From Annona cherimola (taxonomy: Eukaryota > Streptophyta > Magnoliopsida > Magnoliales > Annonaceae): a stretch of DNA of 64,000 bases. The stretch is taken from assembly GCA_030490835.1 (NCBI GenBank), contig CM059971.1, positions 24,855,817 through 24,919,816 on the forward strand, read 5' to 3'. The number at the start of each line of letters is the position of its first letter. Position 1 is the first letter of the stretch. This document shows, in pieces, positions 1 through 64,000 of the stretch. Under the pieces are notes generated by a model, which was not told where the DNA came from, made no database searches, and worked only from the letters and a program-made list of their open reading frames with translations. The position numbers were made by a program, and so were the translations under genes.

Positions 1-1531
1 AAAGTTAAATTTAAAAATTTTAAGTAAACCTAACCCAAAAAGTCCTGTCTATAAATAAATTGGATTAAGGTTTAAAACAAACATAAACCTAAGCTAAATT
101 TCCTAATTTACGTTTAATATAAAATACATGGCGAATTTTACCCTAACTCCATTTATAGCCACAAACTTCCAAAAATGTTTTTTATACCCATGAATTTTCA
201 TGTTGATTCCATCTATGCTCATGACGTTATACATCCATTAAAGGGAAAAAGGGTTGTTAATCTCCAATTAAATGATAAATATGCCTATTCTTAATTATGA
301 TTTATAGCTAAAAATTCATATTATAATGAATCTTTAGTAATTCTATAACTTTAAAATAATATATTATTTAAATATGAATATTTAATTTTGACCAAAAAAA
401 TTTCAAATTATATTAAGGCTTGAACATATTTACTATTATATAAGAGTTAGCGGTCCATTTAATGGATGCCCAACAACATAAGTATATATGTAAGATAAAA
501 ATTAATGGATATGAAAGATATTTTTAAAAGTTCATGGGTATAAGTCAAATTTGGAGTAAAATTTCTAAATGTACGTTACGTTTGCTCTAAAATATATTAC
601 ATATAAAATTTAAATAGCTCTTCAAATTTATACATTTTATATAATTTATATTTATTTTTGCTTAGGTGTTTGTCGAGTTAAAATTATATTACAAATAAAT
701 TACCCATTTTCAAATTTACATTTATGTTTATACTATTTACTTTTTATGTTTGTTAGTTTTCTTTTTTCTTTTCTAATCTTTTTTAGAATTCAGGTTTTGG
801 TCTTCCTTTTGCAAAGCCCAAGTCTAATGAAGCTAAACATGAAAAATCCCACTTCTAAATAAATTTAAATTTTAAAATTTTAAGTAAACATAAACCCACA
901 AATTTTGATTTATAAATAGAGTTGGGTTAAGATTTAAAGTAAACTTAAAACCGGATTTCCTAATTATTATTAATATAAACGTATTATAGATAACATCTAA
1001 ATAACTCTTTGTATTTTTATGTATTTTCTATTATTTATATTTGTGTTTGTTTAGGTGTTTGCAAGTTGAAATTATAATATAAATGAATTACATCATTTTC
1101 ATTAATATTTACATTTATGTTTATACTATTTATTTGTTATATTTGTTAGTTTTCTGCCTTTATATTTTTTGAAAAATATAATTTGTTCAAAAATATATCA
1201 TATTAGTACATTTTCTTAAATTTAATTAGTTAGATTATTATATTCATTTAATTAATTTTTTTATTTATATTCACGTAAAATTTAACTTACCATTTTTAAC
1301 TTAAATAAAAATTCGTCAAACCAAATTCATTAAGAATTTCAATCAATACTTGAGTTACATGAATAAAGTTAAAGTTTGAGTGTTAAAATAGAATAAGGTC
1401 ACAGTGAAGGTTTGGATTTTGTAAATAAGATTAGTGCTCAGGGTAAACGCACTCTAAGTAAACATCTCTCGGAAAGGGGAATGGGTTGAACTTCACTATT
1501 ATAAAAGAAAAATTACAAAAAAAAACCCACC
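1..1531. other. AT-rich flanking DNA left of the nest, with an internal duplication
   Basis: No gene is visible. Two diverged direct copies of one segment can be aligned by eye. Copy A is 1-128 plus about 590-770, and copy B is about 858-1160. Both run from a motif like AATTTTAAGTAAAC, through TATAAATA and GGTTAAG, to TTTATGTTTATACTATTTA and TTTGTTAGTTTTCT. Copy A is split by a foldback element listed separately. The segment looks like old repeat-derived intergenic DNA. Confidence 0.6.
130..567. mobile_element. Putative old foldback MITE
   Basis: The left end (GAATTTTACCCTAACTCCA) and the reverse complement of the right end (GAAATTTTACTCCAAATTT) match as imperfect terminal inverted repeats. 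Inner motifs such as TACCCATGAA and ATCCATTAA are also mirrored. The insert interrupts one copy of the flanking duplication, and the other copy (858-1160) lacks it, which supports a discrete insertion. No coding capacity. The exact ends and target duplication are uncertain, and the superfamily is not assigned. Confidence 0.5.
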
Positions 1532-2734
1532 TATAGACACCCGACCCTTAAGCACAAAGATAAATAAATGAGAATGAAATCCAAGCCCAACAAAGACAAA
1601 CAACTTAAGAGTAAGCACCAACGGGCTCTGGAACCAACGACCCATTCAAAGCAAACCAAAGTGGATTCAAGCAAAACCAAGCTAGACTCTAGCAAAAAGG
1701 CCTATTCAACTTGGCCCACAAGAGCAAAGCTCCAACAAGTCACCAGAACGGGTCTGTCCAGCCTTGGCCCAAAGGAGCAAAGCTTCAACCAATCATCAAC
1801 CGGGCTCTACAATGCAGCCCATCAAATCTGAACCACAAGAGCAAAGCTCCAATAAGCCACCAATTGGGCTCTACAATATAGCCCGCCAGATTCAGCCCAT
1901 CAAGCCTCAAAAGTAGGCTCTTCTACAATAGCTCGTCAAGCCTCCACAACGGCCCACTTGGAGCAATGGGCTCCAACCAGATCTAGGTCCAACCACCACG
2001 GGCTCCCATCTACGGCCCAAGGCCTACAAAGCCCACTCAACCATCTATAAATAGGGAGCCAAGCCTCTCTTCTCAACACACTTGGAAAGGGCATCCCAGA
2101 GGGAAGGACGAGAGTCTACAGCAAAAGTCCCGTCGTCCTGGTTTTTCCGCTCTTCGAGCTCTAAGCCTCTCTCCCATTTTCTCCTTTTCGGTCTCTCTCA
2201 TTCTCTCAAATCTTTCATTTTTCCCTTTTCATGCTGATGTAAACCGCCTCAGGTTGGTAAATTTTGCCATATTTGCTTCAATCCGAAGGCCAGAACCCGA
2301 ACTTTGTGCAATTAGTGCCTTATTTCATTGAAAATAGGGACTAATATCCCTTTAAAGATCAGTGACGACTCTATTTTTTTTATTTTTGTGCGCTTATTTG
2401 AGTTAACACTCCAGCAAGGCAGGCGCACACGGGTCCACCTATTCCAACGTAACACGCTACCGTTATGCTGTCGTATTCATGACTTGATCCGTGTATGGAA
2501 AGCCCTATCTTAGCCGTTATGTTGCCGAATCCACAAGAAAATGCCCATATGCCAAACTATCTAGAAATTGTGAATCCTAACGCGTTTTACTCCATGTAAA
2601 TGCAGGAAAACTGAGCCCACACTACTGTCTCGGAGGCGTTGAAAGATTGGCTCAAACTCATCTGGCACGGCCCATATTTTCAAGGCGAGGAAAAACCATT
2701 CGAGCCTATTGTAGCGCTCGCGGCGGGTGCCACA
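1532..2734 (+). repeat. 5' LTR of the level-1 Tat element
   Basis: It matches 50995-52197 over its full 1203 bp. Eleven differences in the first ~130 bp compared by eye give about 8% divergence. A TATA-like CTATAAATAG near 2044-2053 is shared with CTATAAATAG in the 3' LTR and is followed by AGGGAGCCAAGCCTCTCTT, so U3 probably ends about 30 bp further on. Runs of GAGCAAAGCTCC and GGGCTC motifs make U3 weakly repetitive. Confidence 0.92.
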
Positions 2735-2735
2735 A

Positions 2736-2756
2736 CTTAGCGACTCCACTGGGGAT
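2736..2756 (+). promoter_or_regulatory. Primer-binding site of the level-1 element
   Basis: CTTAGCGACTCCACTGGGGA follows the 5' LTR. It closely resembles TGGCGACTCCACTGGGGA, the tRNA-Arg-type site described for Tat/Ogre elements, with one G-to-A change near the start. The assignment to tRNA-Arg is from memory of the family and was not checked. Confidence 0.6.
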
Positions 2757-3112
2757 GACGTTGCTGGTCTACATCGGGCGCAAGGGGACAGAAATCTAAA
2801 GATCTAAGCTTCCCCCTTGCTGAACAGCGAGTTTCAGAAGCCTTCCCGTCTTCCGGCAACAGATTTCTGGTGTTTTTGAAATGAACACGCAGAAACCTGA
2901 CAAGTTTTCAGGTCCAGAGACGTTCAGCTTATGAACTGGAGCAGACTTGTAAAGGGGGAAAACCATTGAACAATGGTTCATAACTATCTAGACACATAAA
3001 ACAAACCTAAATGAAGGACCTCCGATGAATATAAAATCAATTAACCTTAAGAAAAAATCTGGCATAAAAATCACGCCTTTTCTGCAACCTAGGAGTTTTC
3101 TGGTCATACTTT

Positions 3113-3258
3113 CAGAAACGATTCAAGCGAACTGGTCACTTCTCCAGAAACTCTTCAAGAAAACTGGTCACTCTTCCAGAAACGCTTCAAGAGAACTGGT
3201 CATTTTTCCAGAAACGCTTTAAGTGAACTGGTCACTTTTCCAGAAGCGCCTCAGGCAG
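3113..3258 (+). repeat. 32-bp tandem repeat in the level-1 leader
   Basis: About 4.5 copies of a 32-bp unit with core CCAGAAACGCTTCAAG followed by AACTGGTCACTTTT. Copies differ at several positions. It lies in the untranslated leader between the primer-binding site and gag. The rest of the leader (2757-3112 and 3259-3406) shows nothing recognisable. Confidence 0.85.
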
Positions 3259-3406
3259 ACAGAACCTGCGAATCCCAAACATTTTCACGCGTGAAACTTA
3301 AAACAAACAAAGTCTGGACGAACATAAAAGGACCCAGATTTGTAAGCATCCATCCACAGGTTGATCTTCTTATTATCTGTTTACAAGTGCTAACCATTTT
3401 CAGTGA

Positions 3407-4900
3407 TTGCTCAGGTTTTTCACCATAACTCGGAGGCAAAATAAGTCAACCGTGGACCGAAGCCTTATGGTTACCAGATCGAGAGCAGCTAGGATGGAGT
3501 CCGAGCAATCCTCACACCATGAAAATCGAGATCACCAGTTCAAGCAGTCCATCGAAGCCTACATGGCAGTAATGGACAAGAGGATGCAGAAGCTAGAGAA
3601 GGTCCTATCGAACATGGGGCAACCTCTAATAGGCGGCCAAAATACGGCTACACCACCATTCTGTTCCCAAAACCCGAACATGGAACAAGACAGAGGACCT
3701 CAACAATTTTCCCACAAATCAAGGAATGATCACCATAAACAAGAGGAGGTGGTCTTAGAATAAGGCCGTAATGAAATCTAAGACCTCAAGAACCAACCCC
3801 AAAACCAACTGAAAGAAATGGAGGAGCGAATTGACAACATCAAGGGGAGGGCTTACCCTCGGCCAAAATAGAAGATCTATGCCCGTTCCTCGACACCAAG
3901 CTGCCCGAGAAGTTCAAGATACCGGCTCTACCCGCGTATGAAGGAGACTCGTGCCCAAGGGCTCATCTCAAGGCCTTTTGTGACATCCTATACCCCTTGG
4001 TGAAAAGCGAAGAAGTCTTGATAAGGCTATTCCAACATAGCTTAAAGAAGGATGCCTTGGAGTGGTACACATCGCTGGATTACCGGTTAATTAAGACATA
4101 GGAGCAACTTTCTCTGGCCTTCATGGACCACTTCTCATACAAGCTTAAACATGGCTCCTAAAAGGGCCGATCTAGAAGCGCTCAAGCAAAAACGTGGCTA
4201 GATGGCAGGCATTGGCGGCAAAAATGAAGAGGTCATTGCCGTTGGACGAGAAAATCTCTATCATCATCAACTCAGCCCACCCAAGCATCTCAAACTACCT
4301 CATCTTTCACCCTTATGTCAACTTTACTCAACTCCTCCAAGCCGGAGACCAAGTGGAGATGGGAATCAGACATTACACCATCTCTCCATGGCCCTACCAA
4401 GGGAACACAACTCAAAGGAAGCAAGAACCTAAAAATGGTAATTCGTCGAAGACCCTGGATATAAACTCCATAGACACCACCACTAAGTCTTTTCAAAGAA
4501 AAGCACCCAGAGATTTTATACCTCTCGCCCAATCCTACACCGACATTCTCAACTTGCTCATCCAAAAAAATATGCTTGCACCTCTAGCTCCAAAACCTCC
4601 GCCTAATCCTCCTCCTAAAAACTACTAGGAAAATGAATTCTGCGCCTATCACCAAGGGAGAAGCCACTCAACCGAGAGATATTATACCCTCAAGCATGCT
4701 ATTCAAAACTTAATAGATGAGGAAAAATTCAAAATTTCATAAAACTCTCATGATGATGTAATCCAGAATTCTCTACCTATGCATGAAGTAAGGAATCCTA
4801 ATGCAATGACCATAAACTTCATCGAAGTTGCAAGAGGACCCGCCAAGCCGAGTCATGAAGCCTACATGATCACTCTACAACAGGCTAAGCAAGAAACAAT
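3407..4900 (+). pseudogene. Broken gag of the level-1 Tat element
   Basis: Gag forms the capsid that packages element RNA. The 5' part (3407-3763) encodes a hydrophilic N-terminus with a coiled-coil-like MDKRMQKLEKVL stretch. The capsid core lies at about 3870-4200, with LPEKFKIPALPAYEGD, AHLKAFCDILYPLV and SLKKDALEWYTSL, typical of the retrotransposon gag fold. It is interrupted by an in-frame stop (TAG near 4099) and frameshifts. A further open stretch at 4194-4628 belongs to the C-terminal half. A CAYHQGRSHSTE-like piece around 4635-4690 resembles the CxxH knuckle of Tat gags. No full-length product is possible from this copy. Confidence 0.8.
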
Positions 4901-4967
4901 CACATTACGATGAGCAGCTCCACGAAACATTTATAAGTCTGAAGAAGGGCATGACCAAGATCACCTC

Positions 4968-6138
4968 ATGTTGTCGGCCATGAATAACTTGAGGATCGCT
5001 CCTACCTATCAAGAGCTAGTGGTGCTAGTGGTGCTAGCGGCCAAACCAAAGCCAACATATGACTCGCACAGGGTCCCATGGGAGTACCTTCAATGCTCGG
5101 AGATAAGAAATATTTATTCTAATGGCCGAGTCTATCGAAGGGAAGCGGTTTGCAACGTAATCACCAACCCGGAGAAGGAACCACCATATGACATCACTTC
5201 GCAACTCAAGTCCTTGCCGGCTCAAATATCTATATGGGAGCTATTATGTACTTCAACAAAACATAGGGAGGCTTTCACCAAAGTGTTGAGCGAGACTCAT
5301 ATAACCACAGAGGTAACTCCCGACGCGGTGGCTCACATGATCGGGTAAATAATGGCCCCTAACGCCATCACATTCACCGACGAGGAACTTTCAACAGAAG
5401 GGCGCAACCAATGACACTCCCTAAGCATCATGGTCGGATACAAAGGTTTGAAGATCCCTTTGGTAACCATCGACAACGGCGCAAGCCTTAATATTTGCCC
5501 ACTTCGAACAATCAAGAGGTCTGGAATAATTCTCAAAAGACGGTATTAAACGAGCTAGACATAGAAATCTAAGTTGGACCCGACACCATAGTCGTTCCTT
5601 TCCAAGTCTTGGATACCCTGGCATCTTTTAATATGCTAGTGGTCATAGAAGCTGACCCCGAGATCATCATCCCTGCAGAGTTTGAAAATTGTCATGAAAA
5701 AGTTTCGCTCATTGAAGTATATGAATCTTTAGATCCCCTCTCTTTCAAGCTGGATGATATGCATGAGGTCCATCACATCTCCACAAAGCAAAAGCTACCG
5801 CTTCATTATGTCATACCTCCGGCGGAGAGACAGACAACAAGATTCAACATCAAACACAGAGGAAAGACGGTGCTACTCAATCCTCAACAAAAGAACAACA
5901 AATGGGGTCTCGGATATAAACCTGAGGAAGATAAGTTCAAGAAATCCAACAAAGCAACTCGGTTCATAAGCGCGGGGTACATACTATCCGAAACATTGAA
6001 GGCTCAGGAAGTCTTAATGATAGCCCATAATGACCCGCTTGAAAAAAACGCTGTTATGCAAGGACAAACCAAAAACTGGTATGCTATACCAACTTGCTCA
6101 AGACCCGGTTCTAGCAATCACACCATGCGTATGGCACC
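4968..6138 (+). pseudogene. Decayed protease and pol N-terminal region of the level-1 element, cut at GCACC
   Basis: This stretch holds fragments upstream of reverse transcriptase. Around 5425-5548 the frame reads VTIDNGASLNICPLRTIK, the aspartic protease active-site region (D-N-G-A, as in Tat proteases). The 5609-6138 stretch encodes the pre-RT linker. It includes NNKWGLGYKPEEDKFKKSN, matching the RLGLGYKEEEDGNF region of the intact level-2 polyprotein. The frame is broken by several stops. It ends abruptly at 6138 where the level-2 element inserted. The same gene resumes at 40470 after the duplicated GCACC. Confidence 0.8.
6134..6138 (+). repeat. Target-site duplication GCACC, left copy (level 2)
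   Basis: GCACC directly precedes the TGATGGGG start of the level-2 5' LTR and recurs at 40465-40469 directly after its 3' LTR. This fixes the exact insertion point inside the level-1 pol gene. Confidence 0.95.
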
Positions 6139-6189
6139 TGATGGGGTATATTTTGGGCAGTCTATGAAACTATACATATATATAATATA

Positions 6190-6194
<5 letters not shown>

Positions 6195-6224
<30 letters not shown>
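6195..6224 (+). repeat. Poly(A) run near the level-2 LTR start
   Basis: Thirty consecutive A follow ATATATTTTT, 56 bp into the LTR and directly before the captured gene mosaic. The 3' LTR has 29 A at 34229-34257. Read from the minus strand it is a T run. It could be slippage, or the tail of an old captured transcript. Confidence 0.9.
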
Positions 6225-6225
<1 letters not shown>

Positions 6226-6360
6226 AGTGGTGCGTGCAAGCCGCAGAGAGAGATTCTCTGCCTACGGAGAGAAAAAGTGCAAAAGAAAGAAGCCGGAGCG
6301 CAGGAGGATTTCGCGCCGGAAAAGCAGTCATCGGCCGCGTGGTAGGAAGATCGCACGGGG

Positions 6361-6570
6361 TGAATGGCTGTGGCGAGCCACGGAGGAAATCGCCTGCTGT
6401 TTGCTCCTCCTCCATCTTGTTGGAGCTGTCGGCCTTCGACGATCTCGCCTCCTTTAAGCGCGCCGAGGAGGAAGATGGCGCTGTGGTCGGTAAGGTTGGG
6501 TTTTGGTACAGAATGGGTTCGAGAAAGATGGGGCTTGAGGAGCGAACCCCTCTCATTATCGCCGCCTCGT
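6361..6570 (+). pseudogene. Captured 5' coding fragment of an ankyrin/CCCH zinc-finger gene
   Basis: The + frame reads LLELSAFDDLASFKRA, then VGFWYRMGSRKMGLEERTPL and IAAS. This matches the conserved N-terminus of plant ankyrin-repeat CCCH proteins (C3H29/30/56/66-type), where an LLELAA...FKR...WY...MVLEHRTPLMVAA block begins the ankyrin region. The piece ends just after TPLIIAAS. It lies in the LTR upstream of the TATA box and has no sign of its own promoter. The fragment at 7740-8720 on the other strand is from the CCCH end of a similar protein. Identification is from memory of the family. Confidence 0.6.
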
Positions 6571-6810
6571 CAGTAGCTCAAGCACCACGATTCCGAAACT
6601 GTATACGTCCGACTCCTTCATTGTCTGCCTCGACAGCACCACCTCCAGCGAGACGTAGCAGACAGACCCCACCACCGGTGCCATCGTGGCCGAAGTCGAC
6701 GCTTCGGGCGCTGCCGACGACTGGACGCTCACTAGCCGGTCGAAGCCGAAATCCGAAAGGTGGACCTCAAGATCCGCGCTGAAGAAGACGTTCTGAGACT
6801 TCACGTCGCC
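6556..6810 (-). pseudogene. Captured fragment of an LRR receptor-like kinase domain
   Basis: The minus frame carries kinase subdomains VIb to IX: GDVKSQNVFFSADLEVHLSD, the DFG motif as SDFGFDRL, an APE-like YVSLEVVL in place of YVSPEAVL, and KESDVYSFGIVVLELLT. The order and wording match LRR-XI-type receptor kinases, where the HGDVKPQNVLFDADFEAHLSDFG block is characteristic. The N-lobe and most of the C-lobe are absent, so no active enzyme is possible. Upstream (minus direction, past about 6810) the kinase match stops inside one open frame, which marks a junction with other captured sequence. Confidence 0.85.
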
Positions 6811-7127
6811 TTCTGTTGATTTCGGGAATGTCGTGCACCGGCGGCCCACGCTGCCTCCATTGCAGCAGCAGCGCTTCCATCAAGACCAGGGAGCCACCGC
6901 CTCCTTTGACAACGCACCAACTTTTGGGTCTTTGAAGTGCAAGCTTTGGAACCAGCATGGGTTGCCTAATGATAGTTCTGCTGCCAGGGGTCCTCCCAAA
7001 ACCCATTAGAAGCTTGGCTCTGAGCAGAGCGGCAGCGGCAGCAGCTTTGCGAGTCCCAAAAGCTCATCAGTTCCTGATTCTGCTCGTGCTAATCTCCTAT
7101 CGCGCCTGTTTTGCCGCCGTGAAGAGG
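6811..7127. other. Unassigned GC-rich segment in the captured mosaic
   Basis: The base composition resembles the neighbouring captured exons. A + frame includes LWNQHGLPNDSSAARG followed by SEQSGSGSSFASPKAHQF, which looks protein-like. I do not recognise the source gene. It lies between the kinase fragment and the STI1 fragment. Confidence 0.4.
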
Positions 7128-7265
7128 CAGTTACCGTCCTCCTCCACGTCCTGCAATATCTTCAGGAAATCCGGCTGCTGAAGGTAACCGCATATTGTTG
7201 GGTCCACCGTCAGCTTTGCCCACACGTCTGGCCCTTGAAAGATTTTCTCGAACGACGATTTTCGA
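7128..7265 (-). pseudogene. Captured STI1/HOP co-chaperone fragment, possibly fused to an OTU-like piece
   Basis: The minus frame reads FEKIFQGPDVWAKLTVDPT then CGYLQQPDFLKILQDV. This matches the STI1 (DP) domain of plant Hsp70-Hsp90 organising protein, where a GPEMWAKLTADPTTRGYLQQPDF block is highly conserved. Directly after, the same frame gives EEDGNCLFTAAKQAR. DGNCLF is the catalytic-cysteine motif of OTU deubiquitinases, so two source genes may be joined in frame here. The OTU part is too short to be sure. The frame ends in a stop near 7107. Confidence 0.7.
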
Positions 7266-7320
7266 CAGCGAGAACAAGCTTTAGAGAAAGCAGTGACCGG
7301 TTCGACCTCAGTCTACAAGC

Positions 7321-7560
7321 ATGGCTGATGAGGCTACCAGTGCTGCTGAGACCTCTACCCCAGCTCTTGGGGAACCCATGGACATCATGACTGCCCTTCA
7401 GCTTGTCTTGAAGAAGGCATTAGCACATGGCGGTCTTGCTCGTGGTCTTCATGAAGGTGCGTAGATGATTGAGAAGCATGCTGCCCAGTCGTGCATGCTA
7501 GCTGAGGATTGCAACCAGCCCGACTATGTCAAGACTGGTCAGGGCTCTCTGTGCTGATCA
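7321..7560 (+). pseudogene. Captured 40S ribosomal protein eS12 (RPS12) fragment
   Basis: The frame starts at an ATG and reads MADEATSAAE, then LGEPMDIMTALQLVLKKALA, HGGLARGLHEGA, a TAG stop at 7462-7464, then IEKHAAQSC and LAEDCNQPDYVK. This is the N-terminal half of plant eS12, a small-subunit ribosomal protein, in one uninterrupted frame apart from the stop (normally Lys) and a small indel after PDYVK. Coding sequence runs on without introns, so capture was probably through mRNA. About 50 bp before the ATG may be its 5' UTR. Confidence 0.9.
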
Positions 7561-7663
7561 CGGGAATGAGAGCCGTTGATTTGAAGAAGGATTTGAACGG
7601 GGAAATGGCCGTGGAAGGAGGGCGAAGCAAACTGGAGAGAGCTGCGTCGGTGTTCAGGTCGAG

Positions 7664-7760
7664 CTGATGGGGTGCGTTGATCTAGGATTCGGCTTCAGCT
7701 ATAAAGAGATACCGGAGCTAGGCAACACGCTGCCGGCGCTCAAACTATTCTGTCAGATGG
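7664..7760 (+). pseudogene. Captured DUF1685-like fragment
   Basis: The + frame reads MGCVDLGFGFSYKEIPELGN then [16 protein letters not shown]. Plant DUF1685 proteins share a LKGCxDLGFGFSYEEIPELCNTLPAL block. Function of the family is unknown. Upstream, DLKKDLNGEMAVEGGRSKLE may belong to the same source in another frame. Identification rests on this one motif. Confidence 0.6.
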
Positions 7761-8720
7761 GCCAGAAATTCTTGATGAAGCAGACGACAGATCTGCAGCT
7801 GGAAACAAAGACGCTTCTCCGGTGAAGAAGCTGCTGAAAGTCGCGGGATCGATGGCCGGGAGAAATTTCATAAAAACGAAAATGAAAATGAAAATGAAAA
7901 TGAAAGCAGAAATATTTACAGCATCGCTGAATATTAACAATTTCAGAAAAATCAGCCTTGGCGACCAATTACAGAGAATCGCAGCGCATGCACATCGCAT
8001 CACCAGCTCTGACACCCACTCGACGTCTGGAGCTGCGACTGCTGCTTCAGCCCGATCAATCACATTCTCCTTGCTCAGCTTCTCATACATGCGAGTCCTC
8101 AAATCCCTTCCGGATTCAACCCTCTCCATTGGCTCTTCCGCAATGCGGCCTCTGTCCCATTCATCCAACCACGCAACACTCGTTGCGGGTGCAGTCGGCG
8201 TCGACGGAAGACTGATGAACGCCGGACGCAGATTCGAACCTCTTGGCGACAGCCCGAACTGCATAACCCACGAAGCAGGCGCCGATTTCGCCTTGCTCAG
8301 CTGCAGCTGCCTCAGCGAAGCGAGGACCTCGTTCACGGAGCCAGATGCAGCAGATGGGAGGCGGATCGACGGGCTTACTGGCAACAGAGGCGGCGAGTCC
8401 GACGGTGATGAGAGCGGAAACGAGATTAAGGTCAAAGTAGGAGAGGCCGCAGCGGCGGCGAACGGCGACTTGGACGTGCAGCAAGAGCCTATCTCCATCA
8501 CCTGGCGGAGCGGCGAACCGTCGTACGAATCGGCCATGGTCGCGACCCCCTTTAAGCTCTGCTGCTGCTGCGGCGGGCGCACGCGTAGCTGCTGCGGGGT
8601 GTGCGCAAAGAAGCAAACGCGGCGCCTGCAGGCCGTCCCGTCCTTGCAGGGCTGCGTCCGGTAGCGCGATGGGTGAAGCGACCGGGAGTTCCGGGCGGAG
8701 GTATGCACCATCGGCGGCAT
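7740..8720 (-). pseudogene. Captured CCCH zinc-finger protein fragment in a 326-codon open frame
   Basis: From the start the frame reads [20 protein letters not shown], giving a C-x5-C-x4-C-x3-H finger ([16 protein letters not shown]). It then has [47 protein letters not shown] and ends near [10 protein letters not shown]. This is the C-terminal half of plant tandem CCCH proteins of the C3H20/C3H30 group, RNA-binding regulators. After ELVM the frame runs into 3' UTR-like sequence with a repeated ATTTTCATTTTC stretch. The open frame is intact, so a truncated protein is conceivable, but no minus-strand promoter is evident. Confidence 0.85.
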
Positions 8721-8811
8721 CCAGCATGTGAACCTGGTGCGCTTTTGGGGCTTCTGCTCCGAAAACTCTCACCGCCTCCTGGTCTACGACTACATGAATA
8801 ATGGACCGCTG
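8695..8811 (+). pseudogene. Captured S-receptor-type kinase fragment
   Basis: The + frame reads [20 protein letters not shown] then [20 protein letters not shown]. This is the subdomain III-V block of plant receptor-like kinases, typified by EVSTIGRIHHMNLVRLWGFC...HRLLVYEY in G-type lectin S-receptor kinases. It is only about 39 codons and lies between the CCCH fragment (opposite strand) and the aquaporin fragment. Confidence 0.8.
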
Positions 8812-8857
8812 GCTCCACGGCAAGATGGCCAGAGAAGGAGGAGCCGGTCTCGACGGG

Positions 8858-9402
8858 CCAATGCGACTGGGACTGTTCGTGGCGGCGGCAGCTAGTGCCA
8901 ACATTTTCGAAGGCCACGTGAACCCTGCCGTCACCTTTGGCCATTCCTTGGCGGAGACATCAGCCTGTTGCGGGGCATCCTCTACTGGAATGCGCAGCTG
9001 CTCGGATCCACCGTCGCCTGCTTGCTTCTCCGTTTCTCCACCAGAGGGCCGAAAACCGGCACCTTCAGGCTTTCGGCGCATGTCGGCATCTAGAATGCTC
9101 TGGTTTTTGGGATCGTGATGACGCTCGGGCCTGTGTGCACAGTCTACGCGACGGTCTTGGACCCGAAGAAAGGGAGCTTGGGCACGATCGTGCCGCTGGC
9201 CATCGGCTCCATCATGGGGGCCAACATCTTGGCGGGTGGGGCCTTCGACGGCACTTCCATGAACCCAGCTGTGTCATTCGGGCCGGCGTTGGTGAGCTGG
9301 TCGTAGGAGAGCCACTGGATTTACTGGGTGGGTCCTCTGATCGGCGCCACCATTGCCGCTCTCGTCTACGATCTCTTCTTCACCGAAGGAAAACACCCAT
9401 GA
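8858..9402 (+). pseudogene. Captured tonoplast intrinsic protein (TIP) aquaporin fragment
   Basis: The frame reads [20 protein letters not shown] with the first NPA motif. After small frameshifts it reads [60 protein letters not shown] with the second NPA, and [20 protein letters not shown]. It covers helix 2 to helix 6 of a TIP water channel of the vacuolar membrane. Disruptions include a stop before NALVF and a TAG near 9304-9306 (SWS-stop-ESHWIYW). No introns are present. The copy at 36891-37435 has the same lesions, so they predate insertion. Confidence 0.9.
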
Positions 9403-9662
9403 GCCGCTCTAGTGACGCGGGCTCCAGTTCTCGAGTCTCTTGCTTCCTTTCAATCCATGCATTTGGTGTCATGGGTCTGGTGCTTTGGTCGGCAGAGCGG
9501 AGAAATGCGCCTAACCCAGAAGAGAGGAAAGGAGAGCTGGACGAACTAAAAACGGGAAGAAACGAGACCACATGAACAAAGCTGGACAGCGCAGGCGAAG
9601 CGTGATGTAGAAGCAAAAGAGGCAGCAAGCTCTGTCGCTGAACGGCTATTCAGCGCGAAGAC

Positions 9663-9790
9663 GGTTCCGCGGGAAAGCGGTTCCGCGGGAAAGTGGTTCC
9701 GCGGGAAGACGGTTCCGCGTGAAGGCGGTTCCGCGGGAAGACGGTTCCGCGTGAAGGCAGTTCCGCGGGAAGACGGTTCCGCGTGAACTT
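9663..9790 (+). repeat. 16-bp tandem array (8 units) upstream of the level-2 TATA box
   Basis: Exactly eight 16-bp units of the form GGTTCCGCGGGAAGAC or GGTTCCGCGTGAAGGC. On the minus strand, units one and two contain TTTCCCGC, a perfect E2F-site core, and other GGGAA units contain the close variant CTTCCCGC. The array ends 42 bp before the TATA box, a position suited to an enhancer in U3. Confidence 0.9.
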
Positions 9791-9832
9791 GCATCCACAG
9801 CCGCGGAACCTATCCCAGACCCGGCGAAAGCC

Positions 9833-9840
9833 TATAAATA
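9833..9840 (+). promoter_or_regulatory. TATA box of the level-2 5' LTR
   Basis: TATAAATA within CCTATAAATAGCC, a canonical plant TATA box. It is preceded by the GC-rich 16-bp array and followed within 50 bp by a purine-rich leader (GACGAGCGAGGAGAGGGCG). Transcription probably starts near 9865-9875. This would make everything from 6139, including the captured genes, U3, and everything after it R and U5. Confidence 0.85.
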
Positions 9841-9997
9841 GCCGCATTCGGCTACCCATTTGAACGACGAGCGAGGAGAGGGCGAGGACGAGCAAGAGAG
9901 ATCTCTCCCGCGCTCAAAAAAAAGAGGGAAGGTGAGTTCTCAGATATATATTTTTGAGTTTCTTTAATATATATATATATATTATATATAAATATAT

Positions 9998-10323
9998 ATA
10001 TACATATATATTATTTTCAAAAACTACTTTTCCCAGCGTGGATACTCCCCGACTGGCGGGTTGAATTGACACACGGGTTAAGTATATTTTCTCCTATAAA
10101 AATATATATATGTATATTATTTATATATAAATATATATATACATATATATTATTTTCAAAAACTACTTTTCCTAACGTGGATACTCCCCGACTGGCGGGT
10201 TGAATTGACACACGGGTTAAGTATATTTTCTCCTATAAAAATATATATATGTATATTATTTATATATAAATATATATATACATATATATTATTTTCAAAA
10301 ACTACTTTTCCCAACGTGGATAC
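9998..10323 (+). repeat. 139-bp tandem array in the level-2 5' LTR, units 1-3 (left part)
   Basis: The unit has an AT-rich half (ATATATATACATATATATT) and a conserved half (CTACTTTTCCCAACGTGGATACTCCCCGACTGGCGGG and GACACACGGGTTAAG). Seven units exist in each LTR. This part holds units one and two and the start of unit three, which the copia element split at GATAC. Confidence 0.95.
10319..10323 (+). repeat. Target-site duplication GATAC, left copy (copia)
   Basis: GATAC abuts the copia 5' LTR and recurs at 21266-21270 after its 3' LTR. The uninterrupted sequence GTGGATACTCCCC is present in every other 139-bp unit. Confidence 0.97.
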
Positions 10324-10460
10324 TGTTGGAAACAATGACTCAAAACAAAATTGACCAAAGTGTAAGTTTTGATGATTAACAAGAACTAATTTGAGGTTAA
10401 AAAGAATACTAATAAGTTTGCCAAGTGTTTAAGGAAAGCAAAGAGACCAAGTCGATCACC

Positions 10461-11180
10461 AAGTCGACTCGGACTTCGACTTGGTACGAAGTCGATACCC
10501 AAGTCGACTTCTCTAGGGACTTGGAATGGCCACAGGTGGACAGATTTGAAAATGGAAGGACTGACAGGTGAAGTCGCAAGTCAAGTCGACTCCACTTGCG
10601 ACTTGGGTAGTCAAGTCGCAGACGAAGTCGACTTCGGAATCAACCTCAAACGACCAAAAGTGTCCAGCGCTGAAATCTGGTTCACGAACATGGCGAAGTC
10701 GCAGACGAAGTCGACTCCATGTGCGACTTGGGCGAAGTCGCAGACCAAGTCGACTCCAACTTCGACTTGAGGATTTCAGACTTGAAGTTTGTATTTCCAA
10801 GCTTATCCAAAAGATCAAATTGAGAATAATCAAATCCAAAAAGGATGCAAGGACCATTTTCAAGAACAACTCAAGGTTCTCGAAGATCAAAGCAAGGATT
10901 CAAGATCAACATCAAATCAAGTCTATCAAGTCAACCACAAGTTCTCAAGCTTATTCAAAAGAAAGAAAACCAAGGATGAAAAAGCAGATCAAAAGAAGCT
11001 CAAAGCATTTCCAGCAAAAGTCGAGTCAAGTCGCAAGTCAAGTCGACTTCAGGATCGACTTGAGTCGAAGTCCAAAGCCAAGTCGACCAAAGACTCAGAC
11101 TTGGAATCTGGAAGAACTGGAGTCGCAGGCCAAGTCGACTCCAGGTGCGACTTGGAAGCCAAGTCGCAGGCCAAGTCGAC
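10461..11180 (+). repeat. Cluster of GTCGAC palindromes in copia U3 (5' copy)
   Basis: Ten GTCGAC hexamers in about 740 bp, mostly inside CAAGTCGACTCC, with many flanking partners of the inverted form GCGACTTGG. Neighbouring pairs such as AAGTCGCAG...TGTGCGACTTGG can form stems. Chance expectation for one hexamer is about one in 4 kb. The array is upstream of the TATA box. Confidence 0.9.
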
Positions 11181-11278
11181 TCCATCTTCGACTTGGAGTA
11201 TAACGTTCGAATTTTTGAACGTTGGAGTTCATTTATTGCGCGACAACCACTCCTACAACGTTCCAATCTTCCTCACTC

Positions 11279-11287
11279 TATAAAAAG
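11279..11287 (+). promoter_or_regulatory. TATA box of the copia 5' LTR
   Basis: TATAAAAAG about 955 bp into the LTR, after CTTCCTCACTC. It marks the likely U3/R boundary about 30 bp downstream. The 3' LTR has the same at 20507-20515. Confidence 0.75.
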
Positions 11288-11628
11288 ACATTCAAATGAA
11301 CGTGAGAAGATACAATACACACTACACTAAGGATCATAGAGAGAAAAGAAGTGCAAGAAAGACTTTCAAATTCCTTTTCTCCATATTTGAGTGATTCAAA
11401 GGAAGAAAGAGCTTCAAATTGCAAGTTGCTTCAACGATCATCATCCAAGCTGCCTTTGATTTCTTCCTCGAGCTCAATCTGCCTACACAAATCTGTAAAG
11501 TGTAGTTTCATTTATTTCATTGTCTTGTTGTATAAATCTTGATTTAGCTTGGGTAGCTAAGATCAAGTATATGCAAAGTAGGGTGTGATTGGAGTGAGAC
11601 TCATCACCTACTTGTGCAAGTAGTTGCA

Positions 11629-11785
11629 TATGCCCCCTAGAGCTTTGAATCTAGAAGAGAGCAAGTGGCTCTAGTTGTATATGCCCCCTAGAGCTTTGAA
11701 TCTAGAAGAGAGCAAGTGGCTCTAAGTTGTGTATGCCCCCTAGAGCTTTGAATCTAGAAGAGAGCGGTGACTCTAAGTGTATTCG
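11629..11785 (+). repeat. ~58-bp tandem repeat in the copia LTR (5' copy)
   Basis: Three copies of TATGCCCCCTAGAGCTTTGA followed by ATCTAGAAGAGAGCAAGTGGCTCTA, the last ending in a variant GCGGTGACTCTAAG. It lies in R/U5 and repeats at 20857-21013. Confidence 0.9.
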
Positions 11786-12039
11786 TGGAATACATAGTGG
11801 AACCCAAGTCACAACGGAGTGTGAGCTTGGAAGAGTGGAGTAGGGAAGGTTTGCCCGAACCACTATAAATCTTGTGTTCTACTTATTTTTACTGCTTTAT
11901 CTTATTTGCTCTCCATTCGCTTAAAAAGGGGATTAACTTTTTCAAGGGGTTAAGATCTTTGAATTTACCAAAAATTTCTTTAAAGAACCCAATTCACCCC
12001 TCCCCTCTTGGGTTTAGCCATCAACTCGGGACCAACAAG

Positions 12040-12051
12040 TGGTATCAGAGC
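12040..12051 (+). promoter_or_regulatory. Primer-binding site of the copia element
   Basis: TGGTATCAGAGC, complementary to the 3' end of plant initiator tRNA-Met, starts two bases after the 5' LTR. This is the usual copia primer site. Confidence 0.95.
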
Positions 12052-12085
12052 AGGTCTTTGAGTTTATCAAAGAGATCTTATTGAA

Positions 12086-13888
12086 ATGGCATCCCAATCT
12101 ACTTCCGTTCCCGCATTTGCTGAAGGCCAATCCTTTACAAGGCCACCGTTGTTTGATGGGAACAATTTTGGATATTGGAAGCTTCGTATGAAGCAACTCA
12201 TCATGGCTACCGACATGGACTCTTGGATTGCTATCCAAGATGGTGTAACCTTGCCTACCGATGAAAGAGCTTCCAAATGGACCGACGAGGAAGTAAGAAC
12301 TGTTAAGAGCAACGCCAAAGCTATGAACTCTTTATTTTGTGCTCTTAATGCTTCTGAATATGATAGAGTATCCTCTTGCTTGACCGCCAAAGAAATATGG
12401 GATACGCTAACCTCTATCTATGAAGGAACTTCTCAAGTCCAAGGGACGAGAAGGAATATTTTGATTGGAGAACTAGAGAACTTTAGAATGTTAGAAACAG
12501 AAAATATTTCTGAAATGTTTGCTAGATTCTCTAAGATTACTAATGCTTTAAAAGGTCTTGGAAAAGCAATATCTGAATCTGAGCAGGTCATGAAGATTTT
12601 AAGAGCTCTACCCGAATCATGGACTCCAAAGATCACTGCAATTGAAGAAGCCAAAGACCTCAACACGCTGAAGCTTGAAGACTTAATTAGCTCACTTATG
12701 TCACATGAGCTAATTAAGAAAAGGAATGAAGATCAACACAGGGGCAAAAGAGCAATTGCCTTAAAAGCCGCACAAGACACCGATGACACATCTTCTTCTC
12801 AAGACGACAATGAAATTGCCCTACTCACAAAACGGTTCAAAAAATTTGTGAGAAAAGGCAAAAATTTCAGAAGTTTCAAAGAAAGAACTCCCAGAGAGAA
12901 GAAGAAAGAATCAACCAAGTGCTACCGATGCGGCGGTTCGGGACATATGCAAGCTCAATGTCCAACTCCCGAAGAAAACAAGGCAAAAGAACAAAGAAAG
13001 GATCGAGGGGACAATAGAAGATTCCAGAAATACAAAGGAAGAGGCATGTACGTGAATGATGAAGATTCTACGACAAGTAGCTCCTCAGCCGACGACATAG
13101 AGGCGGAAGAATGTGCAAGAATTTGCTGCATGGCACAAATCGAGCAAGGAGAACAAATTACCTCAACAAAAGACACAAGCAATGAAGAGGTAAGCTCTAA
13201 ACTCTCTCTTTCTGAATCAAATTATTCTTCCTTTCAAGAGTGCCTCAAATGTACTGAATTAGATGAACTACAAACTGCATATGATTCATTATATGAAGAA
13301 ATGAAGAAATTAGGAAGCAAGTTTACAATTAAGAAGAGACAATGTGATGCAACAATAATTGTAAATGGTAAACTTGCAGAAAGATTAGACAAATTGAAAG
13401 ATGAAAATGAATTGCTGAAAATGGAGAACAAATCATTAAATGAATCATTAGCTAAGTTCTCTAATCCAGGAGAAAGTGTTAAAATGTTTCTGAATATGAC
13501 CTCCCAAACACATAAAAGAGGTCTTGGGTATCATACATTTGAGCATGGAGAAAGTAGCAAATCAAATGTGCAAACACTTGAGAAATATCAAACTAAAGCT
13601 GCATCTTTTTACAAGCCACAAAAGAAAAACTTTAAGTGGACTAGAAGACCAATGATTGAACCTTTGCATGTTTGGAGACCTACTCCAAGATTACCTATGG
13701 CTTGTAATTTCTGCAACAGGATGGGTCATAAAACTTACAAATGTAACTTTAAGAAATTATATGACCATGGTGCTAAATTAGTTTGGGTTCCAAGAAACAC
13801 AAGATTTGGGTTTTCCAAGTTAGATCAACTTAGATTGGATTTTATTACTAACCCAAATGGACCCATAAAATGGGTACCAAGGAGATAA
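12086..13888 (+). CDS. Copia Gag polyprotein
   Basis: Capsid and nucleocapsid protein of 600 codons, with the ATG 48 bp past the 5' LTR. The N-terminal part has the copia gag signature: FDGNNFGYWKLRMKQLIMAT, KEIWDTLTSIYEGTSQV and LRALPESWTPKITAI. Two CCHC zinc knuckles are present: C279-C292 (CYRCGGSGHMQAQC) and C540-C553 (CNFCNRMGHKTYKC). A long Lys/Glu-rich coiled-coil-like region lies between them. The long gag with a second knuckle near the end fits the SIRE lineage. The frame is intact and stops at 13886-13888. Pol is open in the +1 frame from 13869, a 20-nt overlap. Confidence 0.93.
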   Translation: MASQSTSVPAFAEGQSFTRPPLFDGNNFGYWKLRMKQLIMATDMDSWIAIQDGVTLPTDERASKWTDEEVRTVKSNAKAMNSLFCALNASEYDRVSSCLTAKEIWDTLTSIYEGTSQVQGTRRNILIGELENFRMLETENISEMFARFSKITNALKGLGKAISESEQVMKILRALPESWTPKITAIEEAKDLNTLKLEDLISSLMSHELIKKRNEDQHRGKRAIALKAAQDTDDTSSSQDDNEIALLTKRFKKFVRKGKNFRSFKERTPREKKKESTKCYRCGGSGHMQAQCPTPEENKAKEQRKDRGDNRRFQKYKGRGMYVNDEDSTTSSSSADDIEAEECARICCMAQIEQGEQITSTKDTSNEEVSSKLSLSESNYSSFQECLKCTELDELQTAYDSLYEEMKKLGSKFTIKKRQCDATIIVNGKLAERLDKLKDENELLKMENKSLNESLAKFSNPGESVKMFLNMTSQTHKRGLGYHTFEHGESSKSNVQTLEKYQTKAASFYKPQKKNFKWTRRPMIEPLHVWRPTPRLPMACNFCNRMGHKTYKCNFKKLYDHGAKLVWVPRNTRFGFSKLDQLRLDFITNPNGPIKWVPRR

Positions 13889-16800
13889 GATTTATTTGTT
13901 TATTTTTCAGACATGTTTTAAGGCAAAGGCAAACAATGAATGGTTCATGGATAGCGGTTGCTCAAGGCATATGACCGGTGAAAGAAGCTTGTTTCACAAA
14001 CTTAAGCCTTGCAACGATGGAATGGTTGCCTTTGGCAATAATGAAAAAGGTAAGATTAAAGGTAAAGGAAATATACATAGTATTTCAAATGCTTGCATGG
14101 AAGATGTTTTGTTTGTTGAAGGACTCAAACACAATTTAATGAGTATTAGCCAATTATGTGATAAGGGATACAAAGTTGTGTTTGAATCATCTATATGTAA
14201 TGTATTTGATGGAGAACATATCATGTTTAGCGGCAAAAGACATGGAAATATTTATTTGGTTTCACTTGATGAATTAGATGGTCAATGTCTAATGGCCATT
14301 GATAACGATCCATGGGTTTGGCACAAGAGGCTTGGACATATAAACATGGGCAACATAAAGACCCTATGGAAAAAGAGTTTGGTAGAGGGATTACCAAAAT
14401 TAAAATATGACAAAGACAAGATTTGCAAGGCATGTCAATTATCTAAACAACCAAAGATGCCTTTCTCTACCAAAAAGGAAATTTCCACCACTAGGCCACT
14501 TGAACTACTACACATGGATCTATACGGGCCATCCGACATTCTAACCATTGGTGGAAAGAAATATGTATTTGTCATAGTTGATGATTTTTCAAGATTCACA
14601 TGGATAATTCTCTTAGCTAGTAAAGATGAAGCCTTCTCTATGTTTGCAACTTTTGTAAATTTGGTGCAAAATGAAAAACAGAGTACTATTGTGACCATAA
14701 GAAGCGATCATGGTGGCGAATTCGAAAATAAGCGATTCATGGAACTTTGTAATGAAAAAGGAATTCACCACACATTTTCTGCACCAAGAACTCCACAACA
14801 AAATGGAGTAGTTGAAAGGAAAAATAGAACTATACAAGAGATGGCTAGAACTATGCTAAATGAGAGCAATCTATCCAAGAAATTTTGGGGTGAAGCTGTG
14901 AGTACAACTTGTCATGTTTTGAACCGAGTTACCATTCGAGCAATCTTGAAAAAGACCCCATATGAACTATGGAAAGGAAGGAAACCAAATATCTCATACT
15001 TTCATGCTTTTGGATGTACTTGTTATGTTTTGAAGAATGGAAAAACCAATTTGGGCAAATTAGATGCCAAAAGCGATGAGGCTATATTCCTTGGTTATTC
15101 ATCAAATAGCAAAGCATATAGAGTATTCAACAAACGAAACCAAGTTGTAGAAGAATCCATACATGTTGTATTTGATGAAATTAACCAAAGTCCGAGAAAG
15201 GAGGATGAACTAAGTGATGCAGATGAGACAAAAAGCAAAGAACAACCAAAGGAACTTGAGCTCAAGCCAGAAAATCTAGTGGAGGAAGAGGTAAGTGAAG
15301 GTAATAACTCTTACAAACCTCAAACTGATTTAAAGTTCAAAAATGCCCATCCAATTGAACAAGTTATTGGAAATATATATGAAGGAGTAAAAACTAGAAG
15401 ATCAAAACAAAACGTTTATGGCCAATATGCGTTTGTATCGAAAATTGAACCAAATACCATTGAACAAGCTCTTAATGATGAAAATTGGGTTATTGCAATG
15501 CAAGAAGAGCTAAATCAATTCGAAAGAAACAATGTATGACATTTAGTTCCTAGACCAAACACTCATACCGTCATTGGTACCAAATGGGTATTTAGGAACA
15601 AATTAGACGAAAGCGGTCTTGTAATTAGAAACAAGGCAAGATTAGTAGCCAAAGGGTATTCCCAAGAAGAAGGAATTGATTTTGAAGAATCATATGCACC
15701 CGTGGCTAGATTAGAAGCCATACGCATCCTACTAGCATTTGCTTCTCATATGAACTTCAAATTGTTTCAAATGGATGTAAAAAGCGCATTTTTGAATGGT
15801 TATTTGAATGAAGAAGTATATGTTGAACAACCCCCTGGTTTTGAAGAAAAGGATCAATCAAAGTTTGTTTATAAATTAACCAAAGCATTATATGGACTAA
15901 AACAAGCACCAAGAGCTTGGTATGAAAGGTTAAATAGATTCTTGATTAATCATGAGTTTCAAAGAGGGAAAGTAGACACTACTTTATTCATCAAGTACAA
16001 AAATAAAAATATTTTGATTGTACAGATTTATGTGGATGACATAATATTCGGTGCTACTGACGAAAATCTTTGTCAAGAATTTTCTAAGATAATGCAGAGC
16101 GAGTTCGAAATGAGCATGATGGGAGAATTAAATTTCTTCCTTGGACTTCAAATCAAGCAACAAAATGAAGGAATATTTCTAAACCAGTCCAAATATGTCA
16201 AAGAAATGCTCAAGAAATTTGGAATGCAAAATAGCAAAGGAGCAAACACTCCAATGAGTTCGACAATCAAGATCGACACGGACGAAAACGGTAAAAGTAT
16301 CGATCAAAAGCTTTATAGAAGCATGATAGGATCCTTGTTATATTTAACTGCTTCTAGACCCGATATCTTGTTCAGTGTTTGTATGTGTTCTAGATTTCAA
16401 GCATGTCCAAAAGAATCACATCTACTTGCTGTAAAAAGAATTTTTAAGTATTTGATAAAAACTGCCAATCTTGGACTATGGTATCCAAAGGAGACAACCT
16501 TTGATCTAATCGGCTATTCGGATGCAGATTTTTCCGGCTATAAAGTAGATAGAAAGAGTACTAGTGGAACTTGTCAGTTTCTTGGACATATGTTGGTTTC
16601 ATAGTATTCAAGAAAACAAACAAGTGTTGCCCTATCTACTGCAGAAGCCGAATACATAGCCGCCGGTAGTTGCTGTGCCCAGTTACTTTGGATGAAACAA
16701 CAGTTGAAAGATTATGGTATTGATTATGTTGATATTCCTATTAGATGTGATAATACAAGTGCAATTTGTTTAACTAAAAATCCTGTACTGCATTCAAGAA

Positions 16801-16973
16801 CCAAGCATATTGATGTGAGACATCACTTTATTCGTGAACATGTTGAGAATCATGATGTATGCTTAGAATATGTGAAAACAGAAGACTAAATTGCTGATAT
16901 TTTTACCAAACCTCTAGCCAAGGATTCATTTTATAAGATTAGAAATGATATGGGGATGATAGAGCTAAACTAG
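13869..16973 (+). pseudogene. Copia Pol polyprotein with three nonsense codons
   Basis: One reading frame, numbered here from 13896, covers protease, integrase, reverse transcriptase and RNase H. Protease has the active site D19-S-G in WFMDSGCSRHMTG. The GAG-pre-integrase zinc region is HKRLGHINMGN to CKACQLSKQ. The integrase core has HMDLYGP, RSDHGGEFENKRF and PQQNGVVERKNRT. RT has [20 protein letters not shown] and YVDD at 712-715. RNase H has STAEAEYIAA and RCDNTSAICLTKNP. Stops lie at 15537-15539 (TGA for Trp), 16602-16604 (TAG for Trp) and 16887-16889 (TAA for Gln). All three are single G-to-A or C-to-T changes. The natural stop is TAG at 16971. The frame begins in +1 register to gag, so expression would need frameshifting, or this copy has an indel. 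Confidence 0.93.
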
Positions 16974-17011
16974 GAAAAACAAATAAGAAAATTAAAATTG
17001 GAAAATATCAA

Positions 17012-17165
17012 GTCGATGAGTCAAGTCGACTCCAGGGACGCTAAGTCGACTCCGCTTCAGAAGCGAAGTCGACTCCGTTAGGGTCGAAGTCGACTCCGCC
17101 CCAGGCGAAGTCGACTCCAGAAGGATCGAAGTCGACTTCGCCTAGGGCAAAGTCGACTCCGCGCG
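17012..17165 (+). repeat. GTCGAC palindrome cluster between copia pol and the extra ORF
   Basis: Seven GTCGAC hexamers in about 150 bp, in units such as GAAGTCGACTCCG. It is the same motif as in U3, but the surrounding sequence is different. It sits directly before the pyrimidine-rich leader of the extra ORF. Confidence 0.9.
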
Positions 17166-17179
17166 CGACGATTCACATT

Positions 17180-17610
17180 CGGCCGCCCATTTCATCTTTT
17201 TCTTCCTCATTTCTCTCCGGCCTCCCTATTTTTCTCTTTTCCCTCTCCCCTCCGGCGATTTTCTTTCTTCTCCATCTCCGGCTAACCTTTCCGGCGATTT
17301 CCTTTTCTCTCTCTCCGATTTTCCTCTCCGTTTCTTTTTTCTCTCTCTCCCTCACTGTTTTCTTCTCTCTCTCTCTCTGTTTTTCTCTCTTTCTCCTCAT
17401 CTCCGGAAACTCCTCTGACCGGCAAACTCCATTTCCGGCTCCGGTAACTCCCTCTTCGTTTCTCTCTCTCTCTATTCCTTTCTCTCTTGCTCTCTCTCTC
17501 ACTCTCTTTCTTTCTCCCTAGTCTCTCAAGTTTTTCTCCTTTTTTCCTCTCAGAAGTTCCTCCGTCTCTACATTTCTGAAATACCGCTTCATCTCATTTC
17601 CTCTCTCTCT

Positions 17611-17643
<33 letters not shown>
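17180..17643 (+). other. Pyrimidine-rich leader and A run before the copia extra ORF
   Basis: The stretch 17180-17610 is almost entirely C and T on the + strand, with CTCTCTCT runs and TTTCTCCGGC motifs. A run of about 33 A follows at 17611-17643. The next ATG, 30 bp later, starts the extra ORF. The layout resembles the 5' untranslated leader of a plant mRNA. Confidence 0.8.
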
Positions 17644-17646
<3 letters not shown>

Positions 17647-17672
17647 CAAATTCCAACTCCAAACCATCCCAA

Positions 17673-19238
17673 ATGGCACCAAAGAAAGCTGTCTTAAAAC
17701 CATACCCCAAACGGGTTCCCTCACAACCTTCATCCAATACTGCAGAGGATGTTCCTAGGAAAGCTAGGACACCGGCAAAAAGGGCCAGAGAAGAACCATC
17801 AACTTCTACGGGTAGACGGGTGCGATTCCAAACCACTCAATCATCCGATCGAGCACCTAGTCAACAACAAGCCCAAACCTCACAGAGTACACAATCTGGA
17901 GCAAGCAAAAGGGGTACTCCGGCTAGGAAAACTCAAGTATTGAAGATGCCTACCACTTACTTCCAAACCGAACTCCAGCACAGTCGTTTTTACAAAAGCT
18001 TCTATGAACGGAAGGTATTTATACCCAAGATTATAGATTTCAAATTTTTGAAAGATTATGAATCCGATATAGAAGATCTATTGGATTTTCAAGGATGGAC
18101 CAAGTTGCTAAAAGAGGATGAAAAGGTTTATCCAGATCTTACTCGGATTTTCTATTATCTATGGGATGACGAAAAATATGCAACTTTTGTCAAGGGAGTA
18201 GAAATCAAACTTGGAATTGGGATAACTCCAAGCAAGAAGGGAGCAAGGATTGATTTAGGAGAAATATTTGGAGTCCCATTTGTGAATGAGCCTTTACCAG
18301 AAGATCTCACAATGGATAAAATGTATAACCAGCTCACTCGGAGCAACAAGTATCATCCGGGTATTAGATTTCTTCGATACATGGATCTATCACCCAGGCT
18401 ACGGGTACTCAGACTTCTAATTGCCCACTGCATATACCCAAAAGGCGGGGGAAGAAATCAAGTAAATCCACAAGAAGCGGAAATATTATGGAAAGTGGCA
18501 AACAAAGTTAGGGTAAGCTTACCTAAGTTATTTCTTGAAGCCCTAGCATCCAGAAAGGAAAATCCACGAGGAGTTCTCCCATATGGCACCTGGATCACAA
18601 AAATCCTTGAACATTACAAAGTGGATATTGAAGGTGAGCCTTTCGAAGTACTCAAAACCACAAATGCCATTAACAAAGCACTCATCCAAAGAATGAAGAT
18701 CAATGTGCTTCAACTTAGACCGGAAGCTCCAGAAGAAGAGCGAGACGACGATGCACAAGCTGAGGGGGAGCAACCTCCCATAGCATCACCGGCACGGGCC
18801 GCTTCTCCACCATCGCACGGATCCTACTCTCCACAAGGGTCTGCTGCAAGAGAACGGGTGCCTCCAACCTCCTCTGAGGAGGTCACCCTAAAGGAATTAA
18901 AGGAAGAAATAGTTGCAATGAGGGCAGAAATGGATTACAAAGAAGACCGGATGACAAGTCTTGTCACCGGCGTTCTAAATGCGCTCGAGGATATGCACTC
19001 CCGGCAAGACAGAATCGAGCGGGAAATGCGGACTATCCGCTACCATCTTGCCTCAGGCCGACATAAGAAGAGACCCATGCCTGAACTCGATCCCTACGAG
19101 TCGGGTTCAGTTCATAGAGAGGCAACTCCCGATCACGCTTCTCTTGTCTACTCCTCGGCCCACCATTGTCCCATCAAACCTATTCCATATCAAATCTCTC
19201 AATTTCAGTTTATCAAATCGTTATTTTTGCTTGATTGA
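17673..19238 (+). CDS. Extra ORF downstream of copia pol (plant transposon protein domain)
   Basis: 521 codons, intact. Residues 1-90 are basic and rich in Ser, Pro and Thr (MAPKKAVLKPYPKRVPSQP). Residues about 100-345 form a folded-looking domain with RFYKSFYERKVFIPKIIDF, RIFYYLWDD, GEIFGVPF, YLSPRLRVLRLLIAHCIYP-like and LPYGTWITKILEHY. This is the pattern of the 'putative plant transposon protein' domain found in many plant repeat proteins. Residues about 350-400 are low complexity, and 405-455 look like a coiled coil (LKELKEEIVAMRAEMDYKED). SIRE elements carry an envelope-like ORF here, but I see no clear signal peptide or membrane anchor, so the envelope label is not supported. Function unknown. 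It is more intact than pol. Confidence 0.85.
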   Translation: MAPKKAVLKPYPKRVPSQPSSNTAEDVPRKARTPAKRAREEPSTSTGRRVRFQTTQSSDRAPSQQQAQTSQSTQSGASKRGTPARKTQVLKMPTTYFQTELQHSRFYKSFYERKVFIPKIIDFKFLKDYESDIEDLLDFQGWTKLLKEDEKVYPDLTRIFYYLWDDEKYATFVKGVEIKLGIGITPSKKGARIDLGEIFGVPFVNEPLPEDLTMDKMYNQLTRSNKYHPGIRFLRYMDLSPRLRVLRLLIAHCIYPKGGGRNQVNPQEAEILWKVANKVRVSLPKLFLEALASRKENPRGVLPYGTWITKILEHYKVDIEGEPFEVLKTTNAINKALIQRMKINVLQLRPEAPEEERDDDAQAEGEQPPIASPARAASPPSHGSYSPQGSAARERVPPTSSEEVTLKELKEEIVAMRAEMDYKEDRMTSLVTGVLNALEDMHSRQDRIEREMRTIRYHLASGRHKKRPMPELDPYESGSVHREATPDHASLVYSSAHHCPIKPIPYQISQFQFIKSLFLLD

Positions 19239-19551
19239 CAAAAAGGGGGAGAAAAGATCGGTTTAAGAGTTAGAGTTTCCTTTCGTTTTGGGTTGGGTAA
19301 CTTGTATCTAGGTTTCATTTTGTTTTTCATTGCATTTTGTAAAAATGAAACAGATATACATGAAAGATGTTTTATGCTTGACATGAATATTTTGAGTGAA
19401 TTATGAAAATAATGCTCTGTCATGAATATGTATATGCTCTGCTTTCTATGGTAATATGTTTGAATGCTCTGTTTTTTACATGAACTTGCTTAAATACTCA
19501 AAAAGGTATCAACTCAAATGTAGTTTTGTCAATCATCAAAAAGGGGGAGAT
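19239..19551 (+). other. Copia 3' untranslated region and polypurine tract
   Basis: Non-coding, with TGAAT/ATGCTCTG motifs. It ends in AAAAAGGGGGAGA at 19539-19550, the plus-strand primer, one base before the 3' LTR. Confidence 0.9.
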
Positions 19552-21265
19552 TGTTGGAAACAATGACTCAAAACAAAATTGACCAAAGTGTAAGTTTTGA
19601 TGATTAACAAGAACTAATTTGAGGTTAAAAAGAATACTAATAAGTTTGCCAAGTGTTTAAGGAAAGCAAAGAGACCAAGTCGATCACCAAGTCGACTCGG
19701 ACTTCGACTTGGTACGAAGTCGATACCCAAGTCGACTTCTCTAGGGACTTGGAATGGCCACAGGTGGACAGATTTGAAAATGGAAGGACTGACAGGTGAA
19801 GTCGCAAGTCAAGTCGACTCCACTTGCGACTTGGGTAGTCAAGTCGCAGACGAAGTCGACTTCGGAATCAACCTCAAACGACCAAAAGTGTCCAGCGCTG
19901 AAATCTGGTTCACGAACATGGCGAAGTCGCAGACGAAGTCGACTCCATGTGCGACTTGGGCGAAGTCGCAGACCAAGTCGACTCCAACTTCGACTTGAGG
20001 ATTTCAGACTTGAAGTTTGTATTTCCAAGCTTATCCAAAAGATCAAATTGAGAATAATCAAATCCAAAAAGGATGCAAGGACCATTTTCAAGAACAACTC
20101 AAGGTTCTCGAAGATCAAAGCAAGGATTCAAGATCAACATCAAATCAAGTCTATCAAGTCAACCACAAGTTCTCAAGCTTATTCAAAAGAAAGAAAACCA
20201 AGGATGAAAAAGCAGATCAAAAGAAGCTCAAAGCATTTCCAGCAAAAGTCGAGTCAAGTCGCAAGTCAAGTCGACTTCAGGATCGACTTGAGTCGAAGTC
20301 CAAAGCCAAGTCGACCAAAGACTCAGACTTGGAATCTGGAAGAACTGGAGTCGCAGGCCAAGTCGACTCCAGGTGCGACTTGGAAGCCAAGTCGCAGGCC
20401 AAGTCGACTCCATCTTCGACTTGGAGTATAACGTTCGAATTTTTGAACGTTGGAGTTCATTTATTGCGCGACAACCACTCCTACAACGTTCCAATCTTCC
20501 TCACTCTATAAAAAGACATTCAAATGAACGTGAGAAGATACAATACACACTACACTAAGGATCATAGAGAGAAAAGAAGTGCAAGAAAGACTTTCAAATT
20601 CCTTTTCTCCATATTTGAGTGATTCAAAGGAAGAAAGAGCTTCAAATTGCAAGTTGCTTCAACGATCATCATCCAAGCTGCCTTTGATTTCTTCCTCGAG
20701 CTCAATCTGCCTACACAAATCTGTAAAGTGTAGTTTCATTTATTTCATTGTCTTGTTGTATAAATCTTGATTTAGCTTGGGTAGCTAAGATCAAGTATAT
20801 GCAAAGTAAGGTGTGATTGGAGTGAGACTCATCACCTACTTGTGCAAGTAGTTGCATATGCCCCCTAGAGCTTTGAATCTAGAAGAGAGCAAGTGGCTCT
20901 AGTTGTATATGCCCCCTAGAGCTTTGAATCTAGAAGAGAGCAAGTGGCTCTAAGTTGTGTATGCCCCCTAGAGCTTTGAATCTAGAAGAGAGCGGTGACT
21001 CTAAGTGTATTCGTGGAATACATAGTGGAACCCAAGTCACAACGGAGTGTGAGCTTGGAAGAGTGGAGTAGGGAAGGTTTGCCCGAACCACTATAAATCT
21101 TGTGTTCTACTTATTTTTACTGCTTTATCTTATTTGCTCTCCATTCGCTTAAAAAGGGGATTAACTTTTTCAAGGGGTTAAGATCTTTGAATTTACCAAA
21201 AATTTCTTTAAAGAACCCAATTCACCCCTCCCCTCTTGGGTTTAGCCATCAACTCGGGACCAACA
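19552..21265 (+). repeat. 3' LTR of the copia element
   Basis: It matches 10324-12037 at an offset of 9228 with one substitution found by eye (position 20809). It holds the same GTCGAC cluster (about 19689-20408), TATA box (20507-20515) and ~58-bp repeats. Confidence 0.97.
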
Positions 21266-21270
21266 GATAC
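21266..21270 (+). repeat. Target-site duplication GATAC, right copy (copia)
   Basis: It directly follows CCAACA, and the level-2 repeat unit three resumes with TCCCCGACTGG. Confidence 0.97.
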
Positions 21271-21870
21271 TCCCCGACTGGCGGGTTGAATTGACACACG
21301 GGTTAAGTATATTTTCTCCTATAAAAATATATATATGTATATTATTTATATATAAATATATATACATATATATTATTTTCAAAAACTACTTTTCCCAACG
21401 TGGATACTCCCCGACTGGCGGGTTGAACTGACACACGGGTTAAGTATATTTGCTCCTACAAAAATATATATATGTATATTATTTATATATAAATATATAT
21501 ATACATATATATTATTTTCAAAAACTACTTTTCCCAACGTGGATACTCCCCTACTGGCGGGTTGAATTGACACACGGGTTAAGTATATTTTCTCCTATAA
21601 AAATATATATATGTATATTATTTATATATAAATATATATATACATATATATTATTTTCAAAAACTACTTTTCCCAACGTGGATACTCCCCGACTGGCGGG
21701 TTGAATTGACACACGGGTTAAGTATATTTTCTCCTATAAAAATATATATATGTATATTATTTATATATAAATATATATATACATATATATTATTTTCAAA
21801 AACTACTTTTCCCAACGTGGATACTCCCCGACTGGCGGGTTGAATTGACACACGGGTTAAGTATATTTTC
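21271..21870 (+). repeat. 139-bp tandem array in the level-2 5' LTR, units 3-7
   Basis: Continuation after the copia insertion. Unit four has the variants GAACTGACAC and TTTGCTCCTAC, shared with the 3' LTR. Unit five has CCCCTACTGG against CCCCGACTGG in the 3' LTR, one of the few differences between the LTRs. Confidence 0.95.
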
Positions 21871-22050
21871 CCTCTTATGAAAATAAAAATAAATATATAT
21901 GTATTTTCTATAAAAATATATCAGAATATACATATATATTCAAAGGCATCCAAAAATTAAGATTTTGACTTCTAAGATTATATAAATATATATATACATA
22001 TATATATATATATCAAAAAAAAAATGATGACGACTTCTTCGCTCAATCCG

Positions 22051-22580
22051 AGCCAAAAATCTCTAAAAAGCCCAAGCTGGCTCAAAATTTTCCAAAAAAA
22101 GCCCAAGCTGGCTCAAAATTTTCCAAAAAGCCCAAGCTGGCCCAAAAATCTCCAAAAAGCCCAAGATGGCTAAAAACTCTCCAAAAAGCCCAAGCTGGCC
22201 CAAAAATCTCCAAAAATCCCAAGATGGCTAAAAATTCTCCAAAAAGCCCAAGCTGGCTGAAAATTTTCCAAAAAGCCCAAGTTGGCCCAAAATTCTACAA
22301 AAAAGCCCAAGATGGCTAAAAACTCTCCAAAAAGCCCAAGATGGCTAAAAACTCTCCAAAAAGCCCAAGCTGGCTCAAAATTTTTCAAAAAGCCCAAGAT
22401 GGCTAAAAACCCTCAAAAAAGCCCAAACGGGCTCAAAACTCTTCAAAAAGCCCATGATGGCCCAAAACTCTACAAAAAAGCCCAAGATGGCTACCAACCC
22501 TCCAAAAAGCTTGAGATAGCTCAAAAATCTCCAAAAAGCCCAAGATGGCTCAAAAATCCCCCAACAAGCCCAGTTGGGCT
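22051..22580 (+). repeat. ~30-bp AAAAGCCCAAG tandem array (5' LTR)
   Basis: About 18 degenerate units of the form AAAAAGCCCAAGATGGCT followed by AAAAACTCTCC or CAAAATTTTCC. It yields open frames on both strands (proteins rich in KSPRWLK or GFLENF) that are by-products of the repeat. The 3' LTR copy is at 39139-39670. Confidence 0.92.
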
Positions 22581-22875
22581 CAAACCCTTTTTAATGGTCA
22601 AAGTTGACCTAAAAATACTTTTAAACCCGGTTAAATCCATTTCTTGGTAAAACCACCCAATTATTCAATCCAGAGGCTGAAAGCGGGAGACGCTGGTTTC
22701 TTGTACAAGTACAGAAGCTGAAAGCGGGACACGCTGGTCTGCTGTGTAAATCCAGAAGCTAAGAGCGCACTTAGTTTGCTGTGTAGGGTCACTAGTGTAG
22801 CCGACGGGCCCCTCACTAGTTCCCAAACTGAGTCATCGCTGGTCGACGGGCTAAGCGTAAACTCATATTTATGTC

Positions 22876-23040
22876 ATGGCGCGTGGCGTCATGTACCTCA
22901 TATTCAAATTATGGCGCGTGGCGTCATATACCCCATATTTAAGTCATGGCGCGTGGCGTCATGTACTTCATATTCAAGTTATGGCGCGTGGCGTCATATA
23001 CCTCACATTCGAGTCACGGCGCGGGGCGAAGTGTACTCAT
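22876..23040 (+). repeat. 35-bp GGCGCGTGGCGTCAT tandem array (5' LTR)
   Basis: Four full 35-bp units starting ATGGCGCGTGGCGTCAT, alternating ATGTACCTC and ATATACC variants (a 70-bp higher order), plus a diverged part unit. It is near the LTR end. Confidence 0.92.
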
Positions 23041-23377
23041 TTATCTTTATATTTTTGTTAGACACGATTTTTCGTGCACTTGTAAAGACGTAGAAGGATC
23101 TTCTACGCACTTCATTACTATTAAGCATTTTTTTTTGGACCATTGTATTCAGCTCTTTTAATCAAGGGTTTTCTCGTTAGAGATGTAAAATCAGAATGTA
23201 GAACACAATGCAAAATATTTCTGTGATATACTTTTCGGACTCGGTTAAAGAATTGGATGCTTTAAAATTTTGCTGGGAAATTAATTAAGCATTTATTCTC
23301 AAAGCCACAGGGAAACAATTTTATCTTTAACCAAGTGTATGAATTATGATATGATTTTCTCACGAGGCCGGAACAAA

Positions 23378-23396
23378 TGGTGAACCCGACGTGAAA
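23378..23396 (+). promoter_or_regulatory. Primer-binding site of the level-2 element
   Basis: TGGTGAACCCGACGTGAA starts two bases after the 5' LTR end and begins with the TGG expected opposite a tRNA CCA end. It differs from the level-1 site. I could not assign the tRNA. Confidence 0.7.
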
Positions 23397-23484
23397 CATT
23401 CTCCCTTCATCTTTAAGAGCTGAAAACTATGGTCTTTATATGCTTATTTAACCTAACACTCTGAAATGCTCCTTTGCAGATTTC

Positions 23485-26400
23485 ATGGCACATTCGATGG
23501 CTTTCGGATTCTTGCCCAATGGTGGTTTTGTCATTTCTATGCCAAACCACATGGATGCGGCTATCCCGCATCATTTTATTCGTGTACCAGAGAAGCCGGA
23601 GCACCGTGTCTATCGACACGTCGACTACTCTCCTGCAGCGATAAAGCAAAGAAGAGACCGATTTGCGCTACTCAAGGAGCCTCTTATTGTTCAAAGCTCG
23701 AAGACTACTCCTATTCAACCAACAAAGTCTCTGCAGGCGCCAATCCGAATGGGCCCACCTGCTCTACGGTCAAACTATGCCGAAAAGTCTGCCCGTAGGC
23801 TTGCTGCACCAGCCCAACCAGCAGCACGACAGCCTGCAGGACAACCTGTCTTGTGGTCCCATTCCATGAAAAGGCCTGCAAGACGATCTACTGCAACTCG
23901 GCTAGCGCCAGCTTGCCGGCCAGAAGCCATTGTTCCCCAAAATGGGGGCAAAACTGTGCCAAATCTTGTTCAATGCACCATCACTCGCCAATTTGGTCGG
24001 GCCGCCTCAAGGATTGTTAACCTAGCCCCCCGACCTAGCCAAGGTGACACCCAGGAGCGGAAGAAGTTAAGAAGAGAAACCAAGTTTTCTCAGCTGGATG
24101 CTTCATTGGCCGATGGAGGAGATGACCAATTCAAGCCGCAAGGACCTATTGTTGTCCGATCCGGTTTAGGCACCTTGCGATTTGTCATCCCTGACCCGAC
24201 GCATTCGCCCCATCAGTCAACCGATGCTCCATCTAGCTCACAAGCTAGAGTCAAATCTCCAGGTCACTATGATACTGCCAACATAGTGACGGTTCCTCAT
24301 CACGTATCAAGGAAACAAAGGAGAAAAGCGCAGCAGAAAAAGCAGTTCGGGAAAACAACTTCCCGGTTAAACTTGAAGGCTTCATCACCACTGCCACCAG
24401 GACCGAGGTATATGCTGTTCTCACACCCCCGACAAAGGGGTAGGCCACAAAAGAAGCCACTACAGAACTCTCACAAATTGAGAGTGCCTCAAAAGCCAAG
24501 ACTCTTTAGCAGGTGGCAGTATCCCCAGAGGCGCCATACGACGTATCCACGTTCGGTGCTCAGGCTGATCCCTGATTTTATACACAAAAATCAATTCGCC
24601 TCATTGATCAGACTGAGGGAGGATATGACTTATGCGCCTGTCGTGGCCCCGTCTCGAGAAAAGCACCGGATGCCGCACCCCAAGAGAGAAGCTAAAAGGA
24701 GGAGACATCTCCTCCAGACGACGGAAGTCAACATGGTGGACCTCACCCAGCCAAGCACTTCCAAAGCGTCGGATATGTTAACCCGGTCAAGGGCAGCCGC
24801 AATGCCCATTACACCGCCATTCTGTAGCCTCTCTCACCCTGAAGGGATCAGGGCCGCCCTCCCAAGAGGTCAATTTGAAGCCTCTTACATGGTGGGCGAA
24901 GAAGAAGAGGTTCTTACACCCAAGTCTCAGCTCATTCATGACCTCCGGGAGGAGATTAAGAGTATGAAACGGGCTATGGAAACTCAAGGCAACAAGACAT
25001 CAGGTTCCCATCAACCGCCATCACCAAGGAACCGTCAATCGGTCCATCAACCCGAGAAACCAGTCAGGCAGCGGACCGAGGAAGATGAAAATGCAGAATT
25101 GGAGCCAGGCTTTCTGCAGTTCAATAACCTACGTATCAATACCCCTCGAACGCAAGACGCGCGGGTAAACACACCCATGGGGTCTCCACCCAGGTATATT
25201 GCACAGAAGGAGATGGTACATCAGCTTGTGGCCGAATGCCTTCGTCGACAGGCACCTCAACTCACTGGGGTCCCTACAACGACAATCAACAGGCCTTATC
25301 CCCCAGAGGTTGAAGCGGAGCTCCTACCTAGAGATTTGAAGCCACCAAAAATCCAATTCGATGGGACTGGGAGCGCGTTAAAGCACCTGGCATCATTCCA
25401 CTATGCCATGGGCAATTGGGCGCACCATTCAAATTTTTGTCTTCGAATGTTTCCCAATACTCTTTCCGGTGATGCTTTCCAGTGGTACATATCTCTCCCA
25501 ATCGGCTCGGTCCAAACATGGGAAGAGATGAAAGAAATGTTCACCTCCCGATTCGTTGATACCACACGAGAAGTACAACTATCGGAATTATCTACCTTGT
25601 CCCAAAAGAAGGACGAGCCGGTTGAAGACTACATCACTAGATGGCAAAGGGCCGCTAATCGATGTCAAGCACCCCTCTCTCAAGCAATGAAGGTCAATCT
25701 TTGCCGAAATGGCATCAAGACGGAAATCTCGTTGCTGATGAATGAACAACTAAGTACATTTCAGGCCCTAGCTATAGAAGCTTGTCGAAAAGAATATTTG
25801 TTGTCTCAGCAAAAAGCCTGGAAGAAGGAGTCATCCACAACTACTATGTTCAAGAAGAAGAAAACTGGAGAGACCTCTGCAAATACTACAGAGGTTAAGA
25901 AGCAGCCAGATAAAGCAAAGCCGCTTGTAAAAGAGCAGCCTGCAAGACCCTTCCGAAGAGAGGAAATCCAATATGCCTTTGGAGAAGATGACGTGGAGAC
26001 GCTATTCCAGCACCTCATGTCGACCGGGCTATTCGAGTTGCCTGCCCCAAAAAGGCCAGAAGAAGTTGGACGCACTTCTCACCAGCGATATTGCAGTTAC
26101 CACCGATATGTCGGTCACCCCACTAAGAAGTGTTGGGATCTCCAAGCAATATTGCAAGATTACATTGATAAGGGGGTTATAAAACTCAGTCCTCCAGCGC
26201 AAGCTTCATCAAATGTTGTGACAATTGAGATAGCAGAAAAGGGTGATTGGGAAGTGGTTCGAAAACCACCAAGCCTAAGACAGACAAAAAGATGTCTCAA
26301 AGATTTATGCAGAAAAGACAAAAGAATAAGGGATAAGGCCATTCTCCCTTTCTTCTCAAGGCATTTGAGGCAATCCTCACGGGTGCAACCATTCATGATC

Positions 26401-29400
26401 ATGGACTTTTTGCAGCCCGAATTGCTACTCCCATTCTATCAACGACTTGCTAGGAGATCACCTCGACCAGAAAAAGAAAGATACATTCTCGAGGAGTTAC
26501 CAAAAACAAGTTCATGTGAGAATGGTCTAGATAGCAACAACGGAGAAACCGAAACTTGCTATCATATAAATGCGTCTGCATCCAAGCCTGCAAAGCGGCG
26601 AAGAACTGCCTCGGTGCTCATCCCTAACTACACCAAGTTTGAAGTTGGGATGTCACCGGTAAACCATATCATCACGTATTTGCGAGAATCTCGGCTTTTG
26701 CCAGCATCTTGGGAAACCAGAGTGGAATATTTCCGGTACTCACTGGGGGAATCAGTGATGTCTTGGTACCAAGATAATCATATCGAAGAAATTACCGAGT
26801 GGGTCATCTTGATAGATGCATTCTTGGTCCGCTTCCTGTCAAGGCAAAGAGAGCAGTTCCCTAGTAATTACTTGAGGGAAATACAATACAGTCAAGAATC
26901 TACTGCCCATTACGTAAATTATCTCAGAGACAGTACATGGAGTGATCCCTTGGCCATATGGTTGCCTGAACCTGAAATGGTCACGAAGTACCTTTCGGAT
27001 GCGGTATGCCCTCCGGCTGACAATGGGTACAAGACCTTTGGAGCTAAAACTTTCATAAAGGCAATCCGGTGGGTCGGCAATGAAGGCTTCAAACAAGAGG
27101 CAATCTTTAGCGACGCTGAAGGTTTTGGGAGGACAAATCAACTCCAAGTTCTGCATGTGCTGCAGTTAAACGATGCGCCCATTCTTCGAGTGTTCCCTTT
27201 CTTAACTAGGGAGTTAAGCTATGATTGGCCGCATATTCAGTTATTCCACGAGAATCATAAGTACGCATTGCCGCACTTGTTCGATTATTCACTGGCGGTC
27301 TGTCAAATGGGGCAAACAGAAGAGTTTGCACTCGGGCACTTTGTTTTGAGCTTGGCCCATGACAGTTGTGCCCTTCTCTGGATCTCCTCGCTCCCCGAAG
27401 AAGCATTTGGTTCTTGGGAAGAGTTCGTTGATATGTTTATCCTAAGATTCTACGAATATGAAACAGAGTTCCCTCCAGAGATGATCGAAGTCATGCACCC
27501 CCTATCAGGAGAATCTCAATACGACTACATCTTGAGATGGATAAACTGCAGAATAATCAACCAAAAATTCGACAAAGAAGAAATCATGGTTCATCAGTGC
27601 ATCAAGTCAATGAGTGGGTATTTTCCTGAAATCCCAAAAGTGCAGCCATTTTTCTCAGATGTACTACGGACATTGGCTACAAATATTCAGGACTCTGCCT
27701 CTTGCAATATGGTGCAAGTTGAAGAAGATGTTCTTGCAATTCTTCGATCTGGTCGAATCACACCAGAAAACAAGGGTAAAGCCCCGGCACAAGAAGATCG
27801 TACTCAGCCAGAGCAGCACATACCAGCCGATCATCGAAAATCCTCAGTAAGCTATGATGTCCTTGGACACTTGAAGCGACTCCCTGCTCGACTCAGTATT
27901 TACGATGCCTTGCAGTTGTCACAAGAAGCCAGGGATGCACTGGTAAGTGCTCTGACAGATGAAAATGTCCGTCTTGCTTACCTGGTCGACGCCGCTGAAT
28001 GTGATGAGGTTATTTCATTCACTGATGAGGATATGTTGCTTGGAGACGTTAATCACAACCGACCCTTATATGTTACGGGCAACCTGGGCGGTGAACTGGT
28101 CAACAGAATCATGATCGATGTCGGGTCTGCAATTAATATCTTGCCCCTTCGAACACTCAGGAGGATCGGAATTTCTCCATCAGCGTTAAAAGACACTAGT
28201 GTGGTGATTCACGGGTTTAATCAAGGGACTCAAAAGGCCATGGGCCTGATTGAGTTGGAACTAAGCATAGAAGATTTCTGCACCGAAATCCCATGCTTTG
28301 TGATTAATGCTCCGACCTCATATAACTTGCTGCTGGGAAGGCCTTGGCTCCACAGTAATAAGATAATCGCATCAACGGTGCATCAATGCTTCAAGTACTG
28401 CAAGGATGGAGTCGAAAAAAGGATTTTTGCTGACCATAAACCTTTCACAACGGCGGAATCATTTTACTCTGATGCTAAGTATTATGACTTGGCATCTGCT
28501 GTCAACACATCAAGGAAGGCAGTTGAAGCGACCACACGCGAAGGTCAGCAGGAGGTATCTCAGGCTCCCCCCGCCCCAGTAAGCACAGACATATTCTCAA
28601 AGGGTGAGAAAATGGAAGGTCAAGGTCGTGGTCGAGGGCGCGGTCATGGACGAGGGACGACAGAACCAAGGGCTCAATTTCAAACCAAATTTGAAAATAT
28701 GAGCCTCGATCCAGTGCATCCACTACCACGACAACGACAGGGGGCAACCATACCACCTCCTACCAGCTATAGCAACGCTGCTGCAGGATCACGGTTCTAC
28801 TTGGACCTCGAAGTCCTGAAAAAGATTGCTAAACCGCCTCGAGCCGATTCCCCTAGGTTTGAGGTGGATCTGGAAGCTCTTCGGAGATTTCGGAATCAGG
28901 CCAATGAGGAAGCCAAGTCACTTTGCTATGAGAGTGACGGAATGGCCACTGAGGCCGCTCACCAAAATCAAAAACCTAAGGAAACGCTCGATGAGGTTTT
29001 AGCAATGCTCGTGGGGTTTAATGTATCTGCTCCATGTGTGCAGGAACCTCAAGATGAAAAATTTGCCCAAAAACATTTCATAAAGCAATATGGCAAGGTT
29101 TACGGTAGCCCTAACAAATCCTCTTGTTTGCCCACCGCTAAGCTCAAGAAATGGGATTTTCATCACTATAGCAGAGAAAGCAAGAAAATTATGGATTTGA
29201 TGGGATTCTATCCCGATGAACCACATCTATCAGGCCTCGGAAGCGACATCCCTATCCCGTTATCCGAAAGGCCCCCTGGTTTTCAAAAGGGTAACAAAAG
29301 ACTCGGCCTTGGGTATAAAGAAGAAGAAGACGGCAACTTCGCCACCACCTACTGCGTCTCCACAAGTGATGACTCCAACAATGATGAAGAGGCATTAATG

Positions 29401-32400
29401 GAACCAGAGGATGCTCCACCTGCGATTGAGGATGGAGGACAGCCTACTATTGACGTACTTGAAGAGTTCAATCTCGGGACTGAGGAGGACCCGAGACCCA
29501 TTTTTATCGCCAAAAACCTGGCCGAAAAAGAAAAGGTGGCATTGAGGCAGCTTTTAAGTGAATTCAAAGATGTTTTTGCTTGGGGGTATTCTGAAATGCC
29601 AGGTCTCAACCCCACGATTGCAATGCACCATCTGCATATTACGCGGGATAAAAAGCCAGTCAAGCAAGCTCCGAGAAGATTTCGACCAGAGCTCGAAGAA
29701 CAAATCATCAAGGAAGTTGAAAAACTCATTGATGCTGAATTCATTCGGGAAATCAAATTTCCAAAATGGATTTCTAGCATTGTTCCTGTCAAAAAGAAAA
29801 ACGGGCAGATCCGCATTTGCGTAGATTTTCGAGATTTAAACGAAGCATGCCCTAAAGATGAATTTCCTCTTCCTTTCACTGATTTGCTAATCGACAGCAC
29901 AGCTCTGTACGACACATTCTCCTTTATGGATGGATATTCGGGATATAATCAAATCAAGATGGCTCCAGCAGATGAAGCCGCAACAGCATTTCGAACACCG
30001 ATGGGTGTCTTTTGCTACAAAGTCATGCCTTTTGGTCTTAAGAATGCTGGCGCAACTTATCAAAGGGCCATGCAAAATATATTTCATGATATGTTACACA
30101 AACATGTCGAGTGCTATGTCGATGACCTGGTCGTAAGATCTGAAGGTCACAATAAGCATAAAAATGATTTGAGATCGGTATTCTTGCGCCTAAGAAAGTA
30201 TGATCTCAAGATGAATCCTCTCAAATGCGCATTTGGAGTATCGTCTGGAAAATTCCTCGGATTCATAATCCGTCAAAGGGGAATCGAGGTTGATCCACTC
30301 AAAACGGAAGCAATTCAAAATATGCCGCCTCCACGAAATCTCAGAGAACTTAGGAGTCTACAAGGCCAATTGTCATATATCCGACGTTTCATCTCCAACT
30401 TATCCGGCCGGTGCCAGCCTTTTCACAAGTTGATGAAAAAAGATACGACTTTCCAGTGGGACGCGAAATGCCAACAGGCCTTCGAAGCCATCAAAGAATT
30501 GCTGCAAAATCCTCCTGTTTTGACAACTCCAGTAAAAGGAAAGTCACTCATTCTCTATATTGCTGCCAGCCCACAATCACTGGGGGCATTGCTCGCACAA
30601 GAAAATGCCCAAGGCAAAGAACAAGCCGCCTATTATCTCAGTCGACGATTATTGCAAGCTGAATGCAATTATTCCTCGATCGAGAAGATTTGTCTAGCAT
30701 TGGTTTTTGTGGCACAAAAGCTAAGACATTACTTCCTCGCGCATCAGATCATACTTATATCGAAGGTCGATCCCCTCAAGTTCCTGATCACTAAACCAAT
30801 GCTTTCAGGACGCCTAGCAAAATGGTCACTGCTGCTATCTGAGTTTGATATCAAATATGTGCCACGAAAGGCAGTAAAAGGGCAAGTATTGGCAGATTTC
30901 CTAGCAGCCCATCCTCTTGAAGAAGAATTTCCCATCTTAGAAAACCTACCTGATGAGAAGGTTTTCTATGCAAATGATGATCCAATGTGGCAAATGTATT
31001 TCGATGGCGCTTCAAAGCCATCCGGAGCTGGTGTTGGAATTGTCGTAGTCTCCCCTCATAAAGACTTATTCCCGCACTCATATTTTCTTGGAAGGAGCAC
31101 AACAAATAATGAAGCTGAGTATGAGGCCTTACTCATCGGCATGGAACTTCTTCTGCAATCAGATATTTTATTTGTGCGAATATTTGGGGACTCTGAATTG
31201 GTTATTAAACAGTTAAATAATCAATATGAAGTACACCAGCCTCATTTGCGAAAATATTATGACAAAGCTCAAACTTTGTTGGCAAAGTTCGAAATGGTTT
31301 CGGTTGAGCATGTTCCTCGATCAGAAAATATAGTCGCTGATGCACTATCAAAGTTGGCCAGTATTCTCGCCTTTAATGAGCTTGATGACATGACAATTCG
31401 AGTACAAAGACTAGAAGATGATGAAGAGCTCCAAGTAAATCAAATCGGACGGTGCGTATCCGAGGTAACTACAAACAATGATGATTGGCGCATCCCCATC
31501 ATCAATTACCTCAAATATGGTATTGAACCAGATGATCCAAGTGCAAGGAAGTCACTGAGAAAGGCTGTTTCGCGATATACTGTGTTTCAAGACGATTTGT
31601 ACCGGATTGCTTTTGATGGGCTTTGGCTTCGCTGTATTGACGGAAATGATATATGTCAAGTTCTTCAAGAGACGCACTCCAGCGAATGCGGCGCCCACCA
31701 ATCTGGACGTCGTCTTTATCATAGGATCAAAATGTTGGGCTATTATTGGCCCACAATGGTCCAAGACTCCATCAATTTTGCGAAATCCTGTGAAGCCTGC
31801 CAAATGCATGGAGATATTTATCATATTCCTGCTTCAGTAATGTCTCCAGCACCTATCTCATGGCCCTTCTCTTGGTGGGGTTTTGATATTGTCGGTCCGA
31901 TAAACCCGTCGTCATCTAAAGGACACTTATATATTTTAGCCGCTACAGATTATTTCTCTAAATGGGCAGAAGCTAAAGCTTACAAGAGAGTCCGAGCGCA
32001 AGAGGTGGTTGAATTTATCAAGCACAAAATCATCTACCGTTATGGTGTTCCATATCAAATCACCTCAGATAATGGCACACCATTCAAAAATGACAAAGTA
32101 AATCAGTTATGCCGAAAGTTTGGAATCAAACAAGTATTCTCATCGCCCTATTACCCACAAGGGAATGGTCAAGCAGAGGCGTTTAACAAAAATATCATTC
32201 GAATCCTCAAAAGGACCACTATGAAAAATAAGCGTGATTGGCACGAGAGGTTACCCGAAGCATTGTGGGCTTACAGAACCACACATCGAACTGCAACGGG
32301 AGCAACACCATATTCATTGCTCTTTGGCACGGAAGCGGTTTTACCAGTGGAAATTCAGTTAGCATCTTTAAGGGTTGCCATCCATTCTGGGTCAACTACT

Positions 32401-32733
32401 GAACAACAAGCCAAACTTCGCTTCGACGAGCTCGAGGCACTAGATGAAAAGCGAGTTCAAGCACGGCAACGAATCGAACTATATCAAGCTCGAATGGTCG
32501 AAGCGTACAATAAAGTCGTGAGGCATCGCTCATTCAAAAGAGGAGATTTAGTGCTAAAGCTACGCACAGAGCTTATGGCCGGGGGCAAACTTACCGGCAA
32601 ATTCGAGCCTAAATGGGAAGGGCCTTACATCATTGAGAGGGTCCATGGCAATGGCACATATGAAGTTGTTAATTGCGGAAATCAAATGAAAGCAACCGTG
32701 AATGGGAATTACTTAAAAAGATACTATCCATGA
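23485..32733 (+). CDS. Intact Tat-type Gag-Pol polyprotein (3082 codons)
   Basis: One open frame encodes all replication proteins. Gag-like module 1 spans about 613-775 (FQWYISLPIGSVQTWEEMKE), with a C-x2-H-x4-H-x4-C knuckle at C870-C883. Further gag-like modules lie at about 1050-1172 and 1232-1402. The aspartic protease spans about 1526-1645, active site D1545-V-G-S, with LLLGRPWLH near its end. A Gly/Arg stretch (GRGRGRGHGRG) lies near 1715. Reverse transcriptase spans about 2062-2280 with YVDD at 2211-2214. RNase H spans about 2322-2477. A second, archaeal-type RNase H spans about 2503-2632 (D2507 in YFDGAS). Integrase follows, with a zinc region from about 2729 and a catalytic triad D2801, D2862, E2898 (35 residues between the last two). 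There is no chromodomain. The aRH domain places it in the Tat lineage. It is far longer than a usual Tat gag-pol. The start is the first ATG of the frame, 110 bp after the LTR. Confidence 0.95.
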   Translation: MAHSMAFGFLPNGGFVISMPNHMDAAIPHHFIRVPEKPEHRVYRHVDYSPAAIKQRRDRFALLKEPLIVQSSKTTPIQPTKSLQAPIRMGPPALRSNYAEKSARRLAAPAQPAARQPAGQPVLWSHSMKRPARRSTATRLAPACRPEAIVPQNGGKTVPNLVQCTITRQFGRAASRIVNLAPRPSQGDTQERKKLRRETKFSQLDASLADGGDDQFKPQGPIVVRSGLGTLRFVIPDPTHSPHQSTDAPSSSQARVKSPGHYDTANIVTVPHHVSRKQRRKAQQKKQFGKTTSRLNLKASSPLPPGPRYMLFSHPRQRGRPQKKPLQNSHKLRVPQKPRLFSRWQYPQRRHTTYPRSVLRLIPDFIHKNQFASLIRLREDMTYAPVVAPSREKHRMPHPKREAKRRRHLLQTTEVNMVDLTQPSTSKASDMLTRSRAAAMPITPPFCSLSHPEGIRAALPRGQFEASYMVGEEEEVLTPKSQLIHDLREEIKSMKRAMETQGNKTSGSHQPPSPRNRQSVHQPEKPVRQRTEEDENAELEPGFLQFNNLRINTPRTQDARVNTPMGSPPRYIAQKEMVHQLVAECLRRQAPQLTGVPTTTINRPYPPEVEAELLPRDLKPPKIQFDGTGSALKHLASFHYAMGNWAHHSNFCLRMFPNTLSGDAFQWYISLPIGSVQTWEEMKEMFTSRFVDTTREVQLSELSTLSQKKDEPVEDYITRWQRAANRCQAPLSQAMKVNLCRNGIKTEISLLMNEQLSTFQALAIEACRKEYLLSQQKAWKKESSTTTMFKKKKTGETSANTTEVKKQPDKAKPLVKEQPARPFRREEIQYAFGEDDVETLFQHLMSTGLFELPAPKRPEEVGRTSHQRYCSYHRYVGHPTKKCWDLQAILQDYIDKGVIKLSPPAQASSNVVTIEIAEKGDWEVVRKPPSLRQTKRCLKDLCRKDKRIRDKAILPFFSRHLRQSSRVQPFMIMDFLQPELLLPFYQRLARRSPRPEKERYILEELPKTSSCENGLDSNNGETETCYHINASASKPAKRRRTASVLIPNYTKFEVGMSPVNHIITYLRESRLLPASWETRVEYFRYSLGESVMSWYQDNHIEEITEWVILIDAFLVRFLSRQREQFPSNYLREIQYSQESTAHYVNYLRDSTWSDPLAIWLPEPEMVTKYLSDAVCPPADNGYKTFGAKTFIKAIRWVGNEGFKQEAIFSDAEGFGRTNQLQVLHVLQLNDAPILRVFPFLTRELSYDWPHIQLFHENHKYALPHLFDYSLAVCQMGQTEEFALGHFVLSLAHDSCALLWISSLPEEAFGSWEEFVDMFILRFYEYETEFPPEMIEVMHPLSGESQYDYILRWINCRIINQKFDKEEIMVHQCIKSMSGYFPEIPKVQPFFSDVLRTLATNIQDSASCNMVQVEEDVLAILRSGRITPENKGKAPAQEDRTQPEQHIPADHRKSSVSYDVLGHLKRLPARLSIYDALQLSQEARDALVSALTDENVRLAYLVDAAECDEVISFTDEDMLLGDVNHNRPLYVTGNLGGELVNRIMIDVGSAINILPLRTLRRIGISPSALKDTSVVIHGFNQGTQKAMGLIELELSIEDFCTEIPCFVINAPTSYNLLLGRPWLHSNKIIASTVHQCFKYCKDGVEKRIFADHKPFTTAESFYSDAKYYDLASAVNTSRKAVEATTREGQQEVSQAPPAPVSTDIFSKGEKMEGQGRGRGRGHGRGTTEPRAQFQTKFENMSLDPVHPLPRQRQGATIPPPTSYSNAAAGSRFYLDLEVLKKIAKPPRADSPRFEVDLEALRRFRNQANEEAKSLCYESDGMATEAAHQNQKPKETLDEVLAMLVGFNVSAPCVQEPQDEKFAQKHFIKQYGKVYGSPNKSSCLPTAKLKKWDFHHYSRESKKIMDLMGFYPDEPHLSGLGSDIPIPLSERPPGFQKGNKRLGLGYKEEEDGNFATTYCVSTSDDSNNDEEALMEPEDAPPAIEDGGQPTIDVLEEFNLGTEEDPRPIFIAKNLAEKEKVALRQLLSEFKDVFAWGYSEMPGLNPTIAMHHLHITRDKKPVKQAPRRFRPELEEQIIKEVEKLIDAEFIREIKFPKWISSIVPVKKKNGQIRICVDFRDLNEACPKDEFPLPFTDLLIDSTALYDTFSFMDGYSGYNQIKMAPADEAATAFRTPMGVFCYKVMPFGLKNAGATYQRAMQNIFHDMLHKHVECYVDDLVVRSEGHNKHKNDLRSVFLRLRKYDLKMNPLKCAFGVSSGKFLGFIIRQRGIEVDPLKTEAIQNMPPPRNLRELRSLQGQLSYIRRFISNLSGRCQPFHKLMKKDTTFQWDAKCQQAFEAIKELLQNPPVLTTPVKGKSLILYIAASPQSLGALLAQENAQGKEQAAYYLSRRLLQAECNYSSIEKICLALVFVAQKLRHYFLAHQIILISKVDPLKFLITKPMLSGRLAKWSLLLSEFDIKYVPRKAVKGQVLADFLAAHPLEEEFPILENLPDEKVFYANDDPMWQMYFDGASKPSGAGVGIVVVSPHKDLFPHSYFLGRSTTNNEAEYEALLIGMELLLQSDILFVRIFGDSELVIKQLNNQYEVHQPHLRKYYDKAQTLLAKFEMVSVEHVPRSENIVADALSKLASILAFNELDDMTIRVQRLEDDEELQVNQIGRCVSEVTTNNDDWRIPIINYLKYGIEPDDPSARKSLRKAVSRYTVFQDDLYRIAFDGLWLRCIDGNDICQVLQETHSSECGAHQSGRRLYHRIKMLGYYWPTMVQDSINFAKSCEACQMHGDIYHIPASVMSPAPISWPFSWWGFDIVGPINPSSSKGHLYILAATDYFSKWAEAKAYKRVRAQEVVEFIKHKIIYRYGVPYQITSDNGTPFKNDKVNQLCRKFGIKQVFSSPYYPQGNGQAEAFNKNIIRILKRTTMKNKRDWHERLPEALWAYRTTHRTATGATPYSLLFGTEAVLPVEIQLASLRVAIHSGSTTEQQAKLRFDELEALDEKRVQARQRIELYQARMVEAYNKVVRHRSFKRGDLVLKLRTELMAGGKLTGKFEPKWEGPYIIERVHGNGTYEVVNCGNQMKATVNGNYLKRYYP

Positions 32734-32837
32734 AATTACAAAGAAAGTCATATATCAAAAGAATCTCTACAGCCTCCCTCGTAGAAGGAAGGGACTCCTT
32801 CAAAACTCGAATGGAGTTCACTACAGCAGCAGGAGAA

Positions 32838-34031
32838 ACAGGGAAAGTACTTCGCTTATGATGGTGAGAAGAGCTTGTTTACAGTGGGGGTTCTTCCACA
32901 ACAAAATTTTGAATTCGGTGTTGTCCTTGAAGACGTGTCCTCAAACAAAGTTAGTGGGAATAGTAGTCCTCATGGTAATGACAGCTCCGGGGAGGGAGAT
33001 CGGAAAAGGCAAAGGTGTTCGCTGCTACAATTCCAATGAAAGTTATTGCAAATGCTCTGCAAGGACACGATTCCTAGAGTTCTCAAGAAGCCTTAAGGGT
33101 TCTAGATATAATCCTAAGGCAGCATGCTGCAAAGCAGGGTTGCCTTCGGGTTCGGCAGTCATTTCTTCACAATGATCCTAGTAACTTTGTTGACTTTGGA
33201 GGTGGAGTTCTGGGTTGTCGTGGTTTTCATTCTAGCTTCCGAACCAGTCAAGGGGGGCTTCTCTCTAAATATTGATGTGATTATAAGGCCTGACTCTGTT
33301 GATGGATTTCTGATGGCTAATCAAAATATTAGAAATCATGGTGAAATTGATTGGGGAAAAGCAAAGAAAACCCTGAGGAATTTGAAGGTTTTCTGCAAAT
33401 ATGTCATGCATTAATGTTGGAAAGCCAAAACGCCCCACTTACTATCCTGCCGAGCTCTGCTCTCTAGTTTCATTGCAAAGGTATACTAAATCTCGATCAA
33501 CTTTGCAAAAATCATCACTGGTTGAAAAACCACGACAGAAACCACAAGAAGGGATGCAAACTTTAAGTAATGCATTAAGAAACAGCAACTATGGTGCTGA
33601 TGAAATGTCGAAGGCATGTGGTGTTTCGATCAATGGTAACTTCACTCAAGAAGAAGGCCGTGTCTTGAATGCACCAAAGTTAAAAGTTGGTAACGATGAA
33701 TTCTTTCCTGGAAATGGTCGGTGGAATTTCAACAATAAGAAACTTATGGACCCTCAAAAAAAAAAAAAAAAATATGGGCCACTGTAAACTTTTATGCTCG
33801 CTGCGATGTTCGGTCTCTTGCTCGTGATATGCACAAATGTGGGGCGATGAAAGGCATTGTCATTGCAGAACCATTTGATTACTTTGAAGAGAATCCTCAA
33901 TTCAGGCGTGCTCCACCTACTGTTAGGGTCGACAAGATATTCGAAATCATTCAGTCAAGGCTGCCAGGAGCCCCTAAGTTTCTTCTCTGTGTTTTACCTA
34001 AGAAAAAGAATTGTGATATATATGGCCCATA
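32838..34031 (+). pseudogene. AGO4-like: Captured, broken ARGONAUTE4-clade fragment
   Basis: Sense-strand frames spell consecutive blocks of a plant AGO4-type Argonaute: FAYDGEKSLFTVG, VVLEDVSSN and GDRKR (N-terminal region); IPMKVIANALQG, LDIILRQHAAKQGC, QSFLHNDPSNF and GVLGCRGFHSSFRT (N/L1); WGKAKKTLRNLKV; then CINVGKPKRPTYY, LCSLVSLQRYTK, SLVEKPRQKPQE and GRWNFNNKK (end of PAZ and L2); then NFYARCDVRSLARDM, FRRAPPTVRV and PGAPKFLLCVLP (start of MID). Most of PAZ, the rest of MID and all of PIWI are missing. Lesions: a stop in GHDS-stop-SSQ, a 1-nt insertion near GGLLS, a missing block after RKRQR, a few missing codons after LNIDV, and an A run at about 33756-33771. Coding blocks join without introns, so capture was probably by mRNA. 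It lies between pol and the polypurine tract. Confidence 0.88.
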
Positions 34032-34172
34032 ATAAAAATGTATATATATATATATATATAAAAAAAAAAAAAAAAAAAAACCCTCATGAGTCAAGAAAAG
34101 CCTGCCAAACAACATGTCAGGAATCACGCCTTTACAAGTAGCCCACAACGGCATAATTCCTGAGGGGGCATT
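34032..34172 (+). other. Level-2 3' untranslated region and polypurine tract
   Basis: A (TA)n run and a run of about 20 A (34061-34080) follow the AGO fragment. Then comes a short unique stretch and the polypurine tract GAGGGGG at 34162-34168, four bases before the TGATGGGG LTR start. Confidence 0.85.
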
Positions 34173-34223
34173 TGATGGGGTATATTTTGGGCAGTCTATG
34201 AAACTATACATATATATAATATA

Positions 34224-34257
<34 letters not shown>

Positions 34258-34393
34258 CAGTGGTGCGTGCAAGCCGCAGAGAGAGATTCTCTGCCTACGG
34301 AGAGAAAAAGTGCAAAAGAAAGAAGCCGGAGCGCAGGAGGATTTCGCGCCGGAAAAGCAGTCATCGGCCGCGTGGTAGGAAGATCGCACGGGG

Positions 34394-34603
34394 TGAATGG
34401 CTGTGGCGAGCCACGGAGGAAATCGCCTGCTGTTTGCTCCTCCTCCATCTTGTTGGAGCTGTCGGCCTTCGACGATCTCGCCTCCTTTAAGCGCGCCGAG
34501 GAGGAAGATGGCGCCGTGGTCGGTAAGGTTGGGTTTTGGTACAGAATGGGTTCGAGAAAGATGGGGCTTGAGGAGCGAACCCCTCTCATTATCGCCGCCT
34601 CGT
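34394..34603 (+). pseudogene. Ankyrin/CCCH N-terminal fragment, 3' LTR copy
   Basis: Counterpart of 6361-6570, with one substitution in the segment (C for T near 34519 within GGCGCCGTGG). Same LLELSAFDD and EERTPL blocks. Confidence 0.6.
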
Positions 34604-34843
34604 CAGTAGCTCAAGCACCACGATTCCGAAACTGTATACGTCCGACTCCTTCATTGTCTGCCTCGACAGCACCACCTCCAGCGAGACGTAGCAGACAGAC
34701 CCCACCACCGGTGCCATCGTGGCCGAAGTCGACGCTTCGGGCGCTGCCGACGACTGGACGCTCACTAGCCGGTCGAAGCCGAAATCCGAAAGGTGGACCT
34801 CAAGATCCGCGCTGAAGAAGACGTTCTGAGACTTCACGTCGCC
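34589..34843 (-). pseudogene. LRR receptor kinase fragment, 3' LTR copy
   Basis: Counterpart of 6556-6810 with the same DFG and KESDVYSFG motifs and the same SPE-to-SLE change. Confidence 0.85.
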
Positions 34844-35160
34844 TTCTGTTGATTTCGGGAATGTCGTGCACCGGCGGCCCACGCTGCCTCCATTGCAGCA
34901 GCAGCGCTTCCATCAAGACCAGGGAGCCACCGCCTCCTTTGACAACGCACCAACTTTTGGGTCTTTGAAGTGCAAGCTTTGGAACCAGCATGGGTTGCCT
35001 AATGATAGTTCTGCTGCCAGGGGTCCTCCCAAAACCCATTAGAAGCTTGGCTCTGAGCAGAGCGGCAGCGGCAGCAGCTTTGCGAGTCCCAAAAGCTCAT
35101 CAGTTCCTGATTCTGCTCGTGCTAATCTCCTATCGCGCCTGTTTTGCCGCCGTGAAGAGG

Positions 35161-35298
35161 CAGTTACCGTCCTCCTCCACGTCCTGCAATATCTTCAGGA
35201 AATCCGGCTGCTGAAGGTAACCGCATATTGTTGGGTCCACCGTCAGCTTTGCCCACACGTCTGGCCCTTGAAAGATTTTCTCGAACGACGATTTTCGA
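35161..35298 (-). pseudogene. STI1/HOP fragment with OTU-like end, 3' LTR copy
   Basis: Counterpart of 7128-7265. VWAKLTVDPT, YLQQPDFLK and DGNCLF are all present. Confidence 0.7.
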
Positions 35299-35353
35299 CA
35301 GCGAGAACAAGCTTTAGAGAAAGCAGTGACCGGTTCGACCTCAGTCTACAAGC

Positions 35354-35593
35354 ATGGCTGATGAGGCTACCAGTGCTGCTGAGACCTCTACCCCAGCTCT
35401 TGGGGAACCCATGGACATCATGACTGCCCTTCAGCTTGTCTTGAAGAAGGCATTAGCACATGGCGGTCTTGCTCGTGGTCTTCATGAAGGTGCGTAGATG
35501 ATTGAGAAGCATGCTGCCCAGTCGTGCATGCTAGCTGAGGATTGCAACCAGCCCGACTATGTCAAGACTGGTCAGGGCTCTCTGTGCTGATCA
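35354..35593 (+). pseudogene. Ribosomal protein eS12 fragment, 3' LTR copy
   Basis: Counterpart of 7321-7560 with the same TAG stop after HEGA, showing that the lesion was already in the parent element. Confidence 0.9.
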
Positions 35594-35696
35594 CGGGAAT
35601 GAGAGCCGTTGATTTGAAGAAGGATTTGAACGGGGAAATGGCCGTGGAAGGAGGGCGAAGCAAACTGGAGAGAGCTGCGTCGGTGTTCAGGTCGAG

Positions 35697-35793
35697 CTGA
35701 TGGGGTGCGTTGATCTAGGATTCGGCTTCAGCTATAAAGAGATACCGGAGCTAGGCAACACGCTGCCGGCGCTCAAACTATTCTGTCAGATGG
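35697..35793 (+). pseudogene. DUF1685-like fragment, 3' LTR copy
   Basis: Counterpart of 7664-7760 (GCVDLGFGFSYKEIPEL). Confidence 0.6.
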
Positions 35794-36753
35794 GCCAGAA
35801 ATTCTTGATGAAGCAGACGACAGATCTGCAGCTGGAAACAAAGACGCTTCTCCGGTGAAGAAGCTGCTGAAAGTCGCGGGATCGATGGCCGGGAGAAATT
35901 TCATAAAAACGAAAATGAAAATGAAAATGAAAATGAAAGCAGAAATATTTACAGCATCGCTGAATATTAACAATTTCAGAAAAATCAGCCTTGGCGACCA
36001 ATTACAGAGAATCGCAGCGCATGCACATCGCATCACCAGCTCTGACACCCACTCGACGTCTGGAGCTGCGACTGCTGCTTCAGCCCGATCAATCACATTC
36101 TCCTTGCTCAGCTTCTCATACATGCGAGTCCTCAAATCCCTTCCGGATTCAACCCTCTCCATTGGCTCTTCCGCAATGCGGCCTCTGTCCCATTCATCCA
36201 ACCACGCAACACTCGTTGCGGGTGCAGTCGGCGTCGACGGAAGACTGATGAACGCCGGACGCAGATTCGAACCTCTTGGCGACAGCCCGAACTGCATAAC
36301 CCACGAAGCAGGCGCCGATTTCGCCTTGCTCAGCTGCAGCTGCCTCAGCGAAGCGAGGACCTCGTTCACGGAGCCAGATGCAGCAGATGGGAGGCGGATC
36401 GACGGGCTTACTGGCAACAGAGGCGGCGAGTCCGACGGTGATGAGAGCGGAAACGAGATTAAGGTCAAAGTAGGAGAGGCCGCAGCGGCGGCGAACGGCG
36501 ACTTGGACGTGCAGCAAGAGCCTATCTCCATCACCTGGCGGAGCGGCGAACCGTCGTACGAATCGGCCATGGTCGCGACCCCCTTTAAGCTCTGCTGCTG
36601 CTGCGGCGGGCGCACGCGTAGCTGCTGCGGGGTGTGCGCAAAGAAGCAAACGCGGCGCCTGCAGGCCGTCCCGTCCTTGCAGGGCTGCGTCCGGTAGCGC
36701 GATGGGTGAAGCGACCGGGAGTTCCGGGCGGAGGTATGCACCATCGGCGGCAT
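35773..36753 (-). pseudogene. CCCH zinc-finger fragment, 3' LTR copy
   Basis: Counterpart of 7740-8720. The 326-codon frame is identical, including the C-x5-C-x4-C-x3-H finger. Confidence 0.85.
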
Positions 36754-36844
36754 CCAGCATGTGAACCTGGTGCGCTTTTGGGGCTTCTGCTCCGAAAACT
36801 CTCACCGCCTCCTGGTCTACGACTACATGAATAATGGACCGCTG
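36728..36844 (+). pseudogene. S-receptor-type kinase fragment, 3' LTR copy
   Basis: Counterpart of 8695-8811 ([20 protein letters not shown]). Confidence 0.8.
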
Positions 36845-36890
36845 GCTCCACGGCAAGATGGCCAGAGAAGGAGGAGCCGGTCTCGACGGG

Positions 36891-37435
36891 CCAATGCGAC
36901 TGGGACTGTTCGTGGCGGCGGCAGCTAGTGCCAACATTTTCGAAGGCCACGTGAACCCTGCCGTCACCTTTGGCCATTCCTTGGCGGAGACATCAGCCTG
37001 TTGCGGGGCATCCTCTACTGGAATGCGCAGCTGCTCGGATCCACCGTCGCCTGCTTGCTTCTCCGTTTCTCCACCAGAGGGCCGAAAACCGGCACCTTCA
37101 GGCTTTCGGCGCATGTCGGCATCTAGAATGCTCTGGTTTTTGGGATCGTGATGACGCTCGGGCCTGTGTGCACAGTCTACGCGACGGTCTTGGACCCGAA
37201 GAAAGGGAGCTTGGGCACGATCGTGCCGCTGGCCATCGGCTCCATCATGGGGGCCAACATCTTGGCGGGTGGGGCCTTCGACGGCACTTCCATGAACCCA
37301 GCTGTGTCATTCGGGCCGGCGTTGGTGAGCTGGTCGTAGGAGAGCCACTGGATTTACTGGGTGGGTCCTCTGATCGGCGCCACCATTGCCGCTCTCGTCT
37401 ACGATCTCTTCTTCACCGAAGGAAAACACCCATGA
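36891..37435 (+). pseudogene. TIP aquaporin fragment, 3' LTR copy
   Basis: Counterpart of 8858-9402 with both NPA motifs and the same frameshifts and stops. Confidence 0.9.
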
Positions 37436-37695
37436 GCCGCTCTAGTGACGCGGGCTCCAGTTCTCGAGTCTCTTGCTTCCTTTCAATCCATGCATTTGGT
37501 GTCATGGGTCTGGTGCTTTGGTCGGCAGAGCGGAGAAATGCGCCTAACCCAGAAGAGAGGAAAGGAGAGCTGGACGAACTAAAAACGGGAAGAAACGAGA
37601 CCACATGAACAAAGCTGGACAGCGCAGGCGAAGCGTGATGTAGAAGCAAAAGAGGCAGCAAGCTCTGTCGCTGAACGGCTATTCAGCGCGAAGAC

Positions 37696-37823
37696 GGTTC
37701 CGCGGGAAAGCGGTTCCGCGGGAAAGTGGTTCCGCGGGAAGACGGTTCCGCGTGAAGGCGGTTCCGCGGGAAGACGGTTCCGCGTGAAGGCAGTTCCGCG
37801 GGAAGACGGTTCCGCGTGAACTT
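37696..37823 (+). repeat. 16-bp tandem array, 3' LTR copy
   Basis: Eight units, same order as 9663-9790. Confidence 0.9.
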
Positions 37824-37865
37824 GCATCCACAGCCGCGGAACCTATCCCAGACCCGGCGAAAGCC

Positions 37866-37873
37866 TATAAATA
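37866..37873 (+). promoter_or_regulatory. TATA box of the level-2 3' LTR
   Basis: TATAAATA. In the 3' LTR it would drive read-out transcription through R/U5 into the level-1 pol remnant beginning at 40470. Confidence 0.8.
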
Positions 37874-38017
37874 GCCGCATTCGGCTACCCATTTGAACGA
37901 CGAGCGAGGAGAGGGCGAGGACGAGCAAGAGAGATCTCTCCCGCGCTCAAAAAAAAGAGGGAAGGTGAGTTCTCAGATATATATTTTTGAGTTTCTTTAA
38001 TATATATATATATATAT

Positions 38018-38960
38018 ATTATATATAAATATATATATACATATATATTATTTTCAAAAACTACTTTTCCCAGCGTGGATACTCCCCGACTGGCGGGTTG
38101 AATTGACACACGGGTTAAGTATATTTTCTCCTATAAAAATATATATATGTATATTATTTATATATAAATATATATATACATATATATTATTTTCAAAAAC
38201 TACTTTTCCTAACGTGGATACTCCCCGACTGGCGGGTTGAATTGACACACGGGTTAAGTATATTTTCTCCTATAAAAATATATATATGTATATTATTTAT
38301 ATATAAATATATATATACATATATATTATTTTCAAAAACTACTTTTCCCAACGTGGATACTCCCCGACTGGCGGGTTGAATTGACACACGGGTTAAGTAT
38401 ATTTTCTCCTATAAAAATATATATATGTATATTATTTATATATAAATATATATACATATATATTATTTTCAAAAACTACTTTTCCCAACGTGGATACTCC
38501 CCGACTGGCGGGTTGAACTGACACACGGGTTAAGTATATTTGCTCCTACAAAAATATATATATGTATATTATTTATATATAAATATATATATACATATAT
38601 ATTATTTTCAAAAACTACTTTTCCCAACGTGGATACTCCCCGACTGGCGGGTTGAATTGACACACGGGTTAAGTATATTTTCTCCTATAAAAATATATAT
38701 ATGTATATTATTTATATATAAATATATATATACATATATATTATTTTCAAAAACTACTTTTCCCAACGTGGATACTCCCCGACTGGCGGGTTGAATTGAC
38801 ACACGGGTTAAGTATATTTTCTCCTATAAAAATATATATATGTATATTATTTATATATAAATATATATATACATATATATTATTTTCAAAAACTACTTTT
38901 CCCAACGTGGATACTCCCCGACTGGCGGGTTGAATTGACACACGGGTTAAGTATATTTTC
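38018..38960 (+). repeat. 139-bp tandem array, 3' LTR copy (7 units)
   Basis: Seven uninterrupted units. Period is 139 bp except 137 bp between units three and four (two fewer AT bases), a variant shared with the 5' LTR. Open frames reading MSIQPASRGVSTLGKVVF on the minus strand are by-products of the repeat. Confidence 0.95.
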
Positions 38961-39138
38961 CCTCTTATGAAAATAAAAATAAATATATATGTATTTTCTA
39001 TAAAAATATATCAGAATATACATATATATTCAAAGGCATCCAAAAATTAAGATTTTGACTTCTAAGATTATATAAATATATATATACATATATATATATA
39101 TCAAAAAAAAAATGATGACGACTTCTTCGCTCAATCCG

Positions 39139-39670
39139 AGCCAAAAATCTCTAAAAAGCCCAAGCTGGCTCAAAATTTTCCAAAAAAAGCCCAAGCTGGC
39201 TCAAAATTTTCCAAAAAGCCCAAGCTGGCCCAAAAATCTCCAAAAAGCCCAAGATGGCTAAAAACTCTCCAAAAAGCCCAAGCTGGCCCAAAAATCTCCA
39301 AAAATCCCAAGATGGCTAAAAATTCTCCAAAAAGCCCAAGCTGGCTGAAAATTTTCCAAAAAGCCCAAGTTGGCCCAAAACTCTACAAAAAAGCCCAAGA
39401 TGGCTAAAAACTCTCCAAAAAGCCCAAGATGGCTAAAAACTCTCCAAAAAGCCCAAGCTGGCTCAAAATTTTTCAAAAAGCCCAAGATGGCTAAAAACCC
39501 TCAAAAAAGCCCAAACGGGCTCAAAACTCTTCAAAAAGCCCATGATGGCCCAAAACTCTACAAAAAAGCCCAAGATGGCTACCAACCCTCCAAAAAGCTT
39601 GAGATAGCTCAAAAATCTCCAAAAAGCCCAAGATGGCTCAAAAATCCCCCAACAAGCCCAGTTGGGCTCA
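39139..39670 (+). repeat. ~30-bp AAAAGCCCAAG array, 3' LTR copy
   Basis: Counterpart of 22051-22580 with one substitution found (AAAACTCTAC for AAAATTCTAC). Confidence 0.92.
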
Positions 39671-39963
39671 AACCCTTTTTAATGGTCAAAGTTGACCTAA
39701 AAATACTTTTAAACCCGGTTAAATCCATTTCTTGGTAAAACCACCCAATTATTCAATCCAGAGGCTGAAAGCGGGAGACGCTGGTTTCTTGTACAAGTAC
39801 AGAAGCTGAAAGCGGGACACGCTGGTCTGCTGTGTAAATCCAGAAGCTAAGAGCGCACTTAGTTTGCTGTGTAGGGTCACTAGTGTAGCCGACGGGCCCC
39901 TCACTAGTTCCCAAACTGAGTCATCGCTGGTCGACGGGCTAAGCGTAAACTCATATTTATGTC

Positions 39964-40128
39964 ATGGCGCGTGGCGTCATGTACCTCATATTCAAATTAT
40001 GGCGCGTGGCGTCATATACCCCATATTTAAGTCATGGCGCGTGGCGTCATGTACTTCATATTCAAGTTATGGCGCGTGGCGTCATATACCTCACATTCGA
40101 GTCACGGCGCGGGGCGAAGTGTACTCAT
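39964..40128 (+). repeat. 35-bp GGCGCGTGGCGTCAT array, 3' LTR copy
   Basis: Counterpart of 22876-23040, four units plus a part unit. Confidence 0.92.
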
Positions 40129-40464
40129 TTATCTTTATATTTTTGTTAGACACGATTTTTCGTGCACTTGTAAAGACGTAGAAGGATCTTCTACGCACTT
40201 CATTACTATTAAGCATTTTTTTTTTGGACCATTGTATTCAGCTCTTTTAATCAAGGGTTTTCTCGTTAGAGATGTAAAATCAGAATGTAGAACACAATGC
40301 AAAATATTTCTGTGATATACTTTTCGGACTCGGTTAAAGAATTGGATGCTTTAAAATTTTGCTGGGAAATTAATTAAGCATTTATTCTCAAAGCCACAGG
40401 GAAACAATTTTATCTTTAACCAAGTGTATGAATTATGATATGATTTTCTCACGAGGCCGGAACA

Positions 40465-40469
40465 GCACC
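40465..40469 (+). repeat. Target-site duplication GCACC, right copy (level 2)
   Basis: It directly follows GGAACA. The level-1 pol reading resumes from here. Confidence 0.95.
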
Positions 40470-43400
40470 TATTCAAAAGAAAAAGAAACAAATGGAGCCG
40501 AAAATGTGGGCCAACATTCGCTAGTCCCACGAATTGCTAGAAATCTCATAAGGGAATGAAGTTGATGAGGAGCTGCGCGGGAACATGAAAAGTCATGAAA
40601 GCAAAGACGCGACTTTAGACTACAAGATCGTCAACTTGAGAAGCCCGGAGTTACCCAAGTGTCTTCGTATGGAAAGAACTTATTCACGGAGAAAAGAAAT
40701 CAAATGCTCACCTTTCTCAAGTCTCGGTTAGTCAATTTTGCTTTCTCCTACGAAGACATGCCCGGACTTGACAAGATTTAATAACTCATCAACTCCCAAT
40801 AAAGGCCGATGTCAAACCGGTGAAGCAAAAATTAAGGAGGCTCAAACCAGAATGGATACCCAAGATAAGAGACAAAGTGATCAAGCAATACAATGCCAGA
40901 TTTTTAGTCATATCGCACTATCCGCAGTGGCTAGCTAATATTGTTCTTGTGCCCAAGAAAGATGAAAAAGTCCGAATGTGCATTGATTTAGGGATCTCAA
41001 CAAAGCTAGCCCGAAAGATGATTTCCCACTGCCTCATATCAGTGCTCTGATAGACAACACAGCAGGCCATACATGGTTCTCTTTTATGGATGGATTTTTC
41101 GGATATAATTAAATTAAAATCGCCAAAGAAGACAGAGAAAAGACCTCTTTCATTACTCCTTGGGAGACATTTTGTTATAAAATAATGTCATATGGTTTGA
41201 AGAACGCCGGAGCTACGTATCAACGCACTACGACGGCCATCTTCCACGACATGATGAGTAAGAAATTGAAGGTTTATGTGGATGACATGATAGTCTGGTC
41301 CTACACCTTTGAAGATCACTTAAGAGACTTGGAGAAATTATTCAACAAGATGAAAAAATTTCAACTAAGGCTCAACCCGCAAAAATGCGTCATTAGTGCT
41401 CAAAAGGGGCGCTTGTTGGGATTCATCATCAGTAAAAAAGGAAACGAGGTAGACCCGGGAAAAGTTAAGGCAATACTAATCATGCCACCTCCCACGACTG
41501 AAAAGGAGGTAAGGGGATTATTGGGCAAATTATAATACATTAGTCAATTCATAGCTCGACTAGCATCCACTAGTGAACCAAATTTCAAGTTTCTAAGGAA
41601 AGACTCTCCCAAAGAATGCAATGAAGATTGACAAACTGCCTTCGACAAAATCAAGGCCTACCTTGTTAGCCCTCAAATCTTGATACCGCCTAGAGCGGAA
41701 GGTCCCTTATCGTTATACCTCTCGGTTACTCCAACGACATTGGGGGTCGTACTAGGACAATCGGATGAATAAAGACGGAAAGAACAAGCCATATATCCAG
41801 AAATTGAAAAGGCATGCTTGTCTCTCGTATGAGCTGTGCAGAAATTAAGGCAATATATCATGACCCGAACAGTATTGCTCATCTCCAAGATGCATCCTTT
41901 GAAGTATCTTTGTCAAAAGACTGTTGACGGGAAAACTGGCCCGGTGGCAATTCCTCATCACAGAGTTTGATATAATATATGTCACAAGAAAAGCTGTCAA
42001 AAGACAAGTGGTAGCAGATTATTTAGCTGCACAAGCGCTCTCGGACTATCAACTGCTACAAGAAGACTTCTCGAACGAAGAAATATTACTTGTTGAGCAA
42101 GATAAGGAAAATGATGCTTGTACCTTATACTTTAATGGCGCATGGAATGCTTTAGGCAACGAGATAGGAGTTGTGTTTTATTCTCCTGACTAAGCCCCGA
42201 TCATGATATTAAGAAGATTGGTTTCCCATGCACAAACAATATCGCCGAATATGAAGCCTACATAGCAGGAGTACGGGAAGCCTATAAGCGGGGGCAAGAA
42301 AATTTCAAATTTATGGAGATTCGCAGCTAGTAATCAATCAAGCCAATGGAGAATGGGAGACCCGAGATAAAAAAGTAAAGCCTTACCATACGACATTGTC
42401 TCGCTTGGTTTACTCATTCGAAGAAGTCACTTTTTCCTACACCCTAAGGGCTCAAAACCAATGGGCGGATGCATTAGCAACTTTGGCATCTATGATTGAA
42501 ATACCATATGGGAAGGAAACCCAAGAAATCACAATACAGATATCTCAACAACCCGCATATTGCTTAGAAATAACGGCCGAAGCCGAAGAGACTCAAGCGG
42601 AAGAAAAGCCGTGGTATCATGACATAAAACAGTTCTTGGAGCATGAAATATTCAAGGATCACATCACTCCCGCAGAAAGAAGAACCATCAGAAGATTAGC
42701 CTCTACCTACATAATACAAGAGGCAACGTTGTACAAACGGTCTCACAACCAATTGCTATTATGTTGTGTTGACAGGCAAGAGGCAAAAGAGGTCATGACC
42801 CAAATCCATGACGGGGACTACGGAGCACACATGAATGAGATCATGATGGCAAAAAAGATAATACGCCAAGGCTACTATTGAATCTCAATGGAAAAGATTG
42901 CTCGGAGTATGTGCGGAAATGTTTCAAATGTCAAGAGCACGGGAACTTAATACACTCACTCGCATCGGACTTGCACTACCTATGGGGTATAAATATATAT
43001 TGGGGAATAGATATAATTGGCAAAATAACTCCTAAATCTATCGATGGGCATGAATATATATTGGTGGCAATAAAATATTTTACCAAGTGGGTCGAAGCAA
43101 CATCCTTCCCTACTATCAATGTGGCACAAGTCATATGCTTCATCAAAGGGAACATACTATCAAGGTTCGGACTCCCACAAGCTATCATTAGTGATAACGG
43201 AACGGTCTTTATCAGTAAGAAGGTTCAAGACTTCCTAGCCTAATACAAAATACAACACCACAAGTCAAGTCCCTACCGCCCTCAAGCCAATGGAGCCGTG
43301 GAGGCTGCAAACAAGGCTTTGATCAACATCCTCAGCAAAATGGTGAGAACTATCGAGACTGGGCGGAAAAGTTTTCATACGCCTTCTGGGCATACCGAAC

Positions 43401-43854
43401 CTCTATCCAGAGTACTACGGGGTTCTCACCCTATGCCTTGACCTACGACATGAAAGCGGTCTTACCCATTGAAGTGGAGATTCCAACTTAGAGGATATTA
43501 AAGGAAAGCGAAATGGAAATGGACAAGTAGGTGCAAATACACAAATCCCAGATAGATCTACTTAACAAAAAGAGAATTCAAGTCATTCACCACACTCAAG
43601 CATATCAACGGCGAATGGCACGGGCTTATAACCGATCGGTAAGATATAAGAACTTCCAAGAAGGTGATCTCGTTATGAAGAGAATCCTATTTGTTCATCC
43701 TTTGGATAGAAGAGGTAAGTTTATGCCTAATTGGGAAGACCCGTGGATTATTGCCAAAATATTGTCAAACAGAGCATTAGCTATTTCAAAACTCAGAGAT
43801 GACGAAAAGGCCAAAATCATAAGTTCCGACCATGTCAAGAGGTTCTACCCATAA
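40470..43854 (+). pseudogene. Decayed pol (RT, RNase H, aRH, integrase) of the level-1 element
   Basis: Reverse transcriptase fragments include SYGLKNAGATYQRTTTAIFH and VYVDDMIVWS (41185-41535, an intact YVDD). RNase H end and tether: GKLARWQFLITEFDIIYVTR (41924 on). Archaeal-type RNase H start: LYFNGAWNALGNEIGVVFYS, with catalytic Asp changed to Asn (YFNGA for YFDGA). The aRH end QWADALATLASM and the integrase zinc region are at 42396-42890. The integrase core has IDIIGKITP and AIISDNGTVFISKK (42878-43243). The integrase end RRMARAYNRSVRYKNFQEGD reaches VKRFYP at 43853. Multiple stops and frameshifts separate these, so no functional enzyme is possible. Confidence 0.92.
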
Positions 43855-44570
43855 AAAGGCCCGCCATCAAAATGATGACATGACAGTTACAGATCCAGCA
43901 GTAATCAAGAAGGATATCTAGAAATCACTTCTCTGCACTTTCTATGAAATCAAAAGCAGTTCTCAACTGCTGAACTGCTGCTGCTGGAAACAGGCTTCGT
44001 CGACCTAAAAACTTTCAGGGTTCCACATCATTACTCGCGAAGCATACTTCCAGACACCCTGCAGACGCTCCTCAACATGACCAAAAGGGTTGGGAACTCA
44101 GAAACAGGTGATGGGAAGATAGGAGACGAGTTGCAATTGACCCTAAATCATCTCTTGATCAGTTTGAAGCAAAAGCGCAAGAATTAGTGAAAGAGTTATG
44201 AAGCGTGCAAAGAGGAATGTAATCTTACGACTTGACATCCAAAATCCAGATTCGTCGGGGAGGGCAATGACACTGTTTACAGAAGACAGCAGGCCCCTTG
44301 AAGCACATAAAGCTTGAAATCAAAGAGAAGAAATGAAACACCAAGATATGACCAAGTAAATGCATTCCATTTCATTCAAAGGCATTTTCCAAATATACAA
44401 TTACAAGCTAGAGGAGGAAGACCTCTCAAGTGCACAGCTATCCAAAAAGAATCTCAAAGAAAGAGGGATCAATACATATGCAAACAACAAAAAAGCCTAT
44501 ATAATCCACTAGCCCCGCTCCTCCAACATTTACAAAGAAAAATAAGAAAGAGCTACACGTAGCATTGTCA
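43855..44570. other. Level-1 spacer between pol and the antisense genes
   Basis: I see no coding match or RNA gene. It is presumably the untranslated sequence where sense pol and antisense gene transcripts converge. Confidence 0.5.
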
Positions 44571-46114
44571 CTAATGCTTAGCATTCAAAAGTTGGCTAAA
44601 ATGCTCCAAGACGGCTTCATGGTGATCAGTCATCCCCCTCATGGAGGCCAAGGCGTCGGATTGATGCAAGCAGAATGAAGCTAAAACTTCCAACTGAGAA
44701 TGGAGGGTTTGCATATCTCGATAAATTCGCTAAAATTCCATGAAGAGATCCACAGTAGAAACGACACCATTTGTGGTAAGCCCTCGAGGATGCATGCCCG
44801 CAACAAGCTGTCTCATCCAACTGCGATAGTCACTAGTCGCCTTGGGCATCACGGTGGGTACGACTCCTAACTCCAAGGCCATGCGGCTTGAAGCCCACTC
44901 TTGCTTAAGGACGCCAACCGAAGATAGAAGATGAGAATCATAACTAGAATACTCGAAAGGAGGGCCATAAACATAAGGAAGATCCTACAACATCTCAAAT
45001 TATCTCATGAAGCGTTGAGGAAGATAGGAGGAGCACCCGTATAAGCCAAGCAAAGTCAAGCAACCGAAGTTCTTGGTGCCAAGAATAAGATCGATTGCAA
45101 GTCATGAGGACAACCATATGACATTAACCTCGGTCAAATATCTCAAGTGACCACGAATGTTTGCGGGTAAAGGGGTTGGTACAGCAGCAAACAATGTTCT
45201 CACAAGGCTGGGACTTTTTACCAAGGCCCGAGGCATGCCCGAGAAAACTCCCAAATGCTCCAAAAGTCACATCTACAAAAGAAAATATATCAATCTTTTT
45301 CAAGAGAGATAACTATGAACAGAAAAAAGCAAAGAAAGGAAAAACTCACATTATATCTGCAAAACGGAAAAGCAACCTTAGAAGAGAATTTTCTATGAGC
45401 GCCTTAAGGTTAATCCTTCATAAATATGTGCTAATACCAAAGAGACAAGCTATTCATTCCGGAGGACCATAGAAACTACGGGTAGTAGTTCGGGCCTAAA
45501 GCCGATGGCAGGGCAAGAAATTATTACTTCGGTAATAACAACAAAGATCAAGGCACTCCTACAATGGGCTCGTCTCAATTCGTCAGTTTGGCGATTATGT
45601 GAAAAGAAGGAATAAAAGACGTCCAATGGCATATGCATGTCAAAATTGGCATAACTCAAGGCAATGATGGAAGCCCAAAAGCCGAACAAGTCAAATAAGA
45701 CCTCTCCCAAACGACCAACAGAGCAATGCATACGTAGGATAACGGGAGTCCCGTCAACACAGTAACTTCCTCTAAAGAAGGGCAAAGTTCCACACTCCCA
45801 AATCGAAATACACATAGGTCGAGTATCCAATGCTCTACGACCATTGTCAAGAGATCAAAGTTTAATGGGACTTTTGCTAAATCCAACACATCTAGAAAAT
45901 TCAGTTCCATCAGCTCCAATATCTCCTCTTCAGAAAGATCGGCTATTCACTCCAGCAAAATCTCTCCCACATAGGGGCCTTGAAGAGGAGAAATGGGAAT
46001 AGGAAAAGAGCTGTCGGGAAGCAGGAAGTCCTCCAGAAGCAGACCCTCATTTGGCAGGGCAACACCTCCATTAACAGGTGATAAATCACCCCCATTATCG
46101 ATGAAATCAGCCAT
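44571..46114 (-). pseudogene. Antisense extra gene A of the level-1 element
   Basis: Minus-strand frames from an ATG at 46114 read MADFIDNGGDLSPVNGG, then (after a stop) IADLSEEEILELMELNFLDV, VVEHWILDLCVFRFGSVELC, PSLEEVTVLTGLPL and DLFGFWASIIALSYANFD. After a gap they read EWASSRMALELGVVPTVMPK and RSWMRQLVAGMHPRGL, ending HFSQLLNAKH at a stop at 44571. The W...F.FG..ELCPSLEE pattern is that of plant DUF7745/plant-mobile-domain-like proteins, often found in repeats. Antisense genes between pol and the 3' LTR are known in Tat elements such as maize Grande. This copy is broken by several stops and frameshifts. Function unknown. Confidence 0.65.
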
Positions 46115-47004
46115 AAAGTAAGGGGAACAAAGGCAGAAACAGAAGCACCATAGAAATGAAAAATCAAATGGGCAAATGCAGAGAAAGCAACACAGCAGAA
46201 ACAGTAGTAAATGCAGTCATAAAAATGCCATTGAAGGAGCTCAAATAGGAGAAAAAACACCCACCTACCTGCTGAAGTAGAAGCAGAAAATGATGATTGC
46301 AGGTCTCTCCACGGAATGACTAGCAATGGAAAAGCTGAAGGAAAGGAGGAGGAGATCAAGCGCAAGATAATGGGAAGGACAGAAACTATTAATGGAAACT
46401 CATACCCTTAATCTCGGCAGTAGCAAATCCGGATCAAAGGGTTGCTTCTGTACCCGAGCAAGTTGACATTCAAAGTACCATAAGAGAAAAGGACATTCTG
46501 GGAAGAGGACAACGAGCAAAAAGGAGGAAATCGCGGGCAACGCGCTGCAGCAATCCAGGATAAGTGCAGGAGAAGTATGACAAAGAGATTTCGGCCTGGA
46601 CGAACGAGAAAATCACACGAAATCGGGAGAAATACGAACGCACGCGCGAAATGGGCATTTCAGCAGGTGGATCGTGAAAATAAAGGAGGACACCAATCGA
46701 CCTGGAAAGTTTTTAGGTCTACATATAAAAAAAATACACAACGTCCTTATGTAGAATTCCCAATGGCCTACGGCCTACAAATGATCAAAGAATTACAAGA
46801 GACGTCAAGAACAAGAACTTTACAAGATCAATGCCTTTCAGAAGCAACATATCACATATATGCATCCAAAGCACAAGACCAGAAGGTCATTCAAAACATG
46901 AGCCGGTATTCACATGGCTTTACATCCAAAAAATGGGCATCCAAGCATTCAGATTTACAAAAATACAATTTGGCCAAAAAAGGAAAAAATATGAAAAAAA
47001 GTCT
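46115..47004. other. Spacer between antisense genes A and B
   Basis: No recognisable protein. Short open frames on both strands show no family pattern. It may hold the promoter or leader of gene A. Confidence 0.4.
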
Positions 47005-49247
47005 TCAATGCATCCCACTAGCGGCCCTGGCTCGTGCAAAGACTTTGCCACCTGAAGCCTCGTGACGGCCGTCTAAGATAAGATTAGGAGCCGGGACATG
47101 GCACCCGTATCTTGAATACCACAGATCATAACCTCCTTCAGGTAGTTCAAAATTCTCTAACCCCCATCTGTCCTGACGCTGGTGGAGTTCTTCTATGGAA
47201 ATTGAAGTCTGCTCCATAAAGGAATGATGAACAAGGGGAGACGGGACTCACTTGTCACTCGTCAACTGCCACAACAACCTATCTCCGAAATACCAATTGG
47301 CACAAATCCCATTAGAAAGCAAGAAGCAGCTAATAGACTTCCCCGCCATGGCATTGGCGACCGGATCGTGCATCCACTGAACATAAGGGGCAACATGGAA
47401 CTGCAGCAAAGAAAAGAATGAACAAGATGAGCCATAACCAAAGCCAAAAGACGGAAAAAAGAAGGCGGGCAAATGGACAAACTTGGTCTTCAAAATAAAT
47501 TGCTGATCAAGGATCACCACATTAAAGGAGGAATGTGAGTCTTGCGAGACTCCGATCATCGAGCGGCTCGAGGAAGGGCATCAGTAAAATCATTATGGGG
47601 CCGCCCAACTAAAAAATACTCATGAAAGCATAATTGCAAGGAAAAGAAAGGATATGAGAAGCAGTAGAATCTAAGGTAAAAAGAAAAAGGGTAAGAAAAG
47701 ACCATATCCCAATGAGATGCGAAAGACTTGAGCAACTCCGGCGACCCCGGCTAACTACATCCAAGTTGATGAAGAGATCACTTAAAAGTATGCGTCCCCA
47801 CCCAATTAGATGAGGGAAAGTCAAATCCCTCAAAACTTGGAGCCACCTCAGATCCACATTTCGAGAAGAGTCACCCCGAAAGAATGCCCCAATGAGATAA
47901 AGGAGGAAGCTGCGAACCTCCTGCTGAATAGCTTTAGGACTAGCCTCATCTACCCGCATCTGATCCCAGAACTTCCACAATTCCTCTAGAGGGAAAGACT
48001 CAGAAGAAGACGCCTCTAGACTGGTCAAAGTTAAGCAGTCTTCCATGGTGATGGGATCAAGAGAGGAAAGGACAACGCCTTCCCGAGCCATGCAAGGAAG
48101 CCCCAACTGCATCTCTACGTCCAAAAAATAAATCTGTGCAAAAAACAAATCCTCCATTCTCCCATAGGTAAATGAAAGGTGTGAGTCTCCGGCCGCCATT
48201 GCTCTATGAGGGATGTCTTCAAGGCTCGATGAATCAAGACCAGCTTGAGGCTTGCCAATCGATAAAACGGAGTCCGACTCAAGACGTCCCAGTGAACGAC
48301 AGACAGCTTATCAAACAAGGAACAGACTCTATTCTAAGAGTGATAGTAAGTGACGTGAGAATCAATCTGTAAAAAGGACAAAGTAAGGGGTCAGCCGAGC
48401 GTCAGACAATACGTTCTGAAAAAAATATATATACCTTGTCCGCCGGTACTGCTCCAATAGCATTGACCTCTTAGGGGACAAAGAAGGGGTCTTCTCCCAA
48501 GCTCGAACAGGCAGAAGGAGAAATAAACAAGGAAATCACCCTTGGGGCAACTGGCTCCTCGTCATGGGCTGGGGGTCCCTCTTCATGAGCAAGAGGCATC
48601 TCTTCATCAATAGACAGTTCCTTGAGAGGATCGTCTTCCTCGATCACCGCAGGCCCCTCTTCTTAGCCAAAAGACTCTCCTTCTCGAGCAAAGCCATCTC
48701 CTTCCTGAGTAGGAGGCTCCTTCCGAATTGGATTACCTTCCTCTTGACCAAAAGACCCTTCTCCTTGAGCGGGACAATCTCCTTCTTGAGAACGAGGATT
48801 ATCTCGGACCAGATCACTTTCTTGAACAGAAAATTCCTCTGTTGGAGTAACAAGCCCTTCATCAAGGAAAGAGGAGTCAGCCTCCTAAGCCCGAGATCCA
48901 CTCCCCTGGATAGACGATCTGCCCTCTAGAGAATAGAAAATGTCATTGGATGAGATGTCATTATATTCTCCCGAATCTGACTCCATCTTCACCGAGTCTG
49001 AACCAACTTCTGGTGGGATGGGAGCAGCATCGGTAGAACGGCGGAAAGCAAGTTTGGCGCGATGACAACCGACTAAGGAGGTTTCAGCAGCCGAAACTCT
49101 AGCCTTTGAAGACGAAGTCTTCTTGCCCTCTGCAGCTGCATCATCAGGAATCTCAATGGGCATGTTCGCCGATCTGCCCAGCTTGTTGGGTTTGAGCCGC
49201 ACTGCTCTATCTCGAGGACGCAAGCCATATTCCTTTCTGGAAGACAT
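47005..49247 (-). pseudogene. Antisense extra gene B of the level-1 element (plant mobile domain)
   Basis: From an ATG at 49247 the minus frame reads MSSRKEYGLRPRDRAVRLKP and an acidic linker (48500-48900, EEGPAVIEEDDPLKEL-like). The plant mobile domain follows: HRALKTSLIEQWRPETHTFH, FPLEELWKFWD, GAFFRGDSSRNVDLRWLQVL and WGRILLSDLFINLDVVSRG. A later part is VQWMHDPVANAMAG, and the end is near 47005. RPETHTFHLP and the LRWL...LSDLF...SRG block are hallmarks of the PMD family. A GT-AG intron of 68 nt is likely at 48434-48367 (GTATATAT...TTTTTACAG). Frames shift at about 48190 and elsewhere, so this copy is broken. Confidence 0.75.
48367..48434 (-). other. Probable intron in antisense gene B
   Basis: On the minus strand, exon end GGACAAG is followed by GTATATATAT, and the interval ends TCCTTTTTACAG before ATTGATTCTCACG. 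An antisense intron would survive only if the minus-strand transcript is not the genomic template. Confidence 0.5.
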
Positions 49248-50994
49248 TTCGGCAACTGCAACATAAAAGGCGATGGGTCAACACAAGACAATAAGCAACA
49301 TGGCAAGAATTATACCCCGAGCAATACCAATACCAGGTCAGTTTACACCACCTTTTCAAGCTTTTAAAACTATAAAAAGAAAAGAAAAAAAGGGAAAGAA
49401 AGTTGCAGCGAAGATAGTTGCCCATTCCAGCAAACAACATGGGAAAATGGAAAGGCTATCACACGACCAAAGGAGGTAGCTACCCAGTTAGCATATGCAA
49501 TATGGAAGAAAGGAAAGTCAACACACGACCACAGAAGAAGAAACCATGCGGGCAGGCACAAGCAATTCGAGAAAGGAAAAAAGTCATCATAGTAGCTACA
49601 TTAAGCAAAAACAAGTCTACAAAAATATTTCAACCCAAAAGGCGAGAAGGTAACAATCAGGGGATGTCCGCACACAGGACAAAAGGCAAAGACATCTAAG
49701 GAGGCCACCCCCTTTCTTTTATTCAAGCAATGAGTCCACCACAACGAATGGAAAATGTCGTCCACATCAAATTTCATCAAAGGAAAGGTGGGGACCACCG
49801 CTTCCAAATACCGGCTCAACTACAACAAGAAACGGTTGCCTAACAGTCCCTCCTAGTTTTAGAACAATCCCGAGGCATTTTTCTTTCACAAGCAGTAATG
49901 CAAGAAAGTACAGGCGGAAAGAAAGGCAATTAACAAAGCAAAAAGGAAAAATGGTACCTGTCTAAAGTAAACCCGCAGGTAAGTACCTTTAGAAGTCCTG
50001 GCAATTGCAGATCAATGAATCACTTGACAAATCTTTAGCACAAGCCAGCTGCAAGGAGCAAATAGGCAACTAACTTACTGTAGCTGCCGGGGCCAAGGAC
50101 GATGACTTCAACTACCAGTGACTGTAGCAGCAATGGTCGGAGAAGAGAGAAGGCAGCGGCGGCGGCACACCCCAAGCAGGTAGCTAAGGCAGCTAAAGAC
50201 TTGGAAGACGATGGGCGGTGGCAACTTCAGCAGCGGCAGCTGCCGGAACCGGAGAAGAGAACGACAACCGGGTTGCAGCAGCAGTAGCGGCAGCGGCGAT
50301 CTCAGCAATCACAGTCGGCGTAAGAGAAGACGACGTGAATAGGCAACGGCAGCAACGGCGACAGCAGCGCACCCCGAATGAACCCTGGACGTTGATGGCA
50401 ACGGTAGTCACCGAAGAAGAAGAGAAACCAGGGACAGTAGTAACCACGATGGCTAAAGAAGATGGCAGGATGCGAGCCCCGACAGCAGCGGTCGGCGTCG
50501 AGGGCAGAACCCAGCCGGTGTCAATAAACCTGACGGTGGTGACTGCGACAGAGTACCGGAGATGGAGAAGAAGCCCCAGTGGCGGTAATTGCGGCAGGCA
50601 AAGAGGCAGCGGCACAGCAGCAACCTCTGTAGTCGATGCGAAGAATGATTGCAAGGGGAGAACAGTCGTGAGAACGGGAAGACGACCAAATGGCGGCAAC
50701 ATCTCACCGGCGGACTAAGGGAAGACGACCTAAGCAACGGCAGTGGCGGCAAAGAGGGAGAGAATGACCGAAGGTGGGACCCGCAACTAAAGCACTAAAA
50801 AGAGGACAATTTGCAAATGGCCCCAAACGATCTTCGGAACTTTCAAAAGGACCTTCCCAGATTCGAATTTGCAGAAAACAGTTGCAAGTTCGCAAAATTG
50901 CAAAATGACCCAAAGATGTGAAAATTGCTTAGGTCACGGGGTGTCCGGCACTTTGCCATTCACCGTCAAGACGCTTCTGGTAAAGGGAGGCAGT
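49248..50994. other. Level-1 3' region with GC-rich simple sequence and polypurine tract
   Basis: 49248-50090 shows no gene. 50100-50760 is rich in GGCAGCGGC/CAACGGCA triplet-like repeats and gives low-complexity frames on both strands. Purine tract AAAGGGAGG at 50982-50990 lies just before the 3' LTR. Confidence 0.7.
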
Positions 50995-52197
50995 TATAGA
51001 CACCCCACCCTTAAACACAAAGATAAATAAATGAGAATGAGATCCAAGCTTAACAAAGACAAATAACTTAAGAGCAAGCACCAACGGGCTCCGGAACCAA
51101 CAGCCCATTCAAAGCAAACCGAAGTGGATTCAAGCAAAACCAAGATAGACTCTAGCAAAGGGGCCTATTCAACTTGGCCCATAGGAGCAAAGCTCCAAAA
51201 AGTCACCAGAACGGGCCTTTCCAGCCTTGGCCCATAGGAGCAAAGCTCCAACCAATCATCAACCGGGCTCTACAATGCAGCCCATCAGATCGAGCCCATC
51301 AGATCCCGACTACAGGAGCAAAGCTCCAACAAGCCACCAACTGAGCTTTATAATCCATCCCACCAAGCCTCAAAAGCAGGCTCCTTTACAACAGCCCGTC
51401 AGGCCTCCACAACGGCCCACTTGGAGCAACGGGCTCCAACCAGATCCAGGTCCAACCACCGCGGGCTCCCATCTACGGCCCAAGGCCTACAAAGCCCGCT
51501 CCACCATCTATAAATAGGGAGCCAAGCCTCTCTTCTCAACACACTTAGAGAGGGCATTCCAAAGGAGAGGACGAGAGTCTGGAACAAAAGTCCCGGCGTC
51601 CCGGTTTTTTCACTCTTCAAGCTCTAAGCCTCTCTCCTATTTTTCCCTTTCTGTTCTCTCCCATTCTCTTAAATATTTCATTTTTCCCTTTTCATGCTCG
51701 TGTAAACAGCCTCGGGTTGGCAGATTTTGCCATATTTGCTTCAATCCGAAGGCCGGAACCCGAACTTTGTACGATTAGTGCCTTATTTCATTAAAAACAG
51801 GAACTGATCTCCCTTTAAAGATCAATGGCGACTCCGTTTTCTTTATTTTTGTGCTCTTGTTTGAGCTAATGCTCCGGCAAGGCGGGCGCACGCGGGTCCA
51901 CCTATTCCAACATAACACGCTGCCATTATGCTGCCGAATTCGTGACTTGATCCGTGTATAGAAAGTCCCATCTTAGCCGTTATGTTACCAAATCCACGAG
52001 AAAATGCTTATATGCCAAACTATCTAGAAACCGTGAATCCTATTGCGTTTTACTCCATGTGAATGTAGGAAAACTGAGTCCGCGCTGCTATCTCAAAGGC
52101 GTTGAAAGGTTCGCTCAAACCTATCCGGCACGGCCCAGATTTTAAAGGCAAGGAAAAACCATCCGAGCCCATCGTAGCGCTTGCGGCGGGTGCTACA
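50995..52197 (+). repeat. 3' LTR of the level-1 Tat element
   Basis: 1203 bp, pairing with 1532-2734 at an offset of 49463. Same TATAGACACC start, TATA-like CTATAAATAG (near 51508) and GGTGCTACA end. Confidence 0.93.
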
Positions 52198-53085
52198 GCC
52201 CACCCAAGAAGCCTTTGATCCTTGCTATTAGTAGAAGAAAAATTCCAAAAGACCCCACCTAAGCCTGTGGTCCATAGCTGATTGTAACATACCTTATAGT
52301 ATAGTTAGCTTAAAATGAGCCCCATGATCATAAAGCCATAATATACTTCGCCTCTTATATTTAAGATTGTTTACTTTACTGTCATATCAATTTTCATCCA
52401 AATTAGGTTTGAGTACGTGACCCATCTAAAAATAGTACAAAATTAATATAATAAAATGGTTTGATGCAAATAACAATTTTAAAGTTATTTTTGAACATGC
52501 AAACTATCTAAGATATATATAAAGTATCAATAAATTTAAGTAAACGTAAGGCTCATTTTGAGCCAAATGTACCATAATTTCTAATACATGTAAATGTACA
52601 CGATTATTTCTTATATATATAGTATTATTTTAAAATGGGACCCATACACATACTCGATTTGGATAAAAATTCATATGTTGTTGAAGTGAATAATTTTGAA
52701 ATACTATAGGTGGGGTAGATGTTGATTTCATGATCAAGCGGGCCCCTTTTTACAGTTGGTTGCACCATAATTATGGTGCAGGCATTATTTTCCTCACTCT
52801 CTCTCTCTATTAAAAAATGGAAAGGCAATGTGTTGAATGAATACTTCGGTGCAATCCGTTTGTATTAGATCGCAGCCCATATACTAAGGCACTCAACCAG
52901 CAAGTTGCTCTAATATTTTACTCGTCTCGTTCTCACCAGCTCGTGGAATTAATAAATTTAATTAAGTTGACTAGATACCCGAGTCAGCCACTAGTCAAGC
53001 CACCATCTAATAAAGGGATAAGAGTGATAGCATTGCTAGATCTGAAGCCTTCCCGAGGAGATCGAGAAGAGAAGAGAGAACCAAA
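52198..53085. other. Intergenic DNA between the nest and the NLR pseudogene
   Basis: AT-rich, no gene seen. It would contain the promoter and 5' leader of the NLR gene. A (CT)n run lies at 52796-52808. Confidence 0.5.
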
Positions 53086-56045
53086 ATGGCGGAGAGTGCT
53101 GTGAGTTTTTTGCTTGAATACTTGGGACCTTTGCTGGTTGATGAAGTGAAATTGCTCAAGGGTGTGCGTGGTGAAGCCATCAAGATTAGAGATGAACTAG
53201 AGAGCATGAGAGCCTTCTTGAGAGATGCTGATGCCAAGGAAGGCACCAACGAAAGCATCAAGACATGGGTTAGACAGGTAATTAATAATATTTTGAGATT
53301 CTGCTTAATTATTTAAGAAGCACGAAGGCATATAATCAACTCAACCAATTGCTTTGTATGATTTGTTAGAAATGGGCTAGCTGAGTAAGTATTTCATCTA
53401 GGTCTTATTCATGATCTCAGTCTTCTTAATTTGCTTCCAGACGCACCAAATTTGGTTAAGTCCATGAAAATGAATGCTCTAACAAGAAAAGAAAATAAAT
53501 TATTCTCCAACATGTCAGGTAAGGCATGCCGTTTATGATATTGAAGACATGCTGGATGATTTCATCCTTCATATTGGACAATATCACCAGGAGGACAGCG
53601 GAGAGTCTTTGGCTCTCTGTGGAGAATGGCTCGCTCCATCAAGAAATTATCGTGTCGCCATCGGATTGGGAGACAAATAAAAGATATGAGAAGCCATCTT
53701 TCTGAAATTTCTAAAAGAAAAGACGAGTATGGTCTAAACACGAGAGAACAGATCTGGATTCCCACCAACTCGGATGGTGAAGTGTATGATCCTCGAGTGG
53801 CTGCCCTTTTCACTGAAGAATCTGAAATCGTGGGCATCGATGAACAAAGAGCTAAGCTGGTTAGGTGGTTGCTTGGAAGAGAACAGAGGCTTTCAACCAT
53901 GGCAGTGGTTGGCATGGGTGGTCTTGGCAAGACCACTCTAGTCAAGAAAGTATATGATAGCGTTAGGGAACACTTTCAGACCTGTGCTTGGATCACTGTG
54001 TCAAAAACATTCAAGAAGATAGAGCTTCTCCAAAACACGATCATGGAGTTTTATCAAGCAAAGCAAGAGCAGGCTCCCTGTGGACTTGGGGTAATGACTG
54101 AAATCCAGCTAATCCAAGTGCTCCGTGATTATCTTCAAAATAAAAAGTTTGTGCTTGTTTTTGATGATGTATGGCAAATAGATGCTTGGAAGCTCCTTAG
54201 CCATGCATTGCCAAAAAGTGAATATGGGAGCCGAGTGATGCTGACAACGCGCAGGCGTGATGTGGCATCATTTTGTTGTATTGGATCTTCTGATTGCATT
54301 CATGAGCCTCCATCTTTAAATGAAAATATGGCGTGGTCTCTCTTTTGTAATCCGGAATTGGTCCAGCTAGCCCTACGTTTTGTCGAGAAATGTCAAGGAT
54401 TGCCCCTTGCAATTGTCACTTTAGGAGGTCTTCTTGCAAGCAAAGATCAAACATATGTTATGTGGGAAATAATGCACCGTACCCTTGCATTGGAGCTTGA
54501 AAGTGATAGCCTGAGAAGCATGATGAAAATCCTAAGGCTAAGTTTTGATGACTTGCCATATTACTTGAAATCATGTTACCTGTATTTATCTGTCTTCCCT
54601 GAAGATCGTTTCATTAGTAGTCATCAAATAATTGAGCTATGGATGGCAAAAGGTTTTTTAATAAGAAGGGAAGGCATGACACTAGAAGAGGTGGGTGAAA
54701 GCTACCTCAATGCCCTTGTCGTCAGAAATCTGGTTCAAGTTATAGAACTGGCAAGGCTTCGTGAGGACATACTTTTTCGTGTTCATGATTTGTTGCGTGA
54801 AATAATTATTTCGGAATCTAAAGAGGAAAATCTTCTTGTCTCTTCCTCTGAAGATAAAGCGATAGTTTTCCCGGATAGAATTCGGTGTCTATCCATTCAG
54901 AATAAAGGCACAATTGTTCCAAAGTTCAAAAGCTTCACACATCTCCGTTCCTTATTCATTTTTTCCGGAATGAACAATCTGTTGCCTTCGCTCTCCCATC
55001 ATTTCATGGATTAAATTTGCTGAGGACGGTATGCATTGAGAATGTACCGATGAAAAGCTTTCCTGAACACCTGACAAGCTTGCTCCACTTGAGGTACCTA
55101 AGGTTAGTCAACAATAACATCACTGCTGTTCCAAGTTTGATAGGGAAGCTAATAAATTTAGAGGCTTTGATCCTCGTAAACACCAATGTATATGAACTAC
55201 CTGTAGAGATTAACAAGCTCCAGCGCCTTCGGATATTGTCAGTTTATAAGTATTTAGCAGCAACTACCACTAGTCCTGGTACTAGAGTGCCTAGTGGAGT
55301 GGTGAGTCTAAGATATCTACAAAGACTGATGGTTATACAGGCAGAGAGCAGAGTAATTGGGGAACTTGGGAAACTTACTCAACTGAGAATGTTAGGGATT
55401 ACGGATTTAAGAAGAGAAGACGCACATGATTTGTGCACTTCGGTTGAGAAAATGAGCCACCTCCAAAAACTTGATGTCATATCAGTAACAGAGAACGCGG
55501 AAGAAATTGACTTGGATTTTATGTCACATCCTCCACCCAATCTTCGGCGGCTTCTCTTGGGTGCACAATTGAAGAAGCTACCACATTGGATTACGACTCT
55601 ACAGAATTTGGTTGTTTTATCCTTGGTCGGTTCTAGATTGGAGGATGACCCTCTCAAAGCTCTTGGTTCACTTCCTAATTTACAGCAGCTACGGCTACTT
55701 GATGCATATGAGGGAGAGGAGTTGTGCGCAGAGGAAGGAAACTACCGAAAGCTCAAGGTATTAACCCTAGGCAGGTTAAGAATGTTGAGGAAGGTAAGGG
55801 TGGAAAAGGGCGCAATGCCTAATCTCGAAATGCTAGGAGTTGGGGAGTGTGAAGCACTAGTAGAGGAGCCTTGTTGGCTCCACCACCTCACAAACCTTAG
55901 GTATCTCCGTGTACAGGATATGACTATGGATTTCATGAATAGTCTTCGAAGTGGAGCAGAACGAGCTTACTTCATTCGGCATATCCCACATGTTTTCTAT
56001 CGTGACATTCCGATGGATTCAGTTGAGTTCAAGTCATATGTATGA
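53086..56045 (+). pseudogene. CC-NBS-LRR (RPM1/Rx-type) resistance gene, frameshifted
   Basis: NLRs are intracellular immune receptors. Exon 1 (53086-53277) begins MAESAVSFLLEYLGPLL and encodes the coiled-coil start. Exon 2 (from 53519) has VYDIEDMLDDF, the EDVID-type motif. The NB-ARC shows the P-loop GMGGLGKTTL, LVFDDVW, GSRVMLTTRR, GLPLAI and, in place of MHD, VHDLLRE. LRRs run over 55017-56045 (LLHLRYLRLVNNNITAVPSL). Two frameshifts break it: one near 53580-53620, before SLWRMARSIKKL, and one near 55003, where SHHFMD-stop should join FHGLNLLRTV. A block also seems missing between AWSLFC and NPELVQLA. Without corrections the longest piece is 462 codons (53626-55014). Either a pseudogene or, less likely, sequence errors. 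Confidence 0.9.
53278..53518 (+). other. Intron of the NLR pseudogene
   Basis: Exon 1 ends TGGGTTAGACAG before GTAATT. The acceptor is CATGTCAG before GTAAGGCATGCC. It is phase 0 and joins WVRQ to VRHAVYD, restoring the CC domain. Length 241 nt. Confidence 0.85.
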
Positions 56046-56336
56046 ATAAATTTTTAGATGTAGTGCAGTAGTTGTTTTGATTATCATACGTACTCTATTA
56101 ACCAGCACCTAGCATTTATATATTTTCCTGAAATAGGACTGTTCAACACTACAATTCTGTTTAAATTATGGACGTTGATTTCTAGCATGTATGACGCCCA
56201 TGTTGATGATCTTGGAATCAAATTTCCTCCTTTGTGTGTGCGTGTTGTATGTTTTGTGTGTGATGAGCATACCTCTGATTTTAAAAGAGGATTTCAGAGG
56301 CTTGCAGAGGTTCCGATTTATTAGTGGAACGGATTC

Positions 56337-56731
56337 CGATCTTGTGCACCGGGTGCACTTAGCTTCAATGCACCCATGTGCATTAACTCATTTTTTAATT
56401 TTTTTAAAATTTTTTATAAAATTGTTAATCTAATTGTATTTAACATGTGTATTAATTTTTATCATTTTTTGAGTATTTTAGATATTTATTTTTTATTTTT
56501 GAAAATCAGTGACATTTTAATAATTTTTAATTACTTAAAATGTCACTGATTTTCAAAAATAAAAAATAAAAATCTAAAATAATCCAAAAATAGTAAAAAC
56601 TGATATACAAGTTAAATATACTTAGATTAACAGTTATATAAAAAAAATTTAAAAATAAAAAAAAGGTTAAGATGAGTTTAATGTAACTGTGTGCACTGAA
56701 GCTAAATGCACTAAGGTGCACAGGATCAGGT
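56337..56731. mobile_element. Older foldback MITE, relative of 58569-58975
   Basis: The left end (GATCTTGTGCACC...TTAGCTTCAATGCAC) mirrors the right end (GTGCACTGAAGCTAAATGC...GTGCACAGGATC). The interior is an AT-rich long inverted repeat centred near 56530 (TTGAAAATCAGTGACATTTTA and its complement). The interior closely resembles the younger element at 58569. The terminus holds GTGCACCGGGTGCAC, itself palindromic. Target duplication not clear. Confidence 0.75.
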
Positions 56732-58559
56732 AGGTTCCAGTGGGAACTGTGAATAGGAATCCTGGCTAATCATTTTGGGATATGTTTGGCCTGTTTCAAC
56801 ATCGCATCAAAGTCAGATTAATTCAATTTGTGTTTGTTCTCCTGTTTGCTATATTTCCTCTTTTCCAGCAGGTGTGAGCAGAGTCTTAAACAGTCCTTGG
56901 TTTTCATTAATTTTTAGCACTTGAAGGATGCAAACATAGTTTGACATTTGAATCCGAGATATATTGCAACTAATGAACCTGAAATTGGAATTAATGTGTC
57001 TTTACTTATGATTAAATTAATGTGTCTCTATAAACGAAATAAATGTAACTGTTAGCTCACTGGAGCAGCAACTAATCTTCGGGTCTGTATAGGTAATCAT
57101 TTGTGTGCTTCTGTAAGGCAAAAATGAATGCTAGAGTTTAGTTGGGGAAAGGCATCCTACATACAGGTTATCACACGCATAAAATATGCATGCATGGGAT
57201 TTTTTTTTTATTAAAAAAAAACCCTGGTTTTTAATAGTACATGTATCTCGATATTGAATTTTACTAAAAAATTGAAGCTGGTTCTTTTTGGCCATTGATG
57301 GCTGAGTTTTGAGTGACAGAGTTCGCGTTCAAACTGAACGGCATTTCAATATGGTTCGAATTGGGCTGCATGTAACCCGAACTCAGAACCGAATTGCGGA
57401 ATCTGAATAATTCGAATTCCAAATCAAATAGTTTAAATTAAATAACTTGAATAATGTAATTATACTTTTTGGTAAAGTGGAGTATAAAAAACATCATACT
57501 ATATCCCAAATTCCCAATTAATATTAGCTCTAAATATGTAGTTAATGAATTCTACTTTAGAATGAACTATAAATTAAATTCTTGTTTAGAATACTTTGTA
57601 ATTGTATTGTCTTGCATATTAGTTTTAATTAATAAGTAAAATCAATAAACTAAATGACTACTTATCATATTATGTAAAATAATGATGAATAATGACCATG
57701 AATAGTACTTTTAATATTTTTAAAATGTCATAATTATTTATTAAGACTATAAATTCACTTGATAGCAGAACTTTTTGTAAATTTTATGCAAAGTAGTGTA
57801 AAACATTTAGAAAATTGACAACTCAAAATGTTAACCCAAATAATTTACCGGAAAGCACTTTGATATTTTTCATGTGATCCCCTTTTCAGTTGTCTAAATT
57901 TTATTTAATGGCTGGTAATTTTTTCAAGTGAGACTGTATCGAAAAATTCTTATAATTGAGGTACATAACATGATTTAGTGGGACACCAAAACCCTTTTTT
58001 CTAGCGTAAAAAGTGGATGGCTTCATTCCAGTTTTGCTTCGAAATAAAAGAAAAGCGGTGGAGAGCACCAGATTTCATTCAGGGAAACTTTACAAAATGT
58101 AATCGATTATACATCTTGCAGGGCCCTCCCTCCATACATTTCTTTCTGATTGGTTGAATAATGAGCAGATTGACTGTCACTTGGAAGAACATGGGAAAAT
58201 GATCCCATCTACATCCCTAAGAACCACACCAAGACCCATTAAAAGAAGCATCCACGTTTAACATTACTCATCTCACAGCAGGCCTTGTCCATCTGCCTGG
58301 ACTACAGTTGAGGTTTAAGTTATGTTTCCAGACCAGATTTACTAATTGGTATTAGTGTAGGAAATTCACGCACCATTAATTGATTTTTTTGCAAACAAGT
58401 TGAATCCTATCAGCCACTAGTTCATTCCTGGTATATCAAATTCACAAAGAGATAGCTAAGAATAATGAGGCTGGTGCGTGTGAAAACATTTGCATTTTTG
58501 CGTTAAATGCAAATGGGGGTAATATTGTAATTTCGTACCATGAGAGCATCATTGAGGGT
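56732..58559. other. AT-rich intergenic DNA
   Basis: No gene or repeat recognised beyond short A and T runs (for example 57200-57230). Confidence 0.5.
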
Positions 58560-58568
58560 AAAGTGTGA

Positions 58569-58975
58569 GGACCGCAATCTCCTGCGCCCGGGAGCAGGCA
58601 GCGCTCCCTGCTCCCGGGCGCATATACTTATTTTTTTTTATTTTTTTTTCAAAATTTTTTCATAGAACTGTTAATCTAAGTGTAGTTAACATGTGTATAA
58701 ATTTTTACCATTTTTGGAGTGTTTTAGATATTTATTTTTTATTTTTGAAAATCAGTGGCATTTTAGGTAATTTTAAATTACGAAAATGCTACTGATTTTC
58801 AAAAATCAAAAATAAATATCTAAAATACTCCAAAAATGGTAAAAATTTATACACATGTTAAATACACCTATATTGACATTTTTAAAAAAAATTCAAAAAA
58901 AAAATAAAAAAAAGAGGTGTGTGCGCCCGGGAGCAGGGAGTGCTGCCTGCTCCCGGGCGCAGGAGATTGCGGTCC
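58569..58975. mobile_element. Mutator-like MITE with 9-bp target duplication
   Basis: 407 bp. Long terminal inverted repeats begin GGACCGCAATCTCCTGCG and end in its complement. The flanks carry a perfect 9-bp duplication AAAGTGTGA (58560-58568 and 58976-58984), the Mutator-superfamily size. Each terminus is itself a hairpin with 15-bp arms (TGCGCCCGGGAGCAG and CTGCTCCCGGGCGCA). The interior is an AT-rich inverted repeat centred near 58775. No coding capacity. Near-perfect ends suggest recent insertion. Confidence 0.88.
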
Positions 58976-58984
58976 AAAGTGTGA

Positions 58985-61720
58985 ATATGGTTAGGTGACA
59001 TTACTTATAGTACTTTGGGGTGCATGTATTTTTATGGTTAACCATATGTTTTTAATAAACTATTATAGATGATGAGTGATCCATGACGTTAAATTATATC
59101 ATAATCATTATAAAATATAATCAGTAATGTACACCTAAAATTTAGAACTGCAAATTAAATTTATTAAAAAAATAAATTTGAGCGAATGATATAAGTTAGC
59201 ATGTTTGACCGATTTTATAGATTTTACATATTTGACAGATTTTACAGTTTTTATGCAATTCATGGGGATGATGTGTTATATTGGTAATCTTTATTCATTT
59301 TCCATAAAATAAATTTTACAGGTTATTCGAGTATCACAGAAACAGCGCATCTACAATTGATAAATTTTAAGTATTTTATGAGTTATATAAAATATATAAT
59401 TTTGCTACGTACTCTTTTAATTACATATACTAGTTATACAGTTTAGACACCTAAAATAGGATTGATGATATTTGATTTTCACAAATTATATGGGCAATAC
59501 AGATTTTATAAGAATAATGAAAAATCATGAACTAATATATATATATATATGATTTATGATTTTTATAGAGTTTTTAATTTGTAATGAACTGATTTGACGG
59601 ATTTTAAAGATTGTTCATAAAATCTATATTGAATATATTATCCGTAAATGTAATACGAAAGATACTAAGAATATTAAATAATAAAAATTATAATCGTATT
59701 AAATTTCAATTAAATAAAATAATTGGATTCTTTACCTAATTAATATATTTAATGAATCAATAATAATGATTTACACTTTCATTTACAGAAAAGGTAGAAA
59801 TTTATATATATTATAAAAAATTTATGTTTTTAAATTTCTTGTATAAATGTGCTTCATATTTGTATTTTAAGAAGTCTATATTTAAATTTATTTTAAAAAA
59901 TTCTATGTAATAAATTTGAATATATATTTTATTAATTAATATGAAAAAATAACTCTATTTTTTGGTACCAACAAAATTATCCATGTCAATTTCATTTAGC
60001 TTGCTATACCATTGACCCAATGTATTATTAAAATTAAAGTTATTATTTTTTGCGTCCTCTTGAAAAAATTATTAAATGTACGAATCTAATTATGCGTTTT
60101 GGATAGAATTGAAATATTCAATTATTTTCAATTGCCACGTTTTCGCACTGCCAAATGCATGAGTGAACATGTTGGTGTGTGAAATCAGAAGCTAGCACAT
60201 CACAAGTCATAGGATATCAGAACCTCCTCTTTAATTTTATTCAGGTCCCCCTACACTTGACTCAAAAAATAAATAATTTATGTTATAGCTACGTAAGAAT
60301 TTTAATAAATGCTTAAATTTAATTTGTTATTAGAGAAGTAATTTTATTTGTAAGAGTATTGTGTTAAATTTATTCAGCAGTGAATAAATTAATTGCAAAG
60401 ATTTTATTTTGCACCTCTTAACATTGACTCAAAAATAAATAATTTGTATAATAGTTGGTGAAAATTTTATGTCATTTTGGATTTTATCAAAAAAATAATT
60501 TTATTTCTAATATGTAGGAGTGCTTAAATGGCAGTTTTTTTGACTTGATTCGGTATGAGACTGAACAATACCTAGTCTTTGATTGTTTCAAATTACAAAT
60601 TATGCATTAGTATTTCTAGTTTTATAAAATCAATATTTCTAATATTATTATAGCTTCTCTTTTGTTTTGGATCATTCAATTTTCAAGCTATAGTATTATT
60701 TATAATACCCAAAAAACAATATATGAAATTATGACCACATTCCAAAGACATTTTTTCAAGAATTTATTCCTTAAAATATTCATAAATAATATTACTCGTC
60801 AATATGTACTTATTTTCGAATCCAAGAAATATATGATTAAGAAGAATTTATGAGTTATATATCAAATTTTAAAGAATGGTATGTGCATATACCCAATGTT
60901 CTTAGATAATCATCTATAAATTAGGTGATTTGCAAGTGAAAAATATTTTTTCTAATTTCAAAAAAAGTTTTACACATAAACATGTTTGCGGGGTAGATAT
61001 CAAAAACTTGAAAATACAAAATTATATGTGCTTTTTAATAATTTTTGTGGTTTCTTGAAAAATAAATGAAAAAGACCTATGTAATATTCTGTTGAGGCTA
61101 TGAATGTTATTTACAGTTATCTTTCATAGGAAATTATTAAAATAGATATATGCTTTTTCTTTTGCATGAAAAGAATATTTTCTATGGAAAATGACATGAA
61201 AAAGACTGAGCATCCATATTGTATTACAATACAAAATCTATCGCTCGAAAAATAAATAGGATAAAACAATTTTATTTTCAACTTGATCCGGGCCTACTCT
61301 AACCCATATATAAATAAATAGAAAAAGATTTAAAACTGGCTTTAACCTGAATTGAAACATATATTGTCAAAATTATTTCTGAATTTAAGCTATAAAAAAC
61401 ATATATGATATGCACTACTATTTAGATAGTACATGCAACAAAAATAATAAGATCACAACAACTAACGTTAGAAAATATTTTGTGAAATCATTATTTTATA
61501 ATTTACAGTCATAAATTTATTGTAATAATTCAATGCATTTTTATAGCAACATTCTCCATATAAATTAGTTTATAATTTATATTTTTAAATTTACTATGTA
61601 AATCTTCTACATGTATTTAATCTAAAATTTACAACTTCGATTTTGCTATAGAAATGTTCTTCTTATGATGTATTTAAAATTTAGATTTAGAAATTTTTGT
61701 AAAATTTTTTATATAAATAT
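58985..61720. other. AT-rich intergenic DNA
   Basis: No gene seen. The segment 59830-60080 is a diverged direct relative of 62065-62300. A short (AT)n run lies near 59540. Confidence 0.5.
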
Positions 61721-62055
61721 TTAAAAAATATATAAATTTATTGTAGAAACATTGTTCATATAAATAGTTTAAATTTTAAAATTTGTAAATTTATTGTACA
61801 AAAATTCTCCGTATAATAATTTTAAAGTTCATATCTTCAAATTTACGGTGCAAACATTTTCAATATTGTTATTTTAAATTTTATATTTTATTTTAAAAAT
61901 ATACAAATTTATTGTAGAAACATTGTTCATATAAATAGTTTAAATTTTAAAATTTGTAAATTTATTGTACAAAAATTCTCTGTATAATAATTTTAAAGTT
62001 CATATCTTCAAATTTACGGTGCAAACGTTTTCAATATTGTTATTTTAAAATTTAT
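61721..62055. repeat. 171-bp tandem duplication, about 1.9 copies
   Basis: AAATTTATTGTAGAAACATTGTTCATATAAATAG recurs after 171 bp (TTGTAGAAAC at 61741 and 61912), and the copies stay nearly identical to CAATATTGTTATTTTA. A few substitutions only, so recent. Confidence 0.85.
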
Positions 62056-62667
62056 ATTTTAAAATATCCTGTATAAATGTGTTTCATATTAATATTTTAA
62101 GTATTCTAAATTTAAAATTCTCTATGTTATTAATTTGAATATATATTCTATTAATTAATTTGAAAAAATAATTCTATTTTTCAGAACCAATAAAATTATA
62201 TGCACCAATTGTATTTGACTTCTAATACCATTTACTTACGGAATTGTTACAATTAAATTTATTAATTTTTTTATTATCTTGAAAAAATTATTGAATATGT
62301 GGTTTACATGGAGCGCGTTCCGGAGGGAATCAAAATTTTCGAATTTATAATTTGTCGTTTTATCTCTGAGCATCGAGTGGACGTACTGGCGTCTAGAAAT
62401 CAATAAACAAATTCGAAGAGAGAAATGCTTATCTCTTAAATAGGATTTGACGGGTTTGCTTTTGCGTCAGATAGAAAAATCCCTGGAGAGAATTATTTTA
62501 CTGAACCCACGACCTGAGCATTCTTTGCTTCAGCTCCACGGTGTCTGCTATTCGTTTTCAGTTTCCATTCGGAACTTGTTCTCGTTCAGCTGGAGTAGTG
62601 TTGACATCTGCCTCTTTCATTTACATGAAGCAACGTTGGAGGTGTTCTTGTGGTAATAGAAAAGGTG
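62056..62667. other. Intergenic DNA before the LINE
   Basis: AT-rich at first, with the direct repeat relative at 62065-62300, then mixed. No gene recognised. Confidence 0.45.
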
Positions 62668-64000
62668 TTTTTTTTTTTTATAAAAGGGGAGTCACTCTAT
62701 CCCTATTCCCTACCCGAATTTGGGGGATTAGGGGTAGAGTAGTCTCCGCAGTACATCGCCAAAAAATTATCTTTACAAAGTTTTCCACGAATAGCTTGGG
62801 GGAGATTGTCCCGCCAACAGAAATTGTTAACAGAAGACATCAAGATCAATTCAGCAAGAGAGTGAGCAACATCATTTACTTGTCTGAGAACATGATGGAC
62901 CGAGATAGCGGCGTGAGTACTCAGAATATGCCTGATTTCCGCAATAACAAAACCCACCTGGGAGGATATAGGATCATTATTAGATAGAAGGTTGCGCAAT
63001 ATGAGCGAATCAGTCTCAATTTGTGCATTGGTGGAATTAATATGAATTGCCCACTTAAGCCCCAGCAGGAACGCCGTCGCCTCCATGAACAACGGATCCA
63101 TCACATTCGCTTGTTTCCATCCCTTTGCGGCCAAAAAATCGCCATGAGAGTTCCTAATGATCGCAGTGCATCCAAAAAACAGCATACCTCCATGAGAGCG
63201 CGCATCGACATTTATCTTGATGAATCCCTCCGGCGGCTTTGTCCATCGCGGGACCAACGGTCTATCCAAGGTACCTGGCATAACACTCCGAGCAGCATGC
63301 CTGTAGTGGTTAAGGAATTCCGAGCACCACATCAGTGTGTCAGAGAATTGAGGAACAAGACCATCCTCTCTGAATCTATTCCGGAGATACCATAACCTCC
63401 AGCAACATAAGATGAACATAGTGAGGTCCGAGGATCTGTTCTCCGACACAAGGGTTTCCATAATTGTTTTAACATTTGCCTCTTGGTTATTCACCCTTGC
63501 AGCCTTTGTGCCAATTCCTTCAATTTTGGCACACCTCAAAAACAAATGATTTGCATCTTCAGTTTCGCTCTTGCAAAAAGCACAGCGAAGATCCACGTCA
63601 ATGCCCCTATGAGAGAGCAGGAGTAAAGTGGGAAGAGCATCTTTTAGAAGTCTCCATCCAAAAATGAGTACCTTGCTTGGGAGCTTTAATCGCCAAATTG
63701 CCCTATAACATTTCGACATGGATGAATTGACTTCATTCGTGGACATGAATCTATATGCAGATTTTACTGAGTAGTGCCCATTTGGTTCATGTCTCCAAAA
63801 TAAACAATCTTCCGTGTTTCCCAGGGGAAGAGGAATCCTACAAACCATTGACCATATGTGCTCGGCCGCAGCCGCAATCACACTATCCCTATTCCATGAA
63901 TTGGTGGCCCCATCAATGAATTGACAGACTTTTGCGTCCTCCGGAATCGACGATGGAAGGGGCCCCGCCTTGGCCACCACCTGCTCAAGCCAGAGATCAC
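62668..64000 (-). mobile_element. Non-LTR retrotransposon (LINE) 3' end, partial
   Basis: The 3' end on the minus strand is marked by a T run on the + strand (about 62668-62679), the poly(A) tail. The element runs off the window, so its 5' end is not visible. Confidence 0.8.
62703..64000 (-). CDS. LINE ORF2 C-terminal part (zinc-binding RT and RNase H), partial
   Basis: The frame is open to the window edge. Order: the zinc-binding reverse-transcriptase region (SVKSAYRFM, IWRLKLPSKVLIFGWRLLKD, C-x2-C in CAFCKSETEDANHLFLRC), then a plant RNase H domain (PPEGFIKINVDARSHGG, MEATAFLLGLKWAI, IETDSLILRNLL, HVLRQVNDVAHSLAE). This is the usual 3' half of plant L1-type ORF2. The stop at 62703 comes about 25 bp before the tail. 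The first RNase H acidic residue is present (NVDA). The frame is intact as far as seen, so the insertion is fairly young or constrained. Confidence 0.88.
   Translation of the reverse strand, partial: DLWLEQVVAKAGPLPSSIPEDAKVCQFIDGATNSWNRDSVIAAAAEHIWSMVCRIPLPLGNTEDCLFWRHEPNGHYSVKSAYRFMSTNEVNSSMSKCYRAIWRLKLPSKVLIFGWRLLKDALPTLLLLSHRGIDVDLRCAFCKSETEDANHLFLRCAKIEGIGTKAARVNNQEANVKTIMETLVSENRSSDLTMFILCCWRLWYLRNRFREDGLVPQFSDTLMWCSEFLNHYRHAARSVMPGTLDRPLVPRWTKPPEGFIKINVDARSHGGMLFFGCTAIIRNSHGDFLAAKGWKQANVMDPLFMEATAFLLGLKWAIHINSTNAQIETDSLILRNLLSNNDPISSQVGFVIAEIRHILSTHAAISVHHVLRQVNDVAHSLAELILMSSVNNFCWRDNLPQAIRGKLCKDNFLAMYCGDYSTPNPPNSGRE

Follow-up and report, generated by a model that had tools for sequence, protein, structure and literature searches.

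A broken cDNA of ARGONAUTE4 (AGO4) is carried by a young Tat-clade retrotransposon of Annona cherimola and by 37 of its relatives, and it is quite probable that this cDNA was acquired in one template switch of reverse transcriptase and has travelled as a passenger since. The element lies in the window, the whole stretch of 64,000 nt analysed here (C1:24855817-24919816), where it spans positions 6139-40464 and measures ~23 kb without a nested element. The 5-bp target-site duplication GCACC flanks both ends (6134-6138 and 40465-40469), and the LTRs, 6.3 kb long with TG at the start and CA at the end, begin with TGATGGGG at 6139 and 34173. The main parts of the element are on the plus strand: a 5' LTR interrupted by the nested element (6139-10323, 99.8% identical to the 3' LTR, and 21266-23375, 99.8% identical to 38356-40464), gag-pol as a single open frame of 3082 codons (23485-32733), the polypurine tract TTCCTGAGGGGGCATT (34157-34172), and the 3' LTR (34173-40464, 6292 bp). 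Across about 6.29 kb the two LTRs differ by three substitutions and a few small indels, a divergence of ~0.05%, and the element is thus very young. With 6.5e-9 to 1.3e-8 substitutions per site and year, its insertion would date to ~20-40 thousand years ago, or earlier given the slower rates of woody plants.

Within gag-pol, Pfam recognizes gag, RT, RNase H, a second RNase H-like domain (RVT_3, residues 2506-2624 of the frame) and integrase, in that order, and reports no protease family at E 1e-3. Two LTRs, a target-site duplication and domains in gypsy order define a Ty3/gypsy LTR-retrotransposon, and the additional RNase H between RNase H and integrase, described in part of PMC6317226 as a mark of angiosperm Ogre/Retand elements of the Tat clade, assigns it to that clade. 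The resemblance to Ogre/Retand, as far as the excerpted portions of PMC6317226, PMC6431247 and PMC11963269 describe these elements, extends to giant size and extra ORFs outside gag-pol, and Ogre LTRs are given there as up to 6.5 kb. In contrast, Ogre gag-pol consists of two ORFs split by a putative intron whereas here it is one, and the extra ORF of Retand is antisense whereas the AGO4 relic is in sense orientation. The nested LTR element (10324-21265, plus strand), outside the AGO-bearing element proper, has its own target-site duplication (GATAC) and LTRs of about 1.72 kb with three differences between them; it is probably copia-type, as indicated by a Retrotran_gag_2 match among the control ORFs, and contains a Transposase_32-like ORF (17673-19238) just below cut-off. 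Elsewhere in the window, NB-ARC, Rx N-terminal and LRR domains among the control ORFs indicate a likely disease-resistance gene, probably at 53701-56042 as placed from ORF length. Rfam at gathering cut-offs gave no match in 5000-42000, and ARAGORN detected no tRNA across the window.

The AGO4 segment (32839-34030), in sense orientation, starts downstream of the pol stop (32733) and ends ahead of the polypurine tract. It begins with an N domain piece (32839-33015) that retains only 6 of the first 300 coding bases of AGO, of which the 37 other copies hold 145-225, and continues with an N/L1 piece (33006-33251) bearing a premature TAG where the host has GAG. There follow a frame-shifted piece from L1 to the start of PAZ (33253-33390), after which most of PAZ is deleted, the end of PAZ with linker 2 (33392-33755), an A-run of 17 corresponding to six in the host exon (33756-33772), and the start of MID (33773-34030), which stops a few bases into the next host exon, near an A-run. 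PAZ (1.1e-7) and ArgoL2 (2e-9) exceed their Pfam cut-offs, and ArgoN (1.2e-6) falls just below its own at 29.4 bits versus 30.9. The closest solved structure in the PDB is argonaute 10 for the linker-2 piece (2.1e-12), and the same chain for the N/L1 piece (2.1e-7). Searched singly, the N/L1, L1/PAZ-start and MID pieces gave no Pfam family and the MID piece no PDB match, yet all three align to host AGO4 exons. Without PIWI and most of PAZ, the window copy does not have the open frame with PAZ, MID and PIWI expected of a functional Argonaute. At its left join the segment shows an A-run followed by a G-run, for which a cap-derived origin might be envisaged, and the host itself has GGG at the same place. 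Scans of viral contigs for AGO and RT relatives returned pattern matches and no relative.

Comparison with the host exons identified the parent as a gene at C3:68.56 Mb (L062, minus strand, ~94% identical), found among genomic Piwi domains (66 candidates, all scored, 52 matches). The window segment aligns to it in ten blocks in exon order. Identity is 93.5-95.1% in eight of them and 79% and 89% in the two that contain gaps, and within the element borders the introns of the gene are precisely absent. This collinearity, establishing a processed, intron-free cDNA origin from the C3:68.56 Mb gene, ruled out chance similarity. Two further readings were discarded, namely an AGO pseudogene outside the element, given the position of the segment between the pol end and the polypurine tract, and exon skipping as the source of the PAZ deletion, which runs from inside one exon into the inside of the next. 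The first 12 coding exons of the parent, which extend to MID, are open and separated by GT-AG introns. At a distance of ~30 kb lies a tandem paralog (L061, C3:68.59 Mb), also AGO4-type and separated from the parent by a dS of 0.35; it is less similar to the window segment (75-89%), so that L062 alone is the parent. Ten further host places with Piwi have lower scores than L061, and among the places compared, a set from which C6:62.91 and C6:9.43 Mb stand apart, the segment is closest to L062. The name AGO4 we take from the domains and from familiar plant AGO4 motifs rather than from alignment to a named plant AGO4. In one copy (L034) an exon of the 5' UTR is retained and joined directly to coding exon 1, the 2.2-kb intron between them being gone. 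Synonymous divergence of the AGO segment from the parent is 0.07-0.11 in the eight copies listed, and the window copy carries 70 coding differences from host AGO4. These results substantiate the main points of an earlier note on this DNA, which had described AGO4-type blocks in sense between gag-pol and polypurine tract, intron-free and broken by a stop, a frameshift and loss of PAZ, beside an intact 3082-codon pol and near-identical LTRs, and had proposed a search for the parent gene. That the nested element splits the 5' LTR and that the LTRs hold several host-gene pieces had escaped it.

Relatives of the element were collected in two groups, separated by domain content. Group A derives from 595 first-look candidates found with the AGO/pol-end segment, of which 40, window included, were scored and the best 30, again with the window, were read; group B comprises eight copies found with Piwi, six of them made up of two overlapping loci each and counted once. 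In both groups the presence of AGO follows from the way the copies were found, and family members free of AGO may exist. In all, 48 places matched and 38 were read; the copy number is a lower bound. All 40 scored places match the AGO segment, the 39 outside the window at 84-95%; a fragment confined to one copy, which the earlier note had named as speaking against it, is thereby contradicted. In each of the 38 places read the segment has the pol end of this element on one side and the polypurine tract, slightly altered in some, on the other. In the B copies the pol end is followed by an AGO segment with PAZ and PIWI pieces and without the part from linker 2 to MID; one of them (L040) additionally lacks most of the N domain. 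The frame reaches the natural C-terminus SSMFFC in seven of the eight, followed by an immediate stop in four and by a stop seven codons later in three, and this ending was not found in the eighth. The two groups thus likely keep different parts of one near-full-length AGO4 cDNA that began in the 5' UTR and reached the natural stop. The extent given in the earlier note therefore holds for the window piece, and the original capture was likely much closer to the full transcript.

Damage common to the copies is informative about when the segment was broken. At the junction GGCGGAAAG|GTTTCT a GT within coding exon 1 is joined to exon 2, dropping 77 nt and with them the frame. This junction is found within five edits in 31 of the 38 copies, a 32nd (L023) has a further loss beside it, and the place itself is lost in six (the window copy and L002-L006); the 77 nt are missing from all 32 copies that keep the place and present in none of the 38. 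Loss of 77 nt at a GT fits the use of a cryptic splice site, and hence a mis-spliced mRNA as template. The TAG for host GAG recurs in every one of the 35 copies that have data at this codon (three of the 38 have none), and 13 sites are near-fixed in the copies relative to the parent, nine of them element-derived by comparison with the paralog. In a tree of the AGO segment the copies (37, with L040 excluded) form one clade, albeit with a support of only 0.69. Because junction, TAG and near-fixed sites are common to the copies, the damage is ancestral, and together these features point to a single capture of AGO4, already broken in the common ancestor of the copies. They also led to the rejection of several independent captures. 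Nor can the window insertion explain the damage, because at ~0.05% LTR divergence it is far too young; three LTR substitutions against 70 coding differences eliminate damage after insertion, in keeping with the earlier proposal that the defects predate the insertion and were propagated with the element.

Several observations concern the behavior of the copies among themselves. The A-run that has six residues in the host measures 4-32 among the 20 A copies, out of 30, that were examined for it, so that such runs mostly grow within the element, and similar runs border both AGO and LTR cargo. Copies L003-L006 (C2:88.305-88.357 Mb), L012/L013 and L024/L025 follow each other in one orientation at intervals of about 17 kb, a distance close to one LTR plus the internal region, which suggests tandem arrays with shared LTRs. 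The grouping of PIWI-bearing L041 with L029, which has no PIWI, in the AGO tree suggests recombination between elements; group B forms no clade in that tree, and recombination between copies is likely.

Pol and the AGO segment differ in constraint. Over pairs with data, dN/dS for the last 300 codons of pol is 0.13 (0.132), in counts that exclude L037, L038, L041 and L042 and are short for L034, L035, L039 and L040, whereas for the AGO segment it is 0.682 within A, 0.770 within B and 0.619 between A and B. Pol is thus under strong constraint and the AGO segment under weak or little constraint. Values for AGO remain below one in every set, which may stem from codon and transition bias or from some past constraint.

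The AGO4 segment is accompanied by a wealth of host-gene material in the LTRs. In the 3' LTR of the window copy a patchwork on both strands (34173-37413), repeated in the matching 5' LTR, includes a kinase piece (34592-34912, minus; Pkinase 1.2e-12), an STI1/HOP piece (35133-35345, minus; STI1-HOP_DP 3.7e-8), a 342-codon open frame (35776-36801, minus), a second kinase piece (36710-36925, plus; PK_Tyr_Ser-Thr 9.1e-6) and a spliced aquaporin (36900-37413, plus; MIP 4.5e-19), and further along lies a tandem array of period 139 (37999-39034). The 342-codon frame matches zf-CCCH_tandem below cut-off (1.4e-3) and has no match in the PDB; we take it to resemble plant CCCH zinc-finger proteins, in part from general acquaintance with that family. 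Intron loss was followed in one of these pieces, the aquaporin, which is 91% identical to a host gene at C6:18.62 Mb and lacks its intron of about 100 bp. Searched with 34480-37400 (161 candidates, 40 scored), modules of the patchwork recur elsewhere in other combinations.

In the other copies, for which the first 0.95-1.5 kb of the LTR was analysed, LTR starts are alike for tens of bases only; the likeness usually ends at an A-run, beyond which they diverge into 27 groups among the 38 copies by a 600-bp rule, or 19 if overlaps of at least 150 bp are merged by hand. The six longest ORFs from each of 24 LTR-start groups (144 ORFs) contain 32 Pfam families. The 25 of these that are listed are all cellular, some being two names for one gene, and include DUF1005 (1.2e-114), PP2C (1.6e-44), an auxin response factor (7.7e-34), raffinose synthase, HSP70, Toc75, Mago nashi and a homeodomain; scanned singly, seven of 20 LTR-start ORFs contained a family. 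As a control, 99 ORFs from 18 other blocks, all stretches of the window and only one of them LTR, yielded 15 families, of transposable-element, plant mobile domain and NLR type. The LTRs of this family thus hold host-gene pieces that differ in most related copies, one of them proven spliced, and the uptake of AGO4 appears to be one instance of a continuing acquisition of host mRNAs by this family.

Template switching onto host mRNA is the mechanism we infer, because the pieces are free of introns, their joins fall at A-runs and short shared words, and in other copies they are mostly in sense orientation (12 of 15 named cargo pieces, eight named by Pfam scans and seven by the analyst's own motif words). 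Simple switching to mRNA leaves unexplained the antisense cargo, amounting to three of these 15 pieces and three of five in the window LTR. According to this scheme, reverse transcriptase would have switched once to a mis-spliced, near-full-length AGO4 mRNA, and the broken segment would since have spread with the element as a passenger. AGO4 would have been caught early, within the internal region, while the LTRs would be where cargo turns over quickly, in a family that seems unusually prone to such switches and for which AGO4 was presumably no special target. Small RNAs, if made from the AGO segment, would then presumably have no needed function. That AGO4 was taken for being the effector of the element's own silencing finds no support as far as these data go, since the family has absorbed many unrelated genes and constraint on the AGO segment is weak.

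Even so, its sequence would permit an action of the segment at the RNA level. Matches to host AGO4, a point that the earlier note had wanted checked, do exist: the window copy and spliced AGO4 have in common 269 exact 21-mers and 226 exact 24-mers, with uninterrupted runs of 72 and 73 nt, while a pol control of 1.5 kb has no 21-mer in common with AGO4. Jointly the 38 copies cover 1541 of 1696 nt across the first 12 coding exons of AGO4; for those PIWI exons that were compared the coverage is 554 of 597 nt. It is possible that siRNAs from the segment act in trans on host AGO4, and the data support placing any role of the segment at the RNA level, as the earlier note did, although passenger status is likelier than a role. 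A counter-defence, in which element RNA would give rise to siRNAs or base-pair with the AGO4 messenger, so that AGO4 falls and RNA-directed DNA methylation acts less strongly on the element, is accordingly conceivable from the long exact identity, its absence from the pol control, the youth of the window insertion and the many copies, and a precedent is offered by miR820 of rice CACTA transposons and OsDRM2 (an excerpt of PMC3459959). It nevertheless appears unlikely, as recent common origin would by itself produce such exact matches and the family also holds many genes without known silencing roles. A combined scheme, with the LTRs as a rolling archive of spliced host mRNAs and AGO4 fixed because its siRNAs feed back on AGO4 and loosen the element's silencing, would be somewhat harder still to sustain.

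The same exact identity in dozens of copies could operate in the reverse direction, siRNAs from host silencing of the element spreading to the AGO4 gene and damping it, as a side effect rather than a trait of the element; the C3:68.56 Mb gene is indeed much closer to the element than its tandem AGO4-type neighbor, but its first 12 coding exons are open and not visibly decayed there, and this reading is improbable. Capture at the DNA level, by insertion beside an AGO4 pseudogene or by delivery of the pieces through a Helitron or Pack-MULE, would account for the mixed orientation of the LTR cargo, yet the constant position of the AGO segment inside the element in all places read and the precise removal of introns contradict it for both AGO4 and the LTR aquaporin, leaving it a very slim prospect. 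Least credible of all is a dominant-negative short AGO-like protein from PIWI-bearing copies, suggested by a 344-codon open frame over the L1 end, PAZ and PIWI pieces in L035, since this frame begins mid-gene and downstream of the common stop and the loss of frame, the part from linker 2 to MID is deleted along with the PIWI start, and dN/dS within B is as high as 0.77. With the PIWI start the first catalytic aspartate of AGO has presumably gone as well, judging by the familiar motif. The preferred reading remains that of a relic captured once from a processed AGO4 messenger and carried passively.

Few systems are directly comparable. One passage of PMC9289625 mentions LTR-retrotransposon consensuses of Asparagus officinalis containing ArgoL2, the Argonaute linker-2 domain; it gives no parent gene, Argonaute clade, intactness or silencing role, whereas here the captured cDNA was likely near full length and its parent gene is identified, and the capture in a monocot is perhaps independent. 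This was the only prior mention of Argonaute in LTR elements found in the portions of papers available outside subscription. The word 'argonaute' is absent from the text of a 2026 review of plant gene capture (PMC13317346), from two papers on extra ORFs (PMC11963269, PMC7264820) and from the cherimoya genome paper (PMC10934984). The giant (25 kb) Gypsy element of Phalaenopsis, treated in part of PMC9289625, likewise compares with Ogre, encodes gag-pol in one ORF and has a host-type RNA-pathway domain, a 2-ODD/AlkB m6A demethylase; its product is active as a demethylase in vitro, whereas the captured frame in Annona is broken in all copies read. The rice miR820/OsDRM2 pair, as presented in the excerpt of PMC3459959, similarly joins transposon sequence to a gene of its own silencing pathway, but there a DNA transposon produces a true microRNA of tested function, and the Annona case is one of an LTR element and a processed mRNA. 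Capture by abnormal template switching has been described for LTR-retrotransposons, with foreign RNA-derived sequence also in the LTR, and the earlier cases, so far as the accounts seen extend, concern single families or genome surveys, whereas here one family contains different host pieces in most sampled LTR starts.

The element and its relatives thus offer a natural case in which the parent gene, a recent insertion and many graded copies are available together with long identity to a gene of the transposon-silencing pathway, so that action of such relics in trans is directly testable with small-RNA data. For the family as a whole, the LTR cargo suggests that a retrotransposon can keep replicating while much of its LTR start is replaced by host-gene pieces, different in most copies, and such pieces might give rise to new promoters and chimeric transcripts as well as to false gene models.
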